64,000 bases of DNA, taken from contig NZ_JAGIOG010000001.1 of the NCBI RefSeq assembly GCF_017876595.1, positions 2,790,001 to 2,854,000 of the forward strand, in the 5' to 3' direction. Below are positions 1 through 64,000 of the stretch, piece by piece. Each line of letters starts with the position of its first letter. Position 1 is the first letter of the stretch. Under the pieces are notes generated by a model. That model saw nothing but the letters and a program-made list of their open reading frames with translations, was not told the DNA's origin and searched no databases. This stretch comes from Aeromicrobium fastidiosum (GTDB lineage: Bacteria > Actinomycetota > Actinomycetes > Propionibacteriales > Nocardioidaceae). The position numbers and the translations under genes are program-made.

Positions 1-120
1 CAAGCACCGCATGATCTATCCCAGGAGCAACAGGACCATCGGACCGGAGACCGTCGACGACCCGCAGTCGCCAGCCTCAGCCTGCGACGCCACGTAGCGA
101 CGGTCGCCTTTCCGGCCGGG

Positions 121-798
121 TCACGATCCCCGGAACGGCGAGATCGTGGCGACGATGATGCTGATGGCTGCAGCGACCAGCATGAGCTCCAGCCCGCACT
201 TCGTGAAGAAGGGGCGCGTGGCCCAGGCGTCCTCGTCGAGGATGACGGCGTCGGGCGGCGGGAGCGGTGCGGAGAGGTGTCTCATCAGCACCACCGTCGA
301 GAGCATGCCGGTGGTGAGTATGCCGAGCATCGAGCTGACCGGTATCGCGGCGGAGCAGACGGCGAGTCCGACGATCAGGAGTCCGACGGCTGCCAGGTAG
401 CCGAGCATGATGGCCGCGATCGTGCGGAAGGGCGCTGCTGACGCGCACCGATTCGCGCCAAGGATGCGCCGAACCTTCTCGGCAGCGACCTCGGACGCGG
501 CTGTCGCCGTGCCGGCCGCAGGGGTCTGCAACACGGCCATGGTCCCGGTGATGGTGAGGGCCAGCCCGCTACGGGCGCTCGCGAGCTTCAGGGACTTCAA
601 CGACACGAGCGGGATCGCCAGGAGGTCGTCGGCGTTACCGGCCGTCCAGTCGTCGCCCGCGATGTGGATCATCGGCAGGTCGTCACGATAGGGCTGCTCG
701 AACGCCATCGCGTCGCACAGCTCGCGCAGGGCCGCAGGGCCCAGCCGGACGCGGCGGTGCGGCTCGTGGATCCTGTTGAGGGTCTGCTGCGGTGCCAC
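121..798 (-). CDS. Predicted membrane protein of unknown function (225 aa)
   Basis: I do not recognise a family. The first ~85 residues are soluble. Three hydrophobic stretches follow: one near residues 127-150 (a long Leu/Val/Ala run), a second directly after it around 153-172 separated by a short turn, and a third at the C-terminus (~202-220). That suggests a cytosolic N-domain and a small C-terminal membrane module. The GTG at 798 is chosen because an AGAGG-like ribosome site lies just upstream on the minus strand. The gene is transcribed away from the membrane protein at 1031, leaving a shared region of about 230 bp that should hold both promoters. The codon pattern looks like the rest of the backbone. 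A real gene seems likely; no function can be given. Confidence 0.6.
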   Translation of the reverse strand: MAPQQTLNRIHEPHRRVRLGPAALRELCDAMAFEQPYRDDLPMIHIAGDDWTAGNADDLLAIPLVSLKSLKLASARSGLALTITGTMAVLQTPAAGTATAASEVAAEKVRRILGANRCASAAPFRTIAAIMLGYLAAVGLLIVGLAVCSAAIPVSSMLGILTTGMLSTVVLMRHLSAPLPPPDAVILDEDAWATRPFFTKCGLELMLVAAAISIIVATISPFRGS

Positions 799-1030
799 GA
801 CGTTCCTCTCGTCCGGGCCGGAGCGCCAGAGTAGCCACGGTGCGGGTCACCCCGCGCCGAATCGCAACAGGGTGTGACGTACCCGCGACGCCCGGGGGTC
901 CGGCACGCGGATGGAGTCGTTGCCGCCGTGAGCCGCTCGACGTCCCGTCAGGAGTGATCTGATGATTCGCCATCCGTCCGTCGACCACGTGATCCGCCGT
1001 TCTGCCCCAGGTGACTGGCAGGATGTGCGC

Positions 1031-1879
1031 ATGTCTGTCGCAACCGTGGAGCACGTGCCTGCGGTCGGCGGCCGTCGCGAGCGCCGCGCCGTCGGTTGGC
1101 TCACCGTGGGGCTGCTGCTGGGTCCGATAGGGCTGTGCGTCGGCTGGTACCACGTGCTCACGGCACCACGCTGGCCGTGGCGCGACAAGATCATGGCCGC
1201 AGTGCTGCCTGTGCCGCTGGCGATCATCTCGATCATCGGGCGGGCCGAGCTCGATGCCGAGACGTGCCGGCAGTCGGCCGACGGCTCCATCGCCTGCGCA
1301 ACTCACGCCACGTGGACGATCGCGGCGTGGGCTGTCCCGGTCGTGATGTTGATCCTCCTGGCGCTGATGATCAGGCACCTCAACCGCTCGGCACGGTCGT
1401 CCGACACGCATCCCGTGACATCCACGACGGCAGCCGTGGTGCTGGCTCTCGTCGCGGCCTGGGCCGCTCCGATGCTCGTCGACAGGGCCGAGGACACGTG
1501 GTCGTACGGTGAGCGGGACGCCGTGGTCGGTGCGGCTGCGGACGCCGACGCGGCGGGGGAGGCCTACGCGGTGGTCGATGAACAGACTCAGAGCGACTGG
1601 GCATCGGACTCGGGCGCCCGACCCACCGAGGACGAGATGGATCGGCTGGTCGGCGTCGGCAACCGCCGGTTCGACCTATTGTTCGAGGAGCTCGCGGCCG
1701 AGCGATGGGACGAGGACGGCGCTCCGAGCATCTCCGACGCCGACCGTGGCACGTGCCACGTCTTCCCGGTCGTCCCCAGCGGTGACCCGGACGACGTGCA
1801 GGACGTGACGGCCCTCGCCCGGCTCTGCTACGGCCCCGCGGAGTGGACGTCGGTCATCTCCCTCGACGACGGGTACTGA
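1031..1879 (+). CDS. Predicted multi-pass membrane protein of unknown function (282 aa)
   Basis: Four hydrophobic helices are visible in the first ~165 residues, including a Trp-rich loop (APRWPWRDK) after the first. An acidic extracytoplasmic or cytosolic tail of ~115 residues follows, containing two well-spaced Cys. The ATG at 1031 (MSVATVEH) is preferred over the in-frame ATG at 962 because the extra 23 residues are polar, Arg-rich and not membrane-like. The gene is followed by a strong hairpin (1887-1933), so it is probably a single-gene transcript separated from miaB. No recognised domain. The confidence reflects clear coding character; the role is unknown. Confidence 0.6.
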   Translation: MSVATVEHVPAVGGRRERRAVGWLTVGLLLGPIGLCVGWYHVLTAPRWPWRDKIMAAVLPVPLAIISIIGRAELDAETCRQSADGSIACATHATWTIAAWAVPVVMLILLALMIRHLNRSARSSDTHPVTSTTAAVVLALVAAWAAPMLVDRAEDTWSYGERDAVVGAAADADAAGEAYAVVDEQTQSDWASDSGARPTEDEMDRLVGVGNRRFDLLFEELAAERWDEDGAPSISDADRGTCHVFPVVPSGDPDDVQDVTALARLCYGPAEWTSVISLDDGY

Positions 1880-1886
1880 CCACGAC

Positions 1887-1933
1887 GATCCTGATGCACC
1901 GACACCGATGGGCTGTCGGGATGCATCAGGATC
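1887..1933 (+). terminator. Strong bidirectional hairpin between membrane gene and miaB
   Basis: A perfect 12-bp outer stem (GATCCTGATGCA at 1887-1898 with TGCATCAGGATC at 1922-1933) encloses a second 6-bp stem (CCGACA with TGTCGG). No clear U-tract follows, as is common in high-GC actinobacteria. It most likely ends transcription from the upstream gene, just before miaB begins at 1968. Confidence 0.7.
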
Positions 1934-1967
1934 CGCGGCCGGCCGCGCCGCGTACGATTGACCAGTC

Positions 1968-3437
1968 ATGACGAAGACCTACGAAGTGCGCACCTACGGC
2001 TGCCAGATGAACGTCCACGACTCCGAGCGCCTCGGCGGGCTTCTGGAGACGGACGGCTACGTCCGCGCCGACGACGGCGTCACGCCCGACCTCGTCGTCT
2101 TCAACACGTGCGCGGTGCGCGAGAACGCCGACAACAAGCTCTACGGCAACCTCGGACACATCGCGTCGGTCAAGGCCAAGAACCCCGGCATGCAGATCGC
2201 CGTCGGCGGCTGCCTGGCCCAGAAGGACCGCGACACCATCACCAAGAAGGCCCCGTACGTCGACGTCGTCTTCGGCACCCACAACATCGGCTCGCTGCCG
2301 GTGCTGCTCGAGCGCGCGCGCATCGCCGAGGAATCGCAGGTCGAGATCCTCGAGTCGCTCGAGGTCTTCCCGTCGACGCTGCCGACCAAGCGCGACTCGG
2401 TGTTCGCGGCGTGGGTCTCGATCAGCGTGGGCTGCAACAACACCTGCACGTTCTGCATCGTCCCGGCCCTGCGCGGCAAGGAGAAGGACCGTCGCCCCGG
2501 TGACGTCCTCGCCGAGATCCAGGCGCTGGTCGCTGACGGCGTCGTCGAGGTGACGCTGCTGGGACAGAACGTCAACGCGTACGGCGTCGAGTTCGGCGAC
2601 CGGCAGGCCTTCGCCAAGCTGCTGCGCGCGTGCGGCGAGATCGAGGGCCTCGAGCGCGTGCGGTTCACGAGCCCGCACCCCAAGGACTTCACCGACGACG
2701 TCATCGCCGCGATGGCCGAGACCCACAACGTGATGCCGCAGCTGCACATGCCGCTGCAGTCGGGTTCCGACCGGGTGCTCAAGGCCATGCGTCGCTCGTA
2801 CCGTCAGGACAAGTTCCTCGGCATCATCGACCGGGTGCGCGAGGCCATGCCCGACGCGGCGATCACGACCGACATCATCGTGGGGTTCCCCGGCGAGACC
2901 GAGGACGACTTCGCCCAGACGATGGACGTCGTCCGCAAGGCCCGGTTCACGGGAGCCTTCACGTTCCAGTACTCCAAGCGTCCCGGCACTCCCGCCGCCG
3001 ACCTGCCCGACCAGCTGCCCAAGGACGTCGTGCAGGAGCGCTACATGCGACTGACCGCGGTGGTCGACGAGGTCGCGACGGCCGAGGCCAAGAAGCAGGA
3101 AGGTCAGGTCGTCGAGCTGCTCGTGGCCGACCACGAGGGCAAGAAGGACGGTGCGATGCGTCGTCTGACCGGACGCGCCCGCGACAACCGGCTCGTCCAC
3201 TTCGTGCCGGGCGACCACGACGTCCGTCCAGGCGACATGGTCGAGGTGCGGATCACGTACGCAGCGCCGCACCACCTCGTGAGCGATGACGCGCCACTGA
3301 GCTACCGCCGCACGCCGGCCGGCGACGCCTGGGAGTCGCGTCAGGGACGCACCGAGGTTCGCTCGGTCGGCCTCGGCATGCCGTCGCTCGGCGTGCCCGA
3401 TCCGCTGCCGGTGGTCGAGTCGCCCTGCGCGGTCTGA
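1968..3437 (+). CDS. miaB: MiaB, tRNA-2-methylthio-N6-isopentenyladenosine synthase
   Basis: This radical-SAM methylthiotransferase adds the 2-methylthio group to isopentenyl-A37 of tRNAs. It acts after MiaA, which is encoded at 14344. The 489-aa length fits the family. The N-terminal UPF0004 domain carries its three cluster Cys in the motifs [14 protein letters not shown] and GGCLAQ. The radical-SAM CxxxCxxC is C156-C160-C163 (GCNNTCTFC). A C-terminal TRAM-like segment precedes a ~45-aa Pro-rich tail. The ATG at 1968 gives the canonical [15 protein letters not shown] start. It sits alone between two hairpin-bounded genes rather than joined to miaA. Assignment is secure from the motifs. Confidence 0.97.
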
Positions 3438-3585
3438 ACGACCGTCGGAGACCGGCCGGACGGTACAGCTTGTCTGCGTCGACGTAGCCGTTTCGACACC
3501 CAGGTTCTGTTGCGCAATGAAACTGTCCGTGTGATGTTGAGCGGGTCGTTCCGACACAGGGTCGGTCGATCCCATTGGGGGGAAC

Positions 3586-5274
3586 ATGCACAAGAAGATC
3601 ATCGGGACGTTGGCGGCCACGGCCGTCGCGACCGCGACGCTGAGCGGAGCGGGCATCTCGTCGGCGCAGGCGTCGACCGCGTCCGCCGGCTCGGACGTGT
3701 CGGCCGCCAAGTCGTCGATCAGCTGGGGAGCCTGCACCAGCGCACGGCTCCAGAAGGCCGGCGCGCAGTGCGCCAAGGTGTCGGTGCCACTCGACTGGAA
3801 CAAGCCACGCGGCAAGAAGATCAAGATCGCGATCTCGCGCGTCAAGCACACCGTGAAGTCCAGCAAGTACCAGGGCGTCATGCTCGTCAACCCCGGCGGA
3901 CCCGGCGGCTCGGGCCTGTCGCTGTCGCTGCTCGGCGGCGCCGTGCCCGACTACAAGGGACGCGTCGTGGGCGGTGCCTACGACTGGATCGGCTTCGACC
4001 CGCGTGGCGTCGGCGAGAGCGAGCCGGCCGTCAGCTGCGATCCGAACTGGGCGGGCTACAACCGTCCCAAGTACGACCCCACCAAAGCCGTTCCCTACCG
4101 CTCGTACGACAAGAAGGACCCGTGGCCGTCGATCACGAACGCCTACACGCGTGCGTGCAAGGCCAACAACACCTCGGGCATCCTGCGTCACCTGACGACC
4201 AAGGACGTCGCGCGTGACCTCAACCTGATCCGCCAGCGCCTCGGTGCCAGCAAGATCAACTACTTCGGCTTCTCGTACGGCACGTACCTCGGTCAGGTGT
4301 TCTCGTCGATGTTCCCCGAGCGCGTGCGCCGCATGGTCTTCGACGGGACGGTCGACCCGCGAGGTGTCTGGTACGAGGCCAACCTGAGCCAGGACACCGC
4401 GTTCGACCGCAACATCAACATCTGGTTCAAGTGGCTCGCCAAGTACGACAGCACGTACCACCTGGGCAAGAGCACCAAGGCCGTCCGCAACACGTTCTAC
4501 GCGACCCGCAACGCGCTCTACGCCAACCCCGTCACCGCTCCCGGCGGCGTGCACGGCAGCAGCGACAAGCTCGGCGGCAGTGAGTGGACCGACGCCTTCC
4601 TGTACGCGGGCTACTACGAGTCGACGTGGACCGACCTGGCCACGACGTTCTCGAACTACGTCAACAAGGGCGACGTGGCCGGGCTCGAGGCGGCCTACCT
4701 CGACGCCTCGGGATTCGGCGACGACAACGGTTACGCGGTCTACCTCGGCGTCCAGTGCACCGACACGTCCTGGCCGTCCAGCTGGAAGACGTGGCGCAAC
4801 GACAACAACAAGATCGCCAAGAAGTCGCCCTTCCTGACCTGGTCGAACGCCTGGTACAACGAGTCGTGCCGCCACTGGCCGGCCCCGTCGCGCACGCCCA
4901 AGAAGATCGACGGCTCGAAGGTCAAGAGCGTCCTGATGCTCAACGAGACCCTCGACGCGGCGACCCCGTACGAAGGCAGTCTGCAGGTGCGCAAGCTGTA
5001 CCCGAACGCCAGCCTGGTCGCGACGCAGGGTGGCACGACGCACTCCAACTCGCTCAACGGCTACAGCTGCGTCGACGACAAGATCGCCCGCTACCTCTAC
5101 AACGGCACGCTGCCGTCGCGCAAGAAGGGCAACCGGGCGGACGCCTACTGCAAGGCCATCCCGCAGCCCAGGCCCGAGCCGGCCGGGGCCCAGGCCCAGG
5201 CGCAGTCGGCGAAGAAGCTCTCGGTGCTGCAGCAGGTGCGGCTCGAGCAGCAGAAGATCGCCGCCCCGCGCTGA
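3586..5274 (+). CDS. Secreted alpha/beta-hydrolase, tripeptidyl aminopeptidase (TAP) family
   Basis: Residues 1-~30 form a Sec-type signal peptide (MHKKIIGTLAATAVATATL, then an AQA-like cleavage site). An alpha/beta-hydrolase domain with the TAP-family motifs follows: NPGGPGGSG (oxyanion region) near residue 103, nucleophile Ser230 in GFSYGTYLG, Asp457 in LNETLDAATPYEG and His486 in GGTTHSNS. The 562-aa length and C-terminal TAP-like domain fit Streptomyces-type secreted tripeptidyl aminopeptidases, which cut tripeptides from free N-termini outside the cell. The final ~30 residues are a Gln/Ala-rich tail. The ATG at 3586 follows a GGGGGAA ribosome site. A strong hairpin ends the gene at 5301-5337. 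Family confident; substrate not. Confidence 0.9.
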   Translation: MHKKIIGTLAATAVATATLSGAGISSAQASTASAGSDVSAAKSSISWGACTSARLQKAGAQCAKVSVPLDWNKPRGKKIKIAISRVKHTVKSSKYQGVMLVNPGGPGGSGLSLSLLGGAVPDYKGRVVGGAYDWIGFDPRGVGESEPAVSCDPNWAGYNRPKYDPTKAVPYRSYDKKDPWPSITNAYTRACKANNTSGILRHLTTKDVARDLNLIRQRLGASKINYFGFSYGTYLGQVFSSMFPERVRRMVFDGTVDPRGVWYEANLSQDTAFDRNINIWFKWLAKYDSTYHLGKSTKAVRNTFYATRNALYANPVTAPGGVHGSSDKLGGSEWTDAFLYAGYYESTWTDLATTFSNYVNKGDVAGLEAAYLDASGFGDDNGYAVYLGVQCTDTSWPSSWKTWRNDNNKIAKKSPFLTWSNAWYNESCRHWPAPSRTPKKIDGSKVKSVLMLNETLDAATPYEGSLQVRKLYPNASLVATQGGTTHSNSLNGYSCVDDKIARYLYNGTLPSRKKGNRADAYCKAIPQPRPEPAGAQAQAQSAKKLSVLQQVRLEQQKIAAPR

Positions 5275-5300
5275 CGATCACCGGCTGACCCGCCACAGCA

Positions 5301-5337
5301 CAGGAGCCCCCCGACCAGCCAGGTCGGAGGGCTCCTG
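5301..5337 (+). terminator. Bidirectional terminator between converging genes
   Basis: CAGGAGCCC at 5301-5309 pairs with GGGCTCCTG at 5329-5337, and an inner CCGACC/GGTCGG stem extends the hairpin. It lies exactly between the converging TAP peptidase and YhgE/Pip genes and would serve both. Confidence 0.8.
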
Positions 5338-5347
5338 CGTTGTGGTG

Positions 5348-7468
5348 TCAGACCTGCAGGGTCGGATGCAGCCGCGCGAGCGTGACGGTCTGGCGGCGAC
5401 GGGCCGCGATGACCGTGACACCCAGGGCCAGGGCCGTGAACACCCCCAGCACCACGAAGTCGCGGACGACCCCGTCGGTGCCGCCCGCGAGAGCAGCTCG
5501 CAGGCCGTGCACGGTGTACGTCATCGGCAGCAGATCGTGCAGCAGGTTGAAGAACCGCGGCGCCGTCTCGATCGGGTACGTGCCCCCGGCCGAGGTGAGC
5601 TGCAGGCTCACGAACACCAGCGCCGCGAAGCGTCCGGCCCCGCCGAACAGGGCGACGAACATCTGGTTGATCGCGGTGAAGACCGCCGCAGTGGCCAGCG
5701 CGATGCCGATGAGCAGCAGCTCGTTGGCCGGTCGGACGCCGAGGACGCCCTGCAGCACCGCGAGCAGCAGCACGACCTGGACGACCGACACCGCCAGGCC
5801 CGGCGCATACCCGGCGAGCGCCACCCGGATGCTGCCGGTCGTGGACGCGATCGCCCGGGCTGAGATCGGTCGCAACAGCAGGTAGATCGCCATCGCGCCG
5901 ACCCACAGCGCCAGTGAGATGAAGTACGGCGCGAGCGCGGCACCGTAGTTGTCGACGGGGTTGACCCGGTCGGCGACGTCCTCGATCGGCGTCGCGGCGG
6001 TCGTGGCGAGCCGGTCGCGCTCGGCCTTGTCGTAGTCGGGCACCTTGTCGCTGCCGTCGCGCAGGCCGTCGGCCAGCTTGCGTGCCCCCGCCGACAGCTC
6101 GCCGGCACCGTCGACGAGCCGGTCGCCGCCGTCTGCCAGCCGCGTGCTGCCGGCGGCCAGCTGATCGGCGCCACCACTCAGCCTGCTGGCACCCGCAGCG
6201 GCGGCGTCGGCACCCTTGCGCAGCTGGGACGTGCCGTCGGTCAGCTGCTTGGCGCCGTCGCGGGCCTGGCCGATCGCCCCGACCAGGGCCGGGACGTTGC
6301 GGGCCAGCTCGGCGTTGCCGTCGGCCACCTGTCGGGCCCCGTCGGCGAGCTGCCGGGTCTGCTGACTCGCGCCGGTCGCCTGCCCGCGGACGTCGCGCAC
6401 GAACGTCTTGAGGTCGCCGGCACGGCCGGCCGCGCTCTCGATCGCGGCGCAGTCGAGCCCGGGAGGCGGATCGGTGCGGCAGTCGTCGGCGAGCCCGCGC
6501 AGGGTCGTGGCGAGTCGGTCGATGTCGGCATCGGCCCCGTCGGTCGCACCGAGGATGCCGCTCGTCACGCCCTGCACGAGCCGGTCGACCTGGGCCGTGC
6601 CGTCAGCGACCTGACGCGATCCGTCGGCGAGGCGTTGCGTGTCGCGGGGGAGCGTCGCCGTGCGCGACTGCAGCTGGCCGAGCCCGTCCGAGAGCGTCCT
6701 CGCTCCGCGGTCGACCTCGTCGGCACCGTCCGCGAGTCGCCGGTTGCCGGCGGCAAGATCGTCGGCACCGTCGGCCAACGTGCTGGCACCGTCGGCGAGA
6801 TCGTCGGCTCCGTTGGCGAGCTTGCGGGCCCCGACGCCGAGCTGGTCGGCACCGTCGGCGAGGTCGGAGGCGCCGCCGGCCGCATCGGTCAGCGAGCCCT
6901 TGATGTCGGAGAAGCTGAGGTAGACATTGTCGAGGTAGGTCTCGGTGACCTGCGCGTTCAGCGCGCCCTTGGCGGCGCGCAGGATGGTCTGCGCGATGGT
7001 CCCGTTGATGTAGTTGACGGCGTCGTTGGTCTGCAGGTCGAGCCGCCCCTGCACGGCCTGCGCCGGGTCACCGCTGGTCGAGGTCGCTGCGGCCGAGAGG
7101 TTCTCGGGGATCGTCAGGACGGCCTTGTAGTCGCCGTCCGCGAGACCGCGCCGGGCGTCTGCCGCATCGGTCAGCACCCAGTCGTAGTTGGTGTCGTCGT
7201 CGTTGCTGACCAGGTTGCCGGCCAGCTGCCGGCCGATCGCGACGGGTTGCTTGGCACCGTCGGTGCCCTCGATCTCGACCAGCTGGTCCTCGTTGACGAC
7301 GGCGGCCTTGACGTGGTCGAGGCGGCCCGTGGGGTCGAGGTTGGCCCAGACGTACATCGCGCCGTAGAACAGCGGCACGAGCATCACGGCGATGACGGCC
7401 GCACGGGTCAGCCGGCTGCGGCGGAACCGGGCGAGCTCGAACCAGGGCAGGGTGGGGGACGGGATCAT
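5348..7468 (-). CDS. YhgE/Pip family membrane protein (706 aa)
   Basis: This family (phage infection protein/DUF3533-like) has one N-terminal transmembrane helix, a long extracytoplasmic domain and a five- or six-helix ABC-2-like C-terminal membrane domain. Here TM1 lies at residues ~17-40 (TRAAVIAVMLVPLFYGAMY). The middle (residues ~230-470) is a run of ~7-residue repeats of the LADGADxL type, expected to form a helical coil. The last ~200 residues are strongly hydrophobic. The ATG at 7468 overlaps the stop of the MMPL-ABC gene by 4 bp, so the two are translationally coupled and probably work as one export system under the TetR regulator at 10422. The transported molecule is unknown; related actinobacterial pairs are thought to handle lipids or drugs. 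Confidence 0.88.
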   Translation of the reverse strand: MIPSPTLPWFELARFRRSRLTRAAVIAVMLVPLFYGAMYVWANLDPTGRLDHVKAAVVNEDQLVEIEGTDGAKQPVAIGRQLAGNLVSNDDDTNYDWVLTDAADARRGLADGDYKAVLTIPENLSAAATSTSGDPAQAVQGRLDLQTNDAVNYINGTIAQTILRAAKGALNAQVTETYLDNVYLSFSDIKGSLTDAAGGASDLADGADQLGVGARKLANGADDLADGASTLADGADDLAAGNRRLADGADEVDRGARTLSDGLGQLQSRTATLPRDTQRLADGSRQVADGTAQVDRLVQGVTSGILGATDGADADIDRLATTLRGLADDCRTDPPPGLDCAAIESAAGRAGDLKTFVRDVRGQATGASQQTRQLADGARQVADGNAELARNVPALVGAIGQARDGAKQLTDGTSQLRKGADAAAAGASRLSGGADQLAAGSTRLADGGDRLVDGAGELSAGARKLADGLRDGSDKVPDYDKAERDRLATTAATPIEDVADRVNPVDNYGAALAPYFISLALWVGAMAIYLLLRPISARAIASTTGSIRVALAGYAPGLAVSVVQVVLLLAVLQGVLGVRPANELLLIGIALATAAVFTAINQMFVALFGGAGRFAALVFVSLQLTSAGGTYPIETAPRFFNLLHDLLPMTYTVHGLRAALAGGTDGVVRDFVVLGVFTALALGVTVIAARRRQTVTLARLHPTLQV

Positions 7469-10347
7469 GGCAGCATCAGCTCGTGGAGGGTGCGGTGGGT
7501 GTCGAGCTCCAGGTGGTGGAGCCTCGCGGACGGTGGGGGAGCGGCGGACTCCGACGCGACGCTCGCGACGAGCGTGACGTCGCGTCCGTCGAGCAGTGCC
7601 GCGAGCGCCGACCACAGCAGGTCGATGTGCTCGGCGGCGCGCAGGTCGTCCGCGTCGTCGACGATGACGATGCGGGGGGCGTCGGTCAGGGCCAGGACGA
7701 CGCCGAGCAGCTTGCGCTCGAGGCGGCTCAGCGACGACACGAGCGCCGAGCCGTCGACCGGCTCGAACGGGATGCCGGCCTCGTCGTGCGCGATCTCGAG
7801 GGCGCGGTTGAGCCCGGCGAGGATCGGCGCGACCCGGTTGCGGCTGACCCACAGCCCGAACGAGCGGATCGAGAGACGCTCGGCGATGTGCTGGTCGACC
7901 GTGAGGTTGTCCTCGAGGTCGTTGACGCCGGTCAGCTCGGCCAGCGCGACCGAGTGGCGCACGCGCGACGCCTCCTGTGGCAGCAGGTGACCGTTGACCC
8001 TCAGGCGTCCGGTGTCGAAGGCCATGCGGCCCGCGAACGTCAGCAGCAGCGCGGTCTTGCCCGCGCCGCTCGGGCCGTGGACCACGAGCCAGTCGCCGGC
8101 CTCGACCTCGACGGACACGTCGTTGAGCACGAGTCCGTCCGGGCCCTGCGTCGTCACCGATGCCGCCGTGATCGCGGCGGTCGAGGCGGGTCGCGGCCAG
8201 GCCTGCAGCTCCACGCGGCGGTGCAGGCCCTCGCCCTCGACGTCGACGTGGGGGAGACGGCGATCGAGGCCTGCCGGCAGCGTCCACGCGCGGCGGCCGA
8301 AGATCTCGAGCACGGCCGGTGCGAACAGCATCCGGATGAGGAACGCGTCGACGAACACGCCGACCGCCAGCGCGAACGCGATGGGCTTGATGTTGGGATC
8401 TCCCTCGGGCACGAAGGCCGCGAACACCGCCAGCATGATGACGGCCGCCGCGGTCACGACCCGGGAGCTGCCGACGAAGCCGTCGACGATCGCACGGTGC
8501 GGATCGCCCGACCGGACGTACTCTTCCTTCATGCGGGCCATCAGGAAGACCTCGTAGTCCATCGACAGGCCGAACAGCACGGCCATCAGGATGATCGGCA
8601 GGAAGCTGATGAGCGGGCCGGTCTGCTCGAGGTGGATCGCGTGCATCAGCCAGCCCCACTGGAACACCGCCACGACCGCGCCGAACGACGCCCCCGTCGA
8701 CAGCAGGAAGCCGATGGTCGCCTTGAGGGGCACGACCAGCGACCGGAACACGATCATCAGCAGCAGCACCGACAGCCCCACCACGACGATGCCGAACGGG
8801 AGCAGGGCGCCCTGCAGGCGCTCCGAGACGTCGATGCCGCCGGCGGTGAGGCCCGTCACGGCGACCGGCACCCCGTATTCGGCTCGCCACTGCGGCTCGC
8901 GGTCACGGATCTCCCGGACGAGGGCGGCCGTCGCCTCGTCGGTGGCACCCGTCGTGGGCACGACCTGGACGATGCCGGTGTCGGCGGTGCGGTTGGGTGT
9001 CGCCAGGCCGATCGCGGCGACGCCGGGCATGGTCCGCAGGTCGTCGGCGATGTCGTTGACGACGCCGACCGGGTCGGTCGTCGAGATGATGTCGATGCTG
9101 ACGAGCAGGGGACCGTTGTAGCCGGGGCCGAAGTGCTCGTCGACGAGGTCGTAGGCCGTGCGCTGCGTGCTGCCGACGGGGGCCGTGCCGTTGTCGGGCA
9201 GGGCGAGCTGCAGGTCCTTGGCCGGGACGGCCGCGATGGCCAGGCCGACGACGACCACGACGATCGCGATGAGCGGGAAGCGTGTCATGACCGTGACCCA
9301 CCGGCGCGAGAACGCCCCGGGGCGGTGCCCGGTGCCCGGTGTGAGCTTGTCGCCGGCCCGGCCCAGCAACGCCGGCAGGACGGTCAGGGCCACGGCCACC
9401 GCGATGACGACCGACAGGGCGGCGACGGCGCCCATGATGGTCAGGAACGGGATGCGGGCGATCGACAGGCCGAGCAGCGCGATGACGACCGTGACGCCGG
9501 CGAACACCACGGCCGATCCGGCGGTGGCGACCGACCTGGCTGCTGCCTCCTCGGGCTCGAGCCCGTCGGCGAGCTGCTCGCGGTGTCGCGACACGATGAA
9601 CAGGGCGTAGTCGATGCCGACGGCGAGACCGATCATGAGCGCCAGCAGAGGAGCCGTGGCCGAGATCGTGATGAACCCTGTCAGCGCGATCGTGATGGCC
9701 ATCGTCACGAGCACGCCGAGCAGTGCTGTGACGATCGGCATGACCGCGGCCCGCAGCGAGCGGAACATCAGGAACAGCACGATGAAAGCCACGACGACGC
9801 CGATGACCTCGACGATCGACAGCTGCGGCCCGGTGCTCGTGAAGACGTCGCCGCCGAAGGCCGTCGTGTAGCCGGCCGCCTTGAGGGCGTCGCCGGTGTC
9901 GACGAGCTGGTCGCGCTCGGCCGGCGTGACGTCGGTCAGCTCGCGGTCGAACTGGATCTGCACCTGCGCGGCGCGCCGGTCGGGCGAGACGCCGATCGTG
10001 TTGCTCTCGTCGTAGGGCGACACGGCCTCGGTGACGCCCTCGACCTTCTTCATGCCGGCGATGGCATCGGTCACGAGGCGACGGGTCTCGGCGTCGTCGA
10101 CGGTGCGGCCGCGGTCGGCCACGACGACGAGATAGGCCGAGGTGCCGCTCAGCTCGGGGAACGTGCGTCCGAGCGAGTCGATCGCCTCCTGCGACTCGGT
10201 GCCGGGGATCTCGAAGGAGTTCTTGGTGCCGCCGCCGAGACCCACCGCGGCGATCGCGGTCACCAGCAGGACAAGCACCCACGAGGCCAGCACGCGGCCC
10301 GGGTGACGGAAGGCCCACCGGCCGAGGGCATACAGGGAGTTCGACAC
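7465..10347 (-). CDS. RND/MMPL permease fused to a C-terminal ABC-type ATPase-like domain (960 aa)
   Basis: Residues ~1-715 form an MMPL-type RND permease: TM1, a periplasmic loop, five helices, a second loop and a second helix set. The conserved GxxxDY motif is seen as GLAVGIDYALFIVSRHRE and again as GLSMDYEVFLMARMKEEY. After a linker, residues ~730-960 resemble an ABC ATPase. Walker A GPSGAGKT is near residue 757 and a Walker-B-like IVIVDDADD near 890. The expected LSGGQ signature is replaced by LSRLERK, and the catalytic Glu after Walker B is Asp. MMPL pumps normally run on proton motive force, so the appended domain may be regulatory. The GTG at 10347 is chosen because a promoter (TTGACG-17-TATCGT) ends 8 bp before it; the upstream ATG at 10383 would lie inside the -35 region. 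Confidence 0.85.
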   Translation of the reverse strand: MSNSLYALGRWAFRHPGRVLASWVLVLLVTAIAAVGLGGGTKNSFEIPGTESQEAIDSLGRTFPELSGTSAYLVVVADRGRTVDDAETRRLVTDAIAGMKKVEGVTEAVSPYDESNTIGVSPDRRAAQVQIQFDRELTDVTPAERDQLVDTGDALKAAGYTTAFGGDVFTSTGPQLSIVEVIGVVVAFIVLFLMFRSLRAAVMPIVTALLGVLVTMAITIALTGFITISATAPLLALMIGLAVGIDYALFIVSRHREQLADGLEPEEAAARSVATAGSAVVFAGVTVVIALLGLSIARIPFLTIMGAVAALSVVIAVAVALTVLPALLGRAGDKLTPGTGHRPGAFSRRWVTVMTRFPLIAIVVVVVGLAIAAVPAKDLQLALPDNGTAPVGSTQRTAYDLVDEHFGPGYNGPLLVSIDIISTTDPVGVVNDIADDLRTMPGVAAIGLATPNRTADTGIVQVVPTTGATDEATAALVREIRDREPQWRAEYGVPVAVTGLTAGGIDVSERLQGALLPFGIVVVGLSVLLLMIVFRSLVVPLKATIGFLLSTGASFGAVVAVFQWGWLMHAIHLEQTGPLISFLPIILMAVLFGLSMDYEVFLMARMKEEYVRSGDPHRAIVDGFVGSSRVVTAAAVIMLAVFAAFVPEGDPNIKPIAFALAVGVFVDAFLIRMLFAPAVLEIFGRRAWTLPAGLDRRLPHVDVEGEGLHRRVELQAWPRPASTAAITAASVTTQGPDGLVLNDVSVEVEAGDWLVVHGPSGAGKTALLLTFAGRMAFDTGRLRVNGHLLPQEASRVRHSVALAELTGVNDLEDNLTVDQHIAERLSIRSFGLWVSRNRVAPILAGLNRALEIAHDEAGIPFEPVDGSALVSSLSRLERKLLGVVLALTDAPRIVIVDDADDLRAAEHIDLLWSALAALLDGRDVTLVASVASESAAPPPSARLHHLELDTHRTLHELMLP

Positions 10348-10354
10348 GTCATTC

Positions 10355-10398
10355 ACGATACGTTTGTGTATTGGATACGTCAATGTATCGAGTATGCT
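10355..10398. promoter_or_regulatory. Divergent promoter with two tandem TetR-type dyads
   Basis: Two copies of ATAC-N6-GTAT lie at 10358-10371 and 10375-10388, 17 bp apart. The second extends to a perfect GATAC-N6-GTATC. Leftward promoter: -35 TTGACG (10383-10378), 17-bp spacer, -10 TATCGT (10360-10355), with the GTG start 8 bp downstream, suggesting a leaderless mRNA. Rightward promoter: -35 TTGGAT (10371-10376), 16-bp spacer, -10 TATGCT (10393-10398) for the tetR gene. Both dyads cover promoter elements of both genes, which is what is expected of an autoregulated TetR repressor controlling the divergent pump operon. Inferred from sequence only. Confidence 0.7.
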
Positions 10399-10421
10399 GT
10401 GCGCGTCACACGAGGAGGACC

Positions 10422-11060
10422 ATGCCCCAGCAGGATGAACGTCCCGCGGTGCGCCGTCGCGCCGTGACGCGCGAGCGGATGCTCGATGCGGCGCGCGAGG
10501 TGCTGGCCCGCGAGGGCATCCAGGGTGCTTCCGTCGAGCACATCTGCGAGCAGGCTGGGTTCACCCGTGGAGCGTTCTACTCCAACTTCGCGAGCAAGGA
10601 CGACCTGCTGCTGGCGCTGTTCCACCGCGAGCGCGACCGGATGTTCGCGAGCATGCGGGCCGCCAGCGAGCCCGATGCGCTCCGGGGCCTCGACCCGACC
10701 GCGGCGGTCGGGGTCATCATCGACCGCTTCCTGGGCCTGCAGTCGCTCGACCGCGCCGGGCTGCTGGTGCACATGGAGTTCGCGATCCGCGGCATCCGCG
10801 GCGACGAGGTGGGCGCGGAGTTCAACACGTCGTGGCGCGGGATGAAGGACGAGCTCGTCGAGCTCATGACGTCGGTCGTCACGGCGCTCGGCCGCGAGTT
10901 CACGATCGACCCGCGCCATGCCGCGACGGTGCTCGCGGGCACGTACGACGAGGCCCTGCGCGAGGCCGTCACCGAGGGGCGCGAGGTCGACCCCGCTTTG
11001 CTCCAGTCGACGCTGCCGATGCTGCTGCTGGCTGGCACGAGGCCGCTGCCGAGCCAGTGA
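10422..11060 (+). CDS. TetR/AcrR-family transcriptional repressor (212 aa)
   Basis: The N-terminal helix-turn-helix is clear: RERMLDAAREVLAREG, then VEHICEQAGFTRGAFYSNFASKDDLLLAL. A helical ligand-binding domain follows. The ATG at 10422 is preferred over 10371 because a GAGGAGG ribosome site ends 4 bp before it and the upstream start would place coding sequence over the operators. It is transcribed divergently from the MMPL-ABC/YhgE operon and shares a promoter region carrying two tandem dyads, so it most likely represses both itself and the pump. The ligand cannot be predicted. Confidence 0.93.
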   Translation: MPQQDERPAVRRRAVTRERMLDAAREVLAREGIQGASVEHICEQAGFTRGAFYSNFASKDDLLLALFHRERDRMFASMRAASEPDALRGLDPTAAVGVIIDRFLGLQSLDRAGLLVHMEFAIRGIRGDEVGAEFNTSWRGMKDELVELMTSVVTALGREFTIDPRHAATVLAGTYDEALREAVTEGREVDPALLQSTLPMLLLAGTRPLPSQ

Positions 11061-11067
11061 TGCGAGC

Positions 11068-11382
11068 TCAGTGCAGCAGCTTGAGGCCGGCGACGCACAC
11101 GACGATGCCGGAGATCAGCAGCACCCTCAGGACGGACGCCGGCTCGTCGCCCGACACCATCGCGTAGGCCACCGTCAGGGATGCGCCGATGCCGACCCAG
11201 ACTGCGTACGCTGTCCCGACCGGCAGCTCGCGCATCGCGTACGCGAGCCCGCCCATGCTGAGCGTGACGGCGACGGCGAAGACGACGCTGGGGACGAGCC
11301 GGGTGAAGCCCTCCGAGCGGCCGAGGGCCGTGGCCCACACCGCCTCGAGGACACCGGACAGGGCGAGCACGAGCCAGGACAT
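11068..11382 (-). CDS. gdx: Guanidinium exporter Gdx (SMR family, formerly SugE)
   Basis: This 104-aa four-helix SMR transporter carries the Gdx-type signature: Glu13 in the first helix (SGVLEAVWA), then GFTRL, SMGGLAYAMRELPVGTAYAVWVGIGA. Gdx proteins exchange guanidinium ion for protons across the membrane as antiparallel dimers. The strongest functional evidence is regulatory: a guanidine-III riboswitch aptamer (11436-11394) ends at the AAGGAG ribosome site of this gene. That makes guanidinium, rather than a quaternary-ammonium drug, the likely substrate. It converges with tetR, leaving only 7 bp between stops. Confidence 0.95.
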   Translation of the reverse strand: MSWLVLALSGVLEAVWATALGRSEGFTRLVPSVVFAVAVTLSMGGLAYAMRELPVGTAYAVWVGIGASLTVAYAMVSGDEPASVLRVLLISGIVVCVAGLKLLH

Positions 11383-11393
11383 GAGTTCTCCTT

Positions 11394-11436
11394 GGCGCCG
11401 TCTTGTCGCTGACCGGGTACGGCACCGCTCGTCCGG
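11394..11436 (-). ncRNA. Guanidine-III (ykkC-III) riboswitch aptamer
   Basis: Read on the minus strand, the leader starts CCGGACGAG, continues CCGTACCCGGTCAG and ends GACAAGACGGCGCC. This matches the conserved guanidine-III pseudoknot core as known from the Thermobifida fusca riboswitch. CCGG pairs with the later CCGG segment, and GCCGT is available to pair with ACGGC. The aptamer finishes immediately before AAGGAG and 12 nt before the gdx start codon, so ligand-stabilised folding would alter access to the ribosome site. An upstream hairpin GAGCCCTGACGGGCTC (11437-11453) precedes it. Confidence 0.93.
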
Positions 11437-11492
11437 GAGCCCGTCAGGGCTCTACCGCGAGTGTGTCACACCGTGGGCAGCTGGGCAGGTGC

Positions 11493-11975
11493 TCAGTCGG
11501 GCAGGTGACGGACGACCCGACGCTCGATCGTGGCGTCGTCACCCGGACCGGTCTGCTGGACGTCATCGGTGACGGTCCACCCCGCGCGCTGGTAGACCGT
11601 GAGGGCGCGGTCGTTGTCGGCGATGACCCACAGCTCCAGCGAGGAGTGTCCGAGTGCCTTGGCCTGCTCGTCGACGGCCGCGAGCAGCACGCCGCCGACC
11701 CCGCCACCCCAGGCCCGGGGCGCGACGGCGAGGTAGAAGACCTCGAGCGACGACGTCCGCGGGGCCACGATCGCGAATCCCACCGGAACGCCGTCCGCAC
11801 GTGCGACCAGGAGCGCCGCCCCGTCCAGCTCGAGGCGTCGACGCACACCCGGCAGGGTCTGCGCGGCATCGCGGGGCTCGCTCCCGTCGCGGCGAGCCGT
11901 CGCCTCCGCCCAGATCTGGGCGGCGACGCGTTCAGCGGCCGCACCGCTCTCGACGTCCACGATCAACTGGGTCAC
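11493..11975 (-). CDS. GNAT-family N-acetyltransferase (160 aa)
   Basis: It has the GNAT fold signature: LEVFYLAVAPRAWGGGVGGVLLAAVDEQA. The acetyl-CoA loop reads RAWGGGVGG, a variant of the usual Q/RxxGxG/A. The C-terminal motif LELWVIADNDRALTVYQRAGW marks motif B. The GTG at 11975 (VTQLIVDVESG) follows a GCGAGAG ribosome site; upstream in-frame sequence is Pro/Arg-rich and unlike protein. It probably transfers an acetyl group to a small molecule or protein N-terminus; the substrate is unknown. It stands alone, divergent from the HhH-GPD gene at 12109. Confidence 0.85.
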   Translation of the reverse strand: MTQLIVDVESGAAAERVAAQIWAEATARRDGSEPRDAAQTLPGVRRRLELDGAALLVARADGVPVGFAIVAPRTSSLEVFYLAVAPRAWGGGVGGVLLAAVDEQAKALGHSSLELWVIADNDRALTVYQRAGWTVTDDVQQTGPGDDATIERRVVRHLPD

Positions 11976-12108
11976 GAACGCAACTCTCGCAGGTGCGCTC
12001 CAGCAGCGATGTGTGACGTTCTGCACCGGTCTCGGCATCGGACCGGTGCAGAAGCGCACAATTCGCGTGAGGGGCGGCGCGGACGCGCGTGGGTGACAGG
12101 ATGAGCGC

Positions 12109-12675
12109 ATGCCGATCCAGATCGCCCAGGGCGCCCACGCCGACCAGGTGCTGACCGACAGCCCGTTCGCGCTGCTCGCCGGGATGCTGCTCGACCAGCA
12201 GTTCCCGATGGAACGGGCGTTCGCCGGTCCGGCCAAGGTGCTCGACCGGTTCGGCACGCTCGACCCGGCTGCGATCGCCGAGGCCGATCCGGAGGCGTTC
12301 GCCGACCTCTGCGCGACTCCTCCCGCGATCCACCGCTACGGACGCTCGATGGCCGGTCGGCTGCAGGACCTCGCCCGCATCGTCGTCGACGAGTACGACG
12401 GTGACGCGGCACGCATCTGGACCGAGGCGAAGACGGGGGAGGCGCTGCTCAAGCGGCTCAAGGCGCTGCCCGGGTTCGGTGAGCAGAGGGCGAAGATCTT
12501 CACGGCCCTGCTGGCCAAGCAGCTGGACGTCAAGCCGCGCGGATGGACGACCGTCACGGGCGACTACGGCCGCAAGGGCTTCCGGTCCGTGGCCGACGTC
12601 GTCGACGCCGAGTCGCTGGCCAAGGTGCGGGCGTTCAAGCAGAAGGCCAAGCAGGCCGCACGCGACTCAGCCTGA
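12109..12675 (+). CDS. HhH-GPD family base-excision repair protein (188 aa)
   Basis: The protein matches the actinobacterial HhH-GPD family: a helical N-domain (FALLAGMLLDQQFPMERAFAGP), then a helix-hairpin-helix LKALPGFGEQRAKIF typical of DNA glycosylases. The C-terminal part contains GWTTVTGDYGRKGFRSVADV. Members resemble endonuclease III/AlkA folds and are thought to excise damaged bases, but this subfamily lacks an assigned substrate. A catalytic Lys typical of bifunctional enzymes is not evident after the hairpin. The stop codon falls inside the first unit of a 4 x 15-bp tandem repeat. Confidence 0.88.
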   Translation: MPIQIAQGAHADQVLTDSPFALLAGMLLDQQFPMERAFAGPAKVLDRFGTLDPAAIAEADPEAFADLCATPPAIHRYGRSMAGRLQDLARIVVDEYDGDAARIWTEAKTGEALLKRLKALPGFGEQRAKIFTALLAKQLDVKPRGWTTVTGDYGRKGFRSVADVVDAESLAKVRAFKQKAKQAARDSA

Positions 12676-12725
12676 CAGCCCTGAGCCTGACGCCACTCAG
12701 CCTGACGACACTCAGCCTGACAGGG
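12666..12725. repeat. Four tandem 15-bp repeats spanning two convergent stop codons
   Basis: Four exact-length units start at 12666, 12681, 12696 and 12711; each reads CTCAGCCTGAC (or CTGAGCCTGAC) plus four variable bases. The stop of the HhH-GPD gene (12673-12675) lies in unit 1, and the stop of the minus-strand gene (12712-12714) lies in unit 4. The unit core resembles the interspersed CTGAGCCTGTCGAAG element seen elsewhere in this window. Confidence 0.85.
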
Positions 12726-13320
12726 CGTCGGCGTCGGGCGCCGTCAACGCGACCGGCACGGTGCACGTCGGCACGAACGGCCACACGTCGTCCATCCGAT
12801 CGGTGATCGGATCGCCAGCGCGGTCGACCGGCACGACGAGGGACGCATTGGGATCGCTCAGCAGCTCGTCGGCCAGCTCGGCTCGGGCGTCGACGAGACT
12901 CTGCCAATCGTCGAGCCACTGGTCGGCGGGCGGATCGGCGAGGATCTCGTCGGCCCGCTTCGACCGGATCGCCGCGATCATGACCTCGACGGCACGGTTC
13001 TGGTCGCGGATCGCGTCGGACTGCTGCTGGGCGGTGCCGTAGACCGGCATCGACTCGACGGTCGACTCCATCACGACGCACTCCTCCGCGATGGTCTGCG
13101 TGAGGGCGTCGTCATCGATCGTGGTGGGGGAGGTCGACTGCGCGATGGCCACCCCGATCGTGATGATGCCCGCGACGGATCCTGCCGCGACCACCGCGAG
13201 GACCACGCCGAGTGCCACGAGGGCGGCGGTGCGCCGACGGCTGTTGCGTCGCGCCGGGGGAGCGAACTGCCAGGTGCTGTGCGCCGGCGGGTACGCGGGT
13301 GTCTCGTGAGCATCGACCAC
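12712..13320 (-). CDS. Membrane-anchored protein of unknown function (202 aa)
   Basis: A cytosolic Arg-rich N-terminus (PPARRNSRRR) precedes a single transmembrane helix at roughly residues 29-57 (Ala/Val/Gly-rich). An extracytoplasmic helical domain with two Cys follows, probably forming a disulfide (ECVVMEST and PTCTVP). The GTG at 13320 (VVDAHETPAYPP) is the likeliest start, because upstream codons overlap the divergent gene at 13356. No recognised domain. The gene begins only 35 bp from the LigB-like gene, so promoters overlap. Its stop lies within the 15-bp tandem repeats. Confidence 0.65.
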   Translation of the reverse strand: MVDAHETPAYPPAHSTWQFAPPARRNSRRRTAALVALGVVLAVVAAGSVAGIITIGVAIAQSTSPTTIDDDALTQTIAEECVVMESTVESMPVYGTAQQQSDAIRDQNRAVEVMIAAIRSKRADEILADPPADQWLDDWQSLVDARAELADELLSDPNASLVVPVDRAGDPITDRMDDVWPFVPTCTVPVALTAPDADALSG

Positions 13321-13355
13321 GGTGTCATCGTGCCATGCCGGGTAGCGTTCGACCC

Positions 13356-14021
13356 GTGATCGTCGCCGCTGCCGTCTGCCCGCACCCGCCCCTGCTGGTG
13401 CCGGAGGTCGCACCGGGCACGACCGACGAGCTCGCCGACCTGCGCGCCGCCTGCCACGCCGCGGTCGGGACGCTGACGGCGATGGAGCCGGACCGGATCG
13501 TGGTCGTCGGGGCGGGCGAGCTCGACCGCGATCTCGACGAGACCGCCGGCGGCACCCTCGCCGGCTACGGCGTCGACCGGCGTGCCGGCGGAGACGACGT
13601 TCTGCTGCCGCTCAGCCTCACGATCGGTGCCTGGCTGCTCGACGAGGCGGGCTGGACGGGCCCTCGCACGTACTCGACCGGCCGGCCGGCGATCGACGCC
13701 GGCAGCCGCGTCGCCGTCCTCGTCATGGCCGACGGCAGCAACGGACGCTCGGAGAAGGCACCGGGATTCCTCGACGACCGGGCCGAGCCGTTCGACGCGT
13801 CGATCTCGTCGGCGCTGGCCGGCGGCGATCCCGCCGCGCTCGTGGCACTCGATCCTGCGCTCGGAGCCGAGCTGGGTGCCAGCGGCGTCCCGCCGCTGCG
13901 CACCCTCGGCACCATCGTGCTGGACGCAACGAGGGGTGCCTCCGTCACGGCGCACCTGCGCTACGACGGGGCACCCCTGGGCGTCGGCTACGTCGTGGCC
14001 GACTGGCTGCTCACGACCTGA
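13356..14021 (+). CDS. LigB-like (class III extradiol dioxygenase-fold) protein near miaA (221 aa)
   Basis: The sequence starts VIVAAAVCPHPPLLVPEVAPGTTDELADLR, the pattern of class III extradiol dioxygenase-like proteins found beside miaA/dapF in actinobacteria (Rv2728c in Mycobacterium tuberculosis holds the same position). The early CPHPPLL motif supplies one metal-ligand-like His, but the remaining canonical ligand set is not obvious, so enzyme activity is doubtful. The GTG at 13356 is the only start that keeps this N-terminus. It lies upstream of miaA, separated by the opposite-strand gene at 14056. The role in tRNA or cell-wall metabolism is unknown; conserved synteny is the main evidence. 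Confidence 0.75.
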   Translation: MIVAAAVCPHPPLLVPEVAPGTTDELADLRAACHAAVGTLTAMEPDRIVVVGAGELDRDLDETAGGTLAGYGVDRRAGGDDVLLPLSLTIGAWLLDEAGWTGPRTYSTGRPAIDAGSRVAVLVMADGSNGRSEKAPGFLDDRAEPFDASISSALAGGDPAALVALDPALGAELGASGVPPLRTLGTIVLDATRGASVTAHLRYDGAPLGVGYVVADWLLTT

Positions 14022-14055
14022 CCGCCGCCGGCAGCCCGACCGCTGCCCCGACCGG

Positions 14056-14280
14056 CTACGGCTTCTTGCGACCCTCCTCGGCGAGCTTGTCGGCGGCCTC
14101 CTTGGCCTTGCCGGCGGCACCGTCGATCTTGGCGTCGTACTTGCCCTTGGTGGCCTTGCGCGCCACGCCTGCGGCCTTGTCGATGCCCTGGTCGATCTTG
14201 GCGTTCTGCGTCGCTGCCAGGTCGGCCGCCTTCTCCTTGAGCTCAGGGGCCTTCTTCTTGAGGTTGTCCAGGAATCCCAT
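14056..14280 (-). CDS. Small antitoxin-like Lys/Ala-rich helical protein (74 aa)
   Basis: The protein starts MGFLDNLKKKAPELKEKAADL and continues with KIDQGIDKAAGVARKATKGKYDAKIDGAAGKAKEAADKLAEEG. This matches the short actinobacterial MT0933-like/Rv0909-type antitoxin family. It is amphipathic, helical and charged. No partner toxin is adjacent: neighbours are the LigB-like gene and miaA, both on the other strand. It may therefore be an orphan or a general small stress protein rather than a true antitoxin. The start at 14280 follows a GAGGAGCAG ribosome site. Confidence 0.8.
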   Translation of the reverse strand: MGFLDNLKKKAPELKEKAADLAATQNAKIDQGIDKAAGVARKATKGKYDAKIDGAAGKAKEAADKLAEEGRKKP

Positions 14281-14343
14281 GACTGCTCCTCGTGCGTCGG
14301 TGTGGTCGTGCGTGACCATCACGGTACTGCGACAATTCAAGCC

Positions 14344-15261
14344 ATGCCCGAGCGAAATCACGTCGTCGCCGTCGTCGGGCCGACTGCCTCGGGCAAGTCG
14401 TCGCTCGCCCTGCGGATCGCCCAGCGCCTGGGCACGGCCGAGGTCGTCAACGCCGACTCGATGCAGCTCTACCGCGGCATGGACATCGGCACGGCCAAGC
14501 CCAGCATCGAGGAGCGGGCACTCCTGCCGCACCACCTGTTCGACGTCCTCGACGTCACCGAGGACGCGAGCGTCGCCGAGTTCCAGCAGCAGGCACGCAC
14601 TGTCATCGCCGACCGCCATGCCCGTGGCGTGACGCCGGTGCTGGTGGGCGGGTCCGCCCTGTACGTGCGGGCCGTCCTCGACCGGCTCGACTTCCCGGGC
14701 ACCGACCCTGCCGTGAGGCTCTGGTGGGCAGGCGAGCTGGAGCGACGGGGCCACGAGGCGCTGCACGCCGAGCTGGCCAGGCGTGACCCCGCGGCGGCCG
14801 CGCAGATCCTGCCGACCAACGGCCGGCGCATCGTCCGCGCGCTCGAGGTCGGCGAGCTGACGGGACGGCCGTTCGTCGCCTCGATGCCGCCGCTCGAGTC
14901 GATCTACGACGACCTGACGATGCTGGGCCTCGACGTGCCGCGCGACGTCCTCGAGCCGCGGCTGTCCGACCGGGTCGACCAGATGTGGGCCGACGGCTTC
15001 GTCGACGAGGTCAGGGGTCTGCTGCCTGCCGGCATCGAGGGCAGCCTGACGGCGTCGCGGGCTCTCGGCTACCAGCAGATCCTGGGGTTCCTGCGGGGTG
15101 AGATGACCGAGGACGAGGCGAGGGTGGCGACCGTGACGGGCACGCGCAAGTTCGCCCGCCGACAGGACCGGCTGTTCCGCAAGGACCCGCGCGTTCACTG
15201 GCTCCCGTCGGGTGCCGACGACCTGCTCGAGCGCGCCATGTCGCTCGTGGCACCGCGATAA
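14344..15261 (+). CDS. miaA: MiaA, tRNA dimethylallyltransferase
   Basis: It transfers the dimethylallyl group from DMAPP to N6 of A37 in tRNAs reading U-starting codons, making the substrate for MiaB. The P-loop is VVGPTASGKSSLALRIA at residues ~9-25. The family motifs VNADSMQLYRGMDIGTAK, HHLFDVLD and LVGGSALYVRAVL follow, then the tRNA-binding GRRIVRALEV and GTRKFARRQDRLFRKDPRVHWL near the C-terminus. The 305-aa length is normal. The ATG at 14344 gives MPERNHVVAVVGPT. dapF follows after 10 bp, and hflX overlaps dapF, so miaA-dapF-hflX is probably one operon, as in mycobacteria. Confidence 0.97.
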   Translation: MPERNHVVAVVGPTASGKSSLALRIAQRLGTAEVVNADSMQLYRGMDIGTAKPSIEERALLPHHLFDVLDVTEDASVAEFQQQARTVIADRHARGVTPVLVGGSALYVRAVLDRLDFPGTDPAVRLWWAGELERRGHEALHAELARRDPAAAAQILPTNGRRIVRALEVGELTGRPFVASMPPLESIYDDLTMLGLDVPRDVLEPRLSDRVDQMWADGFVDEVRGLLPAGIEGSLTASRALGYQQILGFLRGEMTEDEARVATVTGTRKFARRQDRLFRKDPRVHWLPSGADDLLERAMSLVAPR

Positions 15262-15271
15262 CATGGGAGAT

Positions 15272-16108
15272 ATGACGTTCGCATGGCTCAAGGGGCACGG
15301 CACCGAGAACGACTTCGTCCTGCTCCCCGACCATGACGGCACGGTCCACGGCGATCTTGACGCGTCGTTCGTCGCCGCACTGTGCGACCGCCGGCGCGGC
15401 ATCGGGGCCGACGGGGTCCTGCGCGTCATCCGCAGCAGCGCGATCGGCATCGAGTCGGCCGGCGAGTGGTTCATGGACTACCGCAACGCCGACGGCTCGA
15501 TCAGTGAGATGTGCGGCAACGGCACCCGGGTCTTCGCCCTGCACCTGGCGGACGAGGGCCTCGTCGACCCGTCGCAGCCGTTCGTGATCGGCACGCGCGA
15601 CGGCGACAAGACGATGTCGTTCGACCTGTCGACAGGCTCGAGGGGCCACTCGATCAGCGTCGACATGGGCGTCCCGCACGTGCGCGACGTCTCGAAGGTC
15701 TCGGCTGCCGGAAATACGTGGGAGGCGCAGGACGTTCGTACTGGTAATCCCCATGCCGTGGCCTTCGTCGACCGGCTGGACGAGGTCGGCCCGCTGCTGA
15801 CCGAGCCCGACTACGACCAGGCCGTGTATCCCGACGGCGTCAACATCGAGTTCGTCGTCCGCGAGGGCGATCGCCACGTGGCGATGCGTGTGCACGAGCG
15901 CGGTGCGGGGGAGACACGTTCGTGCGGCACCGGTGCGTGCGCCGTGGCGGTGGCCGCCGCCGTGGCCGATGCGGCGCAGCGACCCGTCACCTACCGGGTC
16001 GACGTGCCCGGCGGCACGCTGCACGTCACGTGGGATGCAGACGACCACATCACACTCACCGGCCCCGCAGAGATCGTCGCGCGGGGCACCATGGAATGGA
16101 CTGCATGA
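15272..16108 (+). CDS. dapF: DapF, diaminopimelate epimerase
   Basis: It interconverts LL- and meso-diaminopimelate for lysine and peptidoglycan synthesis, using two cysteines as acid/base. Both are present: MCGNGTR and SCGTGACAVA. The N-terminus KGHGTENDFVLLPD is typical. Length is 278 aa. An odd short segment, LSTGSRGHSIS, sits in the domain linker; its DNA (15629-15639) matches 11 of 15 bases of the interspersed CTTCGACAGGCTCAG element, so the insertion may derive from it. The ATG at 15272 is preferred; an ATG at 15263 is possible. The stop overlaps hflX by 4 bp (ATGA). Confidence 0.96.
   Translation: MTFAWLKGHGTENDFVLLPDHDGTVHGDLDASFVAALCDRRRGIGADGVLRVIRSSAIGIESAGEWFMDYRNADGSISEMCGNGTRVFALHLADEGLVDPSQPFVIGTRDGDKTMSFDLSTGSRGHSISVDMGVPHVRDVSKVSAAGNTWEAQDVRTGNPHAVAFVDRLDEVGPLLTEPDYDQAVYPDGVNIEFVVREGDRHVAMRVHERGAGETRSCGTGACAVAVAAAVADAAQRPVTYRVDVPGGTLHVTWDADDHITLTGPAEIVARGTMEWTA
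15629..15639 (+). repeat. Partial copy of interspersed element inside dapF
   Basis: TCGACAGGCTC, 11 identical bases of the 15-bp CTTCGACAGGCTCAG element, translates to STGS in the dapF reading frame. The full copy in hflX also encodes STGS. Confidence 0.6.
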
Positions 16109-17514
16109 CCGACACTTCGACAGGCTCAGTGGGCAATGGCCCGCAGCAGCAGGGCACCGACGGGCTCGAGCTCGAGGAGCGGCAGTCGCTGCGGCGTGTC
16201 GCCAACATCCGCACCGAGCTCGAGGACATCACCGAGGTCGAGTACCGCCAGCTGCGGCTCGAGCGGGTCGTCCTGGTGGGGGTCTGGACCGAGGGCACCG
16301 TCGAGGACGCCGAGAACTCGATGGCCGAGCTCAAGCTGCTCGCCGAGACGGCCGGCTCCGAGGTGCTCGACGCGCTGATCCAGCGCCGCCAGAAGCCCGA
16401 CCCGGCCACCTACATCGGCTCGGGCAAGGTCGAGGACCTGCGCGCGGTCGTCGAGGCGACCGGTGCCGACACCGTCATCTGTGACGGTGCGCTCGCGCCC
16501 AGCCAGCTGCGCAACCTCGAGGACAAGGTCAAGGTCAAGGTCGTCGACCGCACGGCGCTGATCCTCGACATCTTCGCGCAGCACGCCAAGAGCAAGGAGG
16601 GCAAGGCCCAGGTCGAGCTCGCCCAGCTGCAGTACCAGACCCAGCGGCTGCGCGGCTGGGGTGGCAACCTCTCCCGTCAGGCCGGTGGACAGGCCGCGGG
16701 CGGCGAGGGCATCGGTGGACGAGGTCCGGGTGAGACCAAGCTCGAGACCGACCGTCGTCGCATCCAGATGAAGATGACCAAGCTGCGCCGCGAGCTCAAG
16801 GAGCTCGGCAAGGCCCGCGAGACGAAGAAGGGCAACCGGCAGCGCAACGAGATCCCGTCCGTCGCGATCGCCGGCTACACCAACGCCGGCAAGTCGAGCC
16901 TGCTCAACCGGCTGACCGATGCAGGCGTCCTGGTCGAGAACGCGCTGTTCGCGACCCTCGACCCGACGACGCGGCGCACGCAGACGTCCGACGGTCGCGT
17001 CTACACGCTGTCCGACACCGTGGGTCTCGTGCGCAACCTGCCGCACCAGCTGGTGGAGGCGTTCCGGTCGACGCTCGAGGAGGTCGCCGAGTCCGATCTC
17101 ATCCTGCACGTCGTCGACGGCTCCGATCCAGACCCCGAGGGACAGATCAGCGCGGTGCGCCAGGTCATCCTCGAGGCGGGTGCCGCCGAGGTGCCCGAGC
17201 TCGTCGTGATCAACAAGGCCGACGCCGCCGACCCGCTCGTCCTCAAGCAGCTGCTGGTGCGCGAGCCGCACGCCGTGGTCGTCAGCGCCCGCACGGGCGA
17301 GGGCATCGACGAGCTGCTGAGCGCGATCGAGGCCGATCTGCCGCAGCCGTCGAGTCGCGTCGACATCGTGCTGCCGTACGCCCGCGGCGACCTGCTCAAC
17401 CTGATCCACACGCAGGGCGAGATCGAGTCGCTCGACCACGAGGCCGATGGCACGCACGTCGTCGCGCTCGTCAACGGCGCGCTGGCCAACGAGCTGGAGC
17501 AGTACTCGGCCTGA
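16105..17514 (+). CDS. hflX: HflX, ribosome-associated GTPase
   Basis: HflX binds the 50S subunit and splits or rescues stalled ribosomes under stress. The 469-aa protein has the glycine-rich HflX N-domain (IGSGKVEDLR ... LRGWGGNLSRQAGGQAAGGEGIGGRGPGETKLETDRR), then the G domain: G1 GYTNAGKSS (residue ~255), G2 threonine region LDPTTRRT, G3 DTVGLVRNLPH, G4 NKAD, G5 SARTGEG. The ATG at 16105 overlaps the dapF stop, implying coupled translation. The first ~12 codons carry a complete interspersed 15-bp element (16115-16129) encoding TSTGS, an insertion into a variable N-terminus. Confidence 0.96.
   Translation: MTDTSTGSVGNGPQQQGTDGLELEERQSLRRVANIRTELEDITEVEYRQLRLERVVLVGVWTEGTVEDAENSMAELKLLAETAGSEVLDALIQRRQKPDPATYIGSGKVEDLRAVVEATGADTVICDGALAPSQLRNLEDKVKVKVVDRTALILDIFAQHAKSKEGKAQVELAQLQYQTQRLRGWGGNLSRQAGGQAAGGEGIGGRGPGETKLETDRRRIQMKMTKLRRELKELGKARETKKGNRQRNEIPSVAIAGYTNAGKSSLLNRLTDAGVLVENALFATLDPTTRRTQTSDGRVYTLSDTVGLVRNLPHQLVEAFRSTLEEVAESDLILHVVDGSDPDPEGQISAVRQVILEAGAAEVPELVVINKADAADPLVLKQLLVREPHAVVVSARTGEGIDELLSAIEADLPQPSSRVDIVLPYARGDLLNLIHTQGEIESLDHEADGTHVVALVNGALANELEQYSA
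16115..16129 (+). repeat. Interspersed 15-bp element CTTCGACAGGCTCAG in hflX
   Basis: An exact copy lies within the first codons of hflX. Its reverse complement occurs exactly at 42524-42538 in nrdJ, with shorter matches at 15629-15639 and 60097-60108. All lie in variable, apparently tolerant protein regions. Confidence 0.8.
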
Positions 17515-17616
17515 TCGGACGGCCTGAGAAGTTCCCGGCGATCCGACCCATCCACGGGTGCGTCGGTGCCGAACTGTGAGCAATCAGTGTTACCTACCTC
17601 ACAGAAGGTCGTCCCC

Positions 17617-18363
17617 ATGCGTCCCAGCATCAAGGTCACTCCCGCATTCGTCATCGCCTCGCTCGCCCTCGTGGTGGTCGCTTCCGGCGGCACCGCCTAT
17701 GCCGCCACCAAGATCGGCTCCGCCGAGATCAAGGACAACTCCATCCGCGGTGTCGACGTCAAGAGCAACGAGATACGCAGCTCCGACATCAAGAACGGCG
17801 CGCTCCGCGCCCAGGACTTCGGCCCCGGCGTCCTCCAGCAGGGCCCGAAGGGCGACAAGGGTGCCACCGGTCCGGCCGGTGCCGGCCGCTGGCTGCTCGT
17901 CGACGCCAGCGGAGCGATCGTCGCGCAGTCGGGTGGTTTCAGCGTCGCGTCGGCCTACAACGCCATCCCCGGCACCACGCCGCCCGGTGCTGTCGGCAAC
18001 GTCTACATCAACGCCAACGAGGACCTCAGCAACAACGCCATCTCCGTCTCGATCGCCCTGCAGAACAAGACCGAGCAGGACGCGGAGAGCACCCCGGGCG
18101 CGGGCAACGTCAACGGTCGCGCCGACGCCGCCGACGCCAACCCGGAGTTCTCCGGCGAGATCACCTCGACGGTGTGCGGCATCACGAACGTCGTCGCCTG
18201 CGCGCCGGCCGGCACGGACAACCGCAAGCACCTCGTGGTCAGCCCGCGACTCAGCGACGGCCGGGTCACGACGGACGCGAACCGCAAGCGGTTCTACGTG
18301 ACGATCACGGGCGACTCGACGGATCTCGTCGCGACGCCGGACATCCCGGCCAAGGCCCTCTAG
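17617..18363 (+). CDS. Secreted protein with short beta-solenoid-like repeats and collagen-like segment (248 aa)
   Basis: A signal peptide or anchor (VTPAFVIASLALVVVASGGTAYA) is followed by imperfect ~10-residue repeats: IGSAEIKDNSIRGVDVKSNEIRSSDIKNGALRAQDF. Such repeats are frequent in secreted actinobacterial proteins and may form a stacked beta structure. A short collagen-like GPKGDKGATGPAG follows, then a ~150-aa globular domain. A second gene with the same N-terminal architecture lies at 20585. The role is unknown; surface display is inferred. The ATG at 17617 follows ACAGAAGG. It is separated from hflX by 102 bp. Confidence 0.75.
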   Translation: MRPSIKVTPAFVIASLALVVVASGGTAYAATKIGSAEIKDNSIRGVDVKSNEIRSSDIKNGALRAQDFGPGVLQQGPKGDKGATGPAGAGRWLLVDASGAIVAQSGGFSVASAYNAIPGTTPPGAVGNVYINANEDLSNNAISVSIALQNKTEQDAESTPGAGNVNGRADAADANPEFSGEITSTVCGITNVVACAPAGTDNRKHLVVSPRLSDGRVTTDANRKRFYVTITGDSTDLVATPDIPAKAL

Positions 18364-18382
18364 GTCGAACGTCGGGTGTGAG

Positions 18383-19471
18383 TCACCCGCGCCTGGTCGG
18401 CGGTGCCAGCAGTACACCGCCGACCAGGCCGCGCACCGTCAGCGCCGCGACGACCGTCCAGGCACCGACCAGTGCGACGAACAGGCCGGCGGCGAGGGCC
18501 GACAGGACGTCCGAGCCGGTGGCGACGGCAAGGCCGGACGTGCCGGTGACCACGGTGCCGACCGGGAACGTGAACGACCACCAGGTCAGGGCGAAGGGGA
18601 GTCCATCGCGGATGGCACGGGCCACGATCACCGCGGCGACCAGTGCCCACGTCAGGGCGACCCCCACGGCGGCGCAGCCGTAGCCGAGCGCGACGGCCTG
18701 AGCGGTGCCACCGGCGAGCCCGCCCAGCACGTGCGCCGCAGTGGCCGACTGGCCCAACGGCCCGAGGACGATGACCAGCGTCGGGATGCTCGTCGGCTCC
18801 CCGATGTGCCCGTCCAGCGTGCGACGGACGATCGTGAGCAGCAGCGGGGCGCTCGCGACCAAGGCGACGGCGAAGAACGCACAGCATCCGACCTTCATGG
18901 CGGGTCGCAGGCTGGCAGCCAGGTGCGGGACGAGCAGCGCGCCGGTCGCGGCGCTGACCATCGGGGGGACGACCGGCATGAGCCATCCGCCGAACGCCGG
19001 CCCGCCATAGGGGTCCGCTCCGCGCAGGGTGCGGCGGGGAATGCTGATCAGCGTCCACAGGCCCAGTGCCGTGCCGGCAGACCACAGGACGACATCGACG
19101 GCTACGGCAGCGCCGAGGCCCACGAGGTCGACCCCGACCAGCAGTGTGGCCGCCCCGACGGTCATGAGTGCCATCGCGGGCGCACCGTAGAAGTGGGCAA
19201 TGACGGGGTGCTCGACGTGGCCGCGTGCCGTCGAGGGACGCAGCCCCCACTGCGCCGCCGTCGCTGCGCCGACCGCGAGCAGGAGCAGCGACGCCAGGGC
19301 CCACATCACGATTGACAGCGCGTGGAGACCGCGGGCGTGGACCGGCAGGCCGGCCGCGGCGGTGGCGACGATGCCGGTGCCCATGACCCACGTGAACCAG
19401 TGCGGCCCGACCGCCGACAGCGCGTCGTCGGACGAGCCGCGTCGCAGGCCGAGGGAAACGGTCGTGGTCAT
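18383..19471 (-). CDS. TDT family transporter (TehA/SLAC1-like), 362 aa
   Basis: About ten hydrophobic helices are visible, and the N-terminus WFTWVMGTGIVA matches the conserved start of helix 1 in the tellurite-resistance/dicarboxylate transporter family. Later GP-rich turns (VPPMVSAATGALLVPHL, VLGPLGQSATAAHVLGG) are also typical. These proteins conduct anions or export small acids or sulfite; the substrate here is not determinable. The ATG at 19471 (MTTTVSLGL) is preferred over 19525. It is divergent from a LysR regulator 92 bp away that probably controls it. Confidence 0.88.
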   Translation of the reverse strand: MTTTVSLGLRRGSSDDALSAVGPHWFTWVMGTGIVATAAAGLPVHARGLHALSIVMWALASLLLLAVGAATAAQWGLRPSTARGHVEHPVIAHFYGAPAMALMTVGAATLLVGVDLVGLGAAVAVDVVLWSAGTALGLWTLISIPRRTLRGADPYGGPAFGGWLMPVVPPMVSAATGALLVPHLAASLRPAMKVGCCAFFAVALVASAPLLLTIVRRTLDGHIGEPTSIPTLVIVLGPLGQSATAAHVLGGLAGGTAQAVALGYGCAAVGVALTWALVAAVIVARAIRDGLPFALTWWSFTFPVGTVVTGTSGLAVATGSDVLSALAAGLFVALVGAWTVVAALTVRGLVGGVLLAPPTRRG

Positions 19472-19563
19472 GAGTCCACTGTCGTCCGGGACGCCGCCCG
19501 GCAGTAGAGGCAGATCGGCGTGCATCCACAGGGTCGACCTGTGGGTGGGCGTACGCTGTCGAC

Positions 19564-20496
19564 GTGCCGCCCAGCCCCCACCTGCCCGATGTCGCAGCCC
19601 TCGCGCTGCTGGTCGAGGTGGCGCGCCTCGGCAGCATCGGTGCGGCCGCCCGCTCGCACGGCACGACGCAGCAGGCTGCCTCCGAGCGACTGCGGTCGCT
19701 CGAGACCCAGGTCGGCTTCGCGGTGCTGCGCCGTGGCGCGCGGGGATCGACGCTGACGCCGTCGGGCACGGTGCTGGTCGAGTGGGCGTCGCGTCTGCTG
19801 GAGGTCGCCGACGAGGTCGACGGTGCCATCGCCACGCTGCGCGACGACGTCCGCCGCGAGCTGCACGTCGCCGCCAGCATGACGATCGCCGAGCACCTCG
19901 TGCCGCGGTGGCTCGTGCAGCTGCGCCGCCGACAGGTGCGAGAGGGCGTCCCGCCGACCACGGTCAGCCTGCACGCGGCCAACAGCCGGGACGTCGTCGC
20001 CGCGGTCGTCGACGGATCGGCCGACCTCGGCTTCGTCGAGGGCACGGAGCCGCCGAAGGGCAAGGGCCTCGCCGTCCGCGACGTCGGGTCCGACGAGCTC
20101 GTGCTGGTCGTCGGAGCCGACGACCGGCTGGCCGCGACCCGCCGGGCGCTGGGCCCGCAGCTGGTCGCCGGCCTGACGCTGACCAGCCGCGAGGTCGGAT
20201 CGGGCACCCGCGAGGTGGTCGAGCGCGCCCTCGCCGAGCACGGCCTGGAGATGGCACCGCCCGAGGCCGAGCTCACGACGTCCACCGCGGTGCGCTCGTC
20301 GGTGCGGGCCGGGGGAGCGCCGGCCTTCCTCAGCTCGCTGGTGGTCGAGGGCGACCTGGCATCGGGGCACCTCGTCGCGGTGCCCACGACAGGTCTCGAC
20401 CTGCGGCGCACGTTTCGCGCGGTCTGGGCAGGGAGCGACGCGCCGCCAGCCGGGCCCGTGCGCGAGCTGCTCGGGCTCGCGAGTGCCGCGGGCTGA
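19564..20496 (+). CDS. LysR-family transcriptional regulator (310 aa)
   Basis: The N-terminal winged helix reads LALLVEVARLGSIGAAARSHGTTQQAASERLRSLETQVGFAVLRRGARGSTLTPSG, followed by a linker helix and a two-lobed periplasmic-binding-like effector domain (LHVAASMTIAEHLVPRWL ... VGSGTREVVE). The GTG at 19564 is the first start in frame. Divergent arrangement with the TDT transporter at 18383 is the classic LysR layout, so it probably activates that transporter in response to its substrate. Confidence 0.9.
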   Translation: MPPSPHLPDVAALALLVEVARLGSIGAAARSHGTTQQAASERLRSLETQVGFAVLRRGARGSTLTPSGTVLVEWASRLLEVADEVDGAIATLRDDVRRELHVAASMTIAEHLVPRWLVQLRRRQVREGVPPTTVSLHAANSRDVVAAVVDGSADLGFVEGTEPPKGKGLAVRDVGSDELVLVVGADDRLAATRRALGPQLVAGLTLTSREVGSGTREVVERALAEHGLEMAPPEAELTTSTAVRSSVRAGGAPAFLSSLVVEGDLASGHLVAVPTTGLDLRRTFRAVWAGSDAPPAGPVRELLGLASAAG

Positions 20497-20584
20497 TCGC
20501 ACGGGCCGAGAACGCGGGAAAACCCCACTGTTCGGACGGCCCTGCGGCGAGCAGGATCAGGAGACCCCGACCCAAGGAGCTCCC

Positions 20585-21157
20585 ATGTCCGCACCGTCCC
20601 GCACGCGCCGCGACAGCTGGTGGCGCACCGCGCCCGTCCTGACCATCGCGGTGCTGGCCCTCGTGATGTCGACCGCCGGTGGTGCGTACGCCGTCGCCAA
20701 GAACAGCATCGGCAGCAAGCAGCTCAAGAACAATGCCGTCACCACGACCAAGATCAAGAAGAGCGCCGTGCAGTCGTCCGACATCCGCGACGGTGTGGTC
20801 ACGGGGGCCGACGTCAAGGACGGTTCGCTGACGGCCGGTGACTTCGCGCCCGGCCAGCTGCCGCCCGTCCCAGCCGGATCCAGCCGCATCTTCTTCGCGA
20901 AGGTCGACGCGTCCGGGCTCCTGACGGCCAGGTCGCCGGGTGTGGTGTCTGCCAGCAGGGCAGGCACCGGAACCTACGACGTCCAGCTGACCTTCGACGC
21001 CTCGCCGTGCGGGGTCACGTCCTCGGCGACGACCTCCAACCGCAACACGGGTGCCGTCACGGTCAGTGGCAACCAGGTCGAGGTCGTCGCACGCGACGTC
21101 ACCGCGGGAGGGGCGCCCTTCGCCGACGCGGCGTTCAGCCTGATGATCGTCTGCTGA
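20585..21157 (+). CDS. Secreted repeat protein, paralogue of the 17617 gene in architecture (190 aa)
   Basis: After Arg-rich MSAPSRTRRDSWWRTAP comes a hydrophobic anchor (VLTIAVLALVMSTAGGAYAVA) and the repeat block NSIGSKQLKNNAVTTTKIKKSAVQSSDIRDGVVTGADVKDGSLTAGDFAPGQL. The repeat period of ~10 residues, each with a G/S-x-x-(I/V/L)-K/D step, parallels that of 17617-18363. The C-terminal ~100 residues differ, with two Cys. The ribosome site AAGGAG precedes ATG 20585. Likely exported and wall-associated; function unknown. Confidence 0.75.
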   Translation: MSAPSRTRRDSWWRTAPVLTIAVLALVMSTAGGAYAVAKNSIGSKQLKNNAVTTTKIKKSAVQSSDIRDGVVTGADVKDGSLTAGDFAPGQLPPVPAGSSRIFFAKVDASGLLTARSPGVVSASRAGTGTYDVQLTFDASPCGVTSSATTSNRNTGAVTVSGNQVEVVARDVTAGGAPFADAAFSLMIVC

Positions 21158-21213
21158 CGCGGCGGTGTGGACGGCGTCGCGTGACGTCGGAGCGCCCCGG
21201 ATAGCCTTCGGGG

Positions 21214-23142
21214 GTGCCTGACATCCGCGACGTCCTCCACGCCGCCGTCGAGGCCGTGGGCGGCGAGGACCGTCCCGGCCAGATCCAGATGGCCGAGGCG
21301 GTCAAGCACGCCCTCGACTCCGGCGAGCACCTGCTCGTGCAGGCCGGCACGGGCACCGGCAAGTCGCTGGGCTACCTCGTCCCGAGCCTCCTGCACGGCA
21401 AGCGCGTCGTCGTCGCGACCGCGACGCTCAACCTGCAGCACCAGCTCGTCGAGCGCGACATCCCGGCACTCAAGGACGCCGCCCGGGCGACGCTCGACAA
21501 GGTCCCGCATCACGCCGTCGTCAAGGGGCGCAGCAACTACGCGTGCCTGCATCGGGTGCGCGAGGGCGCGCCCGACGACCAGGGCACGCTCGTCGAGATC
21601 CCTGACGGATCGCTCGGTGCCGAGGTCGTCGAGCTGCGCGAGTGGGCCGAGGAGCAGGCCGCCGCGGGGCACACGGGCGATCGCGACTCCGCGCCGTCCC
21701 ACAACGACCGCGCCTGGCGGCAGGTGAGCGTCAGCCACCGCGAGTGCCTGGGTGCGTCCCGCTGCGCGCACGCCCTCGAGTGCTTCGCCGAGCTGGCCCG
21801 CGAGGACGCCCACAGCGCCCAGGTCGTGGTCACCAACCACGCCCTGCTCGCGATCGACGCGATCGACGGCGTGCCGATGCTGCCCGAGTACGACGCCGTC
21901 GTCGTCGACGAGGCGCACGAGCTGGCCGCCCGCGTCACGCAGGCCTCCACCGACGAGCTCGACCCCGTCATCGTCGAGCGAGCAGCCCGACGCGCTCGTG
22001 CACGCATCAGCTCGGGGGAGGGTGACGACCTCACCGACGCCTCCGACGCGCTGGCCGACATCCTGGCCCGCACCGAGGCCGGACGCATCGACGAGCTGCC
22101 CCAGCCCCTGCACGCCGTGCTGTCGCTGGTGCGCGACTCAGCGCGAGCGTGCCTGTCGGCGTTCCCCAAGGAGGACAAGGGCGAGCCCGACGCCGCCCTG
22201 CAGCAGGCCAAGGGCATGGTCGACGACGTCCGCAAGATCGCCGAGCGCATGGCCTCCAAGATCGAGACCGACGTGCTGTGGATCAGCGACAACCGCGGCA
22301 ACAAGCAGCTGCACATCGCGCCCATCGACGTGTCCGGCGCGCTGCGCGACAAGCTCTTCGCCGACAAGACCGTCGTGCTCACCAGCGCGACCCTCAAGCT
22401 CGGGGGCGGTTTCGAGCCCGTCGCGCGGTCGCTCGGCCTGTGGGGGGACGACCCGCCGTGGGCGTCGCTCGACGTCGGCTCGCCTTTCGACTACGCCAAG
22501 CAGGGGATGCTGTACGTCGCCCGACACCTGCCGGCCCCGGGCCGCGACGGCCTGGAGGAGGCGCAGCTCGCCGAGATCACCGATCTGATCGAGGCGGCGG
22601 GCGGCCGCACCCTCGGGCTGTTCTCGTCGCGCCGCGGTGCGGAGAAGGCGGCCGAGGAGGTGCGCGAACGTCTGCCCGACCTCGACATCTGGTGCCAAGG
22701 CGACGCCCAGCTGCCCGAGCTGGCCCGGCGGTTCGCCGAGTCGCCCAGCTCGTGCCTGTTCGGCACCCTGAGCCTGTGGCAGGGCGTCGACCTGCCCGGC
22801 GACACGTGCCAGCTGGTCATCATCGACCGCATCCCGTTCCCGCGGCCCGACGACCCGCTCATGAGCGCGCGACAGAGGCTCGTCGAGAAGCGCGGCGGCA
22901 ACGGCTTCATGACCGTCGCGGCCCAGCACGCGGCACTCCTGCTGGCGCAGGGCACGGGACGGCTCATCCGCCGGGCCACCGACCGGGGCGTCGTGGCGGT
23001 GCTCGATCCCCGCGTCGTGACGGCACGTTACGGGTCGTTCCTGACCGCCTCGATGCCCGACATGTGGCGCACGACCGACCGTGCGACGGCCCTCGCGGCG
23101 CTCCGGCGGCTCGATGAGGCCGCTCTCGCCGCATCCGGCTGA
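21214..23142 (+). CDS. DinG/XPD-like ATP-dependent DNA helicase (642 aa)
   Basis: This superfamily-2 helicase has an iron-sulfur domain. Motif I AGTGTGKSLGYLVP is at residues ~44-57 and motif II VVDEAHELAAR around residue 230. The four cluster Cys fit YACLHR, ECLGASRC and LECF. C-terminal motifs include LTSATLKLGGGF, FGTLSLWQGVDLPG and QGTGRLIRR. DinG-type enzymes unwind 5'-to-3', including R-loops and G-quadruplexes, in DNA repair. The GTG at 21214 gives MPDIRDVLHAAV. The family's usual place between hflX and lexA in actinobacteria is kept here, interrupted by the repeat proteins. No LexA box is visible upstream. Confidence 0.93.
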   Translation: MPDIRDVLHAAVEAVGGEDRPGQIQMAEAVKHALDSGEHLLVQAGTGTGKSLGYLVPSLLHGKRVVVATATLNLQHQLVERDIPALKDAARATLDKVPHHAVVKGRSNYACLHRVREGAPDDQGTLVEIPDGSLGAEVVELREWAEEQAAAGHTGDRDSAPSHNDRAWRQVSVSHRECLGASRCAHALECFAELAREDAHSAQVVVTNHALLAIDAIDGVPMLPEYDAVVVDEAHELAARVTQASTDELDPVIVERAARRARARISSGEGDDLTDASDALADILARTEAGRIDELPQPLHAVLSLVRDSARACLSAFPKEDKGEPDAALQQAKGMVDDVRKIAERMASKIETDVLWISDNRGNKQLHIAPIDVSGALRDKLFADKTVVLTSATLKLGGGFEPVARSLGLWGDDPPWASLDVGSPFDYAKQGMLYVARHLPAPGRDGLEEAQLAEITDLIEAAGGRTLGLFSSRRGAEKAAEEVRERLPDLDIWCQGDAQLPELARRFAESPSSCLFGTLSLWQGVDLPGDTCQLVIIDRIPFPRPDDPLMSARQRLVEKRGGNGFMTVAAQHAALLLAQGTGRLIRRATDRGVVAVLDPRVVTARYGSFLTASMPDMWRTTDRATALAALRRLDEAALAASG

Positions 23143-23181
23143 TATTGTCATCGGGTTGTTCGCCTAGCCTTCGGGGATTCC

Positions 23182-24774
23182 ATGAAGTTTCGTCCTGCAC
23201 TCCTGATCCCTGCTGTCGGCGCTCTCGTCGCCGGCCTCCTGGTCGCGTCGCCGGCCGAGGCGGTGGGGTCACAGGTCATCACCGGCACCGTGGCTGGCCC
23301 GGGCGGTGCCGGCAACGTCGGACCCGTGCGTGTCGAGCTCATCTCGGTCGACCGCGGCGGCAACACCCGGGTCGTGCGCTTCGTCAACAACATCCCCGAC
23401 GGCGGTGCCTACTCGTTCAGGGTCCCGCTCAACGGCAAGAAGAAGACCAACAAGCTGTCCCGCCCGTACCGGCTGCGCATCGTCGCGGCACCGTCATCGG
23501 GCGAGGCCCGCTCCTGGTACTGGCGGGGTCGCACGGGCGCACCCACGACCGGCGGTCGCCACCTGCGTGACGCCACGGCCATCACCGCGACGAAGTCGGC
23601 GCCGTTCCGCGCCGACTTCCGCTACTCCTCGATCGGCGGCACCGCGCCCAACGGCACGCGCCTGACCGTGACCGCGGCACCCCCCACCTACTCGGGCGGC
23701 AACGACGCACGCCGTGAGCTCGACATCCCGGGCTGCGCCAACACGTATGCCACCACCCAGGTGACCGGCGGCTCGTACCGCGTCGACTTCCTGCCGTTCT
23801 CGCCGGGCGACAAGCGCTTCATGGTCGCGGCCCGACTCGGCACCGACGAGCGCTGGAACAACTCCTTCGGCAGCTGCTTCGACGTCCAGGACTACCGCTA
23901 CTCGCGGTCCAACATGATCGCCCTGGACCAGGGCGGCACGAACTACCCGGTCAGCGTCGGTGCCAGCGGCAACCAGCTCACGGTGCGCGGGACGTTCAAG
24001 GGCTTCAAGGCCACGCCCCAGGGCGACCGCTGGGTCACGCTGCGCGAGGCATCGCCGCGGGTGCCGATCCTCGACTCGCCGATCGTCGCCGAGAAGCAGG
24101 CCGCCAGCAGCACGGGCAGCACGACGTTCTACAACGTCGCCCCGGGTCGCTACTACGTCGAGCTCGGCCGCCGCACCGGGTGCGCCGACTGGTACGCCAG
24201 CCGCTACACCAACAACAACACGTACTTCAAGGGCCTCGACCGCGGCTCCGAGCGCTGGAAGACCTTCCCGTACCTGAGCAAGTTGTCCGGCGGCGAGAAC
24301 AGCGGCCTCGAGGGCATCGCGCGCCGCGTGCAGCCCAACCCCGCGACGTCGGCGGCACAGGGCCGCAAGCCCGCCGGCGGCAAGGGCTGGATGTACCGCA
24401 AGCACTGCAAGGCGCTCGGCGCAGGCGCGATCAAGGTCGTCGAGATCGGCTCACCCGGCTCGGGCGAGAAGCGCACGTCGCTGGTCTCCAAGCGCGGCGG
24501 TGTCGTCAAGGGTCACGTCAGCCGTGCCCCCGGCCGCACCAACAAGGAGATGATGGTGACGCTGTCGTCGACCGACGGCAAGCGCGTCCTGCGCACCGAC
24601 CTGACCGACGGTGCCGGCAACTTCTACGTCGCCGGCCTGGCCCCGGGCCGCTACAAGGTCACGGTCAACGCCGACTCGTGGCGTGGAATCGGCCGCACGT
24701 TCAAGGGCCGCCACTTCGTCACCGTCAAGTCGGGTCGCACGCGCAACGCGGGCAACCTCCGCTTCGGCGACTGA
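23182..24774 (+). CDS. Secreted protein with carboxypeptidase-regulatory-like (Ig-fold) domains (530 aa)
   Basis: A signal peptide (MKFRPALLIPAVGALVAGLL, cleavage near AEA) is followed by several beta-rich domains. The first (~30-110) and last (~435-530) show the carboxypeptidase-D regulatory-like pattern: VKGHVSRAPGRTNKEMMVTLSS ... VLRTDLTDGAGNFYVAGLAPGRYKVTVNADSW. This fold usually mediates adhesion or appends to surface enzymes. A central Cys-containing region (CANTYATT, GSCFDVQ, RRTGCADWY) may be disulfide-bonded. No catalytic motif. galE follows after 13 bp, hinting at co-transcription. Confidence 0.8.
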   Translation: MKFRPALLIPAVGALVAGLLVASPAEAVGSQVITGTVAGPGGAGNVGPVRVELISVDRGGNTRVVRFVNNIPDGGAYSFRVPLNGKKKTNKLSRPYRLRIVAAPSSGEARSWYWRGRTGAPTTGGRHLRDATAITATKSAPFRADFRYSSIGGTAPNGTRLTVTAAPPTYSGGNDARRELDIPGCANTYATTQVTGGSYRVDFLPFSPGDKRFMVAARLGTDERWNNSFGSCFDVQDYRYSRSNMIALDQGGTNYPVSVGASGNQLTVRGTFKGFKATPQGDRWVTLREASPRVPILDSPIVAEKQAASSTGSTTFYNVAPGRYYVELGRRTGCADWYASRYTNNNTYFKGLDRGSERWKTFPYLSKLSGGENSGLEGIARRVQPNPATSAAQGRKPAGGKGWMYRKHCKALGAGAIKVVEIGSPGSGEKRTSLVSKRGGVVKGHVSRAPGRTNKEMMVTLSSTDGKRVLRTDLTDGAGNFYVAGLAPGRYKVTVNADSWRGIGRTFKGRHFVTVKSGRTRNAGNLRFGD

Positions 24775-24787
24775 CCACCTCGCCTGC

Positions 24788-25753
24788 ATGACCGTCCTCG
24801 TCACCGGCGGTGCCGGCTACATCGGCTCGCACGTCGTGCGTGCCCTCGGCGCCGCCGGACTCGACTGCGTCGTCGTCGACGACCTGTCGAGCGGTCATCG
24901 ACAGTTCGTGCCCGACGGCGTGACGTTCGTCGACGCGACGATCCTCGACGCAGACGTCGTCGCCAAGGCGATGGTCGAGCACGAGGTGCAGGCCGTCGTC
25001 CACCTCGCGGGCTACAAGTACGCCGGGGTGTCGGTGCAGCGTCCTCTGCACACCTACGAGCAGAACGTGCAGGGCACGGTCGCGGTGCTGCAGGCCATGC
25101 AGGAGTCGGGCGTCGACAACATCGTGTTCTCGTCGAGCGCTGCGGTGTACGGCACGCCCGATGTCGACCTCGTGACCGAGACGACGCCGACCGCGCCGGA
25201 GTCGCCCTACGGCGAGACCAAGCTGATCGGTGAGTGGCTGCTGCGCGATGCTGCACGCGCCTCAGGGCTGCACCACACCTCGCTGCGCTACTTCAACGTC
25301 GTCGGGTCGGCGGTGCCGCACCTGTACGACACCAGCCCGCACAACCTCTTTCCGCTGGTCATCGAGGCGCTGCTCGAGGGACGCACGCCCCGCATCAACG
25401 GAGCCGACTACCCGACCGCCGACGGCACCTGCGAGCGCGACTACATCCACGTCGCGGATCTCGCTGACGCACACGTCGTCGCGGCGCGCCGGCTGCTCGC
25501 AGGGGAGCCGGTCGAGCCGGTCTACAACCTGGGCAGCGGCGACGGCGTCTCGGTGCGTCAGATCATGGATGCCGTGGCGCGGGCGACGGGCATCGACTTC
25601 GAGCCCGAGATCGGCGAGCGCCGTCCCGGTGATCCGGCGCGCATCGTCGCCTCCGGCGAACTGGCGTCGCGAGACCTCGGCTGGACGATGCGCCACTCGA
25701 TCGACGACATGGTGCGCAGCGCCTGGGAGGCGCGTCACGCCCACCCGGCCTGA
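24788..25753 (+). CDS. galE: GalE, UDP-glucose 4-epimerase
   Basis: It interconverts UDP-glucose and UDP-galactose, feeding surface polysaccharide and wall synthesis. This is an extended SDR: the NAD-binding GGAGYIGSHVVRAL is at residues 7-20, the catalytic Ser/Tyr/Lys sit in FSSSAAVYG and SPYGETK, and the substrate-binding motifs HLAGYKYAGVSVQRP and ARIVAS are present. The 321-aa length is normal. The ATG at 24788 is immediately followed by the Rossmann strand. It converges on lexA with only 13 bp between stops, so no separate terminator is obvious. Confidence 0.94.
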   Translation: MTVLVTGGAGYIGSHVVRALGAAGLDCVVVDDLSSGHRQFVPDGVTFVDATILDADVVAKAMVEHEVQAVVHLAGYKYAGVSVQRPLHTYEQNVQGTVAVLQAMQESGVDNIVFSSSAAVYGTPDVDLVTETTPTAPESPYGETKLIGEWLLRDAARASGLHHTSLRYFNVVGSAVPHLYDTSPHNLFPLVIEALLEGRTPRINGADYPTADGTCERDYIHVADLADAHVVAARRLLAGEPVEPVYNLGSGDGVSVRQIMDAVARATGIDFEPEIGERRPGDPARIVASGELASRDLGWTMRHSIDDMVRSAWEARHAHPA

Positions 25754-25766
25754 GCGGCCTCCTGCC

Positions 25767-26492
25767 TCAGACCCGGCGGATGACGGCGGTGACCTTGCCC
25801 AGGATCGTGGCGTGGGTGCCGTCGATGGGGGAGTAGTCGTCGTTGTGCGGCAGCAGCCAGACCTGGCCGTTCTTGCGCTGGAAGGTCTTGACCGTGGCCT
25901 CGCCGTCGAGCATCGCCGCGACGATCTCGCCGTTCTCGGCGTCGGGCTGCTGCCGGATGACGACGTAGTCGCCGCTGCAGATCGCCGCGTCGATCATCGA
26001 GTCGCCGGAGACCTCGAGCATGAACAGCGTGCCGTCGCCGACCAGCGACTTGGGCATCGGGAAGATCTCCTCGACGCGCTGCTCGGCCAGGATCGGTCCG
26101 CCGGCGGCGATGCGTCCGACCATCGGGATGTTGACCGCCGTCGGGGCCGCATCGTTGATGCCGGTCTCGTCGATGTGCCCGTCGTCGGGCGTGGCGCTCA
26201 TGGACCGGCGAGCCGCCATGACGTCGGGCAGGAAGATCTCGAGCGCCCGGGGACGGTTGGGATCGCGCTTGACGTAGCCGAGCGCCTCGAGGGCACGCAG
26301 TTGGTGGGCGACCGACGAGGTGCTGGTCAGACCGACCGCGGCACCGATCTCACGCATGCTGGGCGGGTAGCCGCGCTTCTCGATCTCGTCGCGCAGGAAC
26401 TCCAGCACCTTGCGCTGGCGGGCGGTGAGCCCGGAGGAGTCGGCGGGGCCGTCGGGCAGCTCGGTGACGTCTGCGGTGCGCTCATCGGTCAT
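25767..26492 (-). CDS. lexA: LexA, SOS repressor
   Basis: The N-terminal winged helix ([48 protein letters not shown]) binds SOS boxes. The C-terminal S24 domain performs RecA-stimulated self-cleavage. The scissile A130-G131 bond (RIAAGGPI), Ser165 (SGDSMID) and Lys202 (ATVKTF) are all present. The 241-aa length is typical of actinobacteria. A LexA box at 26525-26540, just upstream on the same promoter region, implies autoregulation. The LysM gene at 28686 carries further boxes. Confidence 0.97.
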
Positions 26493-26524
26493 GGCCCGAC
26501 CCTAGCCCGCGCAGGGGGGTCAGT

Positions 26525-26540
26525 TCAAACATATGTTCGA
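26525..26540. promoter_or_regulatory. LexA (SOS) box upstream of lexA
   Basis: TCAAACATATGTTCGA matches the actinobacterial TCGAAC-N4-GTTCGA box with one mismatch. It lies 33 bp before the lexA start and 36 bp before the divergent SDR start, so it may repress both. Confidence 0.85.
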
Positions 26541-26575
26541 TGGCGTGTCGCCGGCGTGTCGCCTACCTTGGCGCG

Positions 26576-27412
26576 ATGCCCCCGTCCCGCACGACACCCA
26601 CACGTCCCCGTTCCGCCGTCGTGACGGGAGCCGCCCGCGGCATCGGACGGGCGACGGCCGTTGAGCTGGTGCGCCTCGGCTACGAGGTCGTCGTCAGCGA
26701 TCTTGACGCCGTCGGTGCCGCCGCGACGGCCGCCGAGATCGGTGCCCACTCAGGGATGGCGCTCGACGTGCGAGACCCCGACGCCAATCGGCAGGTCGCG
26801 GCCGTGGCGAGGGACATCGCGCCCCTCGGGGCCTGGGTCTGCAACGCGGGCGTCGCCTTCGACAGCGATCTGGTCGACCTGACCGACGGTCAGGTGCGGC
26901 TGAGCGTCGACGTCAACGTGCTGGGCGTCATGTGGGGAATGCGCGCCGCGGCGGACGTGTTCCGCGACCAGGCGGCGATCGGCGTACGGGGCGGCGAGAT
27001 CGGCGTCGTCGCATCGCTCAGCGCCCACGCGCCCGTCCCCAACCTCAGCGTCTACGCGGCGACCAAGGCGGCGGTGCTGTCGTTGACGACATCGGTCGCG
27101 TCCGAGCTGCGCGCCGACGGCATCCGCGTCCACGCGGTGTGCCCCGACGGCGTCGCGACGGCGATGGTCGACGGCTTCGACGTGCACGGCGGCACGCGTG
27201 CGATCCTCGCCGCCGGCGTCATGCTGACGCCCGAGCAGGTCGCCCGCGAGCTCGTCGCGATGTTCGGCACGCGCCGCGTCTACCGCACGATGCCGGTGTG
27301 GCGGGGCGTCGTGGCGCGCGCGGCGTCGCTGTCGCCGGCCGCGTCGATGCACGCCGACCCGCTGCTGCGTCGCATCGGGGCGCGCCGGCTCCGCAGGGCG
27401 GGTCTGCGCTGA
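26576..27412 (+). CDS. Short-chain dehydrogenase/reductase (278 aa)
   Basis: This is a classical SDR. The cofactor motif VTGAARGIGRATAVEL is at residues ~14-29, NAG appears as VCNAGVAF, the catalytic Tyr/Lys are in YAATKAAVLSL, and Ser is in VASLSAHAP. The acidic residue after strand 2 (VSDLDAV) suggests NAD(H) preference. The ATG at 26576 is preferred over 26540, which would begin inside the LexA box. Its divergence from lexA raises the possibility of SOS regulation, but the substrate is unknown. Confidence 0.88.
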   Translation: MPPSRTTPTRPRSAVVTGAARGIGRATAVELVRLGYEVVVSDLDAVGAAATAAEIGAHSGMALDVRDPDANRQVAAVARDIAPLGAWVCNAGVAFDSDLVDLTDGQVRLSVDVNVLGVMWGMRAAADVFRDQAAIGVRGGEIGVVASLSAHAPVPNLSVYAATKAAVLSLTTSVASELRADGIRVHAVCPDGVATAMVDGFDVHGGTRAILAAGVMLTPEQVARELVAMFGTRRVYRTMPVWRGVVARAASLSPAASMHADPLLRRIGARRLRRAGLR

Positions 27413-27430
27413 GCCTCGGGGAGGACGCGG

Positions 27431-28411
27431 TCAGCGGCGGAACGGGTTGCGGAGCCGCTTGAACACCGGGGTCGGCCGCGCCGGTACGGACGCAGGCGCG
27501 TCCTCGTCCTCGTCGACGACCTCGACGGGCACGTCGTCGCCGCCGGCCTCGGTGCCGCGCAAATCGGCGATCTCGGCGTCCTCGGCGACGGTGTCGGCGG
27601 TCACGATGTCCTCGCGGACCGCCTCGACCGTGGCACCCAGCAGCACGGCGTACAGGCCGATCCACAGCCACAGCAGCAGCACCACGACACCCGCGAGCGC
27701 CCCGTACGTCTTGCCGTAGCTGCCGAAGTTGTCGACGTACACCGAGAAGCCGATCGACACCACGACCCACAGCGCGCTGGCCACGAGCACGCCCTTGGTG
27801 ACCAGGGGAGTGGAGTCGTGGCGGTCGGGTGCCACGCGGAACAGCACGGCGATCGCGACGACGAGTGCGCCGAGCAGCAGCGCCCACCGGGCCAGCTCGA
27901 GCAGCGCGCGGGTGCCCGGCACGACGTCGATGGCGTCGAAGACCGCCGGTGCCGCCGCGACCAGGCCGACGACGACGATGAGGAACACCAGCGCGCCCGC
28001 GGTGAGGCCCAGGGCGACGAGCTTCTTCTGGATGAAGTTGCGCTGGTCGCGGATGCCGTACATCGCGTTGATCGCCGTCACGAGGTTGCCGACCCCGCCG
28101 GACGCGCTGTAGATCGCGAGGGTCACGGCCAGCACGAGCCCCAGGCCGAGTGAGCCGTTGTCGGTCGAGACCAGGGCGTCGAGCTGACCCGTGACGAGCG
28201 AGGCGGCATCGGCCGGCAGGGCGTCGGCGAGCTCGGCGGACTGGCGGCGGACGGTCTCGGGTGACGCGACGATGCCGTACGTGAGCACGCCGGCGATCAG
28301 CGCGGGGAACAGGGACAGGAACGTGTAGAAGGCGACACCGGCCGCCAGCAGGGGTGCCTGCTGGGCCGACGCCTGCTTCCACGACGTGACGATCGTGCTC
28401 TTCGCAGCCAT
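27431..28411 (-). CDS. YihY/BrkB family inner-membrane protein (326 aa)
   Basis: Six transmembrane helices show the family pattern: LLAAGVAFYTFLSLFPALIAGVLTYGIV near the N-terminus, IYSASGGVGNLVTAINAMYGI in the loop, then FLIVVVGLVAA and LWLWIGLYAVLLGATVEA. The C-terminal ~60 residues form an acidic then basic cytosolic tail (VEVVDEDEDAP ... FKRLRNPFRR). Despite the historic name, these proteins are not RNase BN; the role is unsettled. The ATG at 28411 is clear. It is convergent with the SDR and divergent from the LysM gene. Confidence 0.9.
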   Translation of the reverse strand: MAAKSTIVTSWKQASAQQAPLLAAGVAFYTFLSLFPALIAGVLTYGIVASPETVRRQSAELADALPADAASLVTGQLDALVSTDNGSLGLGLVLAVTLAIYSASGGVGNLVTAINAMYGIRDQRNFIQKKLVALGLTAGALVFLIVVVGLVAAAPAVFDAIDVVPGTRALLELARWALLLGALVVAIAVLFRVAPDRHDSTPLVTKGVLVASALWVVVSIGFSVYVDNFGSYGKTYGALAGVVVLLLWLWIGLYAVLLGATVEAVREDIVTADTVAEDAEIADLRGTEAGGDDVPVEVVDEDEDAPASVPARPTPVFKRLRNPFRR

Positions 28412-28471
28412 GTGTCGACGGTAGTGCTGACGCTGCGGCGATGCCTCCCGGACCGACCTGCAGGTGTGACG

Positions 28472-28609
28472 TGTGACAAATGTTCGACCACTTTCCCCTG
28501 TGGTTGCAGGCCGCAGAGGCAACTGTTCGAAATTCTGTTCGATCAGACCTTCCTTTTGTCGGACCCGACCCCTATCGTCGTACATGTGTTCGATCGAACG
28601 CCTGTTCGC
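28472..28609. promoter_or_regulatory. Cluster of LexA boxes before the LysM gene
   Basis: Three 16-mers each match TCGAAC-N4-GTTCGA with one mismatch: TCGAAATTCTGTTCGA (28527-28542), TCGTACATGTGTTCGA (28578-28593) and, directly abutting, TCGAACGCCTGTTCGC (28594-28609). A weaker site sits at 28472-28487, with only the right half conserved. Such clustering suggests tight SOS control of the gene at 28686. Confidence 0.8.
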
Positions 28610-28685
28610 ACCATCGAATGACATCGAGAACAGCGTCCGGTCGAGCACACCAATCATCCGTCTCACTTCCCCCACGGAGGCACAC

Positions 28686-29051
28686 ATGAGCACCATCACC
28701 CTCGGACAGGTCCACTCGTTCCAGCGTCCCGCCGCCCCGACGGTCGCACCCGCGGTTCGGCTGACACGTCGCGGCAAGGCCGTCGTCCTGGCCTTCGCGA
28801 TCCTCGCGATCGGCGTGCTGGCCATCGTCCTCGGCCCGTCGTCAACGGCCACCGACCTGCCCGGCACACCGCAGGAGACCACGACGGTCCAGGTGCTGCC
28901 GGGTCACACGCTGTGGCAGATCGCGGCCGAGGCCAACCCCGACGGCGACATCCGCGCCACGGTCGACGACATCATCGAGCTCAACTCGCTCCCCAACGCC
29001 TCCGCCCTGCAGATGGGCTCGGAGATCGCGGTGCCGGTCTACGACAAGTAG
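28686..29051 (+). CDS. LysM-domain membrane protein, SOS-induced cell-division suppressor candidate (121 aa)
   Basis: Residues ~1-35 are cytosolic, ~36-58 form a transmembrane helix (AVVLAFAILAIGVLAIVLG), and ~68-119 are a LysM peptidoglycan-binding domain (VLPGHTLWQIAAEANPDGDIRATVDDIIELNSL ... GSEIAVPV). This is the architecture of the lexA-linked division inhibitors Rv2719c (ChiZ) of mycobacteria and YneA of Bacillus. Here lexA is ~2.2 kb away, with two genes inserted between. Three good LexA boxes upstream support induction by DNA damage. The ATG at 28686 follows ACGGAGG. Confidence 0.88.
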   Translation: MSTITLGQVHSFQRPAAPTVAPAVRLTRRGKAVVLAFAILAIGVLAIVLGPSSTATDLPGTPQETTTVQVLPGHTLWQIAAEANPDGDIRATVDDIIELNSLPNASALQMGSEIAVPVYDK

Positions 29052-29106
29052 CCGACTCGCGGTAGCAAGCAGCAAGCAGTACGCAACACCCAGCACGACG
29101 CAGCCC

Positions 29107-29167
29107 GGTGTGGTCACAAGGGAAGGTGACCCCGCCGGGCTCGGTCGTTGACCCGGGGGACCACACC
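29107..29167 (+). promoter_or_regulatory. Nested hairpins in the PBP leader (terminator or attenuator)
   Basis: GGTGTGGTC (29107-29115) and GACCACACC (29159-29167) form a perfect 9-bp outer helix. Inside, GGTCAC/GTGACC (29112-29117 with 29126-29131) and GGTC-GTT-GACC form alternative local hairpins; the first competes with the outer stem. It lies between the LysM stop and the GTG of the PBP gene at 29211. It could be a simple terminator or a switchable leader. Confidence 0.5.
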
Positions 29168-29210
29168 TGTTTGACTCGCGGTGGCCTGACACCAACGGGG
29201 GAGCAACCAG

Positions 29211-31112
29211 GTGAGCATCACCGAGCGGTCCGGTCGACGGACGACGTCCATGATGTGCGTGCTGGCGCTGACCGCGGCGGTGCTGGCAGCCTGCTCGTCG
29301 GGCCGCCCCGACGCGCGTGACGCCGCCGACGAGCTCGCCGCCGGGCTCACCCGGCAGGACGTCTCGAAGGTGCCGTTCGTGGCCGGTGGCCGCGAGCCGC
29401 AGGCCGATCTCGAGCGCATCGTCAAGAGCATGGACGGTGCCAAGCCGAAGGTCTCGGTCGAGGACGTCTCCGAGGACGACGACACCGCCACGGCTACGCT
29501 GCGCTCGACGTGGACGCTGTCCGACGACGACTGGACCTACTCGACGCCCGTCACGCTGTCGTACGTCGGCGAGACGTGGCAGGTGCGGTGGAGCGCTGCC
29601 GTCGTGGCACCCGATCTCGCGGCGGACGACCGGCTGCGGCTGCGCACGACCCTCGCGGACCGCGGCGACATCCTGGGTGCCGGCGACACGCCGATCGTCA
29701 CCGAGCGCGACGTCCGACGCGTCGGCATCGACAAGACCAAGGTCGATGCAGCGCAGGTCGACGCGTCCGCGAGGGCTTTGGCGCAGCTCGTCGACATCGA
29801 CGCCGACGCGTACGCCAAGCGGGTGACGCAGGCCGGAGCACAGGCCTTCGTGCTCGCGCTCGTCGTGCGCGCCGACGGTGGAGGCGCGCCGAGCCAGGAG
29901 CAGCTGGCCGGTGTTCCCGGTGCCGTCCAGCTGGCAGGGTCCCTGCCGCTGGCGCCGACCCGCACCTTCGGGCAGCCCATGCTGGGCGTCGTCGGAGAGG
30001 CCACGGCCGAGATCGTCCAGAAGTCCAAGGGCGCCGTCCAGTCCGGTGACATGGTCGGACTGTCCGGGCTGGCCCTGCGCTACGACCGTCAGCTGCGCGG
30101 CACTCCGGCAGTGACGGTCGAGGCGGTGCCGTCCGCCGCGGGGGCCGAGCCCCGCGAGCTGTTCGCCGGCAAGGCCGTCGCCGGCAAGCCCCTGCGCACC
30201 ACGATCGACGTCGACCTGCAGGCATCGGCCGACGACATCCTCGCCGATGTCGGACCGGCCAGCGCGATCGTCGCGATCCGTCCGTCGACCGGTGCCGTCG
30301 TGGCGCTGTCGAGCGGCCCGGGCGGAGACGGGTCCGACACCGCAGCCGGCGGCAGATTCCCGCCCGGCTCCACCTTCAAGCTCGTGACGGCGCTGACGCT
30401 GCTCCGATCGGGCCTGACGCCCTCGACCGACGTCCCGTGCACGCCGTCGATCACGGTCGACGGCCGTACGTTCACCAACTACTCCGACTACCCCGGCAGC
30501 GCGATCGGCGACATCCCGCTGCGGTCGGCGATCGCCAACTCGTGCAACACCGCGATGATCGCCGAGCGCGACAAGGCCCCGCAGGCCGATCTGGCCGACG
30601 CTGCGGCGGCGTTGGGTCTCGGCCCCGACCTCGACCTGGGCTACCCGGCGTTCCTCGGGTCGGTGCCGACTGAGGCCGAGGGCACCGAGCGCGCGGCCTC
30701 GATGATCGGGCAGGGACGCATCGAGGCGTCGCCCCTGGCGATGGCGGTCGTCGCAGCATCGATCGCGAAGGGCGAGCGGGTCACGCCGACGCTGCTGGCG
30801 GACACCCCGACCACGGCGGCTGCCGCGGCGAAGAAGCCGTTGAGCCCGCAGGAGGCGTCGCAACTGCAGGAGCTGTTCCGCGGAGTGGTCACCGATGGCA
30901 GCGGACGCTTCTTGTCCGACGTGCCCGGCGGGCCGGTGTCGGCCAAGACCGGCACGGCCGAGTTCGGCACCGACACCCCGCCGCGCACCCATGCGTGGAT
31001 GATCGCCACGCAGGGCGACCTGGCCGTCGCGGTGTTCGTGGCGGAGGGCGAGTCTGGCTCTCAGACCGCGGGTCCGCTGCTCGAGACGTTCCTGCGCAGC
31101 GCAGCGTCGTGA
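29211..31112 (+). CDS. Lipoprotein penicillin-binding protein with MecA-type N-terminal domain (633 aa)
   Basis: The N-terminus has a lipoprotein signal (VLALTAAVLAAC at residues ~18-29). An NTF2-like MecA-N domain (~30-150) is followed by a PBP dimerisation domain and a transpeptidase domain carrying S387-x-x-K390 (GSTFK), S444-C-N446 and K579-T-G. It would cross-link peptidoglycan outside the membrane. The domain order resembles class B PBPs of the PBP2a/PbpA group and beta-lactam-tolerant homologues. The GTG at 29211 follows GGGGGAGCAA. The gene at 31109 overlaps its stop, suggesting a coupled membrane partner. Confidence 0.92.
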   Translation: MSITERSGRRTTSMMCVLALTAAVLAACSSGRPDARDAADELAAGLTRQDVSKVPFVAGGREPQADLERIVKSMDGAKPKVSVEDVSEDDDTATATLRSTWTLSDDDWTYSTPVTLSYVGETWQVRWSAAVVAPDLAADDRLRLRTTLADRGDILGAGDTPIVTERDVRRVGIDKTKVDAAQVDASARALAQLVDIDADAYAKRVTQAGAQAFVLALVVRADGGGAPSQEQLAGVPGAVQLAGSLPLAPTRTFGQPMLGVVGEATAEIVQKSKGAVQSGDMVGLSGLALRYDRQLRGTPAVTVEAVPSAAGAEPRELFAGKAVAGKPLRTTIDVDLQASADDILADVGPASAIVAIRPSTGAVVALSSGPGGDGSDTAAGGRFPPGSTFKLVTALTLLRSGLTPSTDVPCTPSITVDGRTFTNYSDYPGSAIGDIPLRSAIANSCNTAMIAERDKAPQADLADAAAALGLGPDLDLGYPAFLGSVPTEAEGTERAASMIGQGRIEASPLAMAVVAASIAKGERVTPTLLADTPTTAAAAAKKPLSPQEASQLQELFRGVVTDGSGRFLSDVPGGPVSAKTGTAEFGTDTPPRTHAWMIATQGDLAVAVFVAEGESGSQTAGPLLETFLRSAAS

Positions 31113-32104
31113 CGATCGAGCTGCCTGGGACAGCAGCGAGGCACGACGAGCGCGAGCACGAGCGGCACCGGAGCGGGCTGCCCGCCCTGGCGCTGGTTCC
31201 GCTGGCCGCGGCCGTCTGGTGGCTTGCCGGTTTCTCGTGGTGGATCGTCGACCTGTTCGGCAGCAACATCATGACGGTCAACGGTTACCCCCGTGCTGCG
31301 CTGCCGCTGCTGGCGGCCAGCAGCACCGACAGCCTGATCGTGAGCTCTGGCGTCGGCGGCATCCTCGCCGGGCTCGTGGTGCTCCTCGGGCGTGGCAGCC
31401 GCCTCGCGCGGCTGTCCGCCGTGGTGGCAGGCGTCATGCTGGCCGCGACGGCGACGATCGTCCAGTCGCGCGCCGCATTCGGCGACGGCGGCACCGGCGG
31501 TCAGACGACCGATCCGCGGGTGACGGCCGGCCTGGGCGCGCTCGTCGTCGGGGTGGCCCTGGTCGCCGTCGCGCTGGGTGCGTCGTCACTGGCCGGACGC
31601 CTGGGTCTCGGCCTCGCCTTGGCGGCCGCGGCGGGGGCCGCCCCGATGTGGGTCTACCAGCTGGGGTCGAGCATCTCCCGCACCGCGGCCTTCAACGGCT
31701 ATCTCGACGTTCCGGCCGAGTGGTCGATGGCCGTCGTGCTGATCGTCGCCCTGGTCGCGATCGGTGTCCGCCCGGTGCGTCACCTGGGCGGCTGGCTCGT
31801 GGCGCTGTCACTGGCCTGGCTCGTCGCACCGACGGTGACGGCCTCGGGTTACTTCGCGATGTCGCTGAGCCGGGGTCCGCGCTCGGCGGTTTTCGTGCAG
31901 GAGTACCTCTCTGCGGCGGGCCAGCTGTGGCGGCAATCCGTCCAGCCCGCCGATCGGCCGCTCGCCCCGTGGATCGTCGCGATCGTCGTCGCAGGTCTGC
32001 TCGCGTGGGCGATCGATCGCCGAAGGTCCGAGCACGAGCGACCCGAGGAAGAGCGCCCAGACGTCCTGCCGCGACCCGACCCGCCGACGGCGTCCTGGCC
32101 GTAG
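31109..32104 (+). CDS. Polytopic membrane protein coupled to the PBP gene (331 aa)
   Basis: About eight hydrophobic segments are visible, with no recognised family motif. A His/Glu/Arg-rich N-terminal cytosolic stretch (ARHDEREHERHRSG) and a charged C-terminal tail flank the membrane part. The GTG at 31109 overlaps the PBP stop codon by 4 bp (GTGA), so synthesis of the two is probably linked. A role in wall assembly or in positioning the PBP is inference from context only. Confidence 0.75.
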   Translation: MTIELPGTAARHDEREHERHRSGLPALALVPLAAAVWWLAGFSWWIVDLFGSNIMTVNGYPRAALPLLAASSTDSLIVSSGVGGILAGLVVLLGRGSRLARLSAVVAGVMLAATATIVQSRAAFGDGGTGGQTTDPRVTAGLGALVVGVALVAVALGASSLAGRLGLGLALAAAAGAAPMWVYQLGSSISRTAAFNGYLDVPAEWSMAVVLIVALVAIGVRPVRHLGGWLVALSLAWLVAPTVTASGYFAMSLSRGPRSAVFVQEYLSAAGQLWRQSVQPADRPLAPWIVAIVVAGLLAWAIDRRRSEHERPEEERPDVLPRPDPPTASWP

Positions 32105-32118
32105 GCGACAATGGACGC

Positions 32119-32808
32119 ATGCGAGTCCACGTGGTCGCCGACGCGACCGACACCGACGGCGGTTACGTCGCCGAGCGCCTGAAGCAGCGGGGCGCCGAGC
32201 TCGTCCCCCTCGACCGCGACGACCTGCCGACGTTCGACACGATCGGTGGGTCCGACCTGGTGCTGCTGCTCGGGTCCGACAAGTCGGCCCACGACGAGAC
32301 GTGGATCGAGTCGGTGACCGCCGAGATCCGGTTGATCCGGGCGTCCCTCGCGGCAGGCACGCCCGTCATGGGCATCTGCTACGGCGCGCAGGTGATCGCC
32401 CGGGCACTGGGCGGGACGTCGTGGCGCGCCGACAAGCCCGAGCTGGGCTGGCAGCGGGTCGACACGACCGACCGGGTGCTGTGCCCGGAGGGGCCGTGGG
32501 GGCAGATGCACAAGGACGTCTTCGCGCCCGGCCCGACGTCGCGGGTCATCGGCACGTCGTGGCGCGGCCCCCAGTGCATCGTCGACGAGAGCTGGGGTGC
32601 GCGCGCGATCGGCTGGCAGTTCCATCCCGAGGTGACCCCGGCGACGTACGAGCACTGGGTGCACGAGCTCTACTACGGCGACACGGGCGACGACCCGAAG
32701 GAGCTCGTGCGCCAGGCTCACGCGTGGGCGCCCAAGACCCGCAACCTCGCGCACGCCCTCACCGACTCCGCGCTGACCTACCTGCGCGTCGACCGGGACG
32801 TCGCGTGA
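32119..32808 (+). CDS. Class I glutamine amidotransferase-like protein (229 aa)
   Basis: The GATase-1 fold carries the catalytic triad: Cys87 in MGICYGAQVIARALGG, His169 and Glu171 in WQFHPEVTP. The stand-alone domain resembles GuaA-type or gamma-glutamyl-gamma-aminobutyrate hydrolase-like enzymes and has no fused synthetase. It hydrolyses an amide or gamma-glutamyl bond; the substrate is unknown. The ATG at 32119 is 14 bp after the membrane gene stop, and the small gene at 32805 overlaps its stop, so a four-gene PBP-membrane-GATase-small protein operon is likely. Confidence 0.88.
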   Translation: MRVHVVADATDTDGGYVAERLKQRGAELVPLDRDDLPTFDTIGGSDLVLLLGSDKSAHDETWIESVTAEIRLIRASLAAGTPVMGICYGAQVIARALGGTSWRADKPELGWQRVDTTDRVLCPEGPWGQMHKDVFAPGPTSRVIGTSWRGPQCIVDESWGARAIGWQFHPEVTPATYEHWVHELYYGDTGDDPKELVRQAHAWAPKTRNLAHALTDSALTYLRVDRDVA

Positions 32809-33035
32809 AGGGCCGGCCCAGTGGCTATGCCTGGGAGGTGCGCGGCAAGGAGGTCGTCATCAGTCACCACGGTGCCGAGTCGGCGGTGCTGCGCGGCGAG
32901 CGGGCCCACCAGTTCGTCCGCGAGGTCGAGAAGGGTGACCCGCAGCTGCTGATGGCGCGCATCGCCGGCGGCACCTACAAGGCGCCCGACCAGCGGCGCA
33001 GCGGCCCCAAGCCGAAGCCCCGCGGCAGGCGCTGA
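32805..33035 (+). CDS. Small basic protein of unknown function (76 aa)
   Basis: The sequence has a compact N-domain (YAWEVRGKEVVISHHGAESAVLRGERAHQFVREVEKGDPQ) and an Arg/Lys/Pro-rich tail (RRSGPKPKPRGRR) suggestive of nucleic-acid binding. The GTG at 32805 overlaps the GATase stop by 4 bp. It is followed by a terminator at 33067-33101. No family is recognised; coding status rests on codon pattern and coupling. Confidence 0.7.
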   Translation: MKGRPSGYAWEVRGKEVVISHHGAESAVLRGERAHQFVREVEKGDPQLLMARIAGGTYKAPDQRRSGPKPKPRGRR

Positions 33036-33066
33036 CACCAGCCAGCTCACGCGCCGCGAGACAGTA

Positions 33067-33101
33067 CGAGGCCCCGACCCAGCGTGTGGATCGGGGCCTC
33101 G
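33067..33101. terminator. Bidirectional terminator between the GATase operon and dps
   Basis: CGAGGCCCCGA (33067-33077) and TCGGGGCCTCG (33091-33101) form a perfect 11-bp stem with a 13-nt loop between converging genes. Confidence 0.85.
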
Positions 33102-33120
33102 GGCTTGGGAGGCGTCGACG

Positions 33121-33690
33121 TCAGTCGGTGACGTCCGCTGCGTCGTGGGCGGCCGAGGCGGCCGTCTTCTCCGAGCTCGCGCCCTCGGTGGAGAGGGCAC
33201 CGCCGGTGCTCTCGAGGTGGGCCCGGATGAACCAGTGGAACAGCTCGAGTTGACGTTGCTGGCCGATGATCATGTCCTCGGTGACCGGGTCGAGGTCGGA
33301 GGTGGCCTCCTGCGCCTTGCGGTGGTCCTGCAGCAGGTTGACGTACACCTCGTCGAGCGCGCCGAGGTGCTCGTTGGTCGTGGCGCGGCCCAGCGAGTAG
33401 TCCTCCCACGAGCGGCCGTTGACGATGGCACCGGGCGTGCCGAGGGGCGAGACGCCCAGCGTCGCGATGCGCTCGGCGGTCTCGTCGACCATCGCGATGA
33501 CCTCGTCGACATGCGGGTCGATCATCTCGTGAACCGCGATGAAGTGCGGTCCGACGACGTTCCAGTGCACGTGCTTGAGCGTCAGGTGCAGGTCGTTCAG
33601 TGCGTTGAGGCGTTCCTGGAGGATGCCCGCGAGCTTCTCGCCCTCAGCAGGGCTCAGGCCGGGAATGGTGAATTTCGGTGAAGTAGCCAT
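33121..33690 (-). CDS. dps: Dps, DNA-protecting ferritin-like protein
   Basis: Dps stores iron as a dodecamer, uses peroxide as oxidant and can bind DNA during starvation or oxidative stress. The inter-subunit ferroxidase signature is intact: LTLKHVHWNVVGPHFIAVHEMIDPHVDEVIAMVDETAERI. The 189-aa length includes a ~30-residue Ala/Ser/Glu-rich C-terminal extension (EGASSEKTAASAAHDAADVTD) that may modulate DNA binding. The ATG at 33690 gives MATSPKFTIPGL. It stands alone. Confidence 0.95.
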   Translation of the reverse strand: MATSPKFTIPGLSPAEGEKLAGILQERLNALNDLHLTLKHVHWNVVGPHFIAVHEMIDPHVDEVIAMVDETAERIATLGVSPLGTPGAIVNGRSWEDYSLGRATTNEHLGALDEVYVNLLQDHRKAQEATSDLDPVTEDMIIGQQRQLELFHWFIRAHLESTGGALSTEGASSEKTAASAAHDAADVTD

Positions 33691-33833
33691 GGCGTGCTCG
33701 TACCCCTTGCGGCCGAGATCATGCGCGCCTCGCAAAAGATGCCGTCCCCGACCGTCGTGGCTATCGTCTGCTGTCGCCGCCGCGCGCACACCCTGCGCAT
33801 CCGCGTCGGCAACACCACCAAGGGAGGAACCCC

Positions 33834-34091
33834 ATGGGCATCATCGGATTCATCATCGTCGGCCTCATCGCCGGATTCGTCGCTCGCGCCGTCGTGCCGG
33901 GCAAGGACGACCTCGGCGTCATCGGCACGATCATCCTGGGCATCGTCGGCTCGTTCGTCGGCGGATTCCTCGGCTCGCTGATCCAGGACGGCCCCGCCGA
34001 CCTGACGGCGTCGGGCATCATCGGCTCCATCATCGGCGCGATCATCGCGCTGCTGGTCTGGCGCAAGGTAGGCGGACGCTCGCGCGTCTGA
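33834..34091 (+). CDS. GlsB/YeaQ/YmgE family stress-response membrane protein (85 aa)
   Basis: Three short hydrophobic helices with glycine zippers match the transglycosylase-associated (YeaQ) family: MGIIGFIIVGLIAGFVARAVVPGKDDLGVIGTIILGIVGSFVGGFLG and a third helix near the C-terminus. Such proteins are often induced by stress; the molecular role is unknown. A clear AAGGGAGG ribosome site precedes ATG 33834. It is divergent from dps. Confidence 0.93.
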   Translation: MGIIGFIIVGLIAGFVARAVVPGKDDLGVIGTIILGIVGSFVGGFLGSLIQDGPADLTASGIIGSIIGAIIALLVWRKVGGRSRV

Positions 34092-34202
34092 CCCCCACAG
34101 ATATCCCCGCCGCCCCCGACGTGCTCACGAGGCACACGGGGGCGGTGCTGTGGGCGCCCGGGCGCTCGGTGAGTCGTGGGGGCCCGGCCGTAGATTTGAC
34201 CC

Positions 34203-35054
34203 ATGGCCCTGATCGTCTGCCCGCTGTGCGTCCGCGAGGACGACGTCCACCTCGTCCGCACCCTCGAGGACGGCCGCAAGGAGGCCCGGTGCGACGACTG
34301 CGACTTCGCCTTCGTCTACGGCGCGCCCGTCGAGCCCAAGAAGGTCGCAGCACCCCGCAAACGGACGTCCACGGCCCGGGTGGCCAAGCCCGTCGTCGTC
34401 CCGATCGCCGTCGTCGCGAAGCGCTTCCCGCTCGCGGGTGACGTCGATCCTGCCGCCCAGGAACGGGCCGACCGGCTCAAGCAGGAGTTCCTCGCCGCCG
34501 GGCCCTGGGAGCCCAGCGCGCTCGTCGCGCCCCACTGGACCAAGTACCGGTGGGTGTTCTCAGCCGACGGCCTCGAGAAGGTCGCGATCGCCGATCTCAA
34601 GTACTTCGCGGACTCGCCGATCGGCGGCTCGACGGGCGACCCGACGGTGTTCGACAAGGCATGGGTGCTGCTGGGGGAGTTCGAGGCTGCACGGCGCATC
34701 CGCGCCACCACGACCCACCTGCTGCGTGGCAGCGGAGATCTCGAGGACCGTCTGACGACGCTGGTCGACGGCTCGTTCGCGCAGTCGATGCCCGGCTGGG
34801 ACGAGGCGCTGCTCACCAAGACGCTCGCCGTCGCGGAGGCGTACCGGTTCGTGCCGATCGTGACGTACGACGAGAAGCGGGCCATCGCCCTCGCGGTCTA
34901 CGGCATCGAGTTGCCGGTCGTCGACGAGGTGTCGCTGACGATCGGTCGTCTGGCGGTGTGGAGCAACGACCTGCTGGTCGAGCTGGCCGGCGACGGATTC
35001 GACGACCTGCACCACACCGCGGCGTTCCTGCGGTGGGCGGCCACGCAGCACTGA
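34203..35054 (+). CDS. Zinc-ribbon-containing protein of unknown function (283 aa)
   Basis: C6-x2-C9 and C30-x2-C33 (CPLC, CDDC) form an N-terminal zinc ribbon. A Lys/Pro/Ala linker then leads to a ~200-aa helical domain with Trp-rich KYRWVFSADGLEK and a C-terminal FDDLHHTAAFLRWAA. A nucleic-acid or protein-binding role for the ribbon is inference. It does not resemble any enzyme I know. The ATG at 34203 places the ribbon at the N-terminus, and both flanking genes run independently. Confidence 0.7.
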   Translation: MALIVCPLCVREDDVHLVRTLEDGRKEARCDDCDFAFVYGAPVEPKKVAAPRKRTSTARVAKPVVVPIAVVAKRFPLAGDVDPAAQERADRLKQEFLAAGPWEPSALVAPHWTKYRWVFSADGLEKVAIADLKYFADSPIGGSTGDPTVFDKAWVLLGEFEAARRIRATTTHLLRGSGDLEDRLTTLVDGSFAQSMPGWDEALLTKTLAVAEAYRFVPIVTYDEKRAIALAVYGIELPVVDEVSLTIGRLAVWSNDLLVELAGDGFDDLHHTAAFLRWAATQH

Positions 35055-35070
35055 CGACCGACAGCGCTCA

Positions 35071-38000
35071 TCACTGCGCCCGGGTGTCGACGGCGGCCGC
35101 CGCGAAGCGGTCGGTCAGGATCCTCGACGCCCGCAGGGCCTCGACCGACACCGCCGGGCTCCACAGCCACCCCTGCCCGAGTCCGCACCCGCGGGCGCTC
35201 AGCTCGTCAAGGTGCGCCTGCGTCTCGACGCCCTCGGCGACGACCTTGATGTCGAGCGACCGAGCGAGCTCGATGAGTGACCGGACGATCGCCAGCGAGT
35301 GCGTGTCCTCGGGGATGCCCTCGATGAAGCCGCGGTCGATCTTCAGCACGTTGATCGGCAGGTCGCGCAGGTAGGCCATCGAGCTGTACCCGGTGCCGAA
35401 GTCGTCCAGCGCGATGTCGAATCCCCGGTCGCCGAGCTGCTGCAGGATCGTGATCGCCATGTCCTGGTCGGTCATCAGGGCGCTCTCGGTGATCTCGAGC
35501 ATGACCTCGCTGGGCTGGAGCCCGGCCTCTTCGACGGCGTCGACGATGTAGGCCGCGAGACCCTCGTCGGACAGGCTCTGACCCGACAGGTTGATCGAGA
35601 CGTACGCGTCTTCCGGCATCGTGAGGTCGGCCTTGAGCTCGCTGATGTCGCGCAGGGCACGCCGGACGACCCAGCGGTCGACGTCGGTCGAGCTGGCGTT
35701 CATCTCGGCGAGCGCCACGAACCGCTCGGGACGGATCTCGCCGTACGTCGGGTGGTGCCAGCGAGCGAGGGCCTCGACGCCGACCACCTCGCCCGTGCTG
35801 ATGTCGACGACGGGCTGGTAGTGCAGCTCGAGGTCGTCGTTCTCGAGGGCGTCGAGCAGCTCGCTGGACACGACCGAGCGCTCCTCGGTCTGCGCCGCGA
35901 GCTCGGCGTCGAACACCCTGACACGGCCGCGTCCACCGGCCTTGGCGGCGTACATCGCGGAGTCGGCGAAGCGCAACAGGTCGTCACCGGACTCCGCGGG
36001 CGAGCGCGCGACGCCGATCGTCGCGCCCACCCGGATCATGTGGTGACCGACCGCGTACGGGAGCGTCAGCTCGGACAGGATGCGTCCCGCCATGGTGCGG
36101 GCCGCCGGCTCGTCGACGTCCTTCATGACGACGACGAACTCGTCGCCGCCGAACCGCGAGACCATGTGCTCGGGCCCGACCGTCGCGACGATACGGTCGG
36201 CGACCTCGGTCAGCACGCCGTCGCCGGCGGTGTGGCCGCGTCCGTCGTTGACCTCCTTGAAGTGGTCGAGGTCGACGAACAGCAGGGCGACCCCCGACCG
36301 GTGGCCGAGGTCGAGCGACTCGAGGTGGGTCATGAGCGTCGACCGGTTGGGCAGGTCCGTCAACGCGTCGTGCTCGGCGGCGTGCCGCAGCTCGTCGATG
36401 CGCTGCAGGCTCTCGGTGATGTCGGTGATCATCGCGAGCGATCCCTGCCGCTGACCGTCGATGTCGGGCATGGGGGACGCGGAGACCCGCAGGACGTGCC
36501 TGCTCCCGTCGGGGTGCTTGTACGGCACGCGGTAGCGCTCGACCCCTCGGGTGTGGCGCGTGCTGACGCGGTCGATGACGAAGTCCCTGGCGTCGCCGTC
36601 CAGGACGCTCCACACCGGCGAACCGGTGATGACGTCGAGGGGCAGGGCGAGCATCGTGCTGAGGCGGGCGTTGGCGTAGGTGGCTGTGCCATGGGGCGAG
36701 ATCACGAGGATGCCCTCCTCGGCGGTCTCGGCGATCGCGCGATATCGGGCCTCCGACAGGCTCAACGCCTGCTGCGTAGACACCTCGACGGTCACGTCGC
36801 GGATCGTGGACAGGATGCCTCGGATGCCGGTGTCGAGCAGGTTGATCGAGGTGTGCTCGACCCACATCCACTCGCCGTCGGCACCTTTGCAGCGAAAGCG
36901 CATCGTCTGCGGCTCGGTCGTGGTCTGCGCGTCCAGCCACGTCGCCGTGACCTGATCTATGTCGTCAGGATGGACGGACCGGCTGTGGTCGGTCGCCGGG
37001 TCGGCGTAGCCGGGGCCGAACATCCGTCGTCCCGGGGGAGAGGCGTACAACGTGCGTCCGCTCGCGTCGTGCAGCGTCACGAAGTCGCGCGACCGCTCGG
37101 CGACGACGTCGAACAGCTGCTGCAGCTCCTGCCTGGCGCGCTCGCTGTCGTGGAGCGGACGCAGGTCCTCGATGCTCACGGCGTATCCCGTGGCCTCGCC
37201 GTCGTCGCCGCGCAACACCGTCAACGTGGCCCGGACGGGGATGGCTTGGTCGTCGGTGCCGCGCAGGGTGCGCTCGACCTGCATCGTGTCGATGCCCTGC
37301 GCGGCGACCTCGGTGACGCGTGAGTGCACCGAGTGCCCGTCCTCGGAGTGGAGGATTGTGGCCATCGGTTGGCCGACCAGCTCCTCGCGCGAACGACCGA
37401 CGAGTGCGCAGAAGGCGTCGTTGACCGCCGTGAGGGTGTCGTCGAGCCCGTGCATCGTCTGCGGGACCCGCGACTGCTCGAACCGGCTGCGGAACCGCGC
37501 CTCGTCGGCCCGGCGCGCCTCCTCGGCGAGCTTCTTGCCGGTGATGTCGGTGGCGTTGCCCACGACGGCCGCGACATCGGGGTCGTCCCGCAGATCGGTG
37601 ATGACGAGCCTCGTCCACGACACCGATCCGTCGGCGTGTGCCAGGCGCAGCTCGAGGGTCTCCTGGCGGCTCCCGCGCTCCGAGACCGCGATCCAGGCGT
37701 GATAGGCGCGCCTGCGGTCGTCGGGGTGCACGAAGTCGAGACCCTCGACGCCCACGACGTCGTCGGCGTCCCAGCCCATGCGTCCGCGCAGGGCGGATGT
37801 CACCGAGGTGAGGGTGCCGTCGTCCTGGATCGTGAAGACGATGTCGGCGGCGTTGCGCACGAGCGACTGCCAGCGGCGGTGCGACGAGGCCAGGTCGCGC
37901 TCCTCGTGGATGCGCTCGGTCTCGTCGATCACGACGACCAGGATCTGGTCGCCCGCCGGCGTGGCCACGAGCTGCACGTGCAGCCCGTTCGCGTCGAGCG

Positions 38001-38223
38001 AGCGCAGCGACACCTGCGCCTCGGCGGTCTGGCCGCCTGACGCTGCGAGCACGCAGGCGCGGATGTCCTCGACGTCCGGCGCGCTCCGGCCGAGTGACTC
38101 GAGCTGCCGACCGACGACCTCGTCGAGCGGGACGTCGAGCATGAGGGCCAGGTCGGAGTCGGCCCGCAGCACCTCGCCGGTGCGGCTGAGGGTTGCAGTC
38201 GGGACGACGTTCGGAGCGTGCAT
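35071..38223 (-). CDS. PAS-GGDEF-EAL cyclic-di-GMP signalling protein (1050 aa)
   Basis: Several PAS sensor domains occupy residues ~10-620 (repeated W..L..N..D..F and xxGxxGYAVSIEDL-type cores). A diguanylate cyclase domain with intact GGDEF (residues 692-696, RFGGDEF) follows, then a phosphodiesterase domain with intact EAL (817-819, VEALARWHHP), DDFGTGYSS and VAEGVET. No RxxD inhibitory site is visible five residues before GGDEF. No transmembrane helix is evident, so sensing is probably cytosolic. Both catalytic motifs being complete, net activity cannot be predicted. The ATG at 38223 (MHAPNVVPTATL) is chosen over 38271. Confidence 0.93.
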   Translation of the reverse strand: MHAPNVVPTATLSRTGEVLRADSDLALMLDVPLDEVVGRQLESLGRSAPDVEDIRACVLAASGGQTAEAQVSLRSLDANGLHVQLVATPAGDQILVVVIDETERIHEERDLASSHRRWQSLVRNAADIVFTIQDDGTLTSVTSALRGRMGWDADDVVGVEGLDFVHPDDRRRAYHAWIAVSERGSRQETLELRLAHADGSVSWTRLVITDLRDDPDVAAVVGNATDITGKKLAEEARRADEARFRSRFEQSRVPQTMHGLDDTLTAVNDAFCALVGRSREELVGQPMATILHSEDGHSVHSRVTEVAAQGIDTMQVERTLRGTDDQAIPVRATLTVLRGDDGEATGYAVSIEDLRPLHDSERARQELQQLFDVVAERSRDFVTLHDASGRTLYASPPGRRMFGPGYADPATDHSRSVHPDDIDQVTATWLDAQTTTEPQTMRFRCKGADGEWMWVEHTSINLLDTGIRGILSTIRDVTVEVSTQQALSLSEARYRAIAETAEEGILVISPHGTATYANARLSTMLALPLDVITGSPVWSVLDGDARDFVIDRVSTRHTRGVERYRVPYKHPDGSRHVLRVSASPMPDIDGQRQGSLAMITDITESLQRIDELRHAAEHDALTDLPNRSTLMTHLESLDLGHRSGVALLFVDLDHFKEVNDGRGHTAGDGVLTEVADRIVATVGPEHMVSRFGGDEFVVVMKDVDEPAARTMAGRILSELTLPYAVGHHMIRVGATIGVARSPAESGDDLLRFADSAMYAAKAGGRGRVRVFDAELAAQTEERSVVSSELLDALENDDLELHYQPVVDISTGEVVGVEALARWHHPTYGEIRPERFVALAEMNASSTDVDRWVVRRALRDISELKADLTMPEDAYVSINLSGQSLSDEGLAAYIVDAVEEAGLQPSEVMLEITESALMTDQDMAITILQQLGDRGFDIALDDFGTGYSSMAYLRDLPINVLKIDRGFIEGIPEDTHSLAIVRSLIELARSLDIKVVAEGVETQAHLDELSARGCGLGQGWLWSPAVSVEALRASRILTDRFAAAAVDTRAQ

Positions 38224-38347
38224 GGGGCTGCGTCTCCGGTCTGGTCGGGCAGTGGTGCTCGTTCGGCCCATCGTAGGACCGTGAGGGGTTCACCGAGGTG
38301 GTTTGGCCGCACGGAACGGCAGCGTGCCTCGACGGGGTCTCCCGGGC

Positions 38348-38923
38348 CTACTGGCCCACGCGTCCGTCGACGCACTCGCGCAGCAGGTCGGCGTGACCGC
38401 AGTGGCGGGCGTACTCCTCGATGCGGTGCACCAGCAGCTCGCGCACCGAGATGCCGTCCTTGGCGAGTCGCTCGGCCGGATCGGGGTGCGATGCGAGAGC
38501 CGCATCGGTCAGTGACTGCTCGCGTGCCAGGTCGGCACGGGCGGCCTCGACCTGGGCCTCGTCGGCGGTCGCGTCGTCGAAATCGGCATCGCGCCGGCCG
38601 TAGAGCTTGTCGAGCGGCTCGCCGTCGATCCAGGTGCGCCAGTCGCGCTCGACCTCGGCCAGGTGCCGGATCATGCCCAGCAGCGACATCGTCGACGGCG
38701 GCACCGAGCGGCGGGCGAGCTGCTCCGCGTCCAGCCCGTCGCACTTCATGAGCAGCGTCATGCGGTAGTCCGACAGGTAGTCGTCGTACGTCGCGAGCTC
38801 GCCGTCGGGGCTCGGCCCGTCGCTGTTGCGCGGGTCGTCGGCGGGGTCGGCCCACATGTCGGGGTACACGGTCGCGCGCGTCCAGCGTTCGGGCCGATCG
38901 GGACGTCCTGGGTGCTCGGTCAT
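38348..38923 (-). CDS. DinB/DUF664-like four-helix protein (191 aa)
   Basis: This DinB-superfamily protein has a metal-ligand-like His in the MIRHLAEVERDWRTW helix and another in VHRIEEYARHCGHADLLRE near the C-terminus, the arrangement seen in DUF664 and mycothiol-dependent enzymes. It may be a mycothiol- or bacillithiol-type transferase or a metal-binding hydrolase; no specific reaction is assignable. The start at 38923 (MTEHPGRPD) has an acidic, Pro-rich N-terminus before the first helix. Confidence 0.85.
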   Translation of the reverse strand: MTEHPGRPDRPERWTRATVYPDMWADPADDPRNSDGPSPDGELATYDDYLSDYRMTLLMKCDGLDAEQLARRSVPPSTMSLLGMIRHLAEVERDWRTWIDGEPLDKLYGRRDADFDDATADEAQVEAARADLAREQSLTDAALASHPDPAERLAKDGISVRELLVHRIEEYARHCGHADLLRECVDGRVGQ

Positions 38924-39083
38924 GGCCCCATCGTGGTCCCGCGGGACGCTGATTGGCCAGGGGAGCGGACGTCTCGCGGCGCGTGTCGCGTGTGACGGGT
39001 GTGACTCGCACGACGTCTGACCTGCGCATTTGCCGGCACCCCGGGACATACCCGAGAAATGTCCGACCCGTTTGCCAAGGTCG

Positions 39084-39158
39084 TTGCATGCGTGGTGCCC
39101 GACGCGTATGGTTACCACTACATCTAGTACTTACACCGATGTAGTTCTCCACATGTGG
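39084..39158 (+). promoter_or_regulatory. nrdR-nrdJ promoter with NrdR-box-like palindromes
   Basis: The -35 TTGCAT (39084-39089), 17-bp spacer and -10 TATGGT (39107-39112) are followed at the expected start site by ACTACATCTAGT (39117-39128), an NrdR-box-like palindrome. A second imperfect palindrome, ACTTACACCGATGTAGTT (39129-39146), carries the inverted half GATGTAGT. A perfect CCACATGTGG is at 39149-39158. NrdR, the product of the first gene, would repress its own operon when dATP is high. No cobalamin riboswitch was seen. The rest of the 365-bp gap (38924-39083) shows nothing distinctive. Confidence 0.7.
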
Positions 39159-39231
39159 GTCCACAGGATGTCGCCGCTGGTGCACAGATATCGACCTGAG
39201 TGCACAGCATCATCCACAGAAGCGTCCACAG
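39148..39231 (+). repeat. Array of six TCCACA/TGCACA motifs before nrdR
   Basis: T(C/G)CACA begins at 39148, 39160, 39181, 39201, 39213 and 39225; four lie as TCCACA and two as TGCACA, mostly followed by G. Spacings are 12, 21, 20, 12 and 12 bp, near one or two helical turns. They resemble the core of DnaA boxes or could be sites for another regulator of ribonucleotide reductase. Confidence 0.6.
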
Positions 39232-39288
39232 ATCCACCCCCAACCCCCGTCCCGTCTCGCTGAGACAGCCACCGGAAGGAGCGCCGCG

Positions 39289-39771
39289 ATGCACTGCCCG
39301 TTCTGCAAGAACACCGACACCAAGGTGCTCGACAGCCGTGTGGCCGACGAGGGCGGTGCCATCCGGCGTCGCCGGGTCTGTGCCCAGTGCGAGAAGCGCT
39401 TCACGACGATCGAGCAGATGCAGCTCATGATCGCCAAGCGGTCCGGTGCCACCGAGCCGTTCATCCGCGACAAGGCCATCGCCGGTGTCGCCAAGGCGTG
39501 CAAGGGTCGCCCGGTCTCGGCCGACGACCTCGCACGTCTGGGCCAGCAGGTCGAGGACGCACTGCGTGACCGCGGTGCGGCCGAGATCCCCGCTCACGAG
39601 GTCGGCATGGCCATCCTCGAGCCCCTGAAGGCACTCGACGAGGTCGCGTACCTGCGCTTCGCGAGCGTCTACAAGTCGTTCGAGTGCGCCGACGACTTCG
39701 CCGCCGAGATCGCGACCCTCATGGTCGCGGCCGCCGATGGCGAGCTGGCAGAAGAGACCCGCAACGCCTGA
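39289..39771 (+). CDS. nrdR: NrdR, transcriptional repressor of ribonucleotide reductase
   Basis: The 160-aa protein has an N-terminal zinc ribbon ([15 protein letters not shown] ... [15 protein letters not shown]) and an ATP-cone ([22 protein letters not shown]) that senses ATP/dATP. It represses nrd promoters via NrdR boxes, one of which overlaps its own promoter. The start at 39289 follows GGAAGGA. nrdJ lies 93 bp downstream on the same strand, so autoregulation would also set reductase levels. Confidence 0.97.
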
Positions 39772-39864
39772 ACTTCCCGCACGACCCCTGCACGACCGCA
39801 CGACCACGCAGCACCGCACGAAACTTCACTCACGTATGCACGGCAACCACACAGGAGCAGCAGG

Positions 39865-42783
39865 ATGACAGAGACGGTCAGCGGATCCACCGGATCCCCA
39901 CGCAAGTCGGCCAAGGCCAAGGCCGGAGCCGGCCTCAAGATCGAGCGTGTCTACACGACCGAGGGCGTCCACCCCTATGACGCCGTCACGTGGGAGCGCC
40001 GCGACGTCGTCCAGACCAACTGGAAGACCGGCGAGACCGTCTTCGAGCAGCGCGGCGTCGAGTACCCCGACTTCTGGAGCGTCAACGCCTCCACGATCGT
40101 GACGACCAAGTACTTCCGCGGTGCCGTCGGCTCGCCCGAGCGTGAGCAGAGCCTCAAGCAGCTGCTCGACCGCGTCGTCCTCACCTACACGCAGGCCGGT
40201 CGCGACAACGGCTACTTCTCCTCCGAGGAGCAGGCCACGATCTTCGAGCACGAGCTGACGCACATGCTCCTGCACCAGGTCTTCAGCTTCAACAGCCCCG
40301 TGTGGTTCAACGTCGGCACGTCGAGCCCCCAGCAGGTCAGCGCCTGCTTCATCCTGGCCGTCGACGACTCGATGGACTCGATCCTCAACTGGTACAAGGA
40401 GGAGGGCCTGATCTTCAAGGGCGGCTCCGGTGCCGGCCTCAACCTGTCCCGCATCCGTTCGTCCAAGGAGCTGCTCCGCTCCTCGGGCGGCACGGCGTCC
40501 GGTCCGGTCTCCTTCATGCGCGGTGCCGATGCCTCGGCCGGCACGATCAAGTCGGGCGGCGCGACGCGTCGTGCGGCCAAGATGGTCGTCCTCGACGTCG
40601 ACCACCCCGACATCCAGGAGTTCGTCGAGACCAAGGCCAAGGAAGAGGACAAGATCCGCGTCCTCCGCGACGCCGGCTACGACATGGACCTCGGCGGTGC
40701 CGACATCACCTCGGTGCAGTACCAGAACGCCAACAACTCGATCCGCGTCAACGACGAGTTCATGCGCGCGGTCGAGGACGGCAAGGAGTTCGGCCTGCGC
40801 GCCCGCACCAACGGCGAGATCATCGAGACCGTCGACGCGGTCAAGCTGTGGGACGACATCGCCAAGGCCGCCTGGGCCTGCGCCGATCCCGGCATCCAGT
40901 ACGACGGCACGATCAACGACTGGCACACCTCGCCCGAGGCCGGACGCATCACGGCGTCCAACCCGTGCTCGGAGTACATGCACCTCGACAACTCGAGCTG
41001 CAACCTCGCATCGCTCAACCTGCTGAAGTTCCTCAAGGACGACGGCTCGTTCGACACCGCGACGTTCGTCAAGGCCGTCGAGTTCATCATCACCGCGATG
41101 GACATCAGCATCTGCTTCGCCGACTTCCCGACCGAGGCGATCGGCGACACCACGCGCGCCTACCGTCAGCTCGGCATCGGCTTCGCCAACCTCGGCGCGC
41201 TGCTCATGGCGTCGGGCCTGGCGTACGACTCCGACGGCGGCCGCGCCCTCGCCGGGTCGATCACCTCGCTGATGACCGGCACGTCCTACCGCCGCTCGGC
41301 CGAGATCGCCGGCGTCGTCGGCCCGTACGACGGCTTCGCGCAGAACGCCTCGGCGCACGAGCGCGTCATGCGCAAGCACCAGGCCGCCAACGACGAGATC
41401 CGCACGCTGCACTCGATGGACATCGACGTGCACCGTGAGGCCGCCAAGCAGTGGGCCGAGAACCTCACGATCGGCTCCAAGAACGGCTGGCGCAACAGCC
41501 AGGCGTCCGTCCTGGCCCCGACCGGCACGATCGGCTTCATGATGGACTGCGACACGACGGGCATCGAGCCCGACTTCTCGCTCGTCAAGTTCAAGAAGCT
41601 CGTCGGTGGCGGCTCGATGCAGATCGTCAACCAGACGATCCCCGCGGCGCTGCAGAAGCTCAAGTACAACGTCGAGACCATCGAGGCCATCGTCGAGTAC
41701 ATCGCCGAGAACGGTCACGTCGTCGACGCGCCCGGTCTCAAGACCGAGCACTACGAGATCTTCGACACCGCCATGGGCAAGCGCTCGATCAAGCCCATGG
41801 GCCACGTGCTGATGATGGCCGCCTGCCAGCCGTTCCTGTCCGGTGCCATCTCCAAGACGGTCAACCTGCCCGAGACGGCCACGGTCGAAGAGATCAAGGA
41901 CGTCTACTTCCAGGGCTGGAAGCTCGGCCTCAAGGCGCTCGCGGTCTACCGCGACAATTGCAAGGTCGGCCAGCCGCTCTCGGACGGCAAGGAGGCCAAG
42001 TCGTCCGGCTCGACCGAGGTCAAGGAGGTCGTGCGCGAGGTCATCGTCGAGAAGCCGATCCGTCGTCGTCTCCCGAAGTCGCGCCAGGCCATCACGACGT
42101 CGTTCTCCGTCGGCGGCGCCGAGGGCTACATGACCTCGGGCGCCCACGAGGACGGCTCGCTCGGCGAGATCTTCATGAAGCTGGGCAAGCAGGGCTCGAC
42201 CCTGGCCGGCATGATGGACGCCTTCTCGATCGCCATCAGCATCTCGCTGCAGTACGGCGTGCCGCTGGAGACCTTCGTGCAGAAGTTCACCAACATGAAG
42301 TTCGAGCCCGCCGGTCTGACCGACGACCCGGACGTCCGCATGAGCCAGTCGATCATGGACTACACGTTCCGTCGCCTGGCCCTGGACTACCTGGACTTCG
42401 ACACGCGTTCGGCTCTCGGCATCCACTCGTCCGAGGAGCGCCAGCGCTTCCTCGACACGGGCTCCTACGAGGCACCCGTCGGCAACGGCACCACCGCCGC
42501 CGAGCTCGTCGAGACCTCGCCGGCTGAGCCTGTCGAAGCCTCGAACTCCAAGGTCACCGAGTCCGCCTCGGCGATCGAGTCCCCGTCGGTGTCGGGCGAC
42601 AGCCACGAGGCAGCCGCCTCGAAGCCCGCCCCGGCCACCGCCCACACGAGCGCCGAGCTCTTCGAGCAGATCACCGGATCCGCCGTCGACTCCCCGCTCT
42701 GCATGACCTGCGGAACCAAGATGCGCCCCGCCGGCTCCTGCCACGTGTGCGAGGGCTGCGGAAGCACCAGCGGCTGCAGCTGA
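39865..42783 (+). CDS. nrdJ: NrdJ, adenosylcobalamin-dependent (class II) ribonucleotide reductase
   Basis: It reduces ribonucleotides to deoxyribonucleotides using a B12-derived thiyl radical, with no need for oxygen. Length is 972 aa. The barrel contains substrate-binding and active-site Cys/Asn/Glu motifs: VSACFILAVDDSMDSIL, NPCSEYMHLDNSSCNLASLNL and QASVLAPTGTIGFMMDCDTTGIEPDFS. The C-terminal redox-active tail is a Cys-rich zinc-ribbon-like CMTCGTKMRPAGSCHVCEGCG. Between barrel and tail is a ~90-aa Ser/Ala/Glu-rich linker that contains an inverted copy of the 15-bp interspersed element (42524-42538, encoding AEPVEA). The element at 42802 begins 18 bp after the stop. Confidence 0.97.
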   Translation: MTETVSGSTGSPRKSAKAKAGAGLKIERVYTTEGVHPYDAVTWERRDVVQTNWKTGETVFEQRGVEYPDFWSVNASTIVTTKYFRGAVGSPEREQSLKQLLDRVVLTYTQAGRDNGYFSSEEQATIFEHELTHMLLHQVFSFNSPVWFNVGTSSPQQVSACFILAVDDSMDSILNWYKEEGLIFKGGSGAGLNLSRIRSSKELLRSSGGTASGPVSFMRGADASAGTIKSGGATRRAAKMVVLDVDHPDIQEFVETKAKEEDKIRVLRDAGYDMDLGGADITSVQYQNANNSIRVNDEFMRAVEDGKEFGLRARTNGEIIETVDAVKLWDDIAKAAWACADPGIQYDGTINDWHTSPEAGRITASNPCSEYMHLDNSSCNLASLNLLKFLKDDGSFDTATFVKAVEFIITAMDISICFADFPTEAIGDTTRAYRQLGIGFANLGALLMASGLAYDSDGGRALAGSITSLMTGTSYRRSAEIAGVVGPYDGFAQNASAHERVMRKHQAANDEIRTLHSMDIDVHREAAKQWAENLTIGSKNGWRNSQASVLAPTGTIGFMMDCDTTGIEPDFSLVKFKKLVGGGSMQIVNQTIPAALQKLKYNVETIEAIVEYIAENGHVVDAPGLKTEHYEIFDTAMGKRSIKPMGHVLMMAACQPFLSGAISKTVNLPETATVEEIKDVYFQGWKLGLKALAVYRDNCKVGQPLSDGKEAKSSGSTEVKEVVREVIVEKPIRRRLPKSRQAITTSFSVGGAEGYMTSGAHEDGSLGEIFMKLGKQGSTLAGMMDAFSIAISISLQYGVPLETFVQKFTNMKFEPAGLTDDPDVRMSQSIMDYTFRRLALDYLDFDTRSALGIHSSEERQRFLDTGSYEAPVGNGTTAAELVETSPAEPVEASNSKVTESASAIESPSVSGDSHEAAASKPAPATAHTSAELFEQITGSAVDSPLCMTCGTKMRPAGSCHVCEGCGSTSGCS
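42524..42538 (-). repeat. Interspersed 15-bp element in the nrdJ linker
   Basis: CTGAGCCTGTCGAAG is the exact reverse complement of the copy at 16115-16129. It encodes part of a low-complexity linker, consistent with tolerance of insertion. Confidence 0.8.
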
Positions 42784-42788
42784 TCTCA

Positions 42789-42841
42789 AGTTGCGTCATT
42801 TTGTCACGAGGAGTTGCGTCAAATGTCAACGAGTTGCGTGA
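42789..42841. repeat. Left-end repeats of the transposon-like element
   Basis: AGTTGCGTCA occurs at 42789-42798 and 42812-42821, and AGTTGCGTGA at 42832-42841 (spacings 23 and 20 bp). TGTCAC at 42802-42807 precedes the second copy by 4 bp and mirrors the right end (TGTCAC-TGT-AGTTGCGTCA on the minus strand at 50175-50157). I place the outer end at 42802. The copy at 42789 then lies outside and may be a relic. Confidence 0.75.
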
Positions 42842-42856
42842 TTGACATTCACCATC

Positions 42857-43046
42857 ACTATGACGCTGAAAGTCATAGTCGAAGTGATAGCTCGATGTCG
42901 CAACCCCTCAACCCGGCCCGTGCGCTCCCTCATGGAGTGCCCGGGCCGGGCCCGTTCCTGGGTGCGGCGTACGCGGCACTCGCAGGTCGGTCGCCCACCC
43001 GGGTCGGCCGGAAAACACGAAACCCCGCCTTGCAGGGCGGGGTTCG
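42857..43046. other. Hairpin-rich interval at the left end of the element
   Basis: Three inverted repeats occupy most of the 361-bp gap between nrdJ and the small gene. ACTATGAC-N7-GTCATAGT is at 42857-42879, with outer ATCAC/GTGAT arms, and is AT-richer than its surroundings (operator-like). A 39-nt hairpin at 42912-42950 pairs CCCGGCCCG with CGGGCCGGG. At 43019-43046 AACCCCGCC pairs with GGCGGGGTT. The last two look like terminators that would insulate nrdJ from the cargo genes. Confidence 0.6.
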
Positions 43047-43098
43047 CGTGGCACGGACAGGTGGTGTCCGCATCGGTGTTCCAACCGCATCTCACCAC

Positions 43099-43139
43099 CT
43101 CTTCGTGTGCCCGAGCAAGTCGAGCACGAAGAGAGGAGG
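43099..43139 (+). promoter_or_regulatory. Leader hairpin ending at the Shine-Dalgarno of the 44-aa gene
   Basis: CTCTTCGTG (43099-43107) pairs perfectly with CACGAAGAG (43125-43133), with a 17-nt loop. The 3' arm continues into GGAGGAG, the ribosome site for ATG 43145, and CC before the 5' arm can pair with part of it. Translation of the small gene may be controlled by this stem. Confidence 0.55.
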
Positions 43140-43144
43140 AGACG

Positions 43145-43279
43145 ATGCCCAAGAACCCCAAGCAGACCGGTAGCAAGGCTGCGAAGAACGCGAGCAAGGT
43201 CATGCGCGGCAACTACAGCAAGGCCGCGAAGTCCGCGGCCGCCAGCGCCCTGGCACAGTCGCCCAAGCGCGGCAGGTGA
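43145..43279 (+). CDS. Small Lys/Ala-rich basic peptide (44 aa)
   Basis: The peptide MPKNPKQTGSKAAKNASKV continues to MRGNYSKAAKSAAASALAQ and ends PKRGR. The two SKAAK-xxA blocks form a repeat. It has no acidic residue and should be a short positively charged helix, possibly nucleic-acid binding. A strong GAGGAGGAG ribosome site at ideal distance argues that it is real. It precedes the 623-aa gene by 63 bp and is probably co-transcribed. Similar short basic proteins with a SAAASAL-type motif occur in mobile loci, as far as I recall, but no function is established. Confidence 0.65.
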   Translation: MPKNPKQTGSKAAKNASKVMRGNYSKAAKSAAASALAQSPKRGR

Positions 43280-43342
43280 GGCAGCGGCCCGTCCGGCATC
43301 GCCGGGCGGGCCGTCCTCGGTCACCACTAGGAAGGACAACCC

Positions 43343-45214
43343 ATGACCACGCCGCCTCCGGACCTCCGCCACGCCATCTCCAGCCTGACGCACGCCGTCT
43401 CCAGCCAGGACCCGACCGACCGCACCTACCTCAAGGTCGTTCGTCCAGGTGACGAGTTCGCGTACGGGACAGTCGCACCAGCTATCAACGACGGGTGGGC
43501 CTTGGACACGTGCGGGATGTGGTTGCCGCGAGGAACTGCCAAGCCGCGCGGGCCCATCGAACGCGCCTACGTCTTCATCACTCCCGAGGAGTTGTTCGGT
43601 TTCACCCTGTCGTTCGCGCAGGTGCTGACCATCCTCAAGCAGGTGTCGCGGTTGAACGCGGTCACCTTCGCCGCAGCCATGCTGGCGAAGCGCGCTACTC
43701 CCGGGCTTCGGCTCCGCGGCGGCGACGTCGAGTTCATCGAGGCGTTCCTCGCCGACCCTTGGAAGACCAAGGCGCTCAACCTCATGCGTGAGCGGGACCG
43801 GGCGCTCGTCGTCCCCCAGGCGATCCATCTCCTGGCCAAGCTCGCGTTCATCGTGTGCCCGGAGGAGGCACCGGTCGAAGTTGACCAGGGCGAGGCGCTC
43901 TTGACCGTTCTGCTGCACCTGCCGGCGCACCTGGACTCTGGCGTTGAGGCGCTCGCGGAGGACGAAGACCACACCGTGACCGCCGATGCGGGGCCACTCG
44001 CGTGCTACTTCATCGCCAACCACCTGTTCAACTCGCACCTGGACGTCATGACCGCGACCGCGGTGTTCCAGCGCTGCTGGATCGAGATCCCTGCAGAAGA
44101 CGTCGAAGACCCTCGGATGCTTGACCTTCCGGCCGAGTTCGAGGATGCGACCGGGGTGCCGCTAGGCGACCTCACAGCCCTGTGCGTGATGTTGTGGGCC
44201 AGCGCCGTGAACGGCAACACCGTCCTGGAGATCTCGAGAGTCAACGCCTTCGGGTGGTCTACCGAGCGTCTCGAACGGGCACTAGACCTCATCAGCTGCG
44301 ACCCAGACCAGATGCGAACCAACATCGTCACCGCTGAGCACAGGTACGGGTTGCTGTGGACCACCCGCAACTTCGCGTATCACCCGGTCATCCGGTGGGG
44401 GAGCCACGTCACCGTGCTCGACCCTGAACTCCTGCTGCGTAGGGCCACCGGGCTGTGGCCGCTCATGGACATCCAACGCGCCCTTGAGGACGGGCCCCAA
44501 CGAGACCGCGACCGCGCGAGCCAGGTCAGCGCGGCGGCGCACCGGGCTCATGAGAAGTTCGCGCTGGAGACTCTGAGGGATGTCGCCGGCAAGAGCCGGC
44601 TCTACGACGAGGACGCGCTCGTCGCGGCATACGGACGCAAGTCCAAGGTCGCCGACATGGCAGTGGACTACGGGCACTCGTGGGTCGCCATCGAGGTGAC
44701 TACCACCGGGTTCCAGGACCTGACCGCCGCCGGCACCAGCCCCGAAGCGGTGACACAGGACCTGAACAAGGCCGTCCGCAAGGCCAAGCAACTTCACGCC
44801 ACCATCGACAACCTGCGACGCGACACCAACCGGCTGACCAAGGACGGCCGTAGCAACACGGTCCGCACCTTCTATCCGGTCCTGGTCGTCACCACGAGGT
44901 TCCCCGCCTCGCCGATCACGATGACGATGCTGTGGGAACGTCTGCGCGAGGAGGATCTCCTTCAGGGTGACGACGTCGCTCCGTTGGAGGTGATGGAGCT
45001 GGAAGACCTGTGCGCTACCGAGGGTGCCGTCGAAGTCGGGCACAGCCTGATGGCGCTGCTGGACGAGAAGAGGACCTCCCCGATGCAGCGCATGTCGATG
45101 CGGGACTTCCTGCAGGACAAGCTGCGCGGCATCGTGCGACAGCCAAAACGGGTGCAGGACAGGTGGCAGAAGGTGTTCGATCCCGTCATCGACGCCGTCC
45201 GCGACGCCGCCTGA
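43343..45214 (+). CDS. 623-aa unknown protein with possible degenerate PD-(D/E)xK core
   Basis: The large soluble protein has a helical N-terminal half (Asp/Glu-rich, no signal peptide or membrane segment). Near residues 430-455 a nuclease-like strand pair reads ADMAVDYGHSWVAIEVTTTG: an acidic residue (Asp438 or Asp442) followed by a hydrophobic strand ending in Glu451-x-Thr453. That has the geometry of PD-(D/E)xK nucleases but lacks the usual Lys. A coiled/charged helix (LNKAVRKAKQLHATIDNLRRDTNRL) follows. The ATG at 43343 has AGGAAGGA upstream. It converges with the XRE gene. It could be the element's endonuclease-like partner or defensive cargo; not resolved. Confidence 0.7.
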   Translation: MTTPPPDLRHAISSLTHAVSSQDPTDRTYLKVVRPGDEFAYGTVAPAINDGWALDTCGMWLPRGTAKPRGPIERAYVFITPEELFGFTLSFAQVLTILKQVSRLNAVTFAAAMLAKRATPGLRLRGGDVEFIEAFLADPWKTKALNLMRERDRALVVPQAIHLLAKLAFIVCPEEAPVEVDQGEALLTVLLHLPAHLDSGVEALAEDEDHTVTADAGPLACYFIANHLFNSHLDVMTATAVFQRCWIEIPAEDVEDPRMLDLPAEFEDATGVPLGDLTALCVMLWASAVNGNTVLEISRVNAFGWSTERLERALDLISCDPDQMRTNIVTAEHRYGLLWTTRNFAYHPVIRWGSHVTVLDPELLLRRATGLWPLMDIQRALEDGPQRDRDRASQVSAAAHRAHEKFALETLRDVAGKSRLYDEDALVAAYGRKSKVADMAVDYGHSWVAIEVTTTGFQDLTAAGTSPEAVTQDLNKAVRKAKQLHATIDNLRRDTNRLTKDGRSNTVRTFYPVLVVTTRFPASPITMTMLWERLREEDLLQGDDVAPLEVMELEDLCATEGAVEVGHSLMALLDEKRTSPMQRMSMRDFLQDKLRGIVRQPKRVQDRWQKVFDPVIDAVRDAA

Positions 45215-45315
45215 GGTCAGCGGTCGGGTTCGCTACGGTGACACTCAACATCCCGCGGCACTAGCGCGTCCCGGTCGTCCGAGTGCTTCTACCGCCCGCG
45301 GGCCGGTCTGCGTCA

Positions 45316-46053
45316 CTACCGCTCGGCATCGTCCAGAGGATGCTGGCGCGACGTCGTAAGCAAGAGCGAGTAGGAGACGTCCTCAGCGAGTTCGAGACCA
45401 CCGCCGGACGTGGTCTCGACGATGCCCGCGTTCAGCAGCGCTCCCTTGGTGACCCTGTCGACGTTGCTGGTCGACTTCAACCGCTTGCCGCGGGCGGTCC
45501 GAGACACCAGGTTGGCCTGGCTGATGTCCAGCTGGACGCGGCCCAGGTGACGGCGGGTCAGGTCCTTCAGGGCCTCTACTGGGGCAGCGCGGAACGCTGG
45601 GACCAGCTGGACTGTCCCATCAGTGGTCCGGACCTCGAGGCCCGCGACGGCGACTGTGGCGGCCAGCTCGGTCAGGGCGCCGGCCAGGGTCTCCAGGTCG
45701 GTGCCGAGGGCAGTTGCGAGTGCGTCAACGGGCGCGGGTGAGTCCAGCGCACGCAGCGTTGCTCCGACCTGACGCAGGAGCTCGCTGCCCTCGGACGAGG
45801 CTGGGGTGGCTGAGTGACCTTCGACGACAAGGAGCGCGTCGGAGGACAGCTCTAGGACCTTCGCGAGACGCCGTACGTCACCCAGGGTCAGGTCGGAGCT
45901 GGTGTTGCCGGACTCGATGCTGCGGACCATGGACGTGGAGAACGCCTCGCCCAGGTGTGCGGCGAACGTCCGTTCGGACCAGCCCAGCTCGAGCCGACGC
46001 GCCCGAACGAGGCCGCCGTCGATGGTGGGGTCGGTGGCCAGGTAAGCGCTCAT
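45316..46053 (-). CDS. XRE-family DNA-binding protein, last gene of the transposition operon (245 aa)
   Basis: An N-terminal Cro/CI helix-turn-helix spans residues ~15-70 (VRARRLELGWSERTFAAHLGEAFSTSMVRSIESGNTSSDLTLGDVRRLAKVLELS). The C-terminal ~150 residues look like one or two winged-helix-type segments (LLRQVGATLRALDSPAPVDALATALG ... EALKDLTRRHLGRVQLD). The ATG at 46053 overlaps the stop of the 424-aa gene (ATGA). It may regulate the element's promoters, for instance through the palindrome at 42857-42879, or assist target choice. Confidence 0.8.
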   Translation of the reverse strand: MSAYLATDPTIDGGLVRARRLELGWSERTFAAHLGEAFSTSMVRSIESGNTSSDLTLGDVRRLAKVLELSSDALLVVEGHSATPASSEGSELLRQVGATLRALDSPAPVDALATALGTDLETLAGALTELAATVAVAGLEVRTTDGTVQLVPAFRAAPVEALKDLTRRHLGRVQLDISQANLVSRTARGKRLKSTSNVDRVTKGALLNAGIVETTSGGGLELAEDVSYSLLLTTSRQHPLDDAER

Positions 46054-47321
46054 GTCAGTTCCCTGATGCTCAAGCCCCACCGGGTCAGCCACCGGCTACC
46101 CGAGGCGAGGTCGCGCTCCTTGTACGACGCGGCCACAGCCACTCCTGCTTCGCGGCGTGCTTCGGTCAGGAAGCGCGCCAGGCGCTGGTCGGTCTTGTTC
46201 TGGTTCTGGCCCTCGAAGAACACGTCATCCGGCCCGGCGCCCTCATTCGTGCGGAGGTGGTGCTGTGCGCGTACGAAGGGTCGGGCCGGCTCGAAGATGT
46301 CGTAGACGCCGGCCTCGGTGCGGACGGTCGACCCGTCGGCTGCGACGTCACCAACGAGCACGATGGCCGTGTGCCCGAGGGGCACGCCGGCGGCTGCGAA
46401 CGCGCAGGCCGCACCCCGGGCTGGGTCGGCGTACGCCCGCAACCGTCGCCAGGCGTGCGGGCGTCGCAGCGCGTCGTGCGGCATGGTCTGCGCTGTCCCG
46501 ACGAGGCGGTCCAGCTCGACGCGCAGGTGGAGCTGGGACGCGAACAGTCCGACCTGTGCGGCACGGACCACGACGACGAACTGGGTGACGGTCTCGACCT
46601 CGCGCCATCGGGCATGGAACCAGTCGGCCATGGCCTGTTCACGGGCGACGGTGTCCCGTGGCAGGGTCTTGGCTACGTCTGCGGCGGCACGGGCGTGACG
46701 GACGAAGAACTCGTCGACCACCTCCAACACCGGTGGTGCCAGCAGGTCTCGGCACGCGGCGCGGAACGTCGTGAAGTCATCGCTGGGAACGTGCTCGGGC
46801 CAGTTCACGACCGGTACGACGTCTTCGATGGGGTCGGGCTCTGTGAGCGCGGTCTTGAACGTGTCGAGGAACTGCGACGCGTCGACGACGTCCGCTGGCG
46901 GGAGCTGGTGGTTGCGGCAGAAGTCGTCGACGGTGTCCTGGACGGTTGTGCGGTAGCCGGTGTCTCCGACGAGCCAGACGTGCCAGCCCGCCGAGATGGT
47001 TGTTGTCAGGAGCTCGGTGATGACAGGCAGGGGGAGCAGGAACGCGTTCTGGACGTACAGGTCGTCGATGTCGTACGCCCGGGCCCAGGCCACGACGCGG
47101 GTCAGCTGCCCTTCGCCGGGGCGGCCGTTGCCGGCCAGTCCGTCTTGGACGCCGAACGAGGTGAGGATGTCGGTGGCCAGTGTGCTCATCCGGCGGGTGT
47201 CCGGGCGAGCCCACACCCCGACTCGAGACTGGGTGAGGTTGGTGAACGTTGACGCGTGGACGTCGCGGGTGCTGGAGTCGTGGTCGTTGACGACGTGGAC
47301 CCGGCTGGGGGCGGCGCTCAT
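46050..47321 (-). CDS. Unknown 424-aa protein between TniB-like ATPase and XRE gene
   Basis: I do not recognise this family. The protein is soluble, rich in Asp/Val/Ala/Thr, with a plausible alpha/beta N-terminal half (VVAWARAYDIDDLYVQNAFLLPLPVITELLTTTISAGWHVWLVGDTGYRTT) and a helical C-terminal half with a conserved-looking RLARFLTEARREAGVAVAASYKERDLASG. There is no Cys-based zinc finger, which argues against TniQ. The ATG at 47321 overlaps the ATPase stop (ATGA) and its own stop overlaps the XRE start, so it is a fixed part of the operon. A target-selection role in place of TniQ is speculative. Confidence 0.75.
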   Translation of the reverse strand: MSAAPSRVHVVNDHDSSTRDVHASTFTNLTQSRVGVWARPDTRRMSTLATDILTSFGVQDGLAGNGRPGEGQLTRVVAWARAYDIDDLYVQNAFLLPLPVITELLTTTISAGWHVWLVGDTGYRTTVQDTVDDFCRNHQLPPADVVDASQFLDTFKTALTEPDPIEDVVPVVNWPEHVPSDDFTTFRAACRDLLAPPVLEVVDEFFVRHARAAADVAKTLPRDTVAREQAMADWFHARWREVETVTQFVVVVRAAQVGLFASQLHLRVELDRLVGTAQTMPHDALRRPHAWRRLRAYADPARGAACAFAAAGVPLGHTAIVLVGDVAADGSTVRTEAGVYDIFEPARPFVRAQHHLRTNEGAGPDDVFFEGQNQNKTDQRLARFLTEARREAGVAVAASYKERDLASGSRWLTRWGLSIRELT

Positions 47322-48067
47322 CCTTGGACCATGGCCAGGGCGGCGGACAGGTGCTTGGGTGTGACCTCCGTGCCTGCTGGCAGCTGTTTCATGAGGTCCA
47401 GGAGCGCGGACAGCAGCTGTCCCCACCGGCGCCAGTTGCCGTACCCGTAGGTGGAGTCCAGCTGCAGCAGGAACTTGGGCTCGATGGTCTCCATGAGGGG
47501 GTGCCAGGCGCGGATGGCCCTCAGAAGCGCCTCGTCCTCCAAGGGTGCGAACTGGATACGGGCGGACACCCGGCTACCGAGTTCGGGGGCCCGGTTCATC
47601 GCCTCGTCGACGGTCGACCCGACCAGCACGAGAGCCCACGACGCACGGCCCATGTCGTGCAGGTATCTGACCTGTTGCAGCGACGCCTGGCGCAGGTTCT
47701 GGGCTTCGTCGATGACCACGATGCGCCCGGTCAGCTCGGGGACGAGCTGGTCGGTGAGCTCGAACTGGGAGTCCCGTGTGCGGTGGGGGACACCGATGGC
47801 CGACAACAGCCTGACGGTGACCTCCTTGGGGGCCGGGGCGGGAGGCATGTCGAGCCAGTGGACAGGCCGGCCGCCCGGGACGCGGTGCCGGTCCAGGAAC
47901 TGGTCGACGGTGAACGTCTTGCCGTTGCCGGGTGCCCCGTGGACGACGGCGATGCCGTTGCGGTCGATGGCCGATGCCAGGTTCAGCTCGGCGAACGCCG
48001 TGGTCTTGGTGCGCACGACGTTGGCGTCGTCCAGTCCGGGCAGGTGGCGCGGTCCTTGGGCGCTCAC
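47318..48067 (-). CDS. TniB/TnsC-like AAA+ transposition ATPase (249 aa)
   Basis: Walker A is GAPGNGKT (residues 44-51) and Walker B VVIDEAQNL, with the sensor-type SxxDE region VLVGSTVDEAMNRAPELGSRVSARIQFAPL and a C-terminal helix (YGYGNWRRWGQLLSALLDLM). These features match small helper ATPases such as TniB/TnsC/MuB/IstB, which oligomerise on target DNA and activate the transposase. The GTG at 48067 overlaps the transposase stop (GTGA). Confidence 0.88.
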   Translation of the reverse strand: MSAQGPRHLPGLDDANVVRTKTTAFAELNLASAIDRNGIAVVHGAPGNGKTFTVDQFLDRHRVPGGRPVHWLDMPPAPAPKEVTVRLLSAIGVPHRTRDSQFELTDQLVPELTGRIVVIDEAQNLRQASLQQVRYLHDMGRASWALVLVGSTVDEAMNRAPELGSRVSARIQFAPLEDEALLRAIRAWHPLMETIEPKFLLQLDSTYGYGNWRRWGQLLSALLDLMKQLPAGTEVTPKHLSAALAMVQG

Positions 48068-49554
48068 AGGTCATCGTCCCCGAGGAGGTCGGTCAGGGCG
48101 TCGGACTCAGCGAAGATGCCAGTCGCGCCGGCCGCGTCGTACGGCGGCCTGCTCGGCGTGGGCGTTGCCGTCTTCGTGGCCGGCGGCGCTGTGGCAGCGT
48201 TGATGACGGCCGTTTGCGCTCGAACTACGGCGGCGCGTTCGTGGGCGGCCTTGATGGTCTGCCAGTCCGCGTGGCGCTGCTGGACGACGGTCCGGCGCTC
48301 GTCGGTGCCGAGCTGGCCGCTGGGCACGGCTTCGCAGATGAAGTCGTCCCCGTCGAAGACGTAGATGGTGTTGCCGTCCAGCGGGAGCAGCCTGATGTCG
48401 ACCTTGCAGCCGCGGTACTTGGCCAGCCCGGCGGCCAGGTAGCGGCGCCCCTCGAACCGGATGCCGTCCTTGCTGACGGTCCGCTTGCTCGAGGCGCGCA
48501 GCATCAGCGGGAACAGCTGCTGGGGGGCAGCCTGGGCCACGTTGGTCGCTTTGGCCTTCCACGCGGTCAGTGGCGTGCACCCGATGGCTGAGTGGACGCG
48601 TTCGGTGTTGTACTCCACGACCCAGTCCTGCATCTTCAGCACGAGCGCGGAGAACGGCAGCAGGTTGGTGTCGGCGCCTCGCCACCACTCGGTTCCCTGG
48701 AACGACCGTGGCCCGTCCGACGCACCGGGCAGGTGGGAGTACAGCTCGGTCTGGATGGTCCGATGCCAGCGCTCAATCTTTCCCTTCTGCCATGGCGAGT
48801 ACGGGGCGGCTGGGAACGGTGCGATGTTGAGCCGCAGGCATGCGGCGGTCACGGTCTGGTTGATGAACTCGGTGCCGTTGTCCCACTTGATGGTCTGTGG
48901 GATGCCGCCAACGAACGTGCCGTCGGCAGTGCGGAACCCGCGCACTGCGGCAGCAAGCGCGGCGACGGCGTCCTCACCGCCGGGAGGTCCGGGCAGCAAG
49001 ATGGTGGCCATCACCATGCGGGTGGCCTCGTCCACGAACGTGACCTGCCACGGCTTGAACGGCGCCGTCCCGTTGTCCGGGCGCACCCAGACCGGCACCT
49101 CCTGGGAGTCGGCCTGCCAACGGGTGTTGGGGCGCTCGGGCACGTCCTCGAGGTAGAGCGACATCTGTAGGTAGTCCTCGCGGCCGTTGCCTCGCAGACC
49201 GGCCGCCACAGCCGGCGCGATGTTGTCGCTGTACTGGCGCGTGAACTGCGGGTAGCTGACCGTGATGGTCTTGTCAGCGTGCAGGCGGCGCCACGCCTGC
49301 TTGAGGCTGTCGCAGCTGGCGACGGCGGCCAGCACCAGTTGTCTGGTCTGCGGGTCGCTCCACCACCCGGCACGCACCGTGTGGGTGGCTGGGCCGCCGT
49401 CGCGCATGGTCTTGAGGTGGCGGTGCACGGTACGGGTGGAGATGCCGAACCCGTCGGCAGCACGACGGACGACGTCGCCGGTGACGTTGCCTCCGCCGGC
49501 GGCGATGGCCTGGTTCAGCATCGCTGTCAGGGCCTGCCGCTCGGAGGCCCTCAT
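48064..49554 (-). CDS. TniA/TnsB-like DD35E transposase (496 aa)
   Basis: An N-terminal helix-turn-helix (DGFGISTRTVHRHLKTM) is followed by an rve-type catalytic core: Asp149 (RWQADSQEVPVW), Asp225 (TIKWDNGTEF) and Glu261 (KGKIERWHRTIQTEL), with exactly 35 residues between the last two. The C-terminal Mu-type domain includes FEGRRYLAAGLAKYRGCKVDIRLLPLDGNTIYVFDG. It should cleave and join element ends at the AGTTGCGTCA repeats. The C-terminal ~25 acidic residues (LTDLLGDDDL) may contact the ATPase, as in TnsB. The ATG at 49554 overlaps the stop of the 163-aa gene (ATGA). Confidence 0.92.
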   Translation of the reverse strand: MRASERQALTAMLNQAIAAGGGNVTGDVVRRAADGFGISTRTVHRHLKTMRDGGPATHTVRAGWWSDPQTRQLVLAAVASCDSLKQAWRRLHADKTITVSYPQFTRQYSDNIAPAVAAGLRGNGREDYLQMSLYLEDVPERPNTRWQADSQEVPVWVRPDNGTAPFKPWQVTFVDEATRMVMATILLPGPPGGEDAVAALAAAVRGFRTADGTFVGGIPQTIKWDNGTEFINQTVTAACLRLNIAPFPAAPYSPWQKGKIERWHRTIQTELYSHLPGASDGPRSFQGTEWWRGADTNLLPFSALVLKMQDWVVEYNTERVHSAIGCTPLTAWKAKATNVAQAAPQQLFPLMLRASSKRTVSKDGIRFEGRRYLAAGLAKYRGCKVDIRLLPLDGNTIYVFDGDDFICEAVPSGQLGTDERRTVVQQRHADWQTIKAAHERAAVVRAQTAVINAATAPPATKTATPTPSRPPYDAAGATGIFAESDALTDLLGDDDL

Positions 49555-50042
49555 GCCAGCTTCTCGAGAGTGGTCTTCGGCGCCTTGGGGTCAGGTGACG
49601 GTGCCCACCCGCGGGTCTTGCCGACGTAGGTGACCGACTGGTGAGGGTTGGTCAGGTCGCAGACCCGCAGCAGCGTCCCGGTGGTCAGCGGCACCGTGTC
49701 GACGCCGGGGAAGGAGCTGAGGCCGCGTCCACAGACCCGGTCGATGACGAGGTCTCCGGTGGCCGACTTCTGCCATGCGATGAGCCCGGAGCTGACGTTC
49801 GCGCCGGCCCGCTGCCAGCTGTCGTCCATGGTGAAGTGGCGGCGGTAGGTGATAGCGGCCGACGCCAGCAGCTGGAGCGAAGCGCTGGGACCTCTGCCGC
49901 GCAGGCTGCCGTGTTCAGCCATCAGGTCCTTGATGACGTCGGCCTGGAGCGTCTGCTCGGGCTGGTCGAGCAGCAGCAACCTGACGGTGAGCTGGTCCAG
50001 GGCGTTCGCGGTGGCGAACATAGGGGTCGAGTGGTCTCGCAT
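49551..50042 (-). CDS. Unknown 163-aa protein, first gene of the transposition operon
   Basis: No family is recognised. The sequence is soluble, with helical N-terminus (ANALDQLTVRLLLLDQPEQTLQADVIKDLM) and a mixed C-terminal half ending PDPKAPKTTLEKLA. It lacks obvious TnsA endonuclease residues. The ATG at 50042 is preceded by AACCAAGGACCAC. It is the promoter-proximal gene, lying between the right-end repeats (50136-50175) and the transposase, which it overlaps by 4 bp. An accessory endonuclease, end-binding or immunity role is possible but unsupported. Confidence 0.65.
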   Translation of the reverse strand: MRDHSTPMFATANALDQLTVRLLLLDQPEQTLQADVIKDLMAEHGSLRGRGPSASLQLLASAAITYRRHFTMDDSWQRAGANVSSGLIAWQKSATGDLVIDRVCGRGLSSFPGVDTVPLTTGTLLRVCDLTNPHQSVTYVGKTRGWAPSPDPKAPKTTLEKLA

Positions 50043-50135
50043 GACGTGGTCCTTGGTTGGAGCAGGTGGTGGGTGCCTGCTTGGCAGCTGATTCCATGGA
50101 CTGTGCTGCCTGCCTGCATTCCTAGCAGCGGCGTC

Positions 50136-50175
50136 TGACGCAAATGCGGACGCTAGTGACGCAACTACAGTGACA
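50136..50175. repeat. Right-end repeats of the transposon-like element
   Basis: TGACGCAAAT (50136-50145) and TGACGCAACT (50157-50166) are inverted copies of the left-end AGTTGCGTCA repeats, 21 bp apart. The outer terminus is GTGACA at 50170-50175. Read inward on the minus strand the end is TGTCAC-TGT-AGTTGCGTCA. The repeats lie upstream of the operon promoter region, so transposase binding may also repress transcription. Confidence 0.8.
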
Positions 50176-50290
50176 AGAGAGCTAGCGTGGAGCATTGCTC
50201 GCCTACGTTGCGCAGGTGCCTGCCACCCGCCCGCCCAGCTCGTACGCCAGGGCCGACCAGTGGCCCGAGGGACCCTTCACCCGCACCGAC

Positions 50291-50521
50291 ATGAGTCCCG
50301 CGCTGCGTGCCGCGGTCACTATGGCCGCGAACATCGCCGTCGAGGTCAGGGCTGCTCGGTCGCGCCGGTACTGGTCGCAGGAGGACCTGGCTAAGCAGGC
50401 AGAGGTGTCCAAGTACACGGTCTCCAGGCTGGAGTCCGGCGGTGCCTGGACCGACATGCGCGTGGTGCTGCAGATCTGCGCAGCCCTGGACCTTGAGCTG
50501 TCGGTCAGTCCCAGGACGTGA
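50291..50521 (+). CDS. XRE-family helix-turn-helix protein (76 aa)
   Basis: The HTH reads RYWSQEDLAKQAEVSKYTVSRLESGGAWTDMRVVLQICAALDLELSVSP. The ATG at 50291 is taken as start; longer TTG/GTG starts back to 50195 are possible. It lies just outside the right end of the transposon-like element. It may be a solitary regulator or the antitoxin-like half of a broken pair. No toxin is adjacent. Confidence 0.7.
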   Translation: MSPALRAAVTMAANIAVEVRAARSRRYWSQEDLAKQAEVSKYTVSRLESGGAWTDMRVVLQICAALDLELSVSPRT

Positions 50522-50557
50522 CTCGCGCGGCCGAGTTCGCCGTCGAACTAGGCACGC

Positions 50558-50773
50558 TCAGCTGCGCGTCGAGTCGAGTTCGGTGTCGTCCTCGGCGGTG
50601 TGCACGGATCGGTGCTCCCATGGGAACACCCAGCGGAACAGGCTCAGGCCGGGCTTGCGGCACCAGCAGTCCGTGGCGCAGCCGCAGCGCATTGCGCCGA
50701 GGTGCTCCGCGAGCCTGTTGCCGGCTGCGATGAGGACGTAGGCGCCGACCAGGACAAGAACCGCGCGTCTCAC
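50558..50773 (-). CDS. Small Cys-rich membrane protein of metal island (71 aa)
   Basis: One N-terminal helix (RRAVLVLVGAYVLIAAGNRLAEH) is followed by MRCGCATDCWCRKPGLSLFRWVFPWEHR, a CxCxxxCxC motif suited to binding soft metal ions. Its ATG at 50773 overlaps the stop of the gene at 50770 by 4 bp. This small type of protein is familiar to me beside copper/metal genes in actinobacteria, but I know no demonstrated function. Confidence 0.7.
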   Translation of the reverse strand: MRRAVLVLVGAYVLIAAGNRLAEHLGAMRCGCATDCWCRKPGLSLFRWVFPWEHRSVHTAEDDTELDSTRS

Positions 50774-51069
50774 GGCAGGGCCGCGATCAGCTGGTCGGTG
50801 GTGGGTGAGCCACTGAGCCCTGTCGGCGTGGTGTAGACCCGGCAGGCGAGCCCCACCTGCTCGGTACCGGACGCGAACGGGTCGATGCCGTCGATGCGGA
50901 TGGTTGGAGACCCCAGGAACCCGGTCGCCTCTGCCTCCTCGACGGTCTCGACCCGGCGACGCTCCACGGTGGCGTTTTGGTGATCAGCGGCCCGAAGTGC
51001 CTCGGACAGTCGCCCGTCGGCGACCGTCCAGTTCGGGCATCCATCGAAGTACAACAGCTCAACACGCAT
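50770..51069 (-). CDS. Thioredoxin-like YFDGCPNW protein (99 aa)
   Basis: The protein begins MRVELLYFDGCPNWTVADGRL; the single active-site-like Cys in DGCPNW and the GFLGSPTIRIDG cis-Pro loop are typical of small thioredoxin-fold proteins found with mercury, arsenic and copper genes. It may shuttle metal or redox equivalents. It is the upstream member of a coupled pair with the gene at 50558. Ribosome site AAGGAGC precedes the start at 51069. Confidence 0.8.
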   Translation of the reverse strand: MRVELLYFDGCPNWTVADGRLSEALRAADHQNATVERRRVETVEEAEATGFLGSPTIRIDGIDPFASGTEQVGLACRVYTTPTGLSGSPTTDQLIAALP

Positions 51070-51113
51070 CGGATGCTCCTTGTGGCCGGCAGGGTTCGCT
51101 TCCTACTGTGCCA

Positions 51114-51129
51114 CCGCCGTCACCGGCGG
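51114..51129 (-). terminator. Short hairpin between DUF4396 operon and thioredoxin-like gene
   Basis: CCGCCG-TCAC-CGGCGG forms a 6-bp GC stem with a 4-nt loop in the 154-bp gap (51070-51223); it probably ends the four-gene operon above. Confidence 0.5.
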
Positions 51130-51223
51130 ACGACCCGATCGGCGCGGTCCGCAGCGCCGGGGCCGCGACCTTGCCGGGTGCAGGCTCGGTGCGGCCCCTT
51201 CGCGTGCGCGCTCGTTGTGGTGT

Positions 51224-51895
51224 CTACCGCGTGCTGGCTGTTGTGGCGGCACCGTTGCGGCGTGCCAGGGCCGCGGCGACTGGGTAGCCGGTTGCCAGGC
51301 CGAGCACGATGCCGATCTGCATGAGGAACCAGAACGACCCTTCCGAGGCGGGGGGCATGTACTCGTTGAAGTGCAGCAGCAGCATCCATCCGGCCATGCC
51401 GATGTCGAACGCCAGCACGGTCAGCACCGCTGCGCCTGCTGCGGCGCCGACGCTCAACCCTGTCGCGGCGGTTCGCTCGAACGTGAACAGCAGCACGATG
51501 GCCAGTGCGCCGATGACCAGCAGCATGACCCACAGGTCGATGCCGGCGATGGTCAGGCCTGAGGCCAGGACCAGGGGCACTCCGATGAGGTGTGCGACGG
51601 CGCTGGCCGCTCCGCCGGGCAGGCTGACGCTCGCCGCCGACGCTGCGGAGTCGCGGTTGACGTGGCCGGTGCGGGCAGGGGCTCGACCGGTCTTGGTGTA
51701 CAGCCACAGTGCTGCGGGTCCGAGGTAGAGCCCAGAGCAGACCCAGACGACCTCGGCGGCGACGGTGCGGTGCCGGCGCCTTAGGCCGTAGATGTCGATG
51801 GCGATGAGGGCGGCGCTGAGCACCGCAAGGGCGATGAACGCCCAGGCGATCGGCGTGAGCCAGTCCGGGACGTTGTTGGTCATGTTCATGTCCAT
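51224..51895 (-). CDS. DUF4396-like membrane protein (223 aa)
   Basis: About six hydrophobic helices are visible; WLTPIAWAFIALAVLSAALIAIDIYGLRRRHRTVAAEVVWVCSGLYLGPAALWLYTKTGR matches the start of DUF4396 proteins. A His near the third helix (ASAVAHLIGVP) replaces the HCxxGC signature seen in the relative at 55997. The start at 51895 gives MDMNMTNN, Met-rich like copper-binding segments. It is the last of four overlapping genes. It could move or buffer copper; not demonstrated. Confidence 0.8.
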   Translation of the reverse strand: MDMNMTNNVPDWLTPIAWAFIALAVLSAALIAIDIYGLRRRHRTVAAEVVWVCSGLYLGPAALWLYTKTGRAPARTGHVNRDSAASAASVSLPGGAASAVAHLIGVPLVLASGLTIAGIDLWVMLLVIGALAIVLLFTFERTAATGLSVGAAAGAAVLTVLAFDIGMAGWMLLLHFNEYMPPASEGSFWFLMQIGIVLGLATGYPVAAALARRNGAATTASTR

Positions 51896-53085
51896 CAGGG
51901 TTCCTTCGGTTGAGGTTTCGCGGGGTTGGTGACTGTCGGGATGGGGTGTGCTTGGTTCTGCGCTCGACCCCACAGCTCGTGCGGGACGTCGCACGCCCAC
52001 ACCGGTGGCGACGTCTGTCCCTCTGGGGCGAACCCGACGGCGGCGGCTGCGACCTGCTCGACTGAGCCAGGCCGGACGCTCCATGCCAGGCGCCGTGCGC
52101 CTGTAGTGTCCGCGACATCCAGCAGCGTCTGGGCTACTCGCTGTGCGCCGTCTAGGTTCTTGAGGTCGGTCCAGACCTCAAGGGTCGAGGTCCCGTGGTC
52201 GTGCCGTATGTCCGCCACTCCGGCAGGCGAGCCGTCGTCCATGGTGACCGTCCCGAAGCCGTCGTGGGGTAGACGCACCCCGTGGTCGTGCGCGTGTGGA
52301 AGCTGCGCCGACGGTGTTGTGGAGCGGCGCAGGACCCGGCGACCGCGTCGAACGGCCACTCGCGCGCACGGCAACATCATCAGGGCGCATGAACGGAGCG
52401 TCGTCGCCCATGACCGGCCTGTCACTTGTCGCGCGAGGTCGGGAGCAGCCTCCGCCGGTGTGGTGCGAGGGAGCCACCAGATGTCGTGGTCGGTCGGGAC
52501 GCCGTCGTACGGGCGAAGTTGCCTGGTGGTCGCGCGTCGGGTGAAGCCGAGCTCGGTCAGCATCCGCCCCGGCCCCGTGTTGGTGACTGCCACGGGCGCG
52601 ACGACGCCGCGGACGGCGGCCGGTAGCCCGACCACGCGAGTCAGGGCGGTGCGCCACGCCCACGCGCGTGCTGGTGCTGATGTGTTCGCGGACAACCAGA
52701 TCGACAGCTCGGCAACACCGGTGCGGGGGTCGACGGCAAACGAGATCTCGCCCAGGACATCACCGCCACCGTTGGCCAGGACGAGAGGGACCAGCCGCCC
52801 GGCGCGTGCCGCGGCCCGTTGAGCAGTGACCTTGTCCGCCCACGAGGTCAGCGAAACGGACTTCTCCCAGTCCACGTCCGCGGCCCCGATCGACGGCTTG
52901 AGCCGATCGGCTTCGCGCAGACACGTGTGGCGCCAACCTGGGCCGTCCAGAAGCTGTGGCGGCCGCAAGACGAGATCGTGGTTTCCGAAGCGTCCTGTCG
53001 TGTGGACGGAGGCCGCTCGTGTGGACGCTGAGTCCAGGGTGAAGTCTTTCGGGCCCGAGGACCCGGGGTGCGTGTCGTGGGTCAT
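51895..53085 (-). CDS. Tandem GNAT-like acetyltransferase-domain protein (396 aa)
   Basis: The N-terminal half resembles a RimJ-type GNAT (LVPLVLANGGGDVLGEISFAVDPRTGVAELSIWLSANTSAPARAWAWRTALTRVV, then VTNTGPGRMLTELGFTRR). The C-terminal half appears to be a second, degenerate GNAT-like domain (SPAGVADIRHDHGTSTLEVWTDLKNLDGAQRVAQTLLDVADTTGARR). The ATG at 53085 overlaps the DUF3152 stop (ATGA); 53091 is an alternative. Its presence inside a metal-linked operon is unexplained. Confidence 0.65.
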   Translation of the reverse strand: MTHDTHPGSSGPKDFTLDSASTRAASVHTTGRFGNHDLVLRPPQLLDGPGWRHTCLREADRLKPSIGAADVDWEKSVSLTSWADKVTAQRAAARAGRLVPLVLANGGGDVLGEISFAVDPRTGVAELSIWLSANTSAPARAWAWRTALTRVVGLPAAVRGVVAPVAVTNTGPGRMLTELGFTRRATTRQLRPYDGVPTDHDIWWLPRTTPAEAAPDLARQVTGRSWATTLRSCALMMLPCARVAVRRGRRVLRRSTTPSAQLPHAHDHGVRLPHDGFGTVTMDDGSPAGVADIRHDHGTSTLEVWTDLKNLDGAQRVAQTLLDVADTTGARRLAWSVRPGSVEQVAAAAVGFAPEGQTSPPVWACDVPHELWGRAQNQAHPIPTVTNPAKPQPKEP

Positions 53086-53849
53086 GGCCATGGGTTCGCC
53101 GCGCAGCCGTCGAGGCCCAGGGTCTGCTGGAGCATGACCGGTGCCTTGGCGCCAGGCGCAGGGCATGGTTGGTGGTTGAACCCGAGGGCGTGTCCGACCT
53201 CGTGGTTGATGACGTACTGGCGGTACTTGCCCAGGTTGTCGTAGGAGTCGACGCCTTGGACCCACCGTTTGGCGTTGATGACCACGTCGTTGCCGTTGCG
53301 GCACGACACTTCGCCTCGGGTGCGCAGCGGCGCGCACAGGCGATCGGTCGTCGCCGGGCTGGCCAGCACCACACGCAATGCCGCGTCTGGGGTGCGGCGG
53401 AACGAGCGTGTGCCGGTGGCGGTCCAGCCCCGTCGGTCACCCAAGGTGGCGTCGACGGCGCGGGTGAACCGGCTGAGCTTCAGTCCAAGTCCGTCCTCAA
53501 CTTCCACCCGGTACGTGATGACGGTGCCGGCCTGACCCAAGCGGTCACTTGTGCTCTTGGCCGTGGTGAACGTGCCGTCGGCTGCCTTGGGGACGGTCGT
53601 GGGGTCAGGGGCTGGCGTTGGTCTCGCCGTGGCTGGCTCTGGCGCCGTGGTGGCAGGTGTTGCGGGGGCTGGTGGTGTGCTGAGGGTGGGGGCGATCCGG
53701 GCGGCGGGGTCAGGACGTGGCGGTGCTGTTTGACCTGCGACGCCGGCGGCCACCAGCAACGTCGCCGCAGCGAGCGCGGCCACGGCTACCGACAGCCGCC
53801 GAACCGTCAGCTCACTCTTGGTCGGGTGGCGTCGCCGAGCGCCGCTCAC
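53082..53849 (-). CDS. DUF3152 secreted metalloprotease-like protein (255 aa)
   Basis: A signal anchor (RRLSVAVAALAAATLLVAAGVAG) is followed by a ~50-residue Pro/Thr/Ala linker, then the DUF3152 domain with the zinc-binding HEVGHALGFNH (His216-x3-His220) and four Cys for disulfides (CAPL, SCRN, PCPAP, DGCAA). It looks like an exported metallopeptidase of the matrixin-like type. The GTG at 53849 overlaps the upstream stop (GTGA). It lies in the four-gene operon starting at 54664. Confidence 0.85.
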   Translation of the reverse strand: MSGARRRHPTKSELTVRRLSVAVAALAAATLLVAAGVAGQTAPPRPDPAARIAPTLSTPPAPATPATTAPEPATARPTPAPDPTTVPKAADGTFTTAKSTSDRLGQAGTVITYRVEVEDGLGLKLSRFTRAVDATLGDRRGWTATGTRSFRRTPDAALRVVLASPATTDRLCAPLRTRGEVSCRNGNDVVINAKRWVQGVDSYDNLGKYRQYVINHEVGHALGFNHQPCPAPGAKAPVMLQQTLGLDGCAANPWP

Positions 53850-54664
53850 AGCATGGTCTTCCAGGTGGCCCCGTCGTCGGTGCTCTCGTAGATGCCGGTC
53901 GTGGTGGCGGCGTACCAGGCGTCGTCGTTGGCGGTCAGCGCTTGCGGTTGCCCGGGCAGCTCGCCGCGACCCTTCCAGGTCTGACCGTCCTCCGAGGACC
54001 ACACCAGCCCGGTCGGCGAGATCCCGGCCAGCGTGGTGTCGCCGTCGATGTAGACCAGCGGCGGCGCGGTGCTGACTCGTTCGGTCTGACTGCCGGTGGT
54101 CTGCCTCAGCGTGTAGTTGGCGCCGGTGACCAGGACGCTGTCGTCTGGGCCGATTGCCACGTCAATGGCTGGCAGCTCTGCCAGCGGGGTGAACGTGCGT
54201 CCGTTGTCGGTGGACTCGACAACGGTCTGAGTGACCGCGTCGTAGGCCACGACTCTGGTTCCGGTGGTGTCGATGGCGTGCAGGTCGGCCTGCCCGGTCA
54301 GGCTGATCGGGTCGAGGGTGCGGCCGGCGTCGGTACTGGTGACCAGCCCCATCGGGTTGGTCGCGTCGGCTGTCGCAGGGTGTCCGCTGGCGGCGAACTG
54401 GTCGGGACCGGTGACGGTGAAGCCCATCAGGTCGTGCGGGGCCTGTTCGACCCGTTGGGGCACGCCGTCGTCCAGGGTGAACAGGCCGTCGTGGGTCGCG
54501 ATCCACAGATCGCCGGTTGTTGGGTTGGGGCCGAGGCCGTGGACGTGCCCGAACGCAAGAGCGGTCGGGGCGTCTTGGGCTGGCTGCGAGCAGGCAGCCA
54601 GCAAGGTGAGCATCAGGGTCAGCGCTGTCGCGCCGACCCGAGCGGGAAGGTGTGTGTGATTCAT
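53846..54664 (-). CDS. F510_1955-type BNR-repeat lipoprotein (272 aa)
   Basis: A lipobox (LMLTLLAACSQ at residues ~16-26) is followed by a beta-propeller with Asp-box-like repeats (STDAGRTLDP, STDNGRTFTP, SSEDGQTWKG, STDDGATWKT). Automated annotation calls these glycosyl hydrolases or sialidases, but the family often co-occurs with DUF305 and copper genes, and no catalytic residues are obvious. An outer-surface binding or sensing role is likelier. It is the first gene of the coupled operon. Confidence 0.85.
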   Translation of the reverse strand: MNHTHLPARVGATALTLMLTLLAACSQPAQDAPTALAFGHVHGLGPNPTTGDLWIATHDGLFTLDDGVPQRVEQAPHDLMGFTVTGPDQFAASGHPATADATNPMGLVTSTDAGRTLDPISLTGQADLHAIDTTGTRVVAYDAVTQTVVESTDNGRTFTPLAELPAIDVAIGPDDSVLVTGANYTLRQTTGSQTERVSTAPPLVYIDGDTTLAGISPTGLVWSSEDGQTWKGRGELPGQPQALTANDDAWYAATTTGIYESTDDGATWKTML

Positions 54665-54681
54665 GGCGTCGTCGACCGTCC

Positions 54682-54719
54682 GGCCCGCGCCAGCCCTCTT
54701 GCAAGGGCTGGAGCGGGCC
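54682..54719 (-). terminator. Hairpin between DUF305 gene and BNR lipoprotein operon
   Basis: GGCCCGC (54682-54688) pairs with GCGGGCC (54713-54719), and CCAGCCCT with AGGGCTGG inside. This long stem in a 68-bp gap could terminate or attenuate readthrough from DUF305. Confidence 0.65.
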
Positions 54720-54732
54720 AGGTGCTCGGCTC

Positions 54733-55314
54733 CTAGGAACCGAGCAGGTCCCGCATCGTGGCGATCTCGGCGGTCTGGTCCTTGCGGATCGTGCCGGCGA
54801 GCGCCTTCGCTTCGGCGTTCTTGCCGTCGCTCTGCTCAGCCTTGGCCATCTGGACCGCACCCTCGTGGTGCGCCACCATCATGGTCAAGAACATTTGGTC
54901 GAACGCCACGCCCGAGGACGCTTCGAGCTCGGCCATCTGGTCGTCGCTCATCATGCCCGGCATCGAGCTGGAGTCGTCGCCCATGTTCGAGTGGTCCATC
55001 CCGCCCATGTCGTCGCCGTCGGCAGGGACGTCCTTGCCCCACTCCTTCAACCAGCCGGTCATCGTGTCGATCTCCGGGCCCTGGGCGGCCTCGATGTCCG
55101 CAGCCAGTTCCAGGACGGCGGCGGTGTCGGTTCGCGTCTTGGCCAGCGCTGCCATCTCGGTGGCCTGGCGGTGGTGCGGGATCATGTCCTGGGCGAACGA
55201 GACGTCCGCCTTGTTGAAGTCGGCACTGGCCGACGAGTCGTCACTGCTGGAACAGGCGGTCAGGGCTGCTGCCGCCACGGCGACGAGGGTCGCCACCTTC
55301 ATTCGGGTACGCAC
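54733..55314 (-). CDS. DUF305 lipoprotein (193 aa), copper-associated
   Basis: A lipobox (AAAALTACSSS, residues ~14-24) anchors two DUF305 repeats: FAQDMIPHHRQATEMAALA and FLTMMVAHHEGAVQMAKAE, each with the HH metal ligands. The Met/His-rich loop between them (DMGGMDHSNMGDDSSSMPGMM) strongly suggests copper binding. DUF305 proteins are common beside copper-efflux systems. It probably sequesters copper outside the membrane. Confidence 0.9.
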   Translation of the reverse strand: MRTRMKVATLVAVAAAALTACSSSDDSSASADFNKADVSFAQDMIPHHRQATEMAALAKTRTDTAAVLELAADIEAAQGPEIDTMTGWLKEWGKDVPADGDDMGGMDHSNMGDDSSSMPGMMSDDQMAELEASSGVAFDQMFLTMMVAHHEGAVQMAKAEQSDGKNAEAKALAGTIRKDQTAEIATMRDLLGS

Positions 55315-55393
55315 GAGCTGTTCTCCTTGGGGTCTGCTTGACAGGGGTCGCTTGAACGGCGTGAACCCGCAGGATCACGCCGAAGGCTGCCTG

Positions 55394-55855
55394 TCAGCAG
55401 CGCAGAACGGTCGTGCGTTGTCGCGCCGTCATGGCCTCGAACGCATCGCGTAGCGTTCCGAGCCGTACTGCTGTCGGCGGCGGGCGCTGCCACAGCACCC
55501 ATCGGAACACCCCACGGGGCCACCCGATCAGCGCGACGAACGAGACCAGCAGCGCCAAGCACATCGCCATCAAGCCGCTGCAGTCGGCCATGCCACCCTC
55601 GGTGCCTTGACCCATCGGATCCCCGCCGTCCGGAGCGGCCACCACGGCCACCACGGCCACCTGCGCGACGTCGGAGTGATGCGCCGGCGCCGCCCCCAAA
55701 GCCATCTGGGCGTGAGCGTCGTGCCCGCCAACGGACGCCGGCTCGAGCAGAAGGCTGTGCATCAGCACGATCCCCAGGATCAGCGCAGGCGCCAGAAGCG
55801 CCATCAGCCACCGGGGGCCGACGGACGCTCTCGAGCGTGCGACGGGGTACGACAT
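55394..55855 (-). CDS. DUF6153-like small membrane protein (153 aa)
   Basis: Two transmembrane helices are visible: WLMALLAPALILGIVLMHSLLLE near residues 18-40, and CSGLMAMCLALLVSFVALIGW about residues 95-115. Between them lies a His-rich loop (GGHDAHAQ ... APAHHSDVAQ) and Cys residues at the second helix, matching actinobacterial DUF6153 proteins linked to copper genes. The ATG at 55855 follows AGGATGAGG; 55864 is possible. It is divergent from DUF4396 across the CsoR-like operator. Confidence 0.75.
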   Translation of the reverse strand: MSYPVARSRASVGPRWLMALLAPALILGIVLMHSLLLEPASVGGHDAHAQMALGAAPAHHSDVAQVAVVAVVAAPDGGDPMGQGTEGGMADCSGLMAMCLALLVSFVALIGWPRGVFRWVLWQRPPPTAVRLGTLRDAFEAMTARQRTTVLRC

Positions 55856-55943
55856 CAGCCTCATCCTACGGACCCGCGCCCCGACCGGCCCGACAGAACG
55901 AGAACAGACCAGCGTGGTCTCGAACACTCGCCACCAGAGACCT

Positions 55944-55960
55944 ATACCCCCCGGGGGTAT
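55944..55960. promoter_or_regulatory. CsoR-like copper operator
   Basis: ATACCCCCCGGGGGTAT is a perfect palindrome of the ATACCCCNNNGGGGTAT type recognised by CsoR-family copper repressors. It lies between the divergent genes at 55855 and 55997. No csoR gene is in the window, so the repressor would be encoded elsewhere. Confidence 0.8.
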
Positions 55961-55996
55961 GCTTGAGTGACCAGACAAAGGGCTCAGGAGGACGCG

Positions 55997-56683
55997 ATGG
56001 ACCAGCACGGCACACACCACCACCACGACATGGACCACACCGACCACGGCGACGCGGGGCACGCCGGCCACGGGGGTGGCGTGAACTCGATGGCGGCCAG
56101 CGCGACACTGCACTGCCTGACCGGGTGCGCCATCGGCGAGATCCTTGGTTTGATGATCGGGACTGCCGCAGGCCTGTCCAACGGGGTCACCATCGTCATC
56201 TCGGTGGCGCTGGCGTTCGTGTTCGGCTTCTCGCTGTCCTCGCTACCACTGCTGAAAGCAGGCCTGGGAGTGGGTGCCGCGCTGAGCGTGGTGCTGGCCG
56301 CGGACACGCTGTCCATCGCAACCATGGAAGTCGTGGACAACCTGGTCATGGCAGTCATCCCCGGTGCCATGGACGCCGGGTTGGTCAACGTCCTGTTCTG
56401 GGTGGGGATGATGATCTCGCTGACGGTGGCGTTCTTCGCCGCCTACCCGGTCAACCGGTACCTGCTCCAGCGAGGCAAGGGCCACGCGCTGACTCACGAA
56501 TACCACCAGGCCGCCCCCGCGGCTACCGGCTTCCGGCGCTTCATCCCGTCCATCCCGACCAACGCCCTGGTCGCGGTCATCGTCGCCTTCATGCTCGGCG
56601 GACTCGTCGTGTCGATCGCTGACGACCTCGGAGCGGGAAATGACTCGCACTCGGCCGCAAGTGCCGGACTGCTCGACCGCTGA
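55997..56683 (+). CDS. His-rich DUF4396 membrane protein (228 aa)
   Basis: The N-terminal tail is a metal-binding segment (HGTHHHHDMDHTDHGDAGHAGHGGG). The DUF4396 core begins ASATLHCLTGCAIGEILGLMIG, the family's His-Cys-Cys signature in helix 1, and has five to six helices. Copper transport or buffering is inferred from the tail and the CsoR-like operator 37 bp upstream. The ATG at 55997 follows AGGAGGAC; the upstream GTG at 55967 is less likely. Confidence 0.85.
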   Translation: MDQHGTHHHHDMDHTDHGDAGHAGHGGGVNSMAASATLHCLTGCAIGEILGLMIGTAAGLSNGVTIVISVALAFVFGFSLSSLPLLKAGLGVGAALSVVLAADTLSIATMEVVDNLVMAVIPGAMDAGLVNVLFWVGMMISLTVAFFAAYPVNRYLLQRGKGHALTHEYHQAAPAATGFRRFIPSIPTNALVAVIVAFMLGGLVVSIADDLGAGNDSHSAASAGLLDR

Positions 56684-56754
56684 ACCACCAAGGCGTCCGC
56701 CCGTCGGCGCCTTGACCTTACCCGGAGCTCACCAGACTGCGCTATCATCGCCGC

Positions 56755-57114
56755 ATGACGATGACATTGGATGCAGCCGCTGCGACAGCCGAAGAGCCTC
56801 TGACCGCTGCTGCGTGCCTCTTTCACGGGTTCAGTGACCGCTCGCGCCTGGTGATCTTGCAGCACCTGTTGTCCGGCGAGCACCGGGTAGTTGAGCTGAC
56901 CGAGCACCTGGGACTGGCCCAGTCCACCGTGTCCAAGCACCTGGCCTGCCTGAAGGAGTGCGGCCTGGTCACCTCCCGGCCACAGGGCCGGGCGTCGGTG
57001 TTCAGCGTCACCCACCCTGAAGCCACGACCCAGCTGCTGGCAGCGGCCGAGACGTTGCTGGACCTGACCGGCTTCGCCGTCACCCTGTGCCCGACCTACG
57101 GAGTCAACCGATGA
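56755..57114 (+). CDS. cmtR: ArsR-family Cd/Pb sensor, CmtR-like (119 aa)
   Basis: A winged helix (LSGEHRVVELTEHLGLAQSTVSKHLACLKECGLVTSRPQGRASVF) carries Cys65 and Cys69 in the recognition helix, and Cys112 lies near the C-terminus (TLCPTYG). This is the three-cysteine arrangement of mycobacterial CmtR, which releases DNA on binding Cd(II) or Pb(II). The start at 56755 lies 7 bp after a TATCAT -10-like hexamer, so a leaderless message is possible. Its stop overlaps the first CDF gene, giving a regulator-exporter operon. Confidence 0.88.
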   Translation: MTMTLDAAAATAEEPLTAAACLFHGFSDRSRLVILQHLLSGEHRVVELTEHLGLAQSTVSKHLACLKECGLVTSRPQGRASVFSVTHPEATTQLLAAAETLLDLTGFAVTLCPTYGVNR

Positions 57115-57836
57115 GCACCCTCGACCAAGCAACCAAGCAGCGCCTCGGACGTCGCGCCAAGATGCTTGCCGGCCTGTCGGTGACGTACAACGTCGTCGAG
57201 GCCGTCATCGCCATCACCGCTGGCATCGTGGCCGGATCCGTAGCCCTGGTCGGGTTCGGCCTGGACTCGGTCGTCGAGGTCTCCAGCGGGCTGATCATCT
57301 TGTGGCAGTTCTCCCACCGCATCCCGGAGTCCCGCGAGCAGCAGGCGCTGCGACTGCTGGCGTTCTCGTTCTTCGCCCTGGCCGCCTACGTCGGGTTCGA
57401 GTCCATCCGCAGCCTGCTGACCGGCGCCGAGTCCGACCCATCGACCGTGGGCATCGTCCTGGCAGCGGTGTCGCTGGTCGTGATGCCGTTCATCTCCTAC
57501 GCGCAGCGCCGCACCGGCAAGGCGCTCGGCTCGAACGCGGTCGTCGCCGACGGCACGCAGACGCTGCTGTGCACGTACCTGTCCGCGGTGCTCCTGGTCG
57601 GTCTGGTCCTCAACGCGACGCTGGGCTGGTCGTGGGCTGATCCCATCGCCGGGCTCATCATCGCCGGCGTCGCCGTGCGTGAAGGACTCGAGGCGTGGCG
57701 CGGCGACGGCTGCTGCTCACCCATCAGCCGAGACAGCGACGACGCTGGCTGCGGTTGCACCGACTGCCAGGACGACTGCTGCGCACCGTCGAGCGCGCCG
57801 CAGGTCCTTCAGCTCGGCACAGACAGCAAGTCCTGA
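57111..57836 (+). CDS. Cation diffusion facilitator metal exporter with Cys-rich tail (241 aa)
   Basis: Six helices include the CDF motifs SVALVGFGLDSVVEV (helix 2 metal site) and DGTQTLLCTYLSAVLL (helix 5). Instead of a large cytosolic ferredoxin-like domain, the protein ends in a Cys-rich tail (GCCSPISRDSDDAGCGCTDCQDDCC), a likely Cd/Zn/Pb sensor or binding site. The ATG at 57111 overlaps the CmtR stop. Proton-coupled export of a soft divalent metal is the expected role. Confidence 0.88.
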   Translation: MSTLDQATKQRLGRRAKMLAGLSVTYNVVEAVIAITAGIVAGSVALVGFGLDSVVEVSSGLIILWQFSHRIPESREQQALRLLAFSFFALAAYVGFESIRSLLTGAESDPSTVGIVLAAVSLVVMPFISYAQRRTGKALGSNAVVADGTQTLLCTYLSAVLLVGLVLNATLGWSWADPIAGLIIAGVAVREGLEAWRGDGCCSPISRDSDDAGCGCTDCQDDCCAPSSAPQVLQLGTDSKS

Positions 57837-58747
57837 TGGGGTCCGGACACAGCCACGGGCCTCCCGCAGGACACGCCGGCGCCAAGTATCGCGGCAAGCT
57901 GGCCATCGCGTTCGGGCTCATCGCAACGTTCTTCGTTGTCGAGCTCGTCTACGGCCTGCTCGCGGACTCCCTGGCGCTGATCTCCGATGCCGGCCACATG
58001 GCGGCCGACGTCGTAGCCCTGGGCGCGGCACTGGCTGCGACCAAGATCGCGACCCGCAAGGACACGACCGGCCGCCGGTCGTTCGGGTCCTACCGGGCCG
58101 AGGTCTTCGCGTCCGGCCTGACCGTCCTGCTGATGCTGGGAGTGTCGGCCTACGTGGTCATCGAGGCCATCAGCCGCATCGGCAGCGACCCTGAGGTCTC
58201 CTCGGGGCCCATGGTCGTGGTCGGCGGGCTCGGTTTGGTCGTCAACGTCGTCGTGATGCTCCTGCTGCGGGCCGCGTCCAAGGAGAGCCTGAACGTCGAG
58301 GGCGCCTACTTCGAGGTTGTCGCCGACACCGCCGGGTCCGTGGGCGTCGTCGCCGCCGGCATCCTCATCGCCACCACCGGGCAGGCGTGGTGGGACACGG
58401 CCGTTGCCGTGGCCATCGGTGCGTTCGTCGCTGTCCGCGCCGTCATCCTCGGCCGGCAGGTCCTGGCCGTCCTGGGTCAGCACGTCCCAGAGGGGATGGC
58501 CATCGACGCGGTCGCTGACGACCTGGCCGCCATCCCCGGAGTCACCGACGTCCACGACCTGCACATCTGGGTCCTGACGTCGGGCATGAACGTGGCCACC
58601 GCCCACCTCGTCGCCGACGACACCGATGAGTTCCCCCGCATCCTCGAGCGCGCCCGCACCACGTTGAAGACCACCTACGCCATCGAGCACGCCACCCTCC
58701 AGGTCGAACGCACCGCAGCACGCGAGTGCCACGAGATCGACTGGTGA
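57836..58747 (+). CDS. CzcD-like cation diffusion facilitator (303 aa)
   Basis: The His-rich start MGSGHSHGPPAGHAG is followed by six helices with the zinc-site motifs SLALISDAGHMAADV (helix 2) and EVVADTAGSVGV (helix 5), then a C-terminal cytosolic domain (VTDVHDLHIWVLTSGMNVATAHLV). It exports Zn/Cd/Co in exchange for protons. Its ATG shares one base with the preceding stop (TGATG). Having two CDFs under one CmtR-like regulator suggests different metal ranges. Confidence 0.92.
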   Translation: MGSGHSHGPPAGHAGAKYRGKLAIAFGLIATFFVVELVYGLLADSLALISDAGHMAADVVALGAALAATKIATRKDTTGRRSFGSYRAEVFASGLTVLLMLGVSAYVVIEAISRIGSDPEVSSGPMVVVGGLGLVVNVVVMLLLRAASKESLNVEGAYFEVVADTAGSVGVVAAGILIATTGQAWWDTAVAVAIGAFVAVRAVILGRQVLAVLGQHVPEGMAIDAVADDLAAIPGVTDVHDLHIWVLTSGMNVATAHLVADDTDEFPRILERARTTLKTTYAIEHATLQVERTAARECHEIDW

Positions 58748-58773
58748 CCAACACCCCAGGAACGAGACGACCG

Positions 58774-59433
58774 ATGAAGACCATGACCAGACAGACCAAG
58801 ATCGCGATCCTGTTCGGGCTCATCGCAGTAGCCCTGTTCGGCGGGGCGTTCGTCTACCAGAACCTCGGTGGCACCGAACCCGCCGACGCTACCGAACGAC
58901 AGGACATCACCGTTCGCGCGGACAGTCACCGTCTCGACACCGCCGATGACGGCAAGGTCACGCTGGTCGAGTTCCTGGACTTCGAGTGCGAGGCCTGCCG
59001 TGCCGCGTACCCGTTCGTCGAGCAGCTCCGCGAGCAGTACGACGGCCAGGTCACGTTCGTCCTGCGCTACTTCCCGATCCCCAGCCACACCAACGCGAAC
59101 AACGCCGCGTACGCGGTGGAGTCCGCCGCCCGCCAGGGCAAGCTCGAGGACATGTACAAGCGGATGTACGACACCCAGGCCGAGTGGGGAGAGTCCCAAG
59201 ACTCCAAGGCCGACCTGTTCCGCAGCTACGCCCAAGAGCTGGGCCTCGACATGGCCCAGTACGACGCCGACGTCGCCAGCCCCGACGTCGCAGCACGCGT
59301 CGCCAAGGACGTGGCCGACGGGCAGCGGCTCGGCGTCACCGGGACCCCGTCCTTCTACCTCAACGGCGAACCCCTGATCCCGTCGACGACCGACGAGTTC
59401 ATCGACGCCATCGACAACGCCCTGGCGAAGTAG
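58774..59433 (+). CDS. Membrane-anchored DsbA-family thiol:disulfide oxidoreductase (219 aa)
   Basis: An N-terminal signal anchor (KIAILFGLIAVALFGGAFVY) is followed by a DsbA-type domain with Cys72-Glu-Ala-Cys75 and the cis-Pro loop VTGTPSFYLNG. It likely introduces or repairs disulfides in exported proteins under metal stress. The ATG at 58774 is used; a GTG at 58744 overlapping the CzcD-like stop is an alternative that adds ten polar residues. It ends the cmtR operon. Confidence 0.88.
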   Translation: MKTMTRQTKIAILFGLIAVALFGGAFVYQNLGGTEPADATERQDITVRADSHRLDTADDGKVTLVEFLDFECEACRAAYPFVEQLREQYDGQVTFVLRYFPIPSHTNANNAAYAVESAARQGKLEDMYKRMYDTQAEWGESQDSKADLFRSYAQELGLDMAQYDADVASPDVAARVAKDVADGQRLGVTGTPSFYLNGEPLIPSTTDEFIDAIDNALAK

Positions 59434-59554
59434 GACGAGCGCGAGCCTTCTTCAAGGCCGCGTCCCCTCCTCGGCGCACCGTTCCTGCCCAGACGTGAGG
59501 TGCGTCAACTGCTGCCCCCTGGATCCGCGAGCGGTACGGGAGCACACTGGAGGC

Positions 59555-59749
59555 ATGAGCGTCTTGCCTCGCAGGAGTGCCGCAGAGCAGGCCAAGAACA
59601 TGGCCCTAGCGGAGGCGCTCGCACGCGCGGTCGAAGAAACCCACCTCGGTGACATCCTAGCTACCAGTGGCATCACGACCGTCGCGCTGGACGAGGACGG
59701 ACGCATGGTCGAGTACCGGCCCGACGGCACCACCACCGTCCTGAGCTGA
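59555..59749 (+). CDS. Small hypothetical protein (64 aa)
   Basis: The sequence is helical and acidic (SAAEQAKNMALAEALARAVEETHLGDILATSG) with a short beta end (TTVALDEDGRMVEYRPDGTTTVL). A GGAGG ribosome site precedes ATG 59555. No family is recognised. It precedes the gene at 59796 by 46 bp and could be its partner. Confidence 0.55.
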   Translation: MSVLPRRSAAEQAKNMALAEALARAVEETHLGDILATSGITTVALDEDGRMVEYRPDGTTTVLS

Positions 59750-59795
59750 GTCCGGCCACCACGGCTCTGTCGGTGGCGGGAGCCACGATGGGACG

Positions 59796-60212
59796 GTGAC
59801 CGACCCGACCGAGAAGTGGCGCCAAGCGTTCCGCGACCTGCAAGCGCGCCTGCTCGAGTCCGGGGTGCTGGATCTTGAAACGCTCCGTTCCCAGCGACGC
59901 GACCCCAACACGGCAGCCACCGCAGACTGGGCGAGAACGCAGGGGAGCGCAGTCCTTGTCCTTGCCGACGCCGCCGGCCCCGTCTACCCGACGTTCCAGT
60001 TCACCGACACCGGCGACCTGCGACCTGAGCTAGCCCCGCACGTCGCAGTCCTTCAGGATGCGGGCCTGTCACCATGGCTGGTCTGGGCGTGGCTGACTGA
60101 GCCTGTCGCGCTGCTGTCCGGCGACGTCCCGGAGCAGATCATGGTCACCAACCCGCGCCGCGCAGGACGTGCTGTTCGACGGTACGCCGACAGGTACCGC
60201 GTCGGAGGCTGA
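59796..60212 (+). CDS. Hypothetical protein with MbcA/ParS-like C-terminus (138 aa)
   Basis: The C-terminal half (HVAVLQDAGLSPWLVWAWLTEPVALLSGDVPEQIMVTNPRRAGRAVRRYADR) resembles the DUF2384-type domain of Xre-RES antitoxins, where a W-L-T-P-x-x-x-L-x-G-x-x-P pattern recurs. No RES toxin is adjacent. DNA encoding part of this motif matches 12 of 15 bases of the interspersed element (60097-60108). The GTG at 59796 is the first start. An orphan antitoxin or metabolic regulator is possible. Confidence 0.6.
   Translation: MTDPTEKWRQAFRDLQARLLESGVLDLETLRSQRRDPNTAATADWARTQGSAVLVLADAAGPVYPTFQFTDTGDLRPELAPHVAVLQDAGLSPWLVWAWLTEPVALLSGDVPEQIMVTNPRRAGRAVRRYADRYRVGG
60097..60108 (-). repeat. Partial copy of the interspersed 15-bp element
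   Basis: CTGAGCCTGTCG matches the first 12 bases of the reverse complement of CTTCGACAGGCTCAG. It lies in the coding region of the gene at 59796; chance is possible. Confidence 0.35.
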
Positions 60213-60236
60213 CCAGAACCGTCTCCGCAGGGATGG

Positions 60237-60707
60237 CTACTTCGGTGTGATGTTGACGTCGCACATCTGGTCGCCGTGCTGGAGACCGACCATCCCGTTC
60301 ATCACCTCGGTGGGGACCTTCTCCGAGAACGGGACGCGGACATCCTCGCCCGGGCCGACGGTGACGGTCTTGGTCGCCGTGTAGGCCTCCTGCCCGACCG
60401 GGAACCACTGGGCCGTGACGTCGACTTCACCCGCGACGGTGCCGGAGTTCGAGACGTTCCCGGTCGCGACCAACGAGTAGGTGGACGGCTCGATGACCAG
60501 CGGGAACTCGTTCTCACACGACGACGTCACGGCCAGCACAGCCTCATCAGGGAGTGCCGGCGTCGCAGAGTCAGCAGTCGTCGTAGCGGCCGCGAGCGGT
60601 ACGGGAGCTGAGTCTGACTGAGAGTTCGTGCTGCACGCGGCGAGCATCATCGCGCAGACCGCACCGATCGCGGTGCATAGCAGGTTCTTGCCTGTCACCA
60701 GCGGCAT
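60237..60707 (-). CDS. Predicted lipoprotein of unknown function (156 aa)
   Basis: A lipoprotein signal (IGAVCAMMLAACSTN, residues ~14-28) is followed by a beta-rich Ig-like domain: STYSLVATGNVSNSGTVAGEVDVTAQWFPVGQEAYTATKTVTVGPGEDVRVPFSEKV, the FxxL-type pattern of small extracytoplasmic binding domains. Cys near ENEFP and MCDVN may form a disulfide. ATG 60707 follows GAAGGG. Convergent with the gene at 59796. Confidence 0.7.
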   Translation of the reverse strand: MPLVTGKNLLCTAIGAVCAMMLAACSTNSQSDSAPVPLAAATTTADSATPALPDEAVLAVTSSCENEFPLVIEPSTYSLVATGNVSNSGTVAGEVDVTAQWFPVGQEAYTATKTVTVGPGEDVRVPFSEKVPTEVMNGMVGLQHGDQMCDVNITPK

Positions 60708-60853
60708 CCCTTCGTAGATGGTGGCGCCCGAACAGGACTGTACGGGTCCACCTGCGCCCGTGAGGCCGATTCTGGCTGGCCAAGCCGCGGGGCTTCGTCG
60801 CGTGAGGCTGGACTGCTCAGGGTTGCGGCTTCGGCCGTTGTGAAGGTGTCTGT

Positions 60854-61312
60854 CTACGGGAGCGTGACGATGTCGTGCTTGATGAGGCCTGCCTTGACCA
60901 TCCACTCCCAGTGTTTGTCTGCGGTCAGTATTCGTGCCTTGTGACGCTCTGAGATGGCCAGGATGGTGGCGTCTGCCAAGGAGAGCGTGGACCCGCCGTC
61001 GTGAGGGTTCTTCGGTGGCCCCGGGTGCGCTTCGGAGATTTCGAGCAGATCGGCGGCCCGGATGAGGTCAACCTCGGTAGCGGGCTCGATGGTCAGCCCG
61101 TGGCTTAGCAACGCCGAAGCGATCTGCTGACCGGAGCTGGAGTTGCCCTTCGCGCGCGATCGGGCGATGACTTCGGTCAGGACCGGGCCAGCCATGATGC
61201 CGGCGTAGTCCTCATCGTTCTGGATCTTCCTGAGAGTGGTTTGGATGCCCTTCCACCCCTGCTGCTTCAGTATCAGACGGATCAGGGCCGAGGAGTCGAA
61301 GCTGAGCTTCAT
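60854..61312 (-). CDS. vapC: PIN-domain ribonuclease toxin (VapC-like, 152 aa)
   Basis: PIN-fold acidic residues are present: Asp6 (FDSSALI), Glu in VLTEVIARS, Asp in SLADATILAIS and Asp in ILTADKHWEW. Such toxins cut tRNA or rRNA when freed from their antitoxin. The start at 61312 overlaps the antitoxin stop by 4 bp, the normal vapBC layout. The 146-bp gap before it on the left (60708-60853) shows nothing distinctive. Confidence 0.88.
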   Translation of the reverse strand: MKLSFDSSALIRLILKQQGWKGIQTTLRKIQNDEDYAGIMAGPVLTEVIARSRAKGNSSSGQQIASALLSHGLTIEPATEVDLIRAADLLEISEAHPGPPKNPHDGGSTLSLADATILAISERHKARILTADKHWEWMVKAGLIKHDIVTLP

Positions 61313-61656
61313 CCAGCCAGTCCCAGACGTGACAGCAGGTCATCGGCCAGGGCGTCTTCGGTCAGGGGGTCGGCGGGGGTGTCCGCCAGCGCCGCGTGTC
61401 GGGCGTTGTCCAGCGCGGTGTCGCCGTCGCGGAAGGCGCGCACGTCCGCGCCGGCATCTCCAGTGGGTTCGCCACTGTTGTTGGCCCACACCTCAGCCAT
61501 CAGGGCGTGGGAAGTCGTCACCTTGAGAGACGCGCCTTCCAGCGACAGGTGCAGGACGTCGCCCGCCTTGACGCCGAGGGCTCGACGGAGCTCGGCAGGG
61601 ATGACGACGCGGCCTTCCTTGCTCATCGTTGTGTCAAAAGAGGTCTCGTGTGCCAT
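61309..61656 (-). CDS. vapB: AbrB/SpoVT-fold antitoxin (VapB-like, 115 aa)
   Basis: The N-terminal swapped-hairpin DNA-binding domain reads TTMSKEGRVVIPAELRRALGVKAGDVLHLSLEG. The acidic C-terminal tail (DTPADPLTEDALADDLLSRLGL) should wrap the toxin. The ATG at 61656 (MAHETSFDT) is preferred; 61668 is also in frame. It autoregulates the operon with the toxin at 60854 in typical systems. Immediately upstream, 61657-61848 carries no recognised signal. Confidence 0.88.
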   Translation of the reverse strand: MAHETSFDTTMSKEGRVVIPAELRRALGVKAGDVLHLSLEGASLKVTTSHALMAEVWANNSGEPTGDAGADVRAFRDGDTALDNARHAALADTPADPLTEDALADDLLSRLGLAG

Positions 61657-61848
61657 AGAAGCCATCATACGGCAGAACTGTGCTGGTTTGCCATCTGATG
61701 ACAGTGGTTCAGTGACGCACCCGGTCGGGTGCCGCGCGTGCGGCCGTTCTTCGGGTGACCGCGCGGTGACGACACTTCACAAGTGACGCTCCCGCTACGC
61801 TCCCTCTGGTCTACGACCAGCACACGTCCGCAGTCGCGTAGGAGCAGC

Positions 61849-62571
61849 ATGTCCGTCATCGTCGCCGTGCTCGGCCATCACGGCGTGGCACTGGCTACTG
61901 ACAGCGTCCACATCGACCTGCCCACCGGCCGGTGGGGTACCGGCTACGTCAAGCACGTCCAGGTCGGCACCAGGGCCGGAGCCTTCGCCGGTCTGTCAGA
62001 CGTGTCTGGCCAGCAGGTGGCGACCTGGCTGACCCAAGCACTACGACGAGCGAACACCCTCGCGGACGTCACCGGTGAGTTCATCCAAGCCGCAGGACCT
62101 CTGCTGACCGGCGCGTACTCCCAGTGGCGGACCCTCGTGGGGCATGAGGTGGATGCGTCGGAGTTCCTTCAGGTCCTGGTCGTGGGCTCCGAAGGCGGTT
62201 CGTACCGTGCTGTGGAGATCCAGGCTGGCTTGTCGGGTTCTGGCGGTGTGGCCCTGTTCCCGACCTACTACGGGCCTGCTGACAATGCTCGCGTTCTCGT
62301 TGCTGGCGCCATCGACTACGACCTGATGGCCCACTCGGACGTCGGCAGGATGGTGCGCTTCGCAGACATGGTGCAGCTCGGCGCTTCTTCTATCCCGGCT
62401 GTACCGGATCTGTCTGCTCACCTCACCGCAGACCAGTACGAGCAGCACGCACGACGACTGGTCGAAGCCGTCTTGTCTCGTGAGCAAGCGGGCGGGCGAC
62501 TTCAGCTTCCTGACGGGTGGCCCGCCGTGGTGCCGACGGTGGCCGGCCCGGTGCATGCGATCGGCTTCTAG
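61849..62571 (+). CDS. Hypothetical protein, weakly Ntn-hydrolase-like (240 aa)
   Basis: The start MSVIVAVLGHHGVALATDSVHIDLPTGRWGT recalls the first strands of proteasome-type Ntn hydrolases (TxxAVxxxxGVVLATDS), including the DxxSxR-like step, but no N-terminal nucleophile is exposed and the rest diverges. The protein is soluble and acidic, with no Cys. The ATG at 61849 follows GGAGCAG. Its neighbours give no clue. The assignment is tentative. Confidence 0.55.
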   Translation: MSVIVAVLGHHGVALATDSVHIDLPTGRWGTGYVKHVQVGTRAGAFAGLSDVSGQQVATWLTQALRRANTLADVTGEFIQAAGPLLTGAYSQWRTLVGHEVDASEFLQVLVVGSEGGSYRAVEIQAGLSGSGGVALFPTYYGPADNARVLVAGAIDYDLMAHSDVGRMVRFADMVQLGASSIPAVPDLSAHLTADQYEQHARRLVEAVLSREQAGGRLQLPDGWPAVVPTVAGPVHAIGF

Positions 62572-62687
62572 TTCGCCGGCAACGCGCGCACGATCGGCAG
62601 AGTTGTCGGCGTCTCGTCCTAGGCTGCTGGTCATGAGCTCGAACTTGGCCACCTGTCCGTCCTCTCGTCGGCGCAAGGGCGAGTGAC

Positions 62688-62951
62688 GTGTCATCCGAGG
62701 TGCTGGAACTCCAGCTGGACCTGAGCGCCCATGGGGGTGCTCGGGTCATCGAGGCCCGCCTACCTAGGTCCGCCTTCGGGCGCCTGAGCGTGGGTGACGT
62801 CGTCATGGTTGTAGATGACTCTGTCGAGCAGCGCCTCTACCTGGTGGCCGAGCTGAGCAATGGCGACCGGGACGTGCGCCTACTGGCCGTTGACCCCGTC
62901 TCGGCTGCCGCCGACCGCCCGGCAGGTACTGACGGCGCGGACCGGGCCTAG
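62688..62951 (+). CDS. Small hypothetical protein (87 aa)
   Basis: The sequence is beta-rich (VLELQLDLSAHGGARVIEARLPRSAFGRLSVGDVVMVVDDSVEQRLYLVAEL), resembling a small SH3-like barrel, with an acidic tail. The GTG at 62688 is the only start. No recognised family. The 116-bp gap upstream (62572-62687) has a 17-codon ATG frame that I do not call. Confidence 0.45.
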   Translation: MSSEVLELQLDLSAHGGARVIEARLPRSAFGRLSVGDVVMVVDDSVEQRLYLVAELSNGDRDVRLLAVDPVSAAADRPAGTDGADRA

Positions 62952-62999
62952 AACTTCGCGCCCCGGCGTTCGCGGACCGCGGGCTCCGGGCGTGCGGGG

Positions 63000-64000
63000 T
63001 CAGCCGAAGATCCGCTTGAACAGCGAGGGCTTCTTCGCAGCACGGGCTGAAATGGCGTCCAGGTCGATCTCGTAGGTGATGGTCAGGCCGCCGTCGGCGT
63101 CGCGCTTGGGCGAGGGGACGCACACGCACGGGGGCTTCTGGCAGTCCAGGTGCGGCACCGGCATCGACGCCTCGACCTCGTCGTGGGTGTACGTGCGCGC
63201 TGGCAACGTCTGGCATGGCGGGCACGGGCACCGCATGAACACGAGCTCGGGGTAGCGCGACAGTGACGCCAACGTGGACTGGACCCGCAAGGTTGCGGCC
63301 TGGACCCAGTCGCGGCCCTCGGCGTGCAGGAACTGGGCCTGCTCGTAGTAGACCGAGGAGAGCCCGAACGTGTCGTTGTCCTTGGACAGCTCGATGACGC
63401 GCCGGTTGCTCAGCGCCCAGTACACGTCTCCCAGCAGGGCAGGTGTTCCGAACCTGGCGGTCAGCTCGTCGGCCTGGGCGTCGAACGCTGCCTCGTCGAA
63501 CCCGATGCGCCCAGCCAGCAAGAGGACCTTGTTCCGCTCACGTGCTGCGGCGTCGGACACCTTCAGCTCGGCGGCCTGCTCGAGGGTGAACAGCTGCGCC
63601 TGTCCGGCACGCTTGCGGACCACGATGCCGACACCGCACTCCGGGCACGTCGCGGACTTGGCAGGCTTCTCGGGCAGGACGACGCCGCACCCCGGGCACG
63701 CCGGCGGCGCGTCAGCCTCCTTCGCCGCGGCCACCATCTCGTTGACCTTGCGCAGGCGTGCGGCCATCTTCGGGGCGCCGGACCCTGGTGCGGCAGGTTG
63801 GCTGTCGTACCGCTGCAAGATCGCGAGCTCGCCTGCGAGGTCGCCGCGCTTGCGGTAGATGATGGCGATCTGTTCGTAGTAGAACGGGGGAACACCGTGG
63901 CCGGTGGACTTGGCTTCGCTCTCGACAGCCTTCACGAGTCCGTTCAGCAGGGTCAGGGCTTCGTCGAGCCGGTCGTCGCGCTTGAGCTCCTTGACCTTGT
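63000..64000 (-). CDS. Zinc-ribbon and Cys-rich hypothetical protein, cut by the window edge
   Basis: The open frame runs past the right edge, so the N-terminus is missing (at least 333 residues seen). Visible parts are a helical segment (EALTLLNGLVKAVES), a CPGC-x14-CPEC zinc ribbon, a helical middle, and a C-terminal Cys-rich block (MRCPCPPCQTLPARTY ... CQKPPCVCVP) before a basic end (KKPSLFKRIFG). TPR-like helices (FYYEQIAIIYRKRGDLAGELAIL) hint at a scaffold. No family is recognised. It converges on the gene at 62688. Confidence 0.6.
   Translation of the reverse strand, partial: KVKELKRDDRLDEALTLLNGLVKAVESEAKSTGHGVPPFYYEQIAIIYRKRGDLAGELAILQRYDSQPAAPGSGAPKMAARLRKVNEMVAAAKEADAPPACPGCGVVLPEKPAKSATCPECGVGIVVRKRAGQAQLFTLEQAAELKVSDAAARERNKVLLLAGRIGFDEAAFDAQADELTARFGTPALLGDVYWALSNRRVIELSKDNDTFGLSSVYYEQAQFLHAEGRDWVQAATLRVQSTLASLSRYPELVFMRCPCPPCQTLPARTYTHDEVEASMPVPHLDCQKPPCVCVPSPKRDADGGLTITYEIDLDAISARAAKKPSLFKRIFG

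Follow-up and report, generated by a model that had tools for sequence, protein, structure and literature searches.

Directly behind nrdJ, the gene of a vitamin B12-dependent ribonucleotide reductase (39865..42783, plus strand; NCBIfam NF005122, 1572.9 bits against a cut-off of 859), the 64,000-nucleotide stretch of Aeromicrobium fastidiosum DNA analyzed here (the window) carries a group of transposition genes, and this raises the question of what kind of mobile element they belong to, where it ends, and how it finds its site. In our opinion, the locus is best explained by a Tn7-like, site-specific transposon that is ~22.5 kb long and has inserted at the stop codon of nrdJ, a reading to which we give a probability of about 0.6. 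The initial annotation had placed a TniA/TniB (TnsB/TnsC)-type transposon directly behind nrdJ, and this is supported by our data (protein A is of the TnsB type and protein B of the TnsC type), but its proposed size of 7.4 kb is not. Most likely, one single element spans 42784 to ~65324 and thus ends 1.3 kb beyond the window. It is an actinobacterial, Tn7-related mobile element with the operon order N-A-B-C-D; a description of a TniQ-less TnsB/TnsC element behind nrdJ was not found in the open literature.

Transposition proteins

Protein A (48064..49554, minus strand) is a DD35E transposase of the TnsB/TniA type (rve, 7.1e-12; Mu-transpos_C, 2.3e-15), and the residues D149, D225, and E261, named for it earlier, are invariant in 12 of 12 aligned transposases. 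The AAA+ helper postulated next to it is indeed encoded there: protein B (47318..48067, minus strand, GTG start) is of the TnsC/TniB type, with matches to TniB (PF05621, 7e-12) and to TnsC in the PDB (9e-4). These TnsC-type matches are moderate; PHROG transposition families match A with 3.8e-63 and B (family 296) with 1.5e-21, the latter being stronger than the match of B to TniB.

Protein N (49551..50042, minus strand) is small, belongs to no family, and is related to N of the closest relative, L202. N occupies the position held by a TnsA-like nuclease in relatives. A TnsA-like PD-(D/E)xK motif was seen by eye in seven relatives, with no Pfam match there, and is absent from the window element and from L202; a sequence-based comparison of the TnsA-like profile with solved structures gave nothing convincing. 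N as a decayed TnsA was considered and rejected, the link to the TnsA-like set being weak. Since TnsA is uncommon in one Tn7-like clade, according to PMC8649781, the missing motif does not exclude the element from the Tn7-like transposons.

The genes of the operon overlap by four bases each (ATGA, GTGA, ATGA, and ATGA), which bears out the coupled operon of the initial annotation, with its uncharacterized proteins and an XRE gene. Profile searches likewise confirmed two proteins without any family above the cut-off, plus the XRE gene.

Left end and probably internal repeats

The left end (42784..42850, plus strand) consists of three tandem transposase-site units, AGTTGCG...TGTCA, starting at 42789, 42812, and 42832; L202 has three units of the identical type behind nrdJ. 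Inverted ends had been proposed at 42802 and 50175, and the motif is exact at both tips (TGTCAC-N4-AGTTGCGTCA at 42802-42821 on the plus strand and TGTCAC-N3-AGTTGCGTCA at 50157-50175 on the minus strand), with a chance expectation of ~0.5 matches for each tip motif at ≤3 mismatches. Additional sites are AGTTGCGTCA at 42789, AGTTGCGTGA at 42832, and ATTTGCGTCA at 50136. The eight single-mismatch sites in the window are unremarkable as a count (reached by 5 of 100 shuffles); it is their clustering that is remarkable. The motif thus stands at both places, but neither is supported as an end of the element. The left tip lies 18 bp further out: the array already begins behind the stop codon of nrdJ (42784), with one more unit preceding the claimed tip, an arrangement shared with L202. 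The claimed right end is a pair of transposase-type sites (50136..50175, minus strand) at the divergent promoter between N and a second XRE gene, XRE2, and L202 carries that XRE gene inside its element. The repeats are therefore conserved in a related copy at the left end but not at the claimed right end. Although the pair resembles the left end to a degree reached in none of 1,000 shuffles (and in 0/500 in another run), it is probably internal to the element.

A terminator-like hairpin within the left end (42912..42950, plus strand; inverted repeat I1) shares 88% identity with the nrdJ terminator of another locus, L069, in a stretch of 51 bp. A reading of the left end as a short insert that separates nrdJ from its native terminator was dropped, because other nrdJ elements also show an array followed by a terminator.

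Attachment site and right end

Six elements (window, G250, G274, G143, G227, and L202) lie behind nrdJ, on the same side and in the same orientation, with the D side nearest to the gene, and four of the five others are only 23 to 33% identical in A and C. The position behind nrdJ is meaningful, since a family of elements has its attachment site there, at the stop-codon end of the gene. Other attachment genes, again with arrays close behind the stop, are dnaB in two relatives and an aggregation-promoting-factor-like gene in one. Loci with weak matches were kept out of these counts (G189 for A, B, and C; G381 and G400 for C), and C matches in G100, G106, and G167 were discarded for lack of alignment with the C family. 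P0004 alone as the query found no close relatives in IMG/VR or GTDB contigs, and a generic 6-mer repeat test of occupancy behind nrdJ gave no enrichment (6/62 versus 20/186 control stretches).

Right ends with GCTGA were found in three relatives (G227, G250, and L202), where this 5-bp duplication, which contains the nrdJ stop, is present at both ends; none was found for G143 and G274. DNA past the right end of G227 aligns with the nrdJ-downstream DNA of three relatives (70 to 78% identity), and in G250, a second left end follows immediately after GCTGA. At the window locus, GCTGA and then a hairpin terminator stand at 65325, consistent with a right end at 65324. The search for GCTGA plus hairpin recovered the ends of the window element and G227, missed that of G250 and the later-proven one of L202, and gave one more match each in G227 and G274; inverted-repeat scans and shared k-mers were uninformative for locating right ends. 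The end at 65324, which a stricter tip test missed, resembles neither the left end of the window element (190/1,000 shuffles) nor, by local alignment, the right end of L202 (160/1,000 shuffles). In the relatives, likeness of right and left ends is clear for G250 (0/500 shuffles) and is reached by 6/500 shuffles for G227 and 7/1,000 for L202.

The cargo examined comprises defense or metal genes. P0006 (43343..45214, plus strand) is a GapS1-like protein (NCBIfam NF047931, E = 6.2e-10, with 38.5 bits far under the cut-off of 320). XRE2 (P0007; 50195..50521, plus strand; HTH_31, 2.6e-10) is conserved inside the L202 element, with 43% identity over 93 amino acids. The remaining in-window part of the proposed element (50558..64000, continuing to 65324) has metal-related genes and a MazE-like/PIN pair, the families found being CopM/DUF305, DF family, DUF4396, Cation_efflux, ArsR, PIN, and MazE.

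A candidate target selector in place of TniQ

In agreement with the absence of TniQ/TnsD noted at the outset, no TniQ scored over the cut-off in this genome, nor in any of the 39 genomes that include it, nor in ten other genomes carrying the operon (searches without a positive control). No resolvase was present among seven scanned proteins, the remainder of the 22.5 kb having been scanned in part. Instead, the operon encodes C (46050..47321, minus strand) and D (45316..46053, minus strand), which are proteins new to transposition. D is an XRE helix-turn-helix protein (HTH_3, 1e-6), was aligned with nine relatives (ten loci with C), and is a constant partner of C in the aligned loci. C has no Pfam family above the cut-off, and its profile gave nothing convincing in a sequence-based comparison with solved structures. 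It represents a conserved family with recognizable ancestry: judged by profile comparison, C combines a TnsC-like (AAA+) fragment lacking Walker A with an inactive tyrosine recombinase. The score against tyrosine recombinases was 36.4 (best of 60 column shuffles, 14.9; reversed, 12.8), with a hhalign probability of 25%; another setting gave an E value of 4.4e-6 with hhalign probabilities of 72, 60, and 9%. The catalytic half is missing from this alignment. The N-terminal part of C scored 38.7 against B (best of 60 shuffles, 12.9; hhalign probability, 70%), and 9 of 26 C proteins have AAA_22 matches; overall, the hhalign probabilities of the C comparisons are moderate.

We infer that target selection is the task of C, perhaps together with D, in place of TniQ/TnsD. 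In our model, A would bind the end repeats and join the 3′ ends to target DNA, and B would connect A with the target complex. The recombinase-derived region of C may read the 3′ end of nrdJ, perhaps with the help of D, while its TnsC-like fragment may dock on B; with such docking, no TniQ/TnsD would be needed. Cut-and-paste transposition is probable for relatives with an intact TnsA-like nuclease, and the window copy, which has no TnsA-like motif, may copy itself instead, if it is active.

Alternative explanations

The repeat pair at 50136-50175 could also mean that nrdJ is followed by two tandem elements: one of 7.4 kb, with its end at 50175, and then the remnant of a second one ending at 65324. 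It is this pair, and not the end at 65324, that resembles the left end, and tandem elements are known in the family, as the second left end of G250 demonstrates. However, GCTGA does not follow 50175 (the flank is AGAGAGCTAG), XRE2 begins 20 bp past this position and has an equivalent place within the single element of L202, and L202 has no repeat pair there. We therefore regard a tandem as unlikely and prefer the single element of ~22.5 kb.

It might be D rather than C that recognizes the attachment site, with C only bridging or regulating. D has a clear DNA-binding domain, overlaps C by four bases, and was aligned in ten loci with C. XRE proteins, however, are commonly regulators. Moreover, the recombinase-like region of C better fits a site-reading role such as that of TnsF (PMC10293859), and recognition by D in place of C seems doubtful to us. 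A kinship with the transposition modules of Mu-type phages rather than with Tn7 is favored by the PHROG matches, and PMC10293859 reports that in one MuB clade a further gene adjoins MuB. In contrast, a search of 50,697 phage records did not find C, which is also absent from 35 viral loci with relatives of A, and the site-specific insertion with a 5-bp duplication, the TnsA-like nuclease of relatives, and the defense or metal cargo examined all speak against such a kinship; a Mu-type origin is thus highly improbable.

Comparison with known systems

According to PMC10293859, TniQ/TnsD occurs ubiquitously within the Tn7 branch, and according to PMC8649781, the actinobacteria-dominated Tn7-like clade had no experimentally characterized member. 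We consider the chances about even that the elements form a TniQ-free Tn7-like branch in which the chimeric C recognizes the stop-codon end of a conserved gene (nrdJ, dnaB, or another) and binds directly to TnsC. If true, a natural site-specific family without TniQ would offer an alternative way of recruiting TnsC and make the role of TniQ for TnsC directly testable. The chimeric selector would connect site recognition with a Tn7-type transposase in a new way, and the family would provide orientation-controlled insertion sites in actinobacteria.

With Tn7 and Tn7-like transposons (TnsA, TnsB, TnsC, and TnsD/TniQ), the element shares TnsB- and TnsC-type proteins, an array of transposase sites at the left end, the 5-bp duplication, insertion in one constant orientation just downstream of a conserved gene, and, in relatives, defense cargo. 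It differs in having C and D where no TniQ/TnsD was found and, in the window copy, in the missing TnsA-like motif; as to the inverted end arrays of Tn7-like elements, its left array is clear, and its right end at 65324 is unlike the left. Tn5053/Tn402 transposons encode TniA, TniB, TniQ, and TniR. A TniA/TniB-type pair is common to both, but the element described here differs in its fixed chromosomal site, in the extra proteins C and D, and in that no TniQ was found. Mu-like phage modules share the PHROG family matches of A and B, whereas C was not found in phages and insertion here is site specific. A parallel to C itself is TnsF of Tn6022, a target selector that likewise goes back to an inactive tyrosine recombinase, a derivation suggested for C by its sequence profile. 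As described in PMC10293859, TnsF carries zinc fingers and acts at comM in partnership with TniQ; C, compared with it by description, would combine its recombinase-derived region with a TnsC-like fragment, has no TniQ found beside it, and belongs to a family with sites at nrdJ, dnaB, and another gene.

RESULTS

In the window, five genes on the minus strand, N (49551-50042), A (48064-49554), B (47318-48067), C (46050-47321), and D (45316-46053), overlap by four bases at every junction; the operon is real and defines a family. A carries rve and Mu-transpos_C domains, matches TnsB among solved transposon complexes (1.4e-12), and keeps D149, D225, and E261 invariant in an alignment of 12 relatives, which bears out the DD35E transposase of the initial annotation. 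The AAA+ helper proposed there corresponds to B, with matches to TniB (7e-12), to a PHROG transposition family (1.5e-21), and, moderately, to TnsC models. Two unknown proteins and an XRE gene had also been noted, and indeed, C has only a CHAP match below threshold, N has no match in four libraries, and D contains an XRE helix-turn-helix. The reported lack of TniQ likewise held: nothing exceeded the cut-off in 39 genomes including that of the window or in a search of ten operon-bearing genomes. Control genomes (14) also gave none, which leaves the searches with no positive control. Two TniQ matches remained below threshold, one in genome G667 and one in a stretch of G250 with five stops, some 400 kb from the element of that genome.

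Sampling of 294 genomes from the same taxonomic family gave 14 with a C match, and A, B, and C occurred together in 10 of these, the window included (left out were three C matches that do not align with the family and a weak one in G189). In the class, the C profile matched 10/394 genomes, eight at about 1e-13 or better; the window is counted in both samples. Scanning named genomes turned up 76 transposase loci, 26 of them with C, in Nocardiopsis, Streptomyces, Actinomadura, Pseudonocardia, Actinoplanes, Pedococcus, and others; among these C-bearing loci, three apparently repeat loci from the class sample. No phage record matched C (50,697 searched), the 35 viral loci found with A all lacked it, and among 72,556 plasmid records there was one partial match.

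The gene nrdJ (in the window, 39865-42783, plus strand) adjoins the operon in four of 20 fetched loci (L046 to L065; genomes G250, G274, G143, and G227), with the D side nearest nrdJ, the orientation as in the window, and A and C 23 to 33% identical to the window proteins. The element of the closest relative, Pedococcus bigeumensis (locus L202; A at 9e-100), likewise lies behind nrdJ. In all six elements, a repeat array starts no more than 60 bp past the nrdJ stop (at base 6 to 20 in five, at base 59 in G274) and is followed by a terminator. The array unit is AGTTGCG in the window and L202 and AATGTCC, CGACAAGTGCC, GCGACTGTxTGCC, or TCTCGCGGATTGGCAG in the remaining four; such variation between elements is expected if the arrays are transposase sites rather than host sequence. 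Eight relatives of the genus have, by eye, a hairpin terminator behind nrdJ and no array. By these comparisons, nrdJ is an attachment site. Arrays also lie close behind dnaB (G135 and G046) and behind an aggregation-promoting-factor-like gene (G269), so that the family sample, with ten operons, divides into nrdJ (5), dnaB (2), the aggregation-promoting-factor-like gene (1), and two without an assigned site (G075 and G181). Among the 26 named loci, only L202 has nrdJ within its flanks. A generic repeat test behind nrdJ (6/62 versus 20/186 in the control) gave no excess, and we therefore claim nothing about the frequency of occupation.

Left-end-like arrays directly behind the nrdJ stop were also seen in L249 (G170) and L251 (G655), with no recognizable transposase operon within 20 kb; these are possibly solo ends or non-autonomous elements. 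At L054 (G181)/L271, a partial array follows the nrdJ stop, and the operon, oppositely oriented, is about 20 kb away from nrdJ.

Three relatives yielded right ends. The G227 element spans 22,532 bp. Its two tips are mirror images (TGCCGA), and past the right one come GCTGA, which repeats the final five bases of nrdJ, and then a terminator; the flank beyond is 70 to 78% identical to the nrdJ-downstream DNA of G230, G199, and G225. In L202, the right tip lies at 19,469 bp with GCTGA and a terminator behind it. In G250 (L127 and L046), the bases directly after GCTGA (at 22,049 bp) repeat the left end, with identity across about 35 bases, so that elements stand in tandem at one site. No right end was found within about 29 kb in G143 and G274.

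For the window element, we take 42784, the base after the nrdJ stop, as the left tip by comparison with the nrdJ relatives. The initial annotation had drawn a TniA/TniB-type transposon with inverted ends at 42802-50175, directly behind nrdJ; its transposon genes do lie behind nrdJ, but 42802 falls inside the array. In the 31 kb searched rightward, a single GCTGA is followed by a strong hairpin, at 65325, 1.3 kb past the window; the screen did not recover the ends of L202 and G250 and returned two additional matches elsewhere. The tip at this site agrees with the L202 right tip in 12/20 bases and ranks first among the 67 GCTGA sites compared. It is possible that the window holds two elements in tandem: the pair at 50136-50175 resembles the left end (0/1000 shuffles), as had been claimed, whereas the right end at 65324 resembles neither the left end (190/1000) nor, in local alignment, the L202 right end (160/1000 shuffles as good, no better than chance), and a stricter tip test did not pick it up. 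However, a second helix-turn-helix gene, XRE2 (50195-50521, plus strand), 20 bp past 50175, has a counterpart of 43% identity at the same place inside the single L202 element, and no GCTGA follows 50175. For these two reasons, we prefer one element of 22.5 kb, in which the pair at 50136-50175 would sit internally, at a divergent promoter. Just past the left-end array, 42854-42888 forms a nested palindrome, ATCACTATGAC...GTCATAG...AGTGAT.

DISCUSSION

In seven relatives, the protein directly before A has an invariant G-E..G-G..D..W..DE-KT..Q pattern that, named by eye, looks like a PD-(D/E)xK nuclease; these proteins have no Pfam match. N of the window and of L202 are small proteins without this motif, weakly related to each other (pairwise BLASTP, 2e-5; phmmer, 0.03), and N matches the nuclease set weakly (E = 0.004, probability 8%); N is possibly a decayed TnsA. 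In G274 (L048, about 13157-14430), what appears by eye to be an IS3-type insertion sequence, a gene pair, sits just upstream of A, at the expected TnsA-like position.

Profile comparisons suggest that C combines an inactive tyrosine recombinase region with a TnsC-like fragment. Against a tyrosine recombinase profile of 22 sequences from fetched loci, the C-terminal part of C (alignment A5) reached E = 4.4e-6 with a probability of 72% over 275 columns and, at another setting, a score of 36.4 with a probability of 25% over 226 columns, whereas none of 60 column shuffles exceeded 14.9 and the reversed profile gave 12.8; unrelated profiles gave E values of 0.3 to 0.9, and the smaller alignment A1 a probability of only 9%. 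The catalytic half of tyrosine recombinases has the motif HxxR...Y. Because the 226-column alignment ends short of this half and the first catalytic arginine is, by eye, not retained, the region should be inactive. Residues 40-122 of C match the region of Walker B and sensor 1 in the B family (score 38.7, probability 70%, 78 columns; at most 12.9 in 60 shuffles), with the Walker A part, by eye, outside the match. Pfam AAA_22 matched 9 of 26 C proteins (best, 7.9e-7).

Sequence comparison establishes the parts, the site, the orientation, and the duplication in relatives. In our model, A would bind the arrays and perform strand transfer, B would connect, and C, with or without D, may read the gene end and dock on B. 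In the open-access literature, we recognized no description of nrdJ or dnaB as sites or of a TniQ-free selector. As far as the relevant part of one survey goes, an actinobacteria-dominated Tn7-like clade has no characterized member, and tnsD is present in 73 to 97% per clade; hence, elements without a recognized TniQ had already been counted there, with no explanation given in that part (PMC8649781).

Between the left end and a weakly GapS1-like gene, the window has a small lysine-rich open reading frame of 44 amino acids (43145-43279), and a longer frame overlapping it has no Pfam match. The cargo of the window element comprises the GapS1-like gene, metal-related genes, and a MazE-like/PIN pair. 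In G227 (L129 and L053; 6.4 to 20.9 kb behind nrdJ), the cargo includes a full JetA, JetB, JetC, and JetD set (Wadjet), accompanied by a type IIG restriction enzyme; in L202, an SduA-like gene and a CBASS-type cyclase lie between nrdJ and the operon (13254-16969), and the cyclase frame gives an additional match to an E2 model. The cargo of these three elements fits a Tn7-like way of life.
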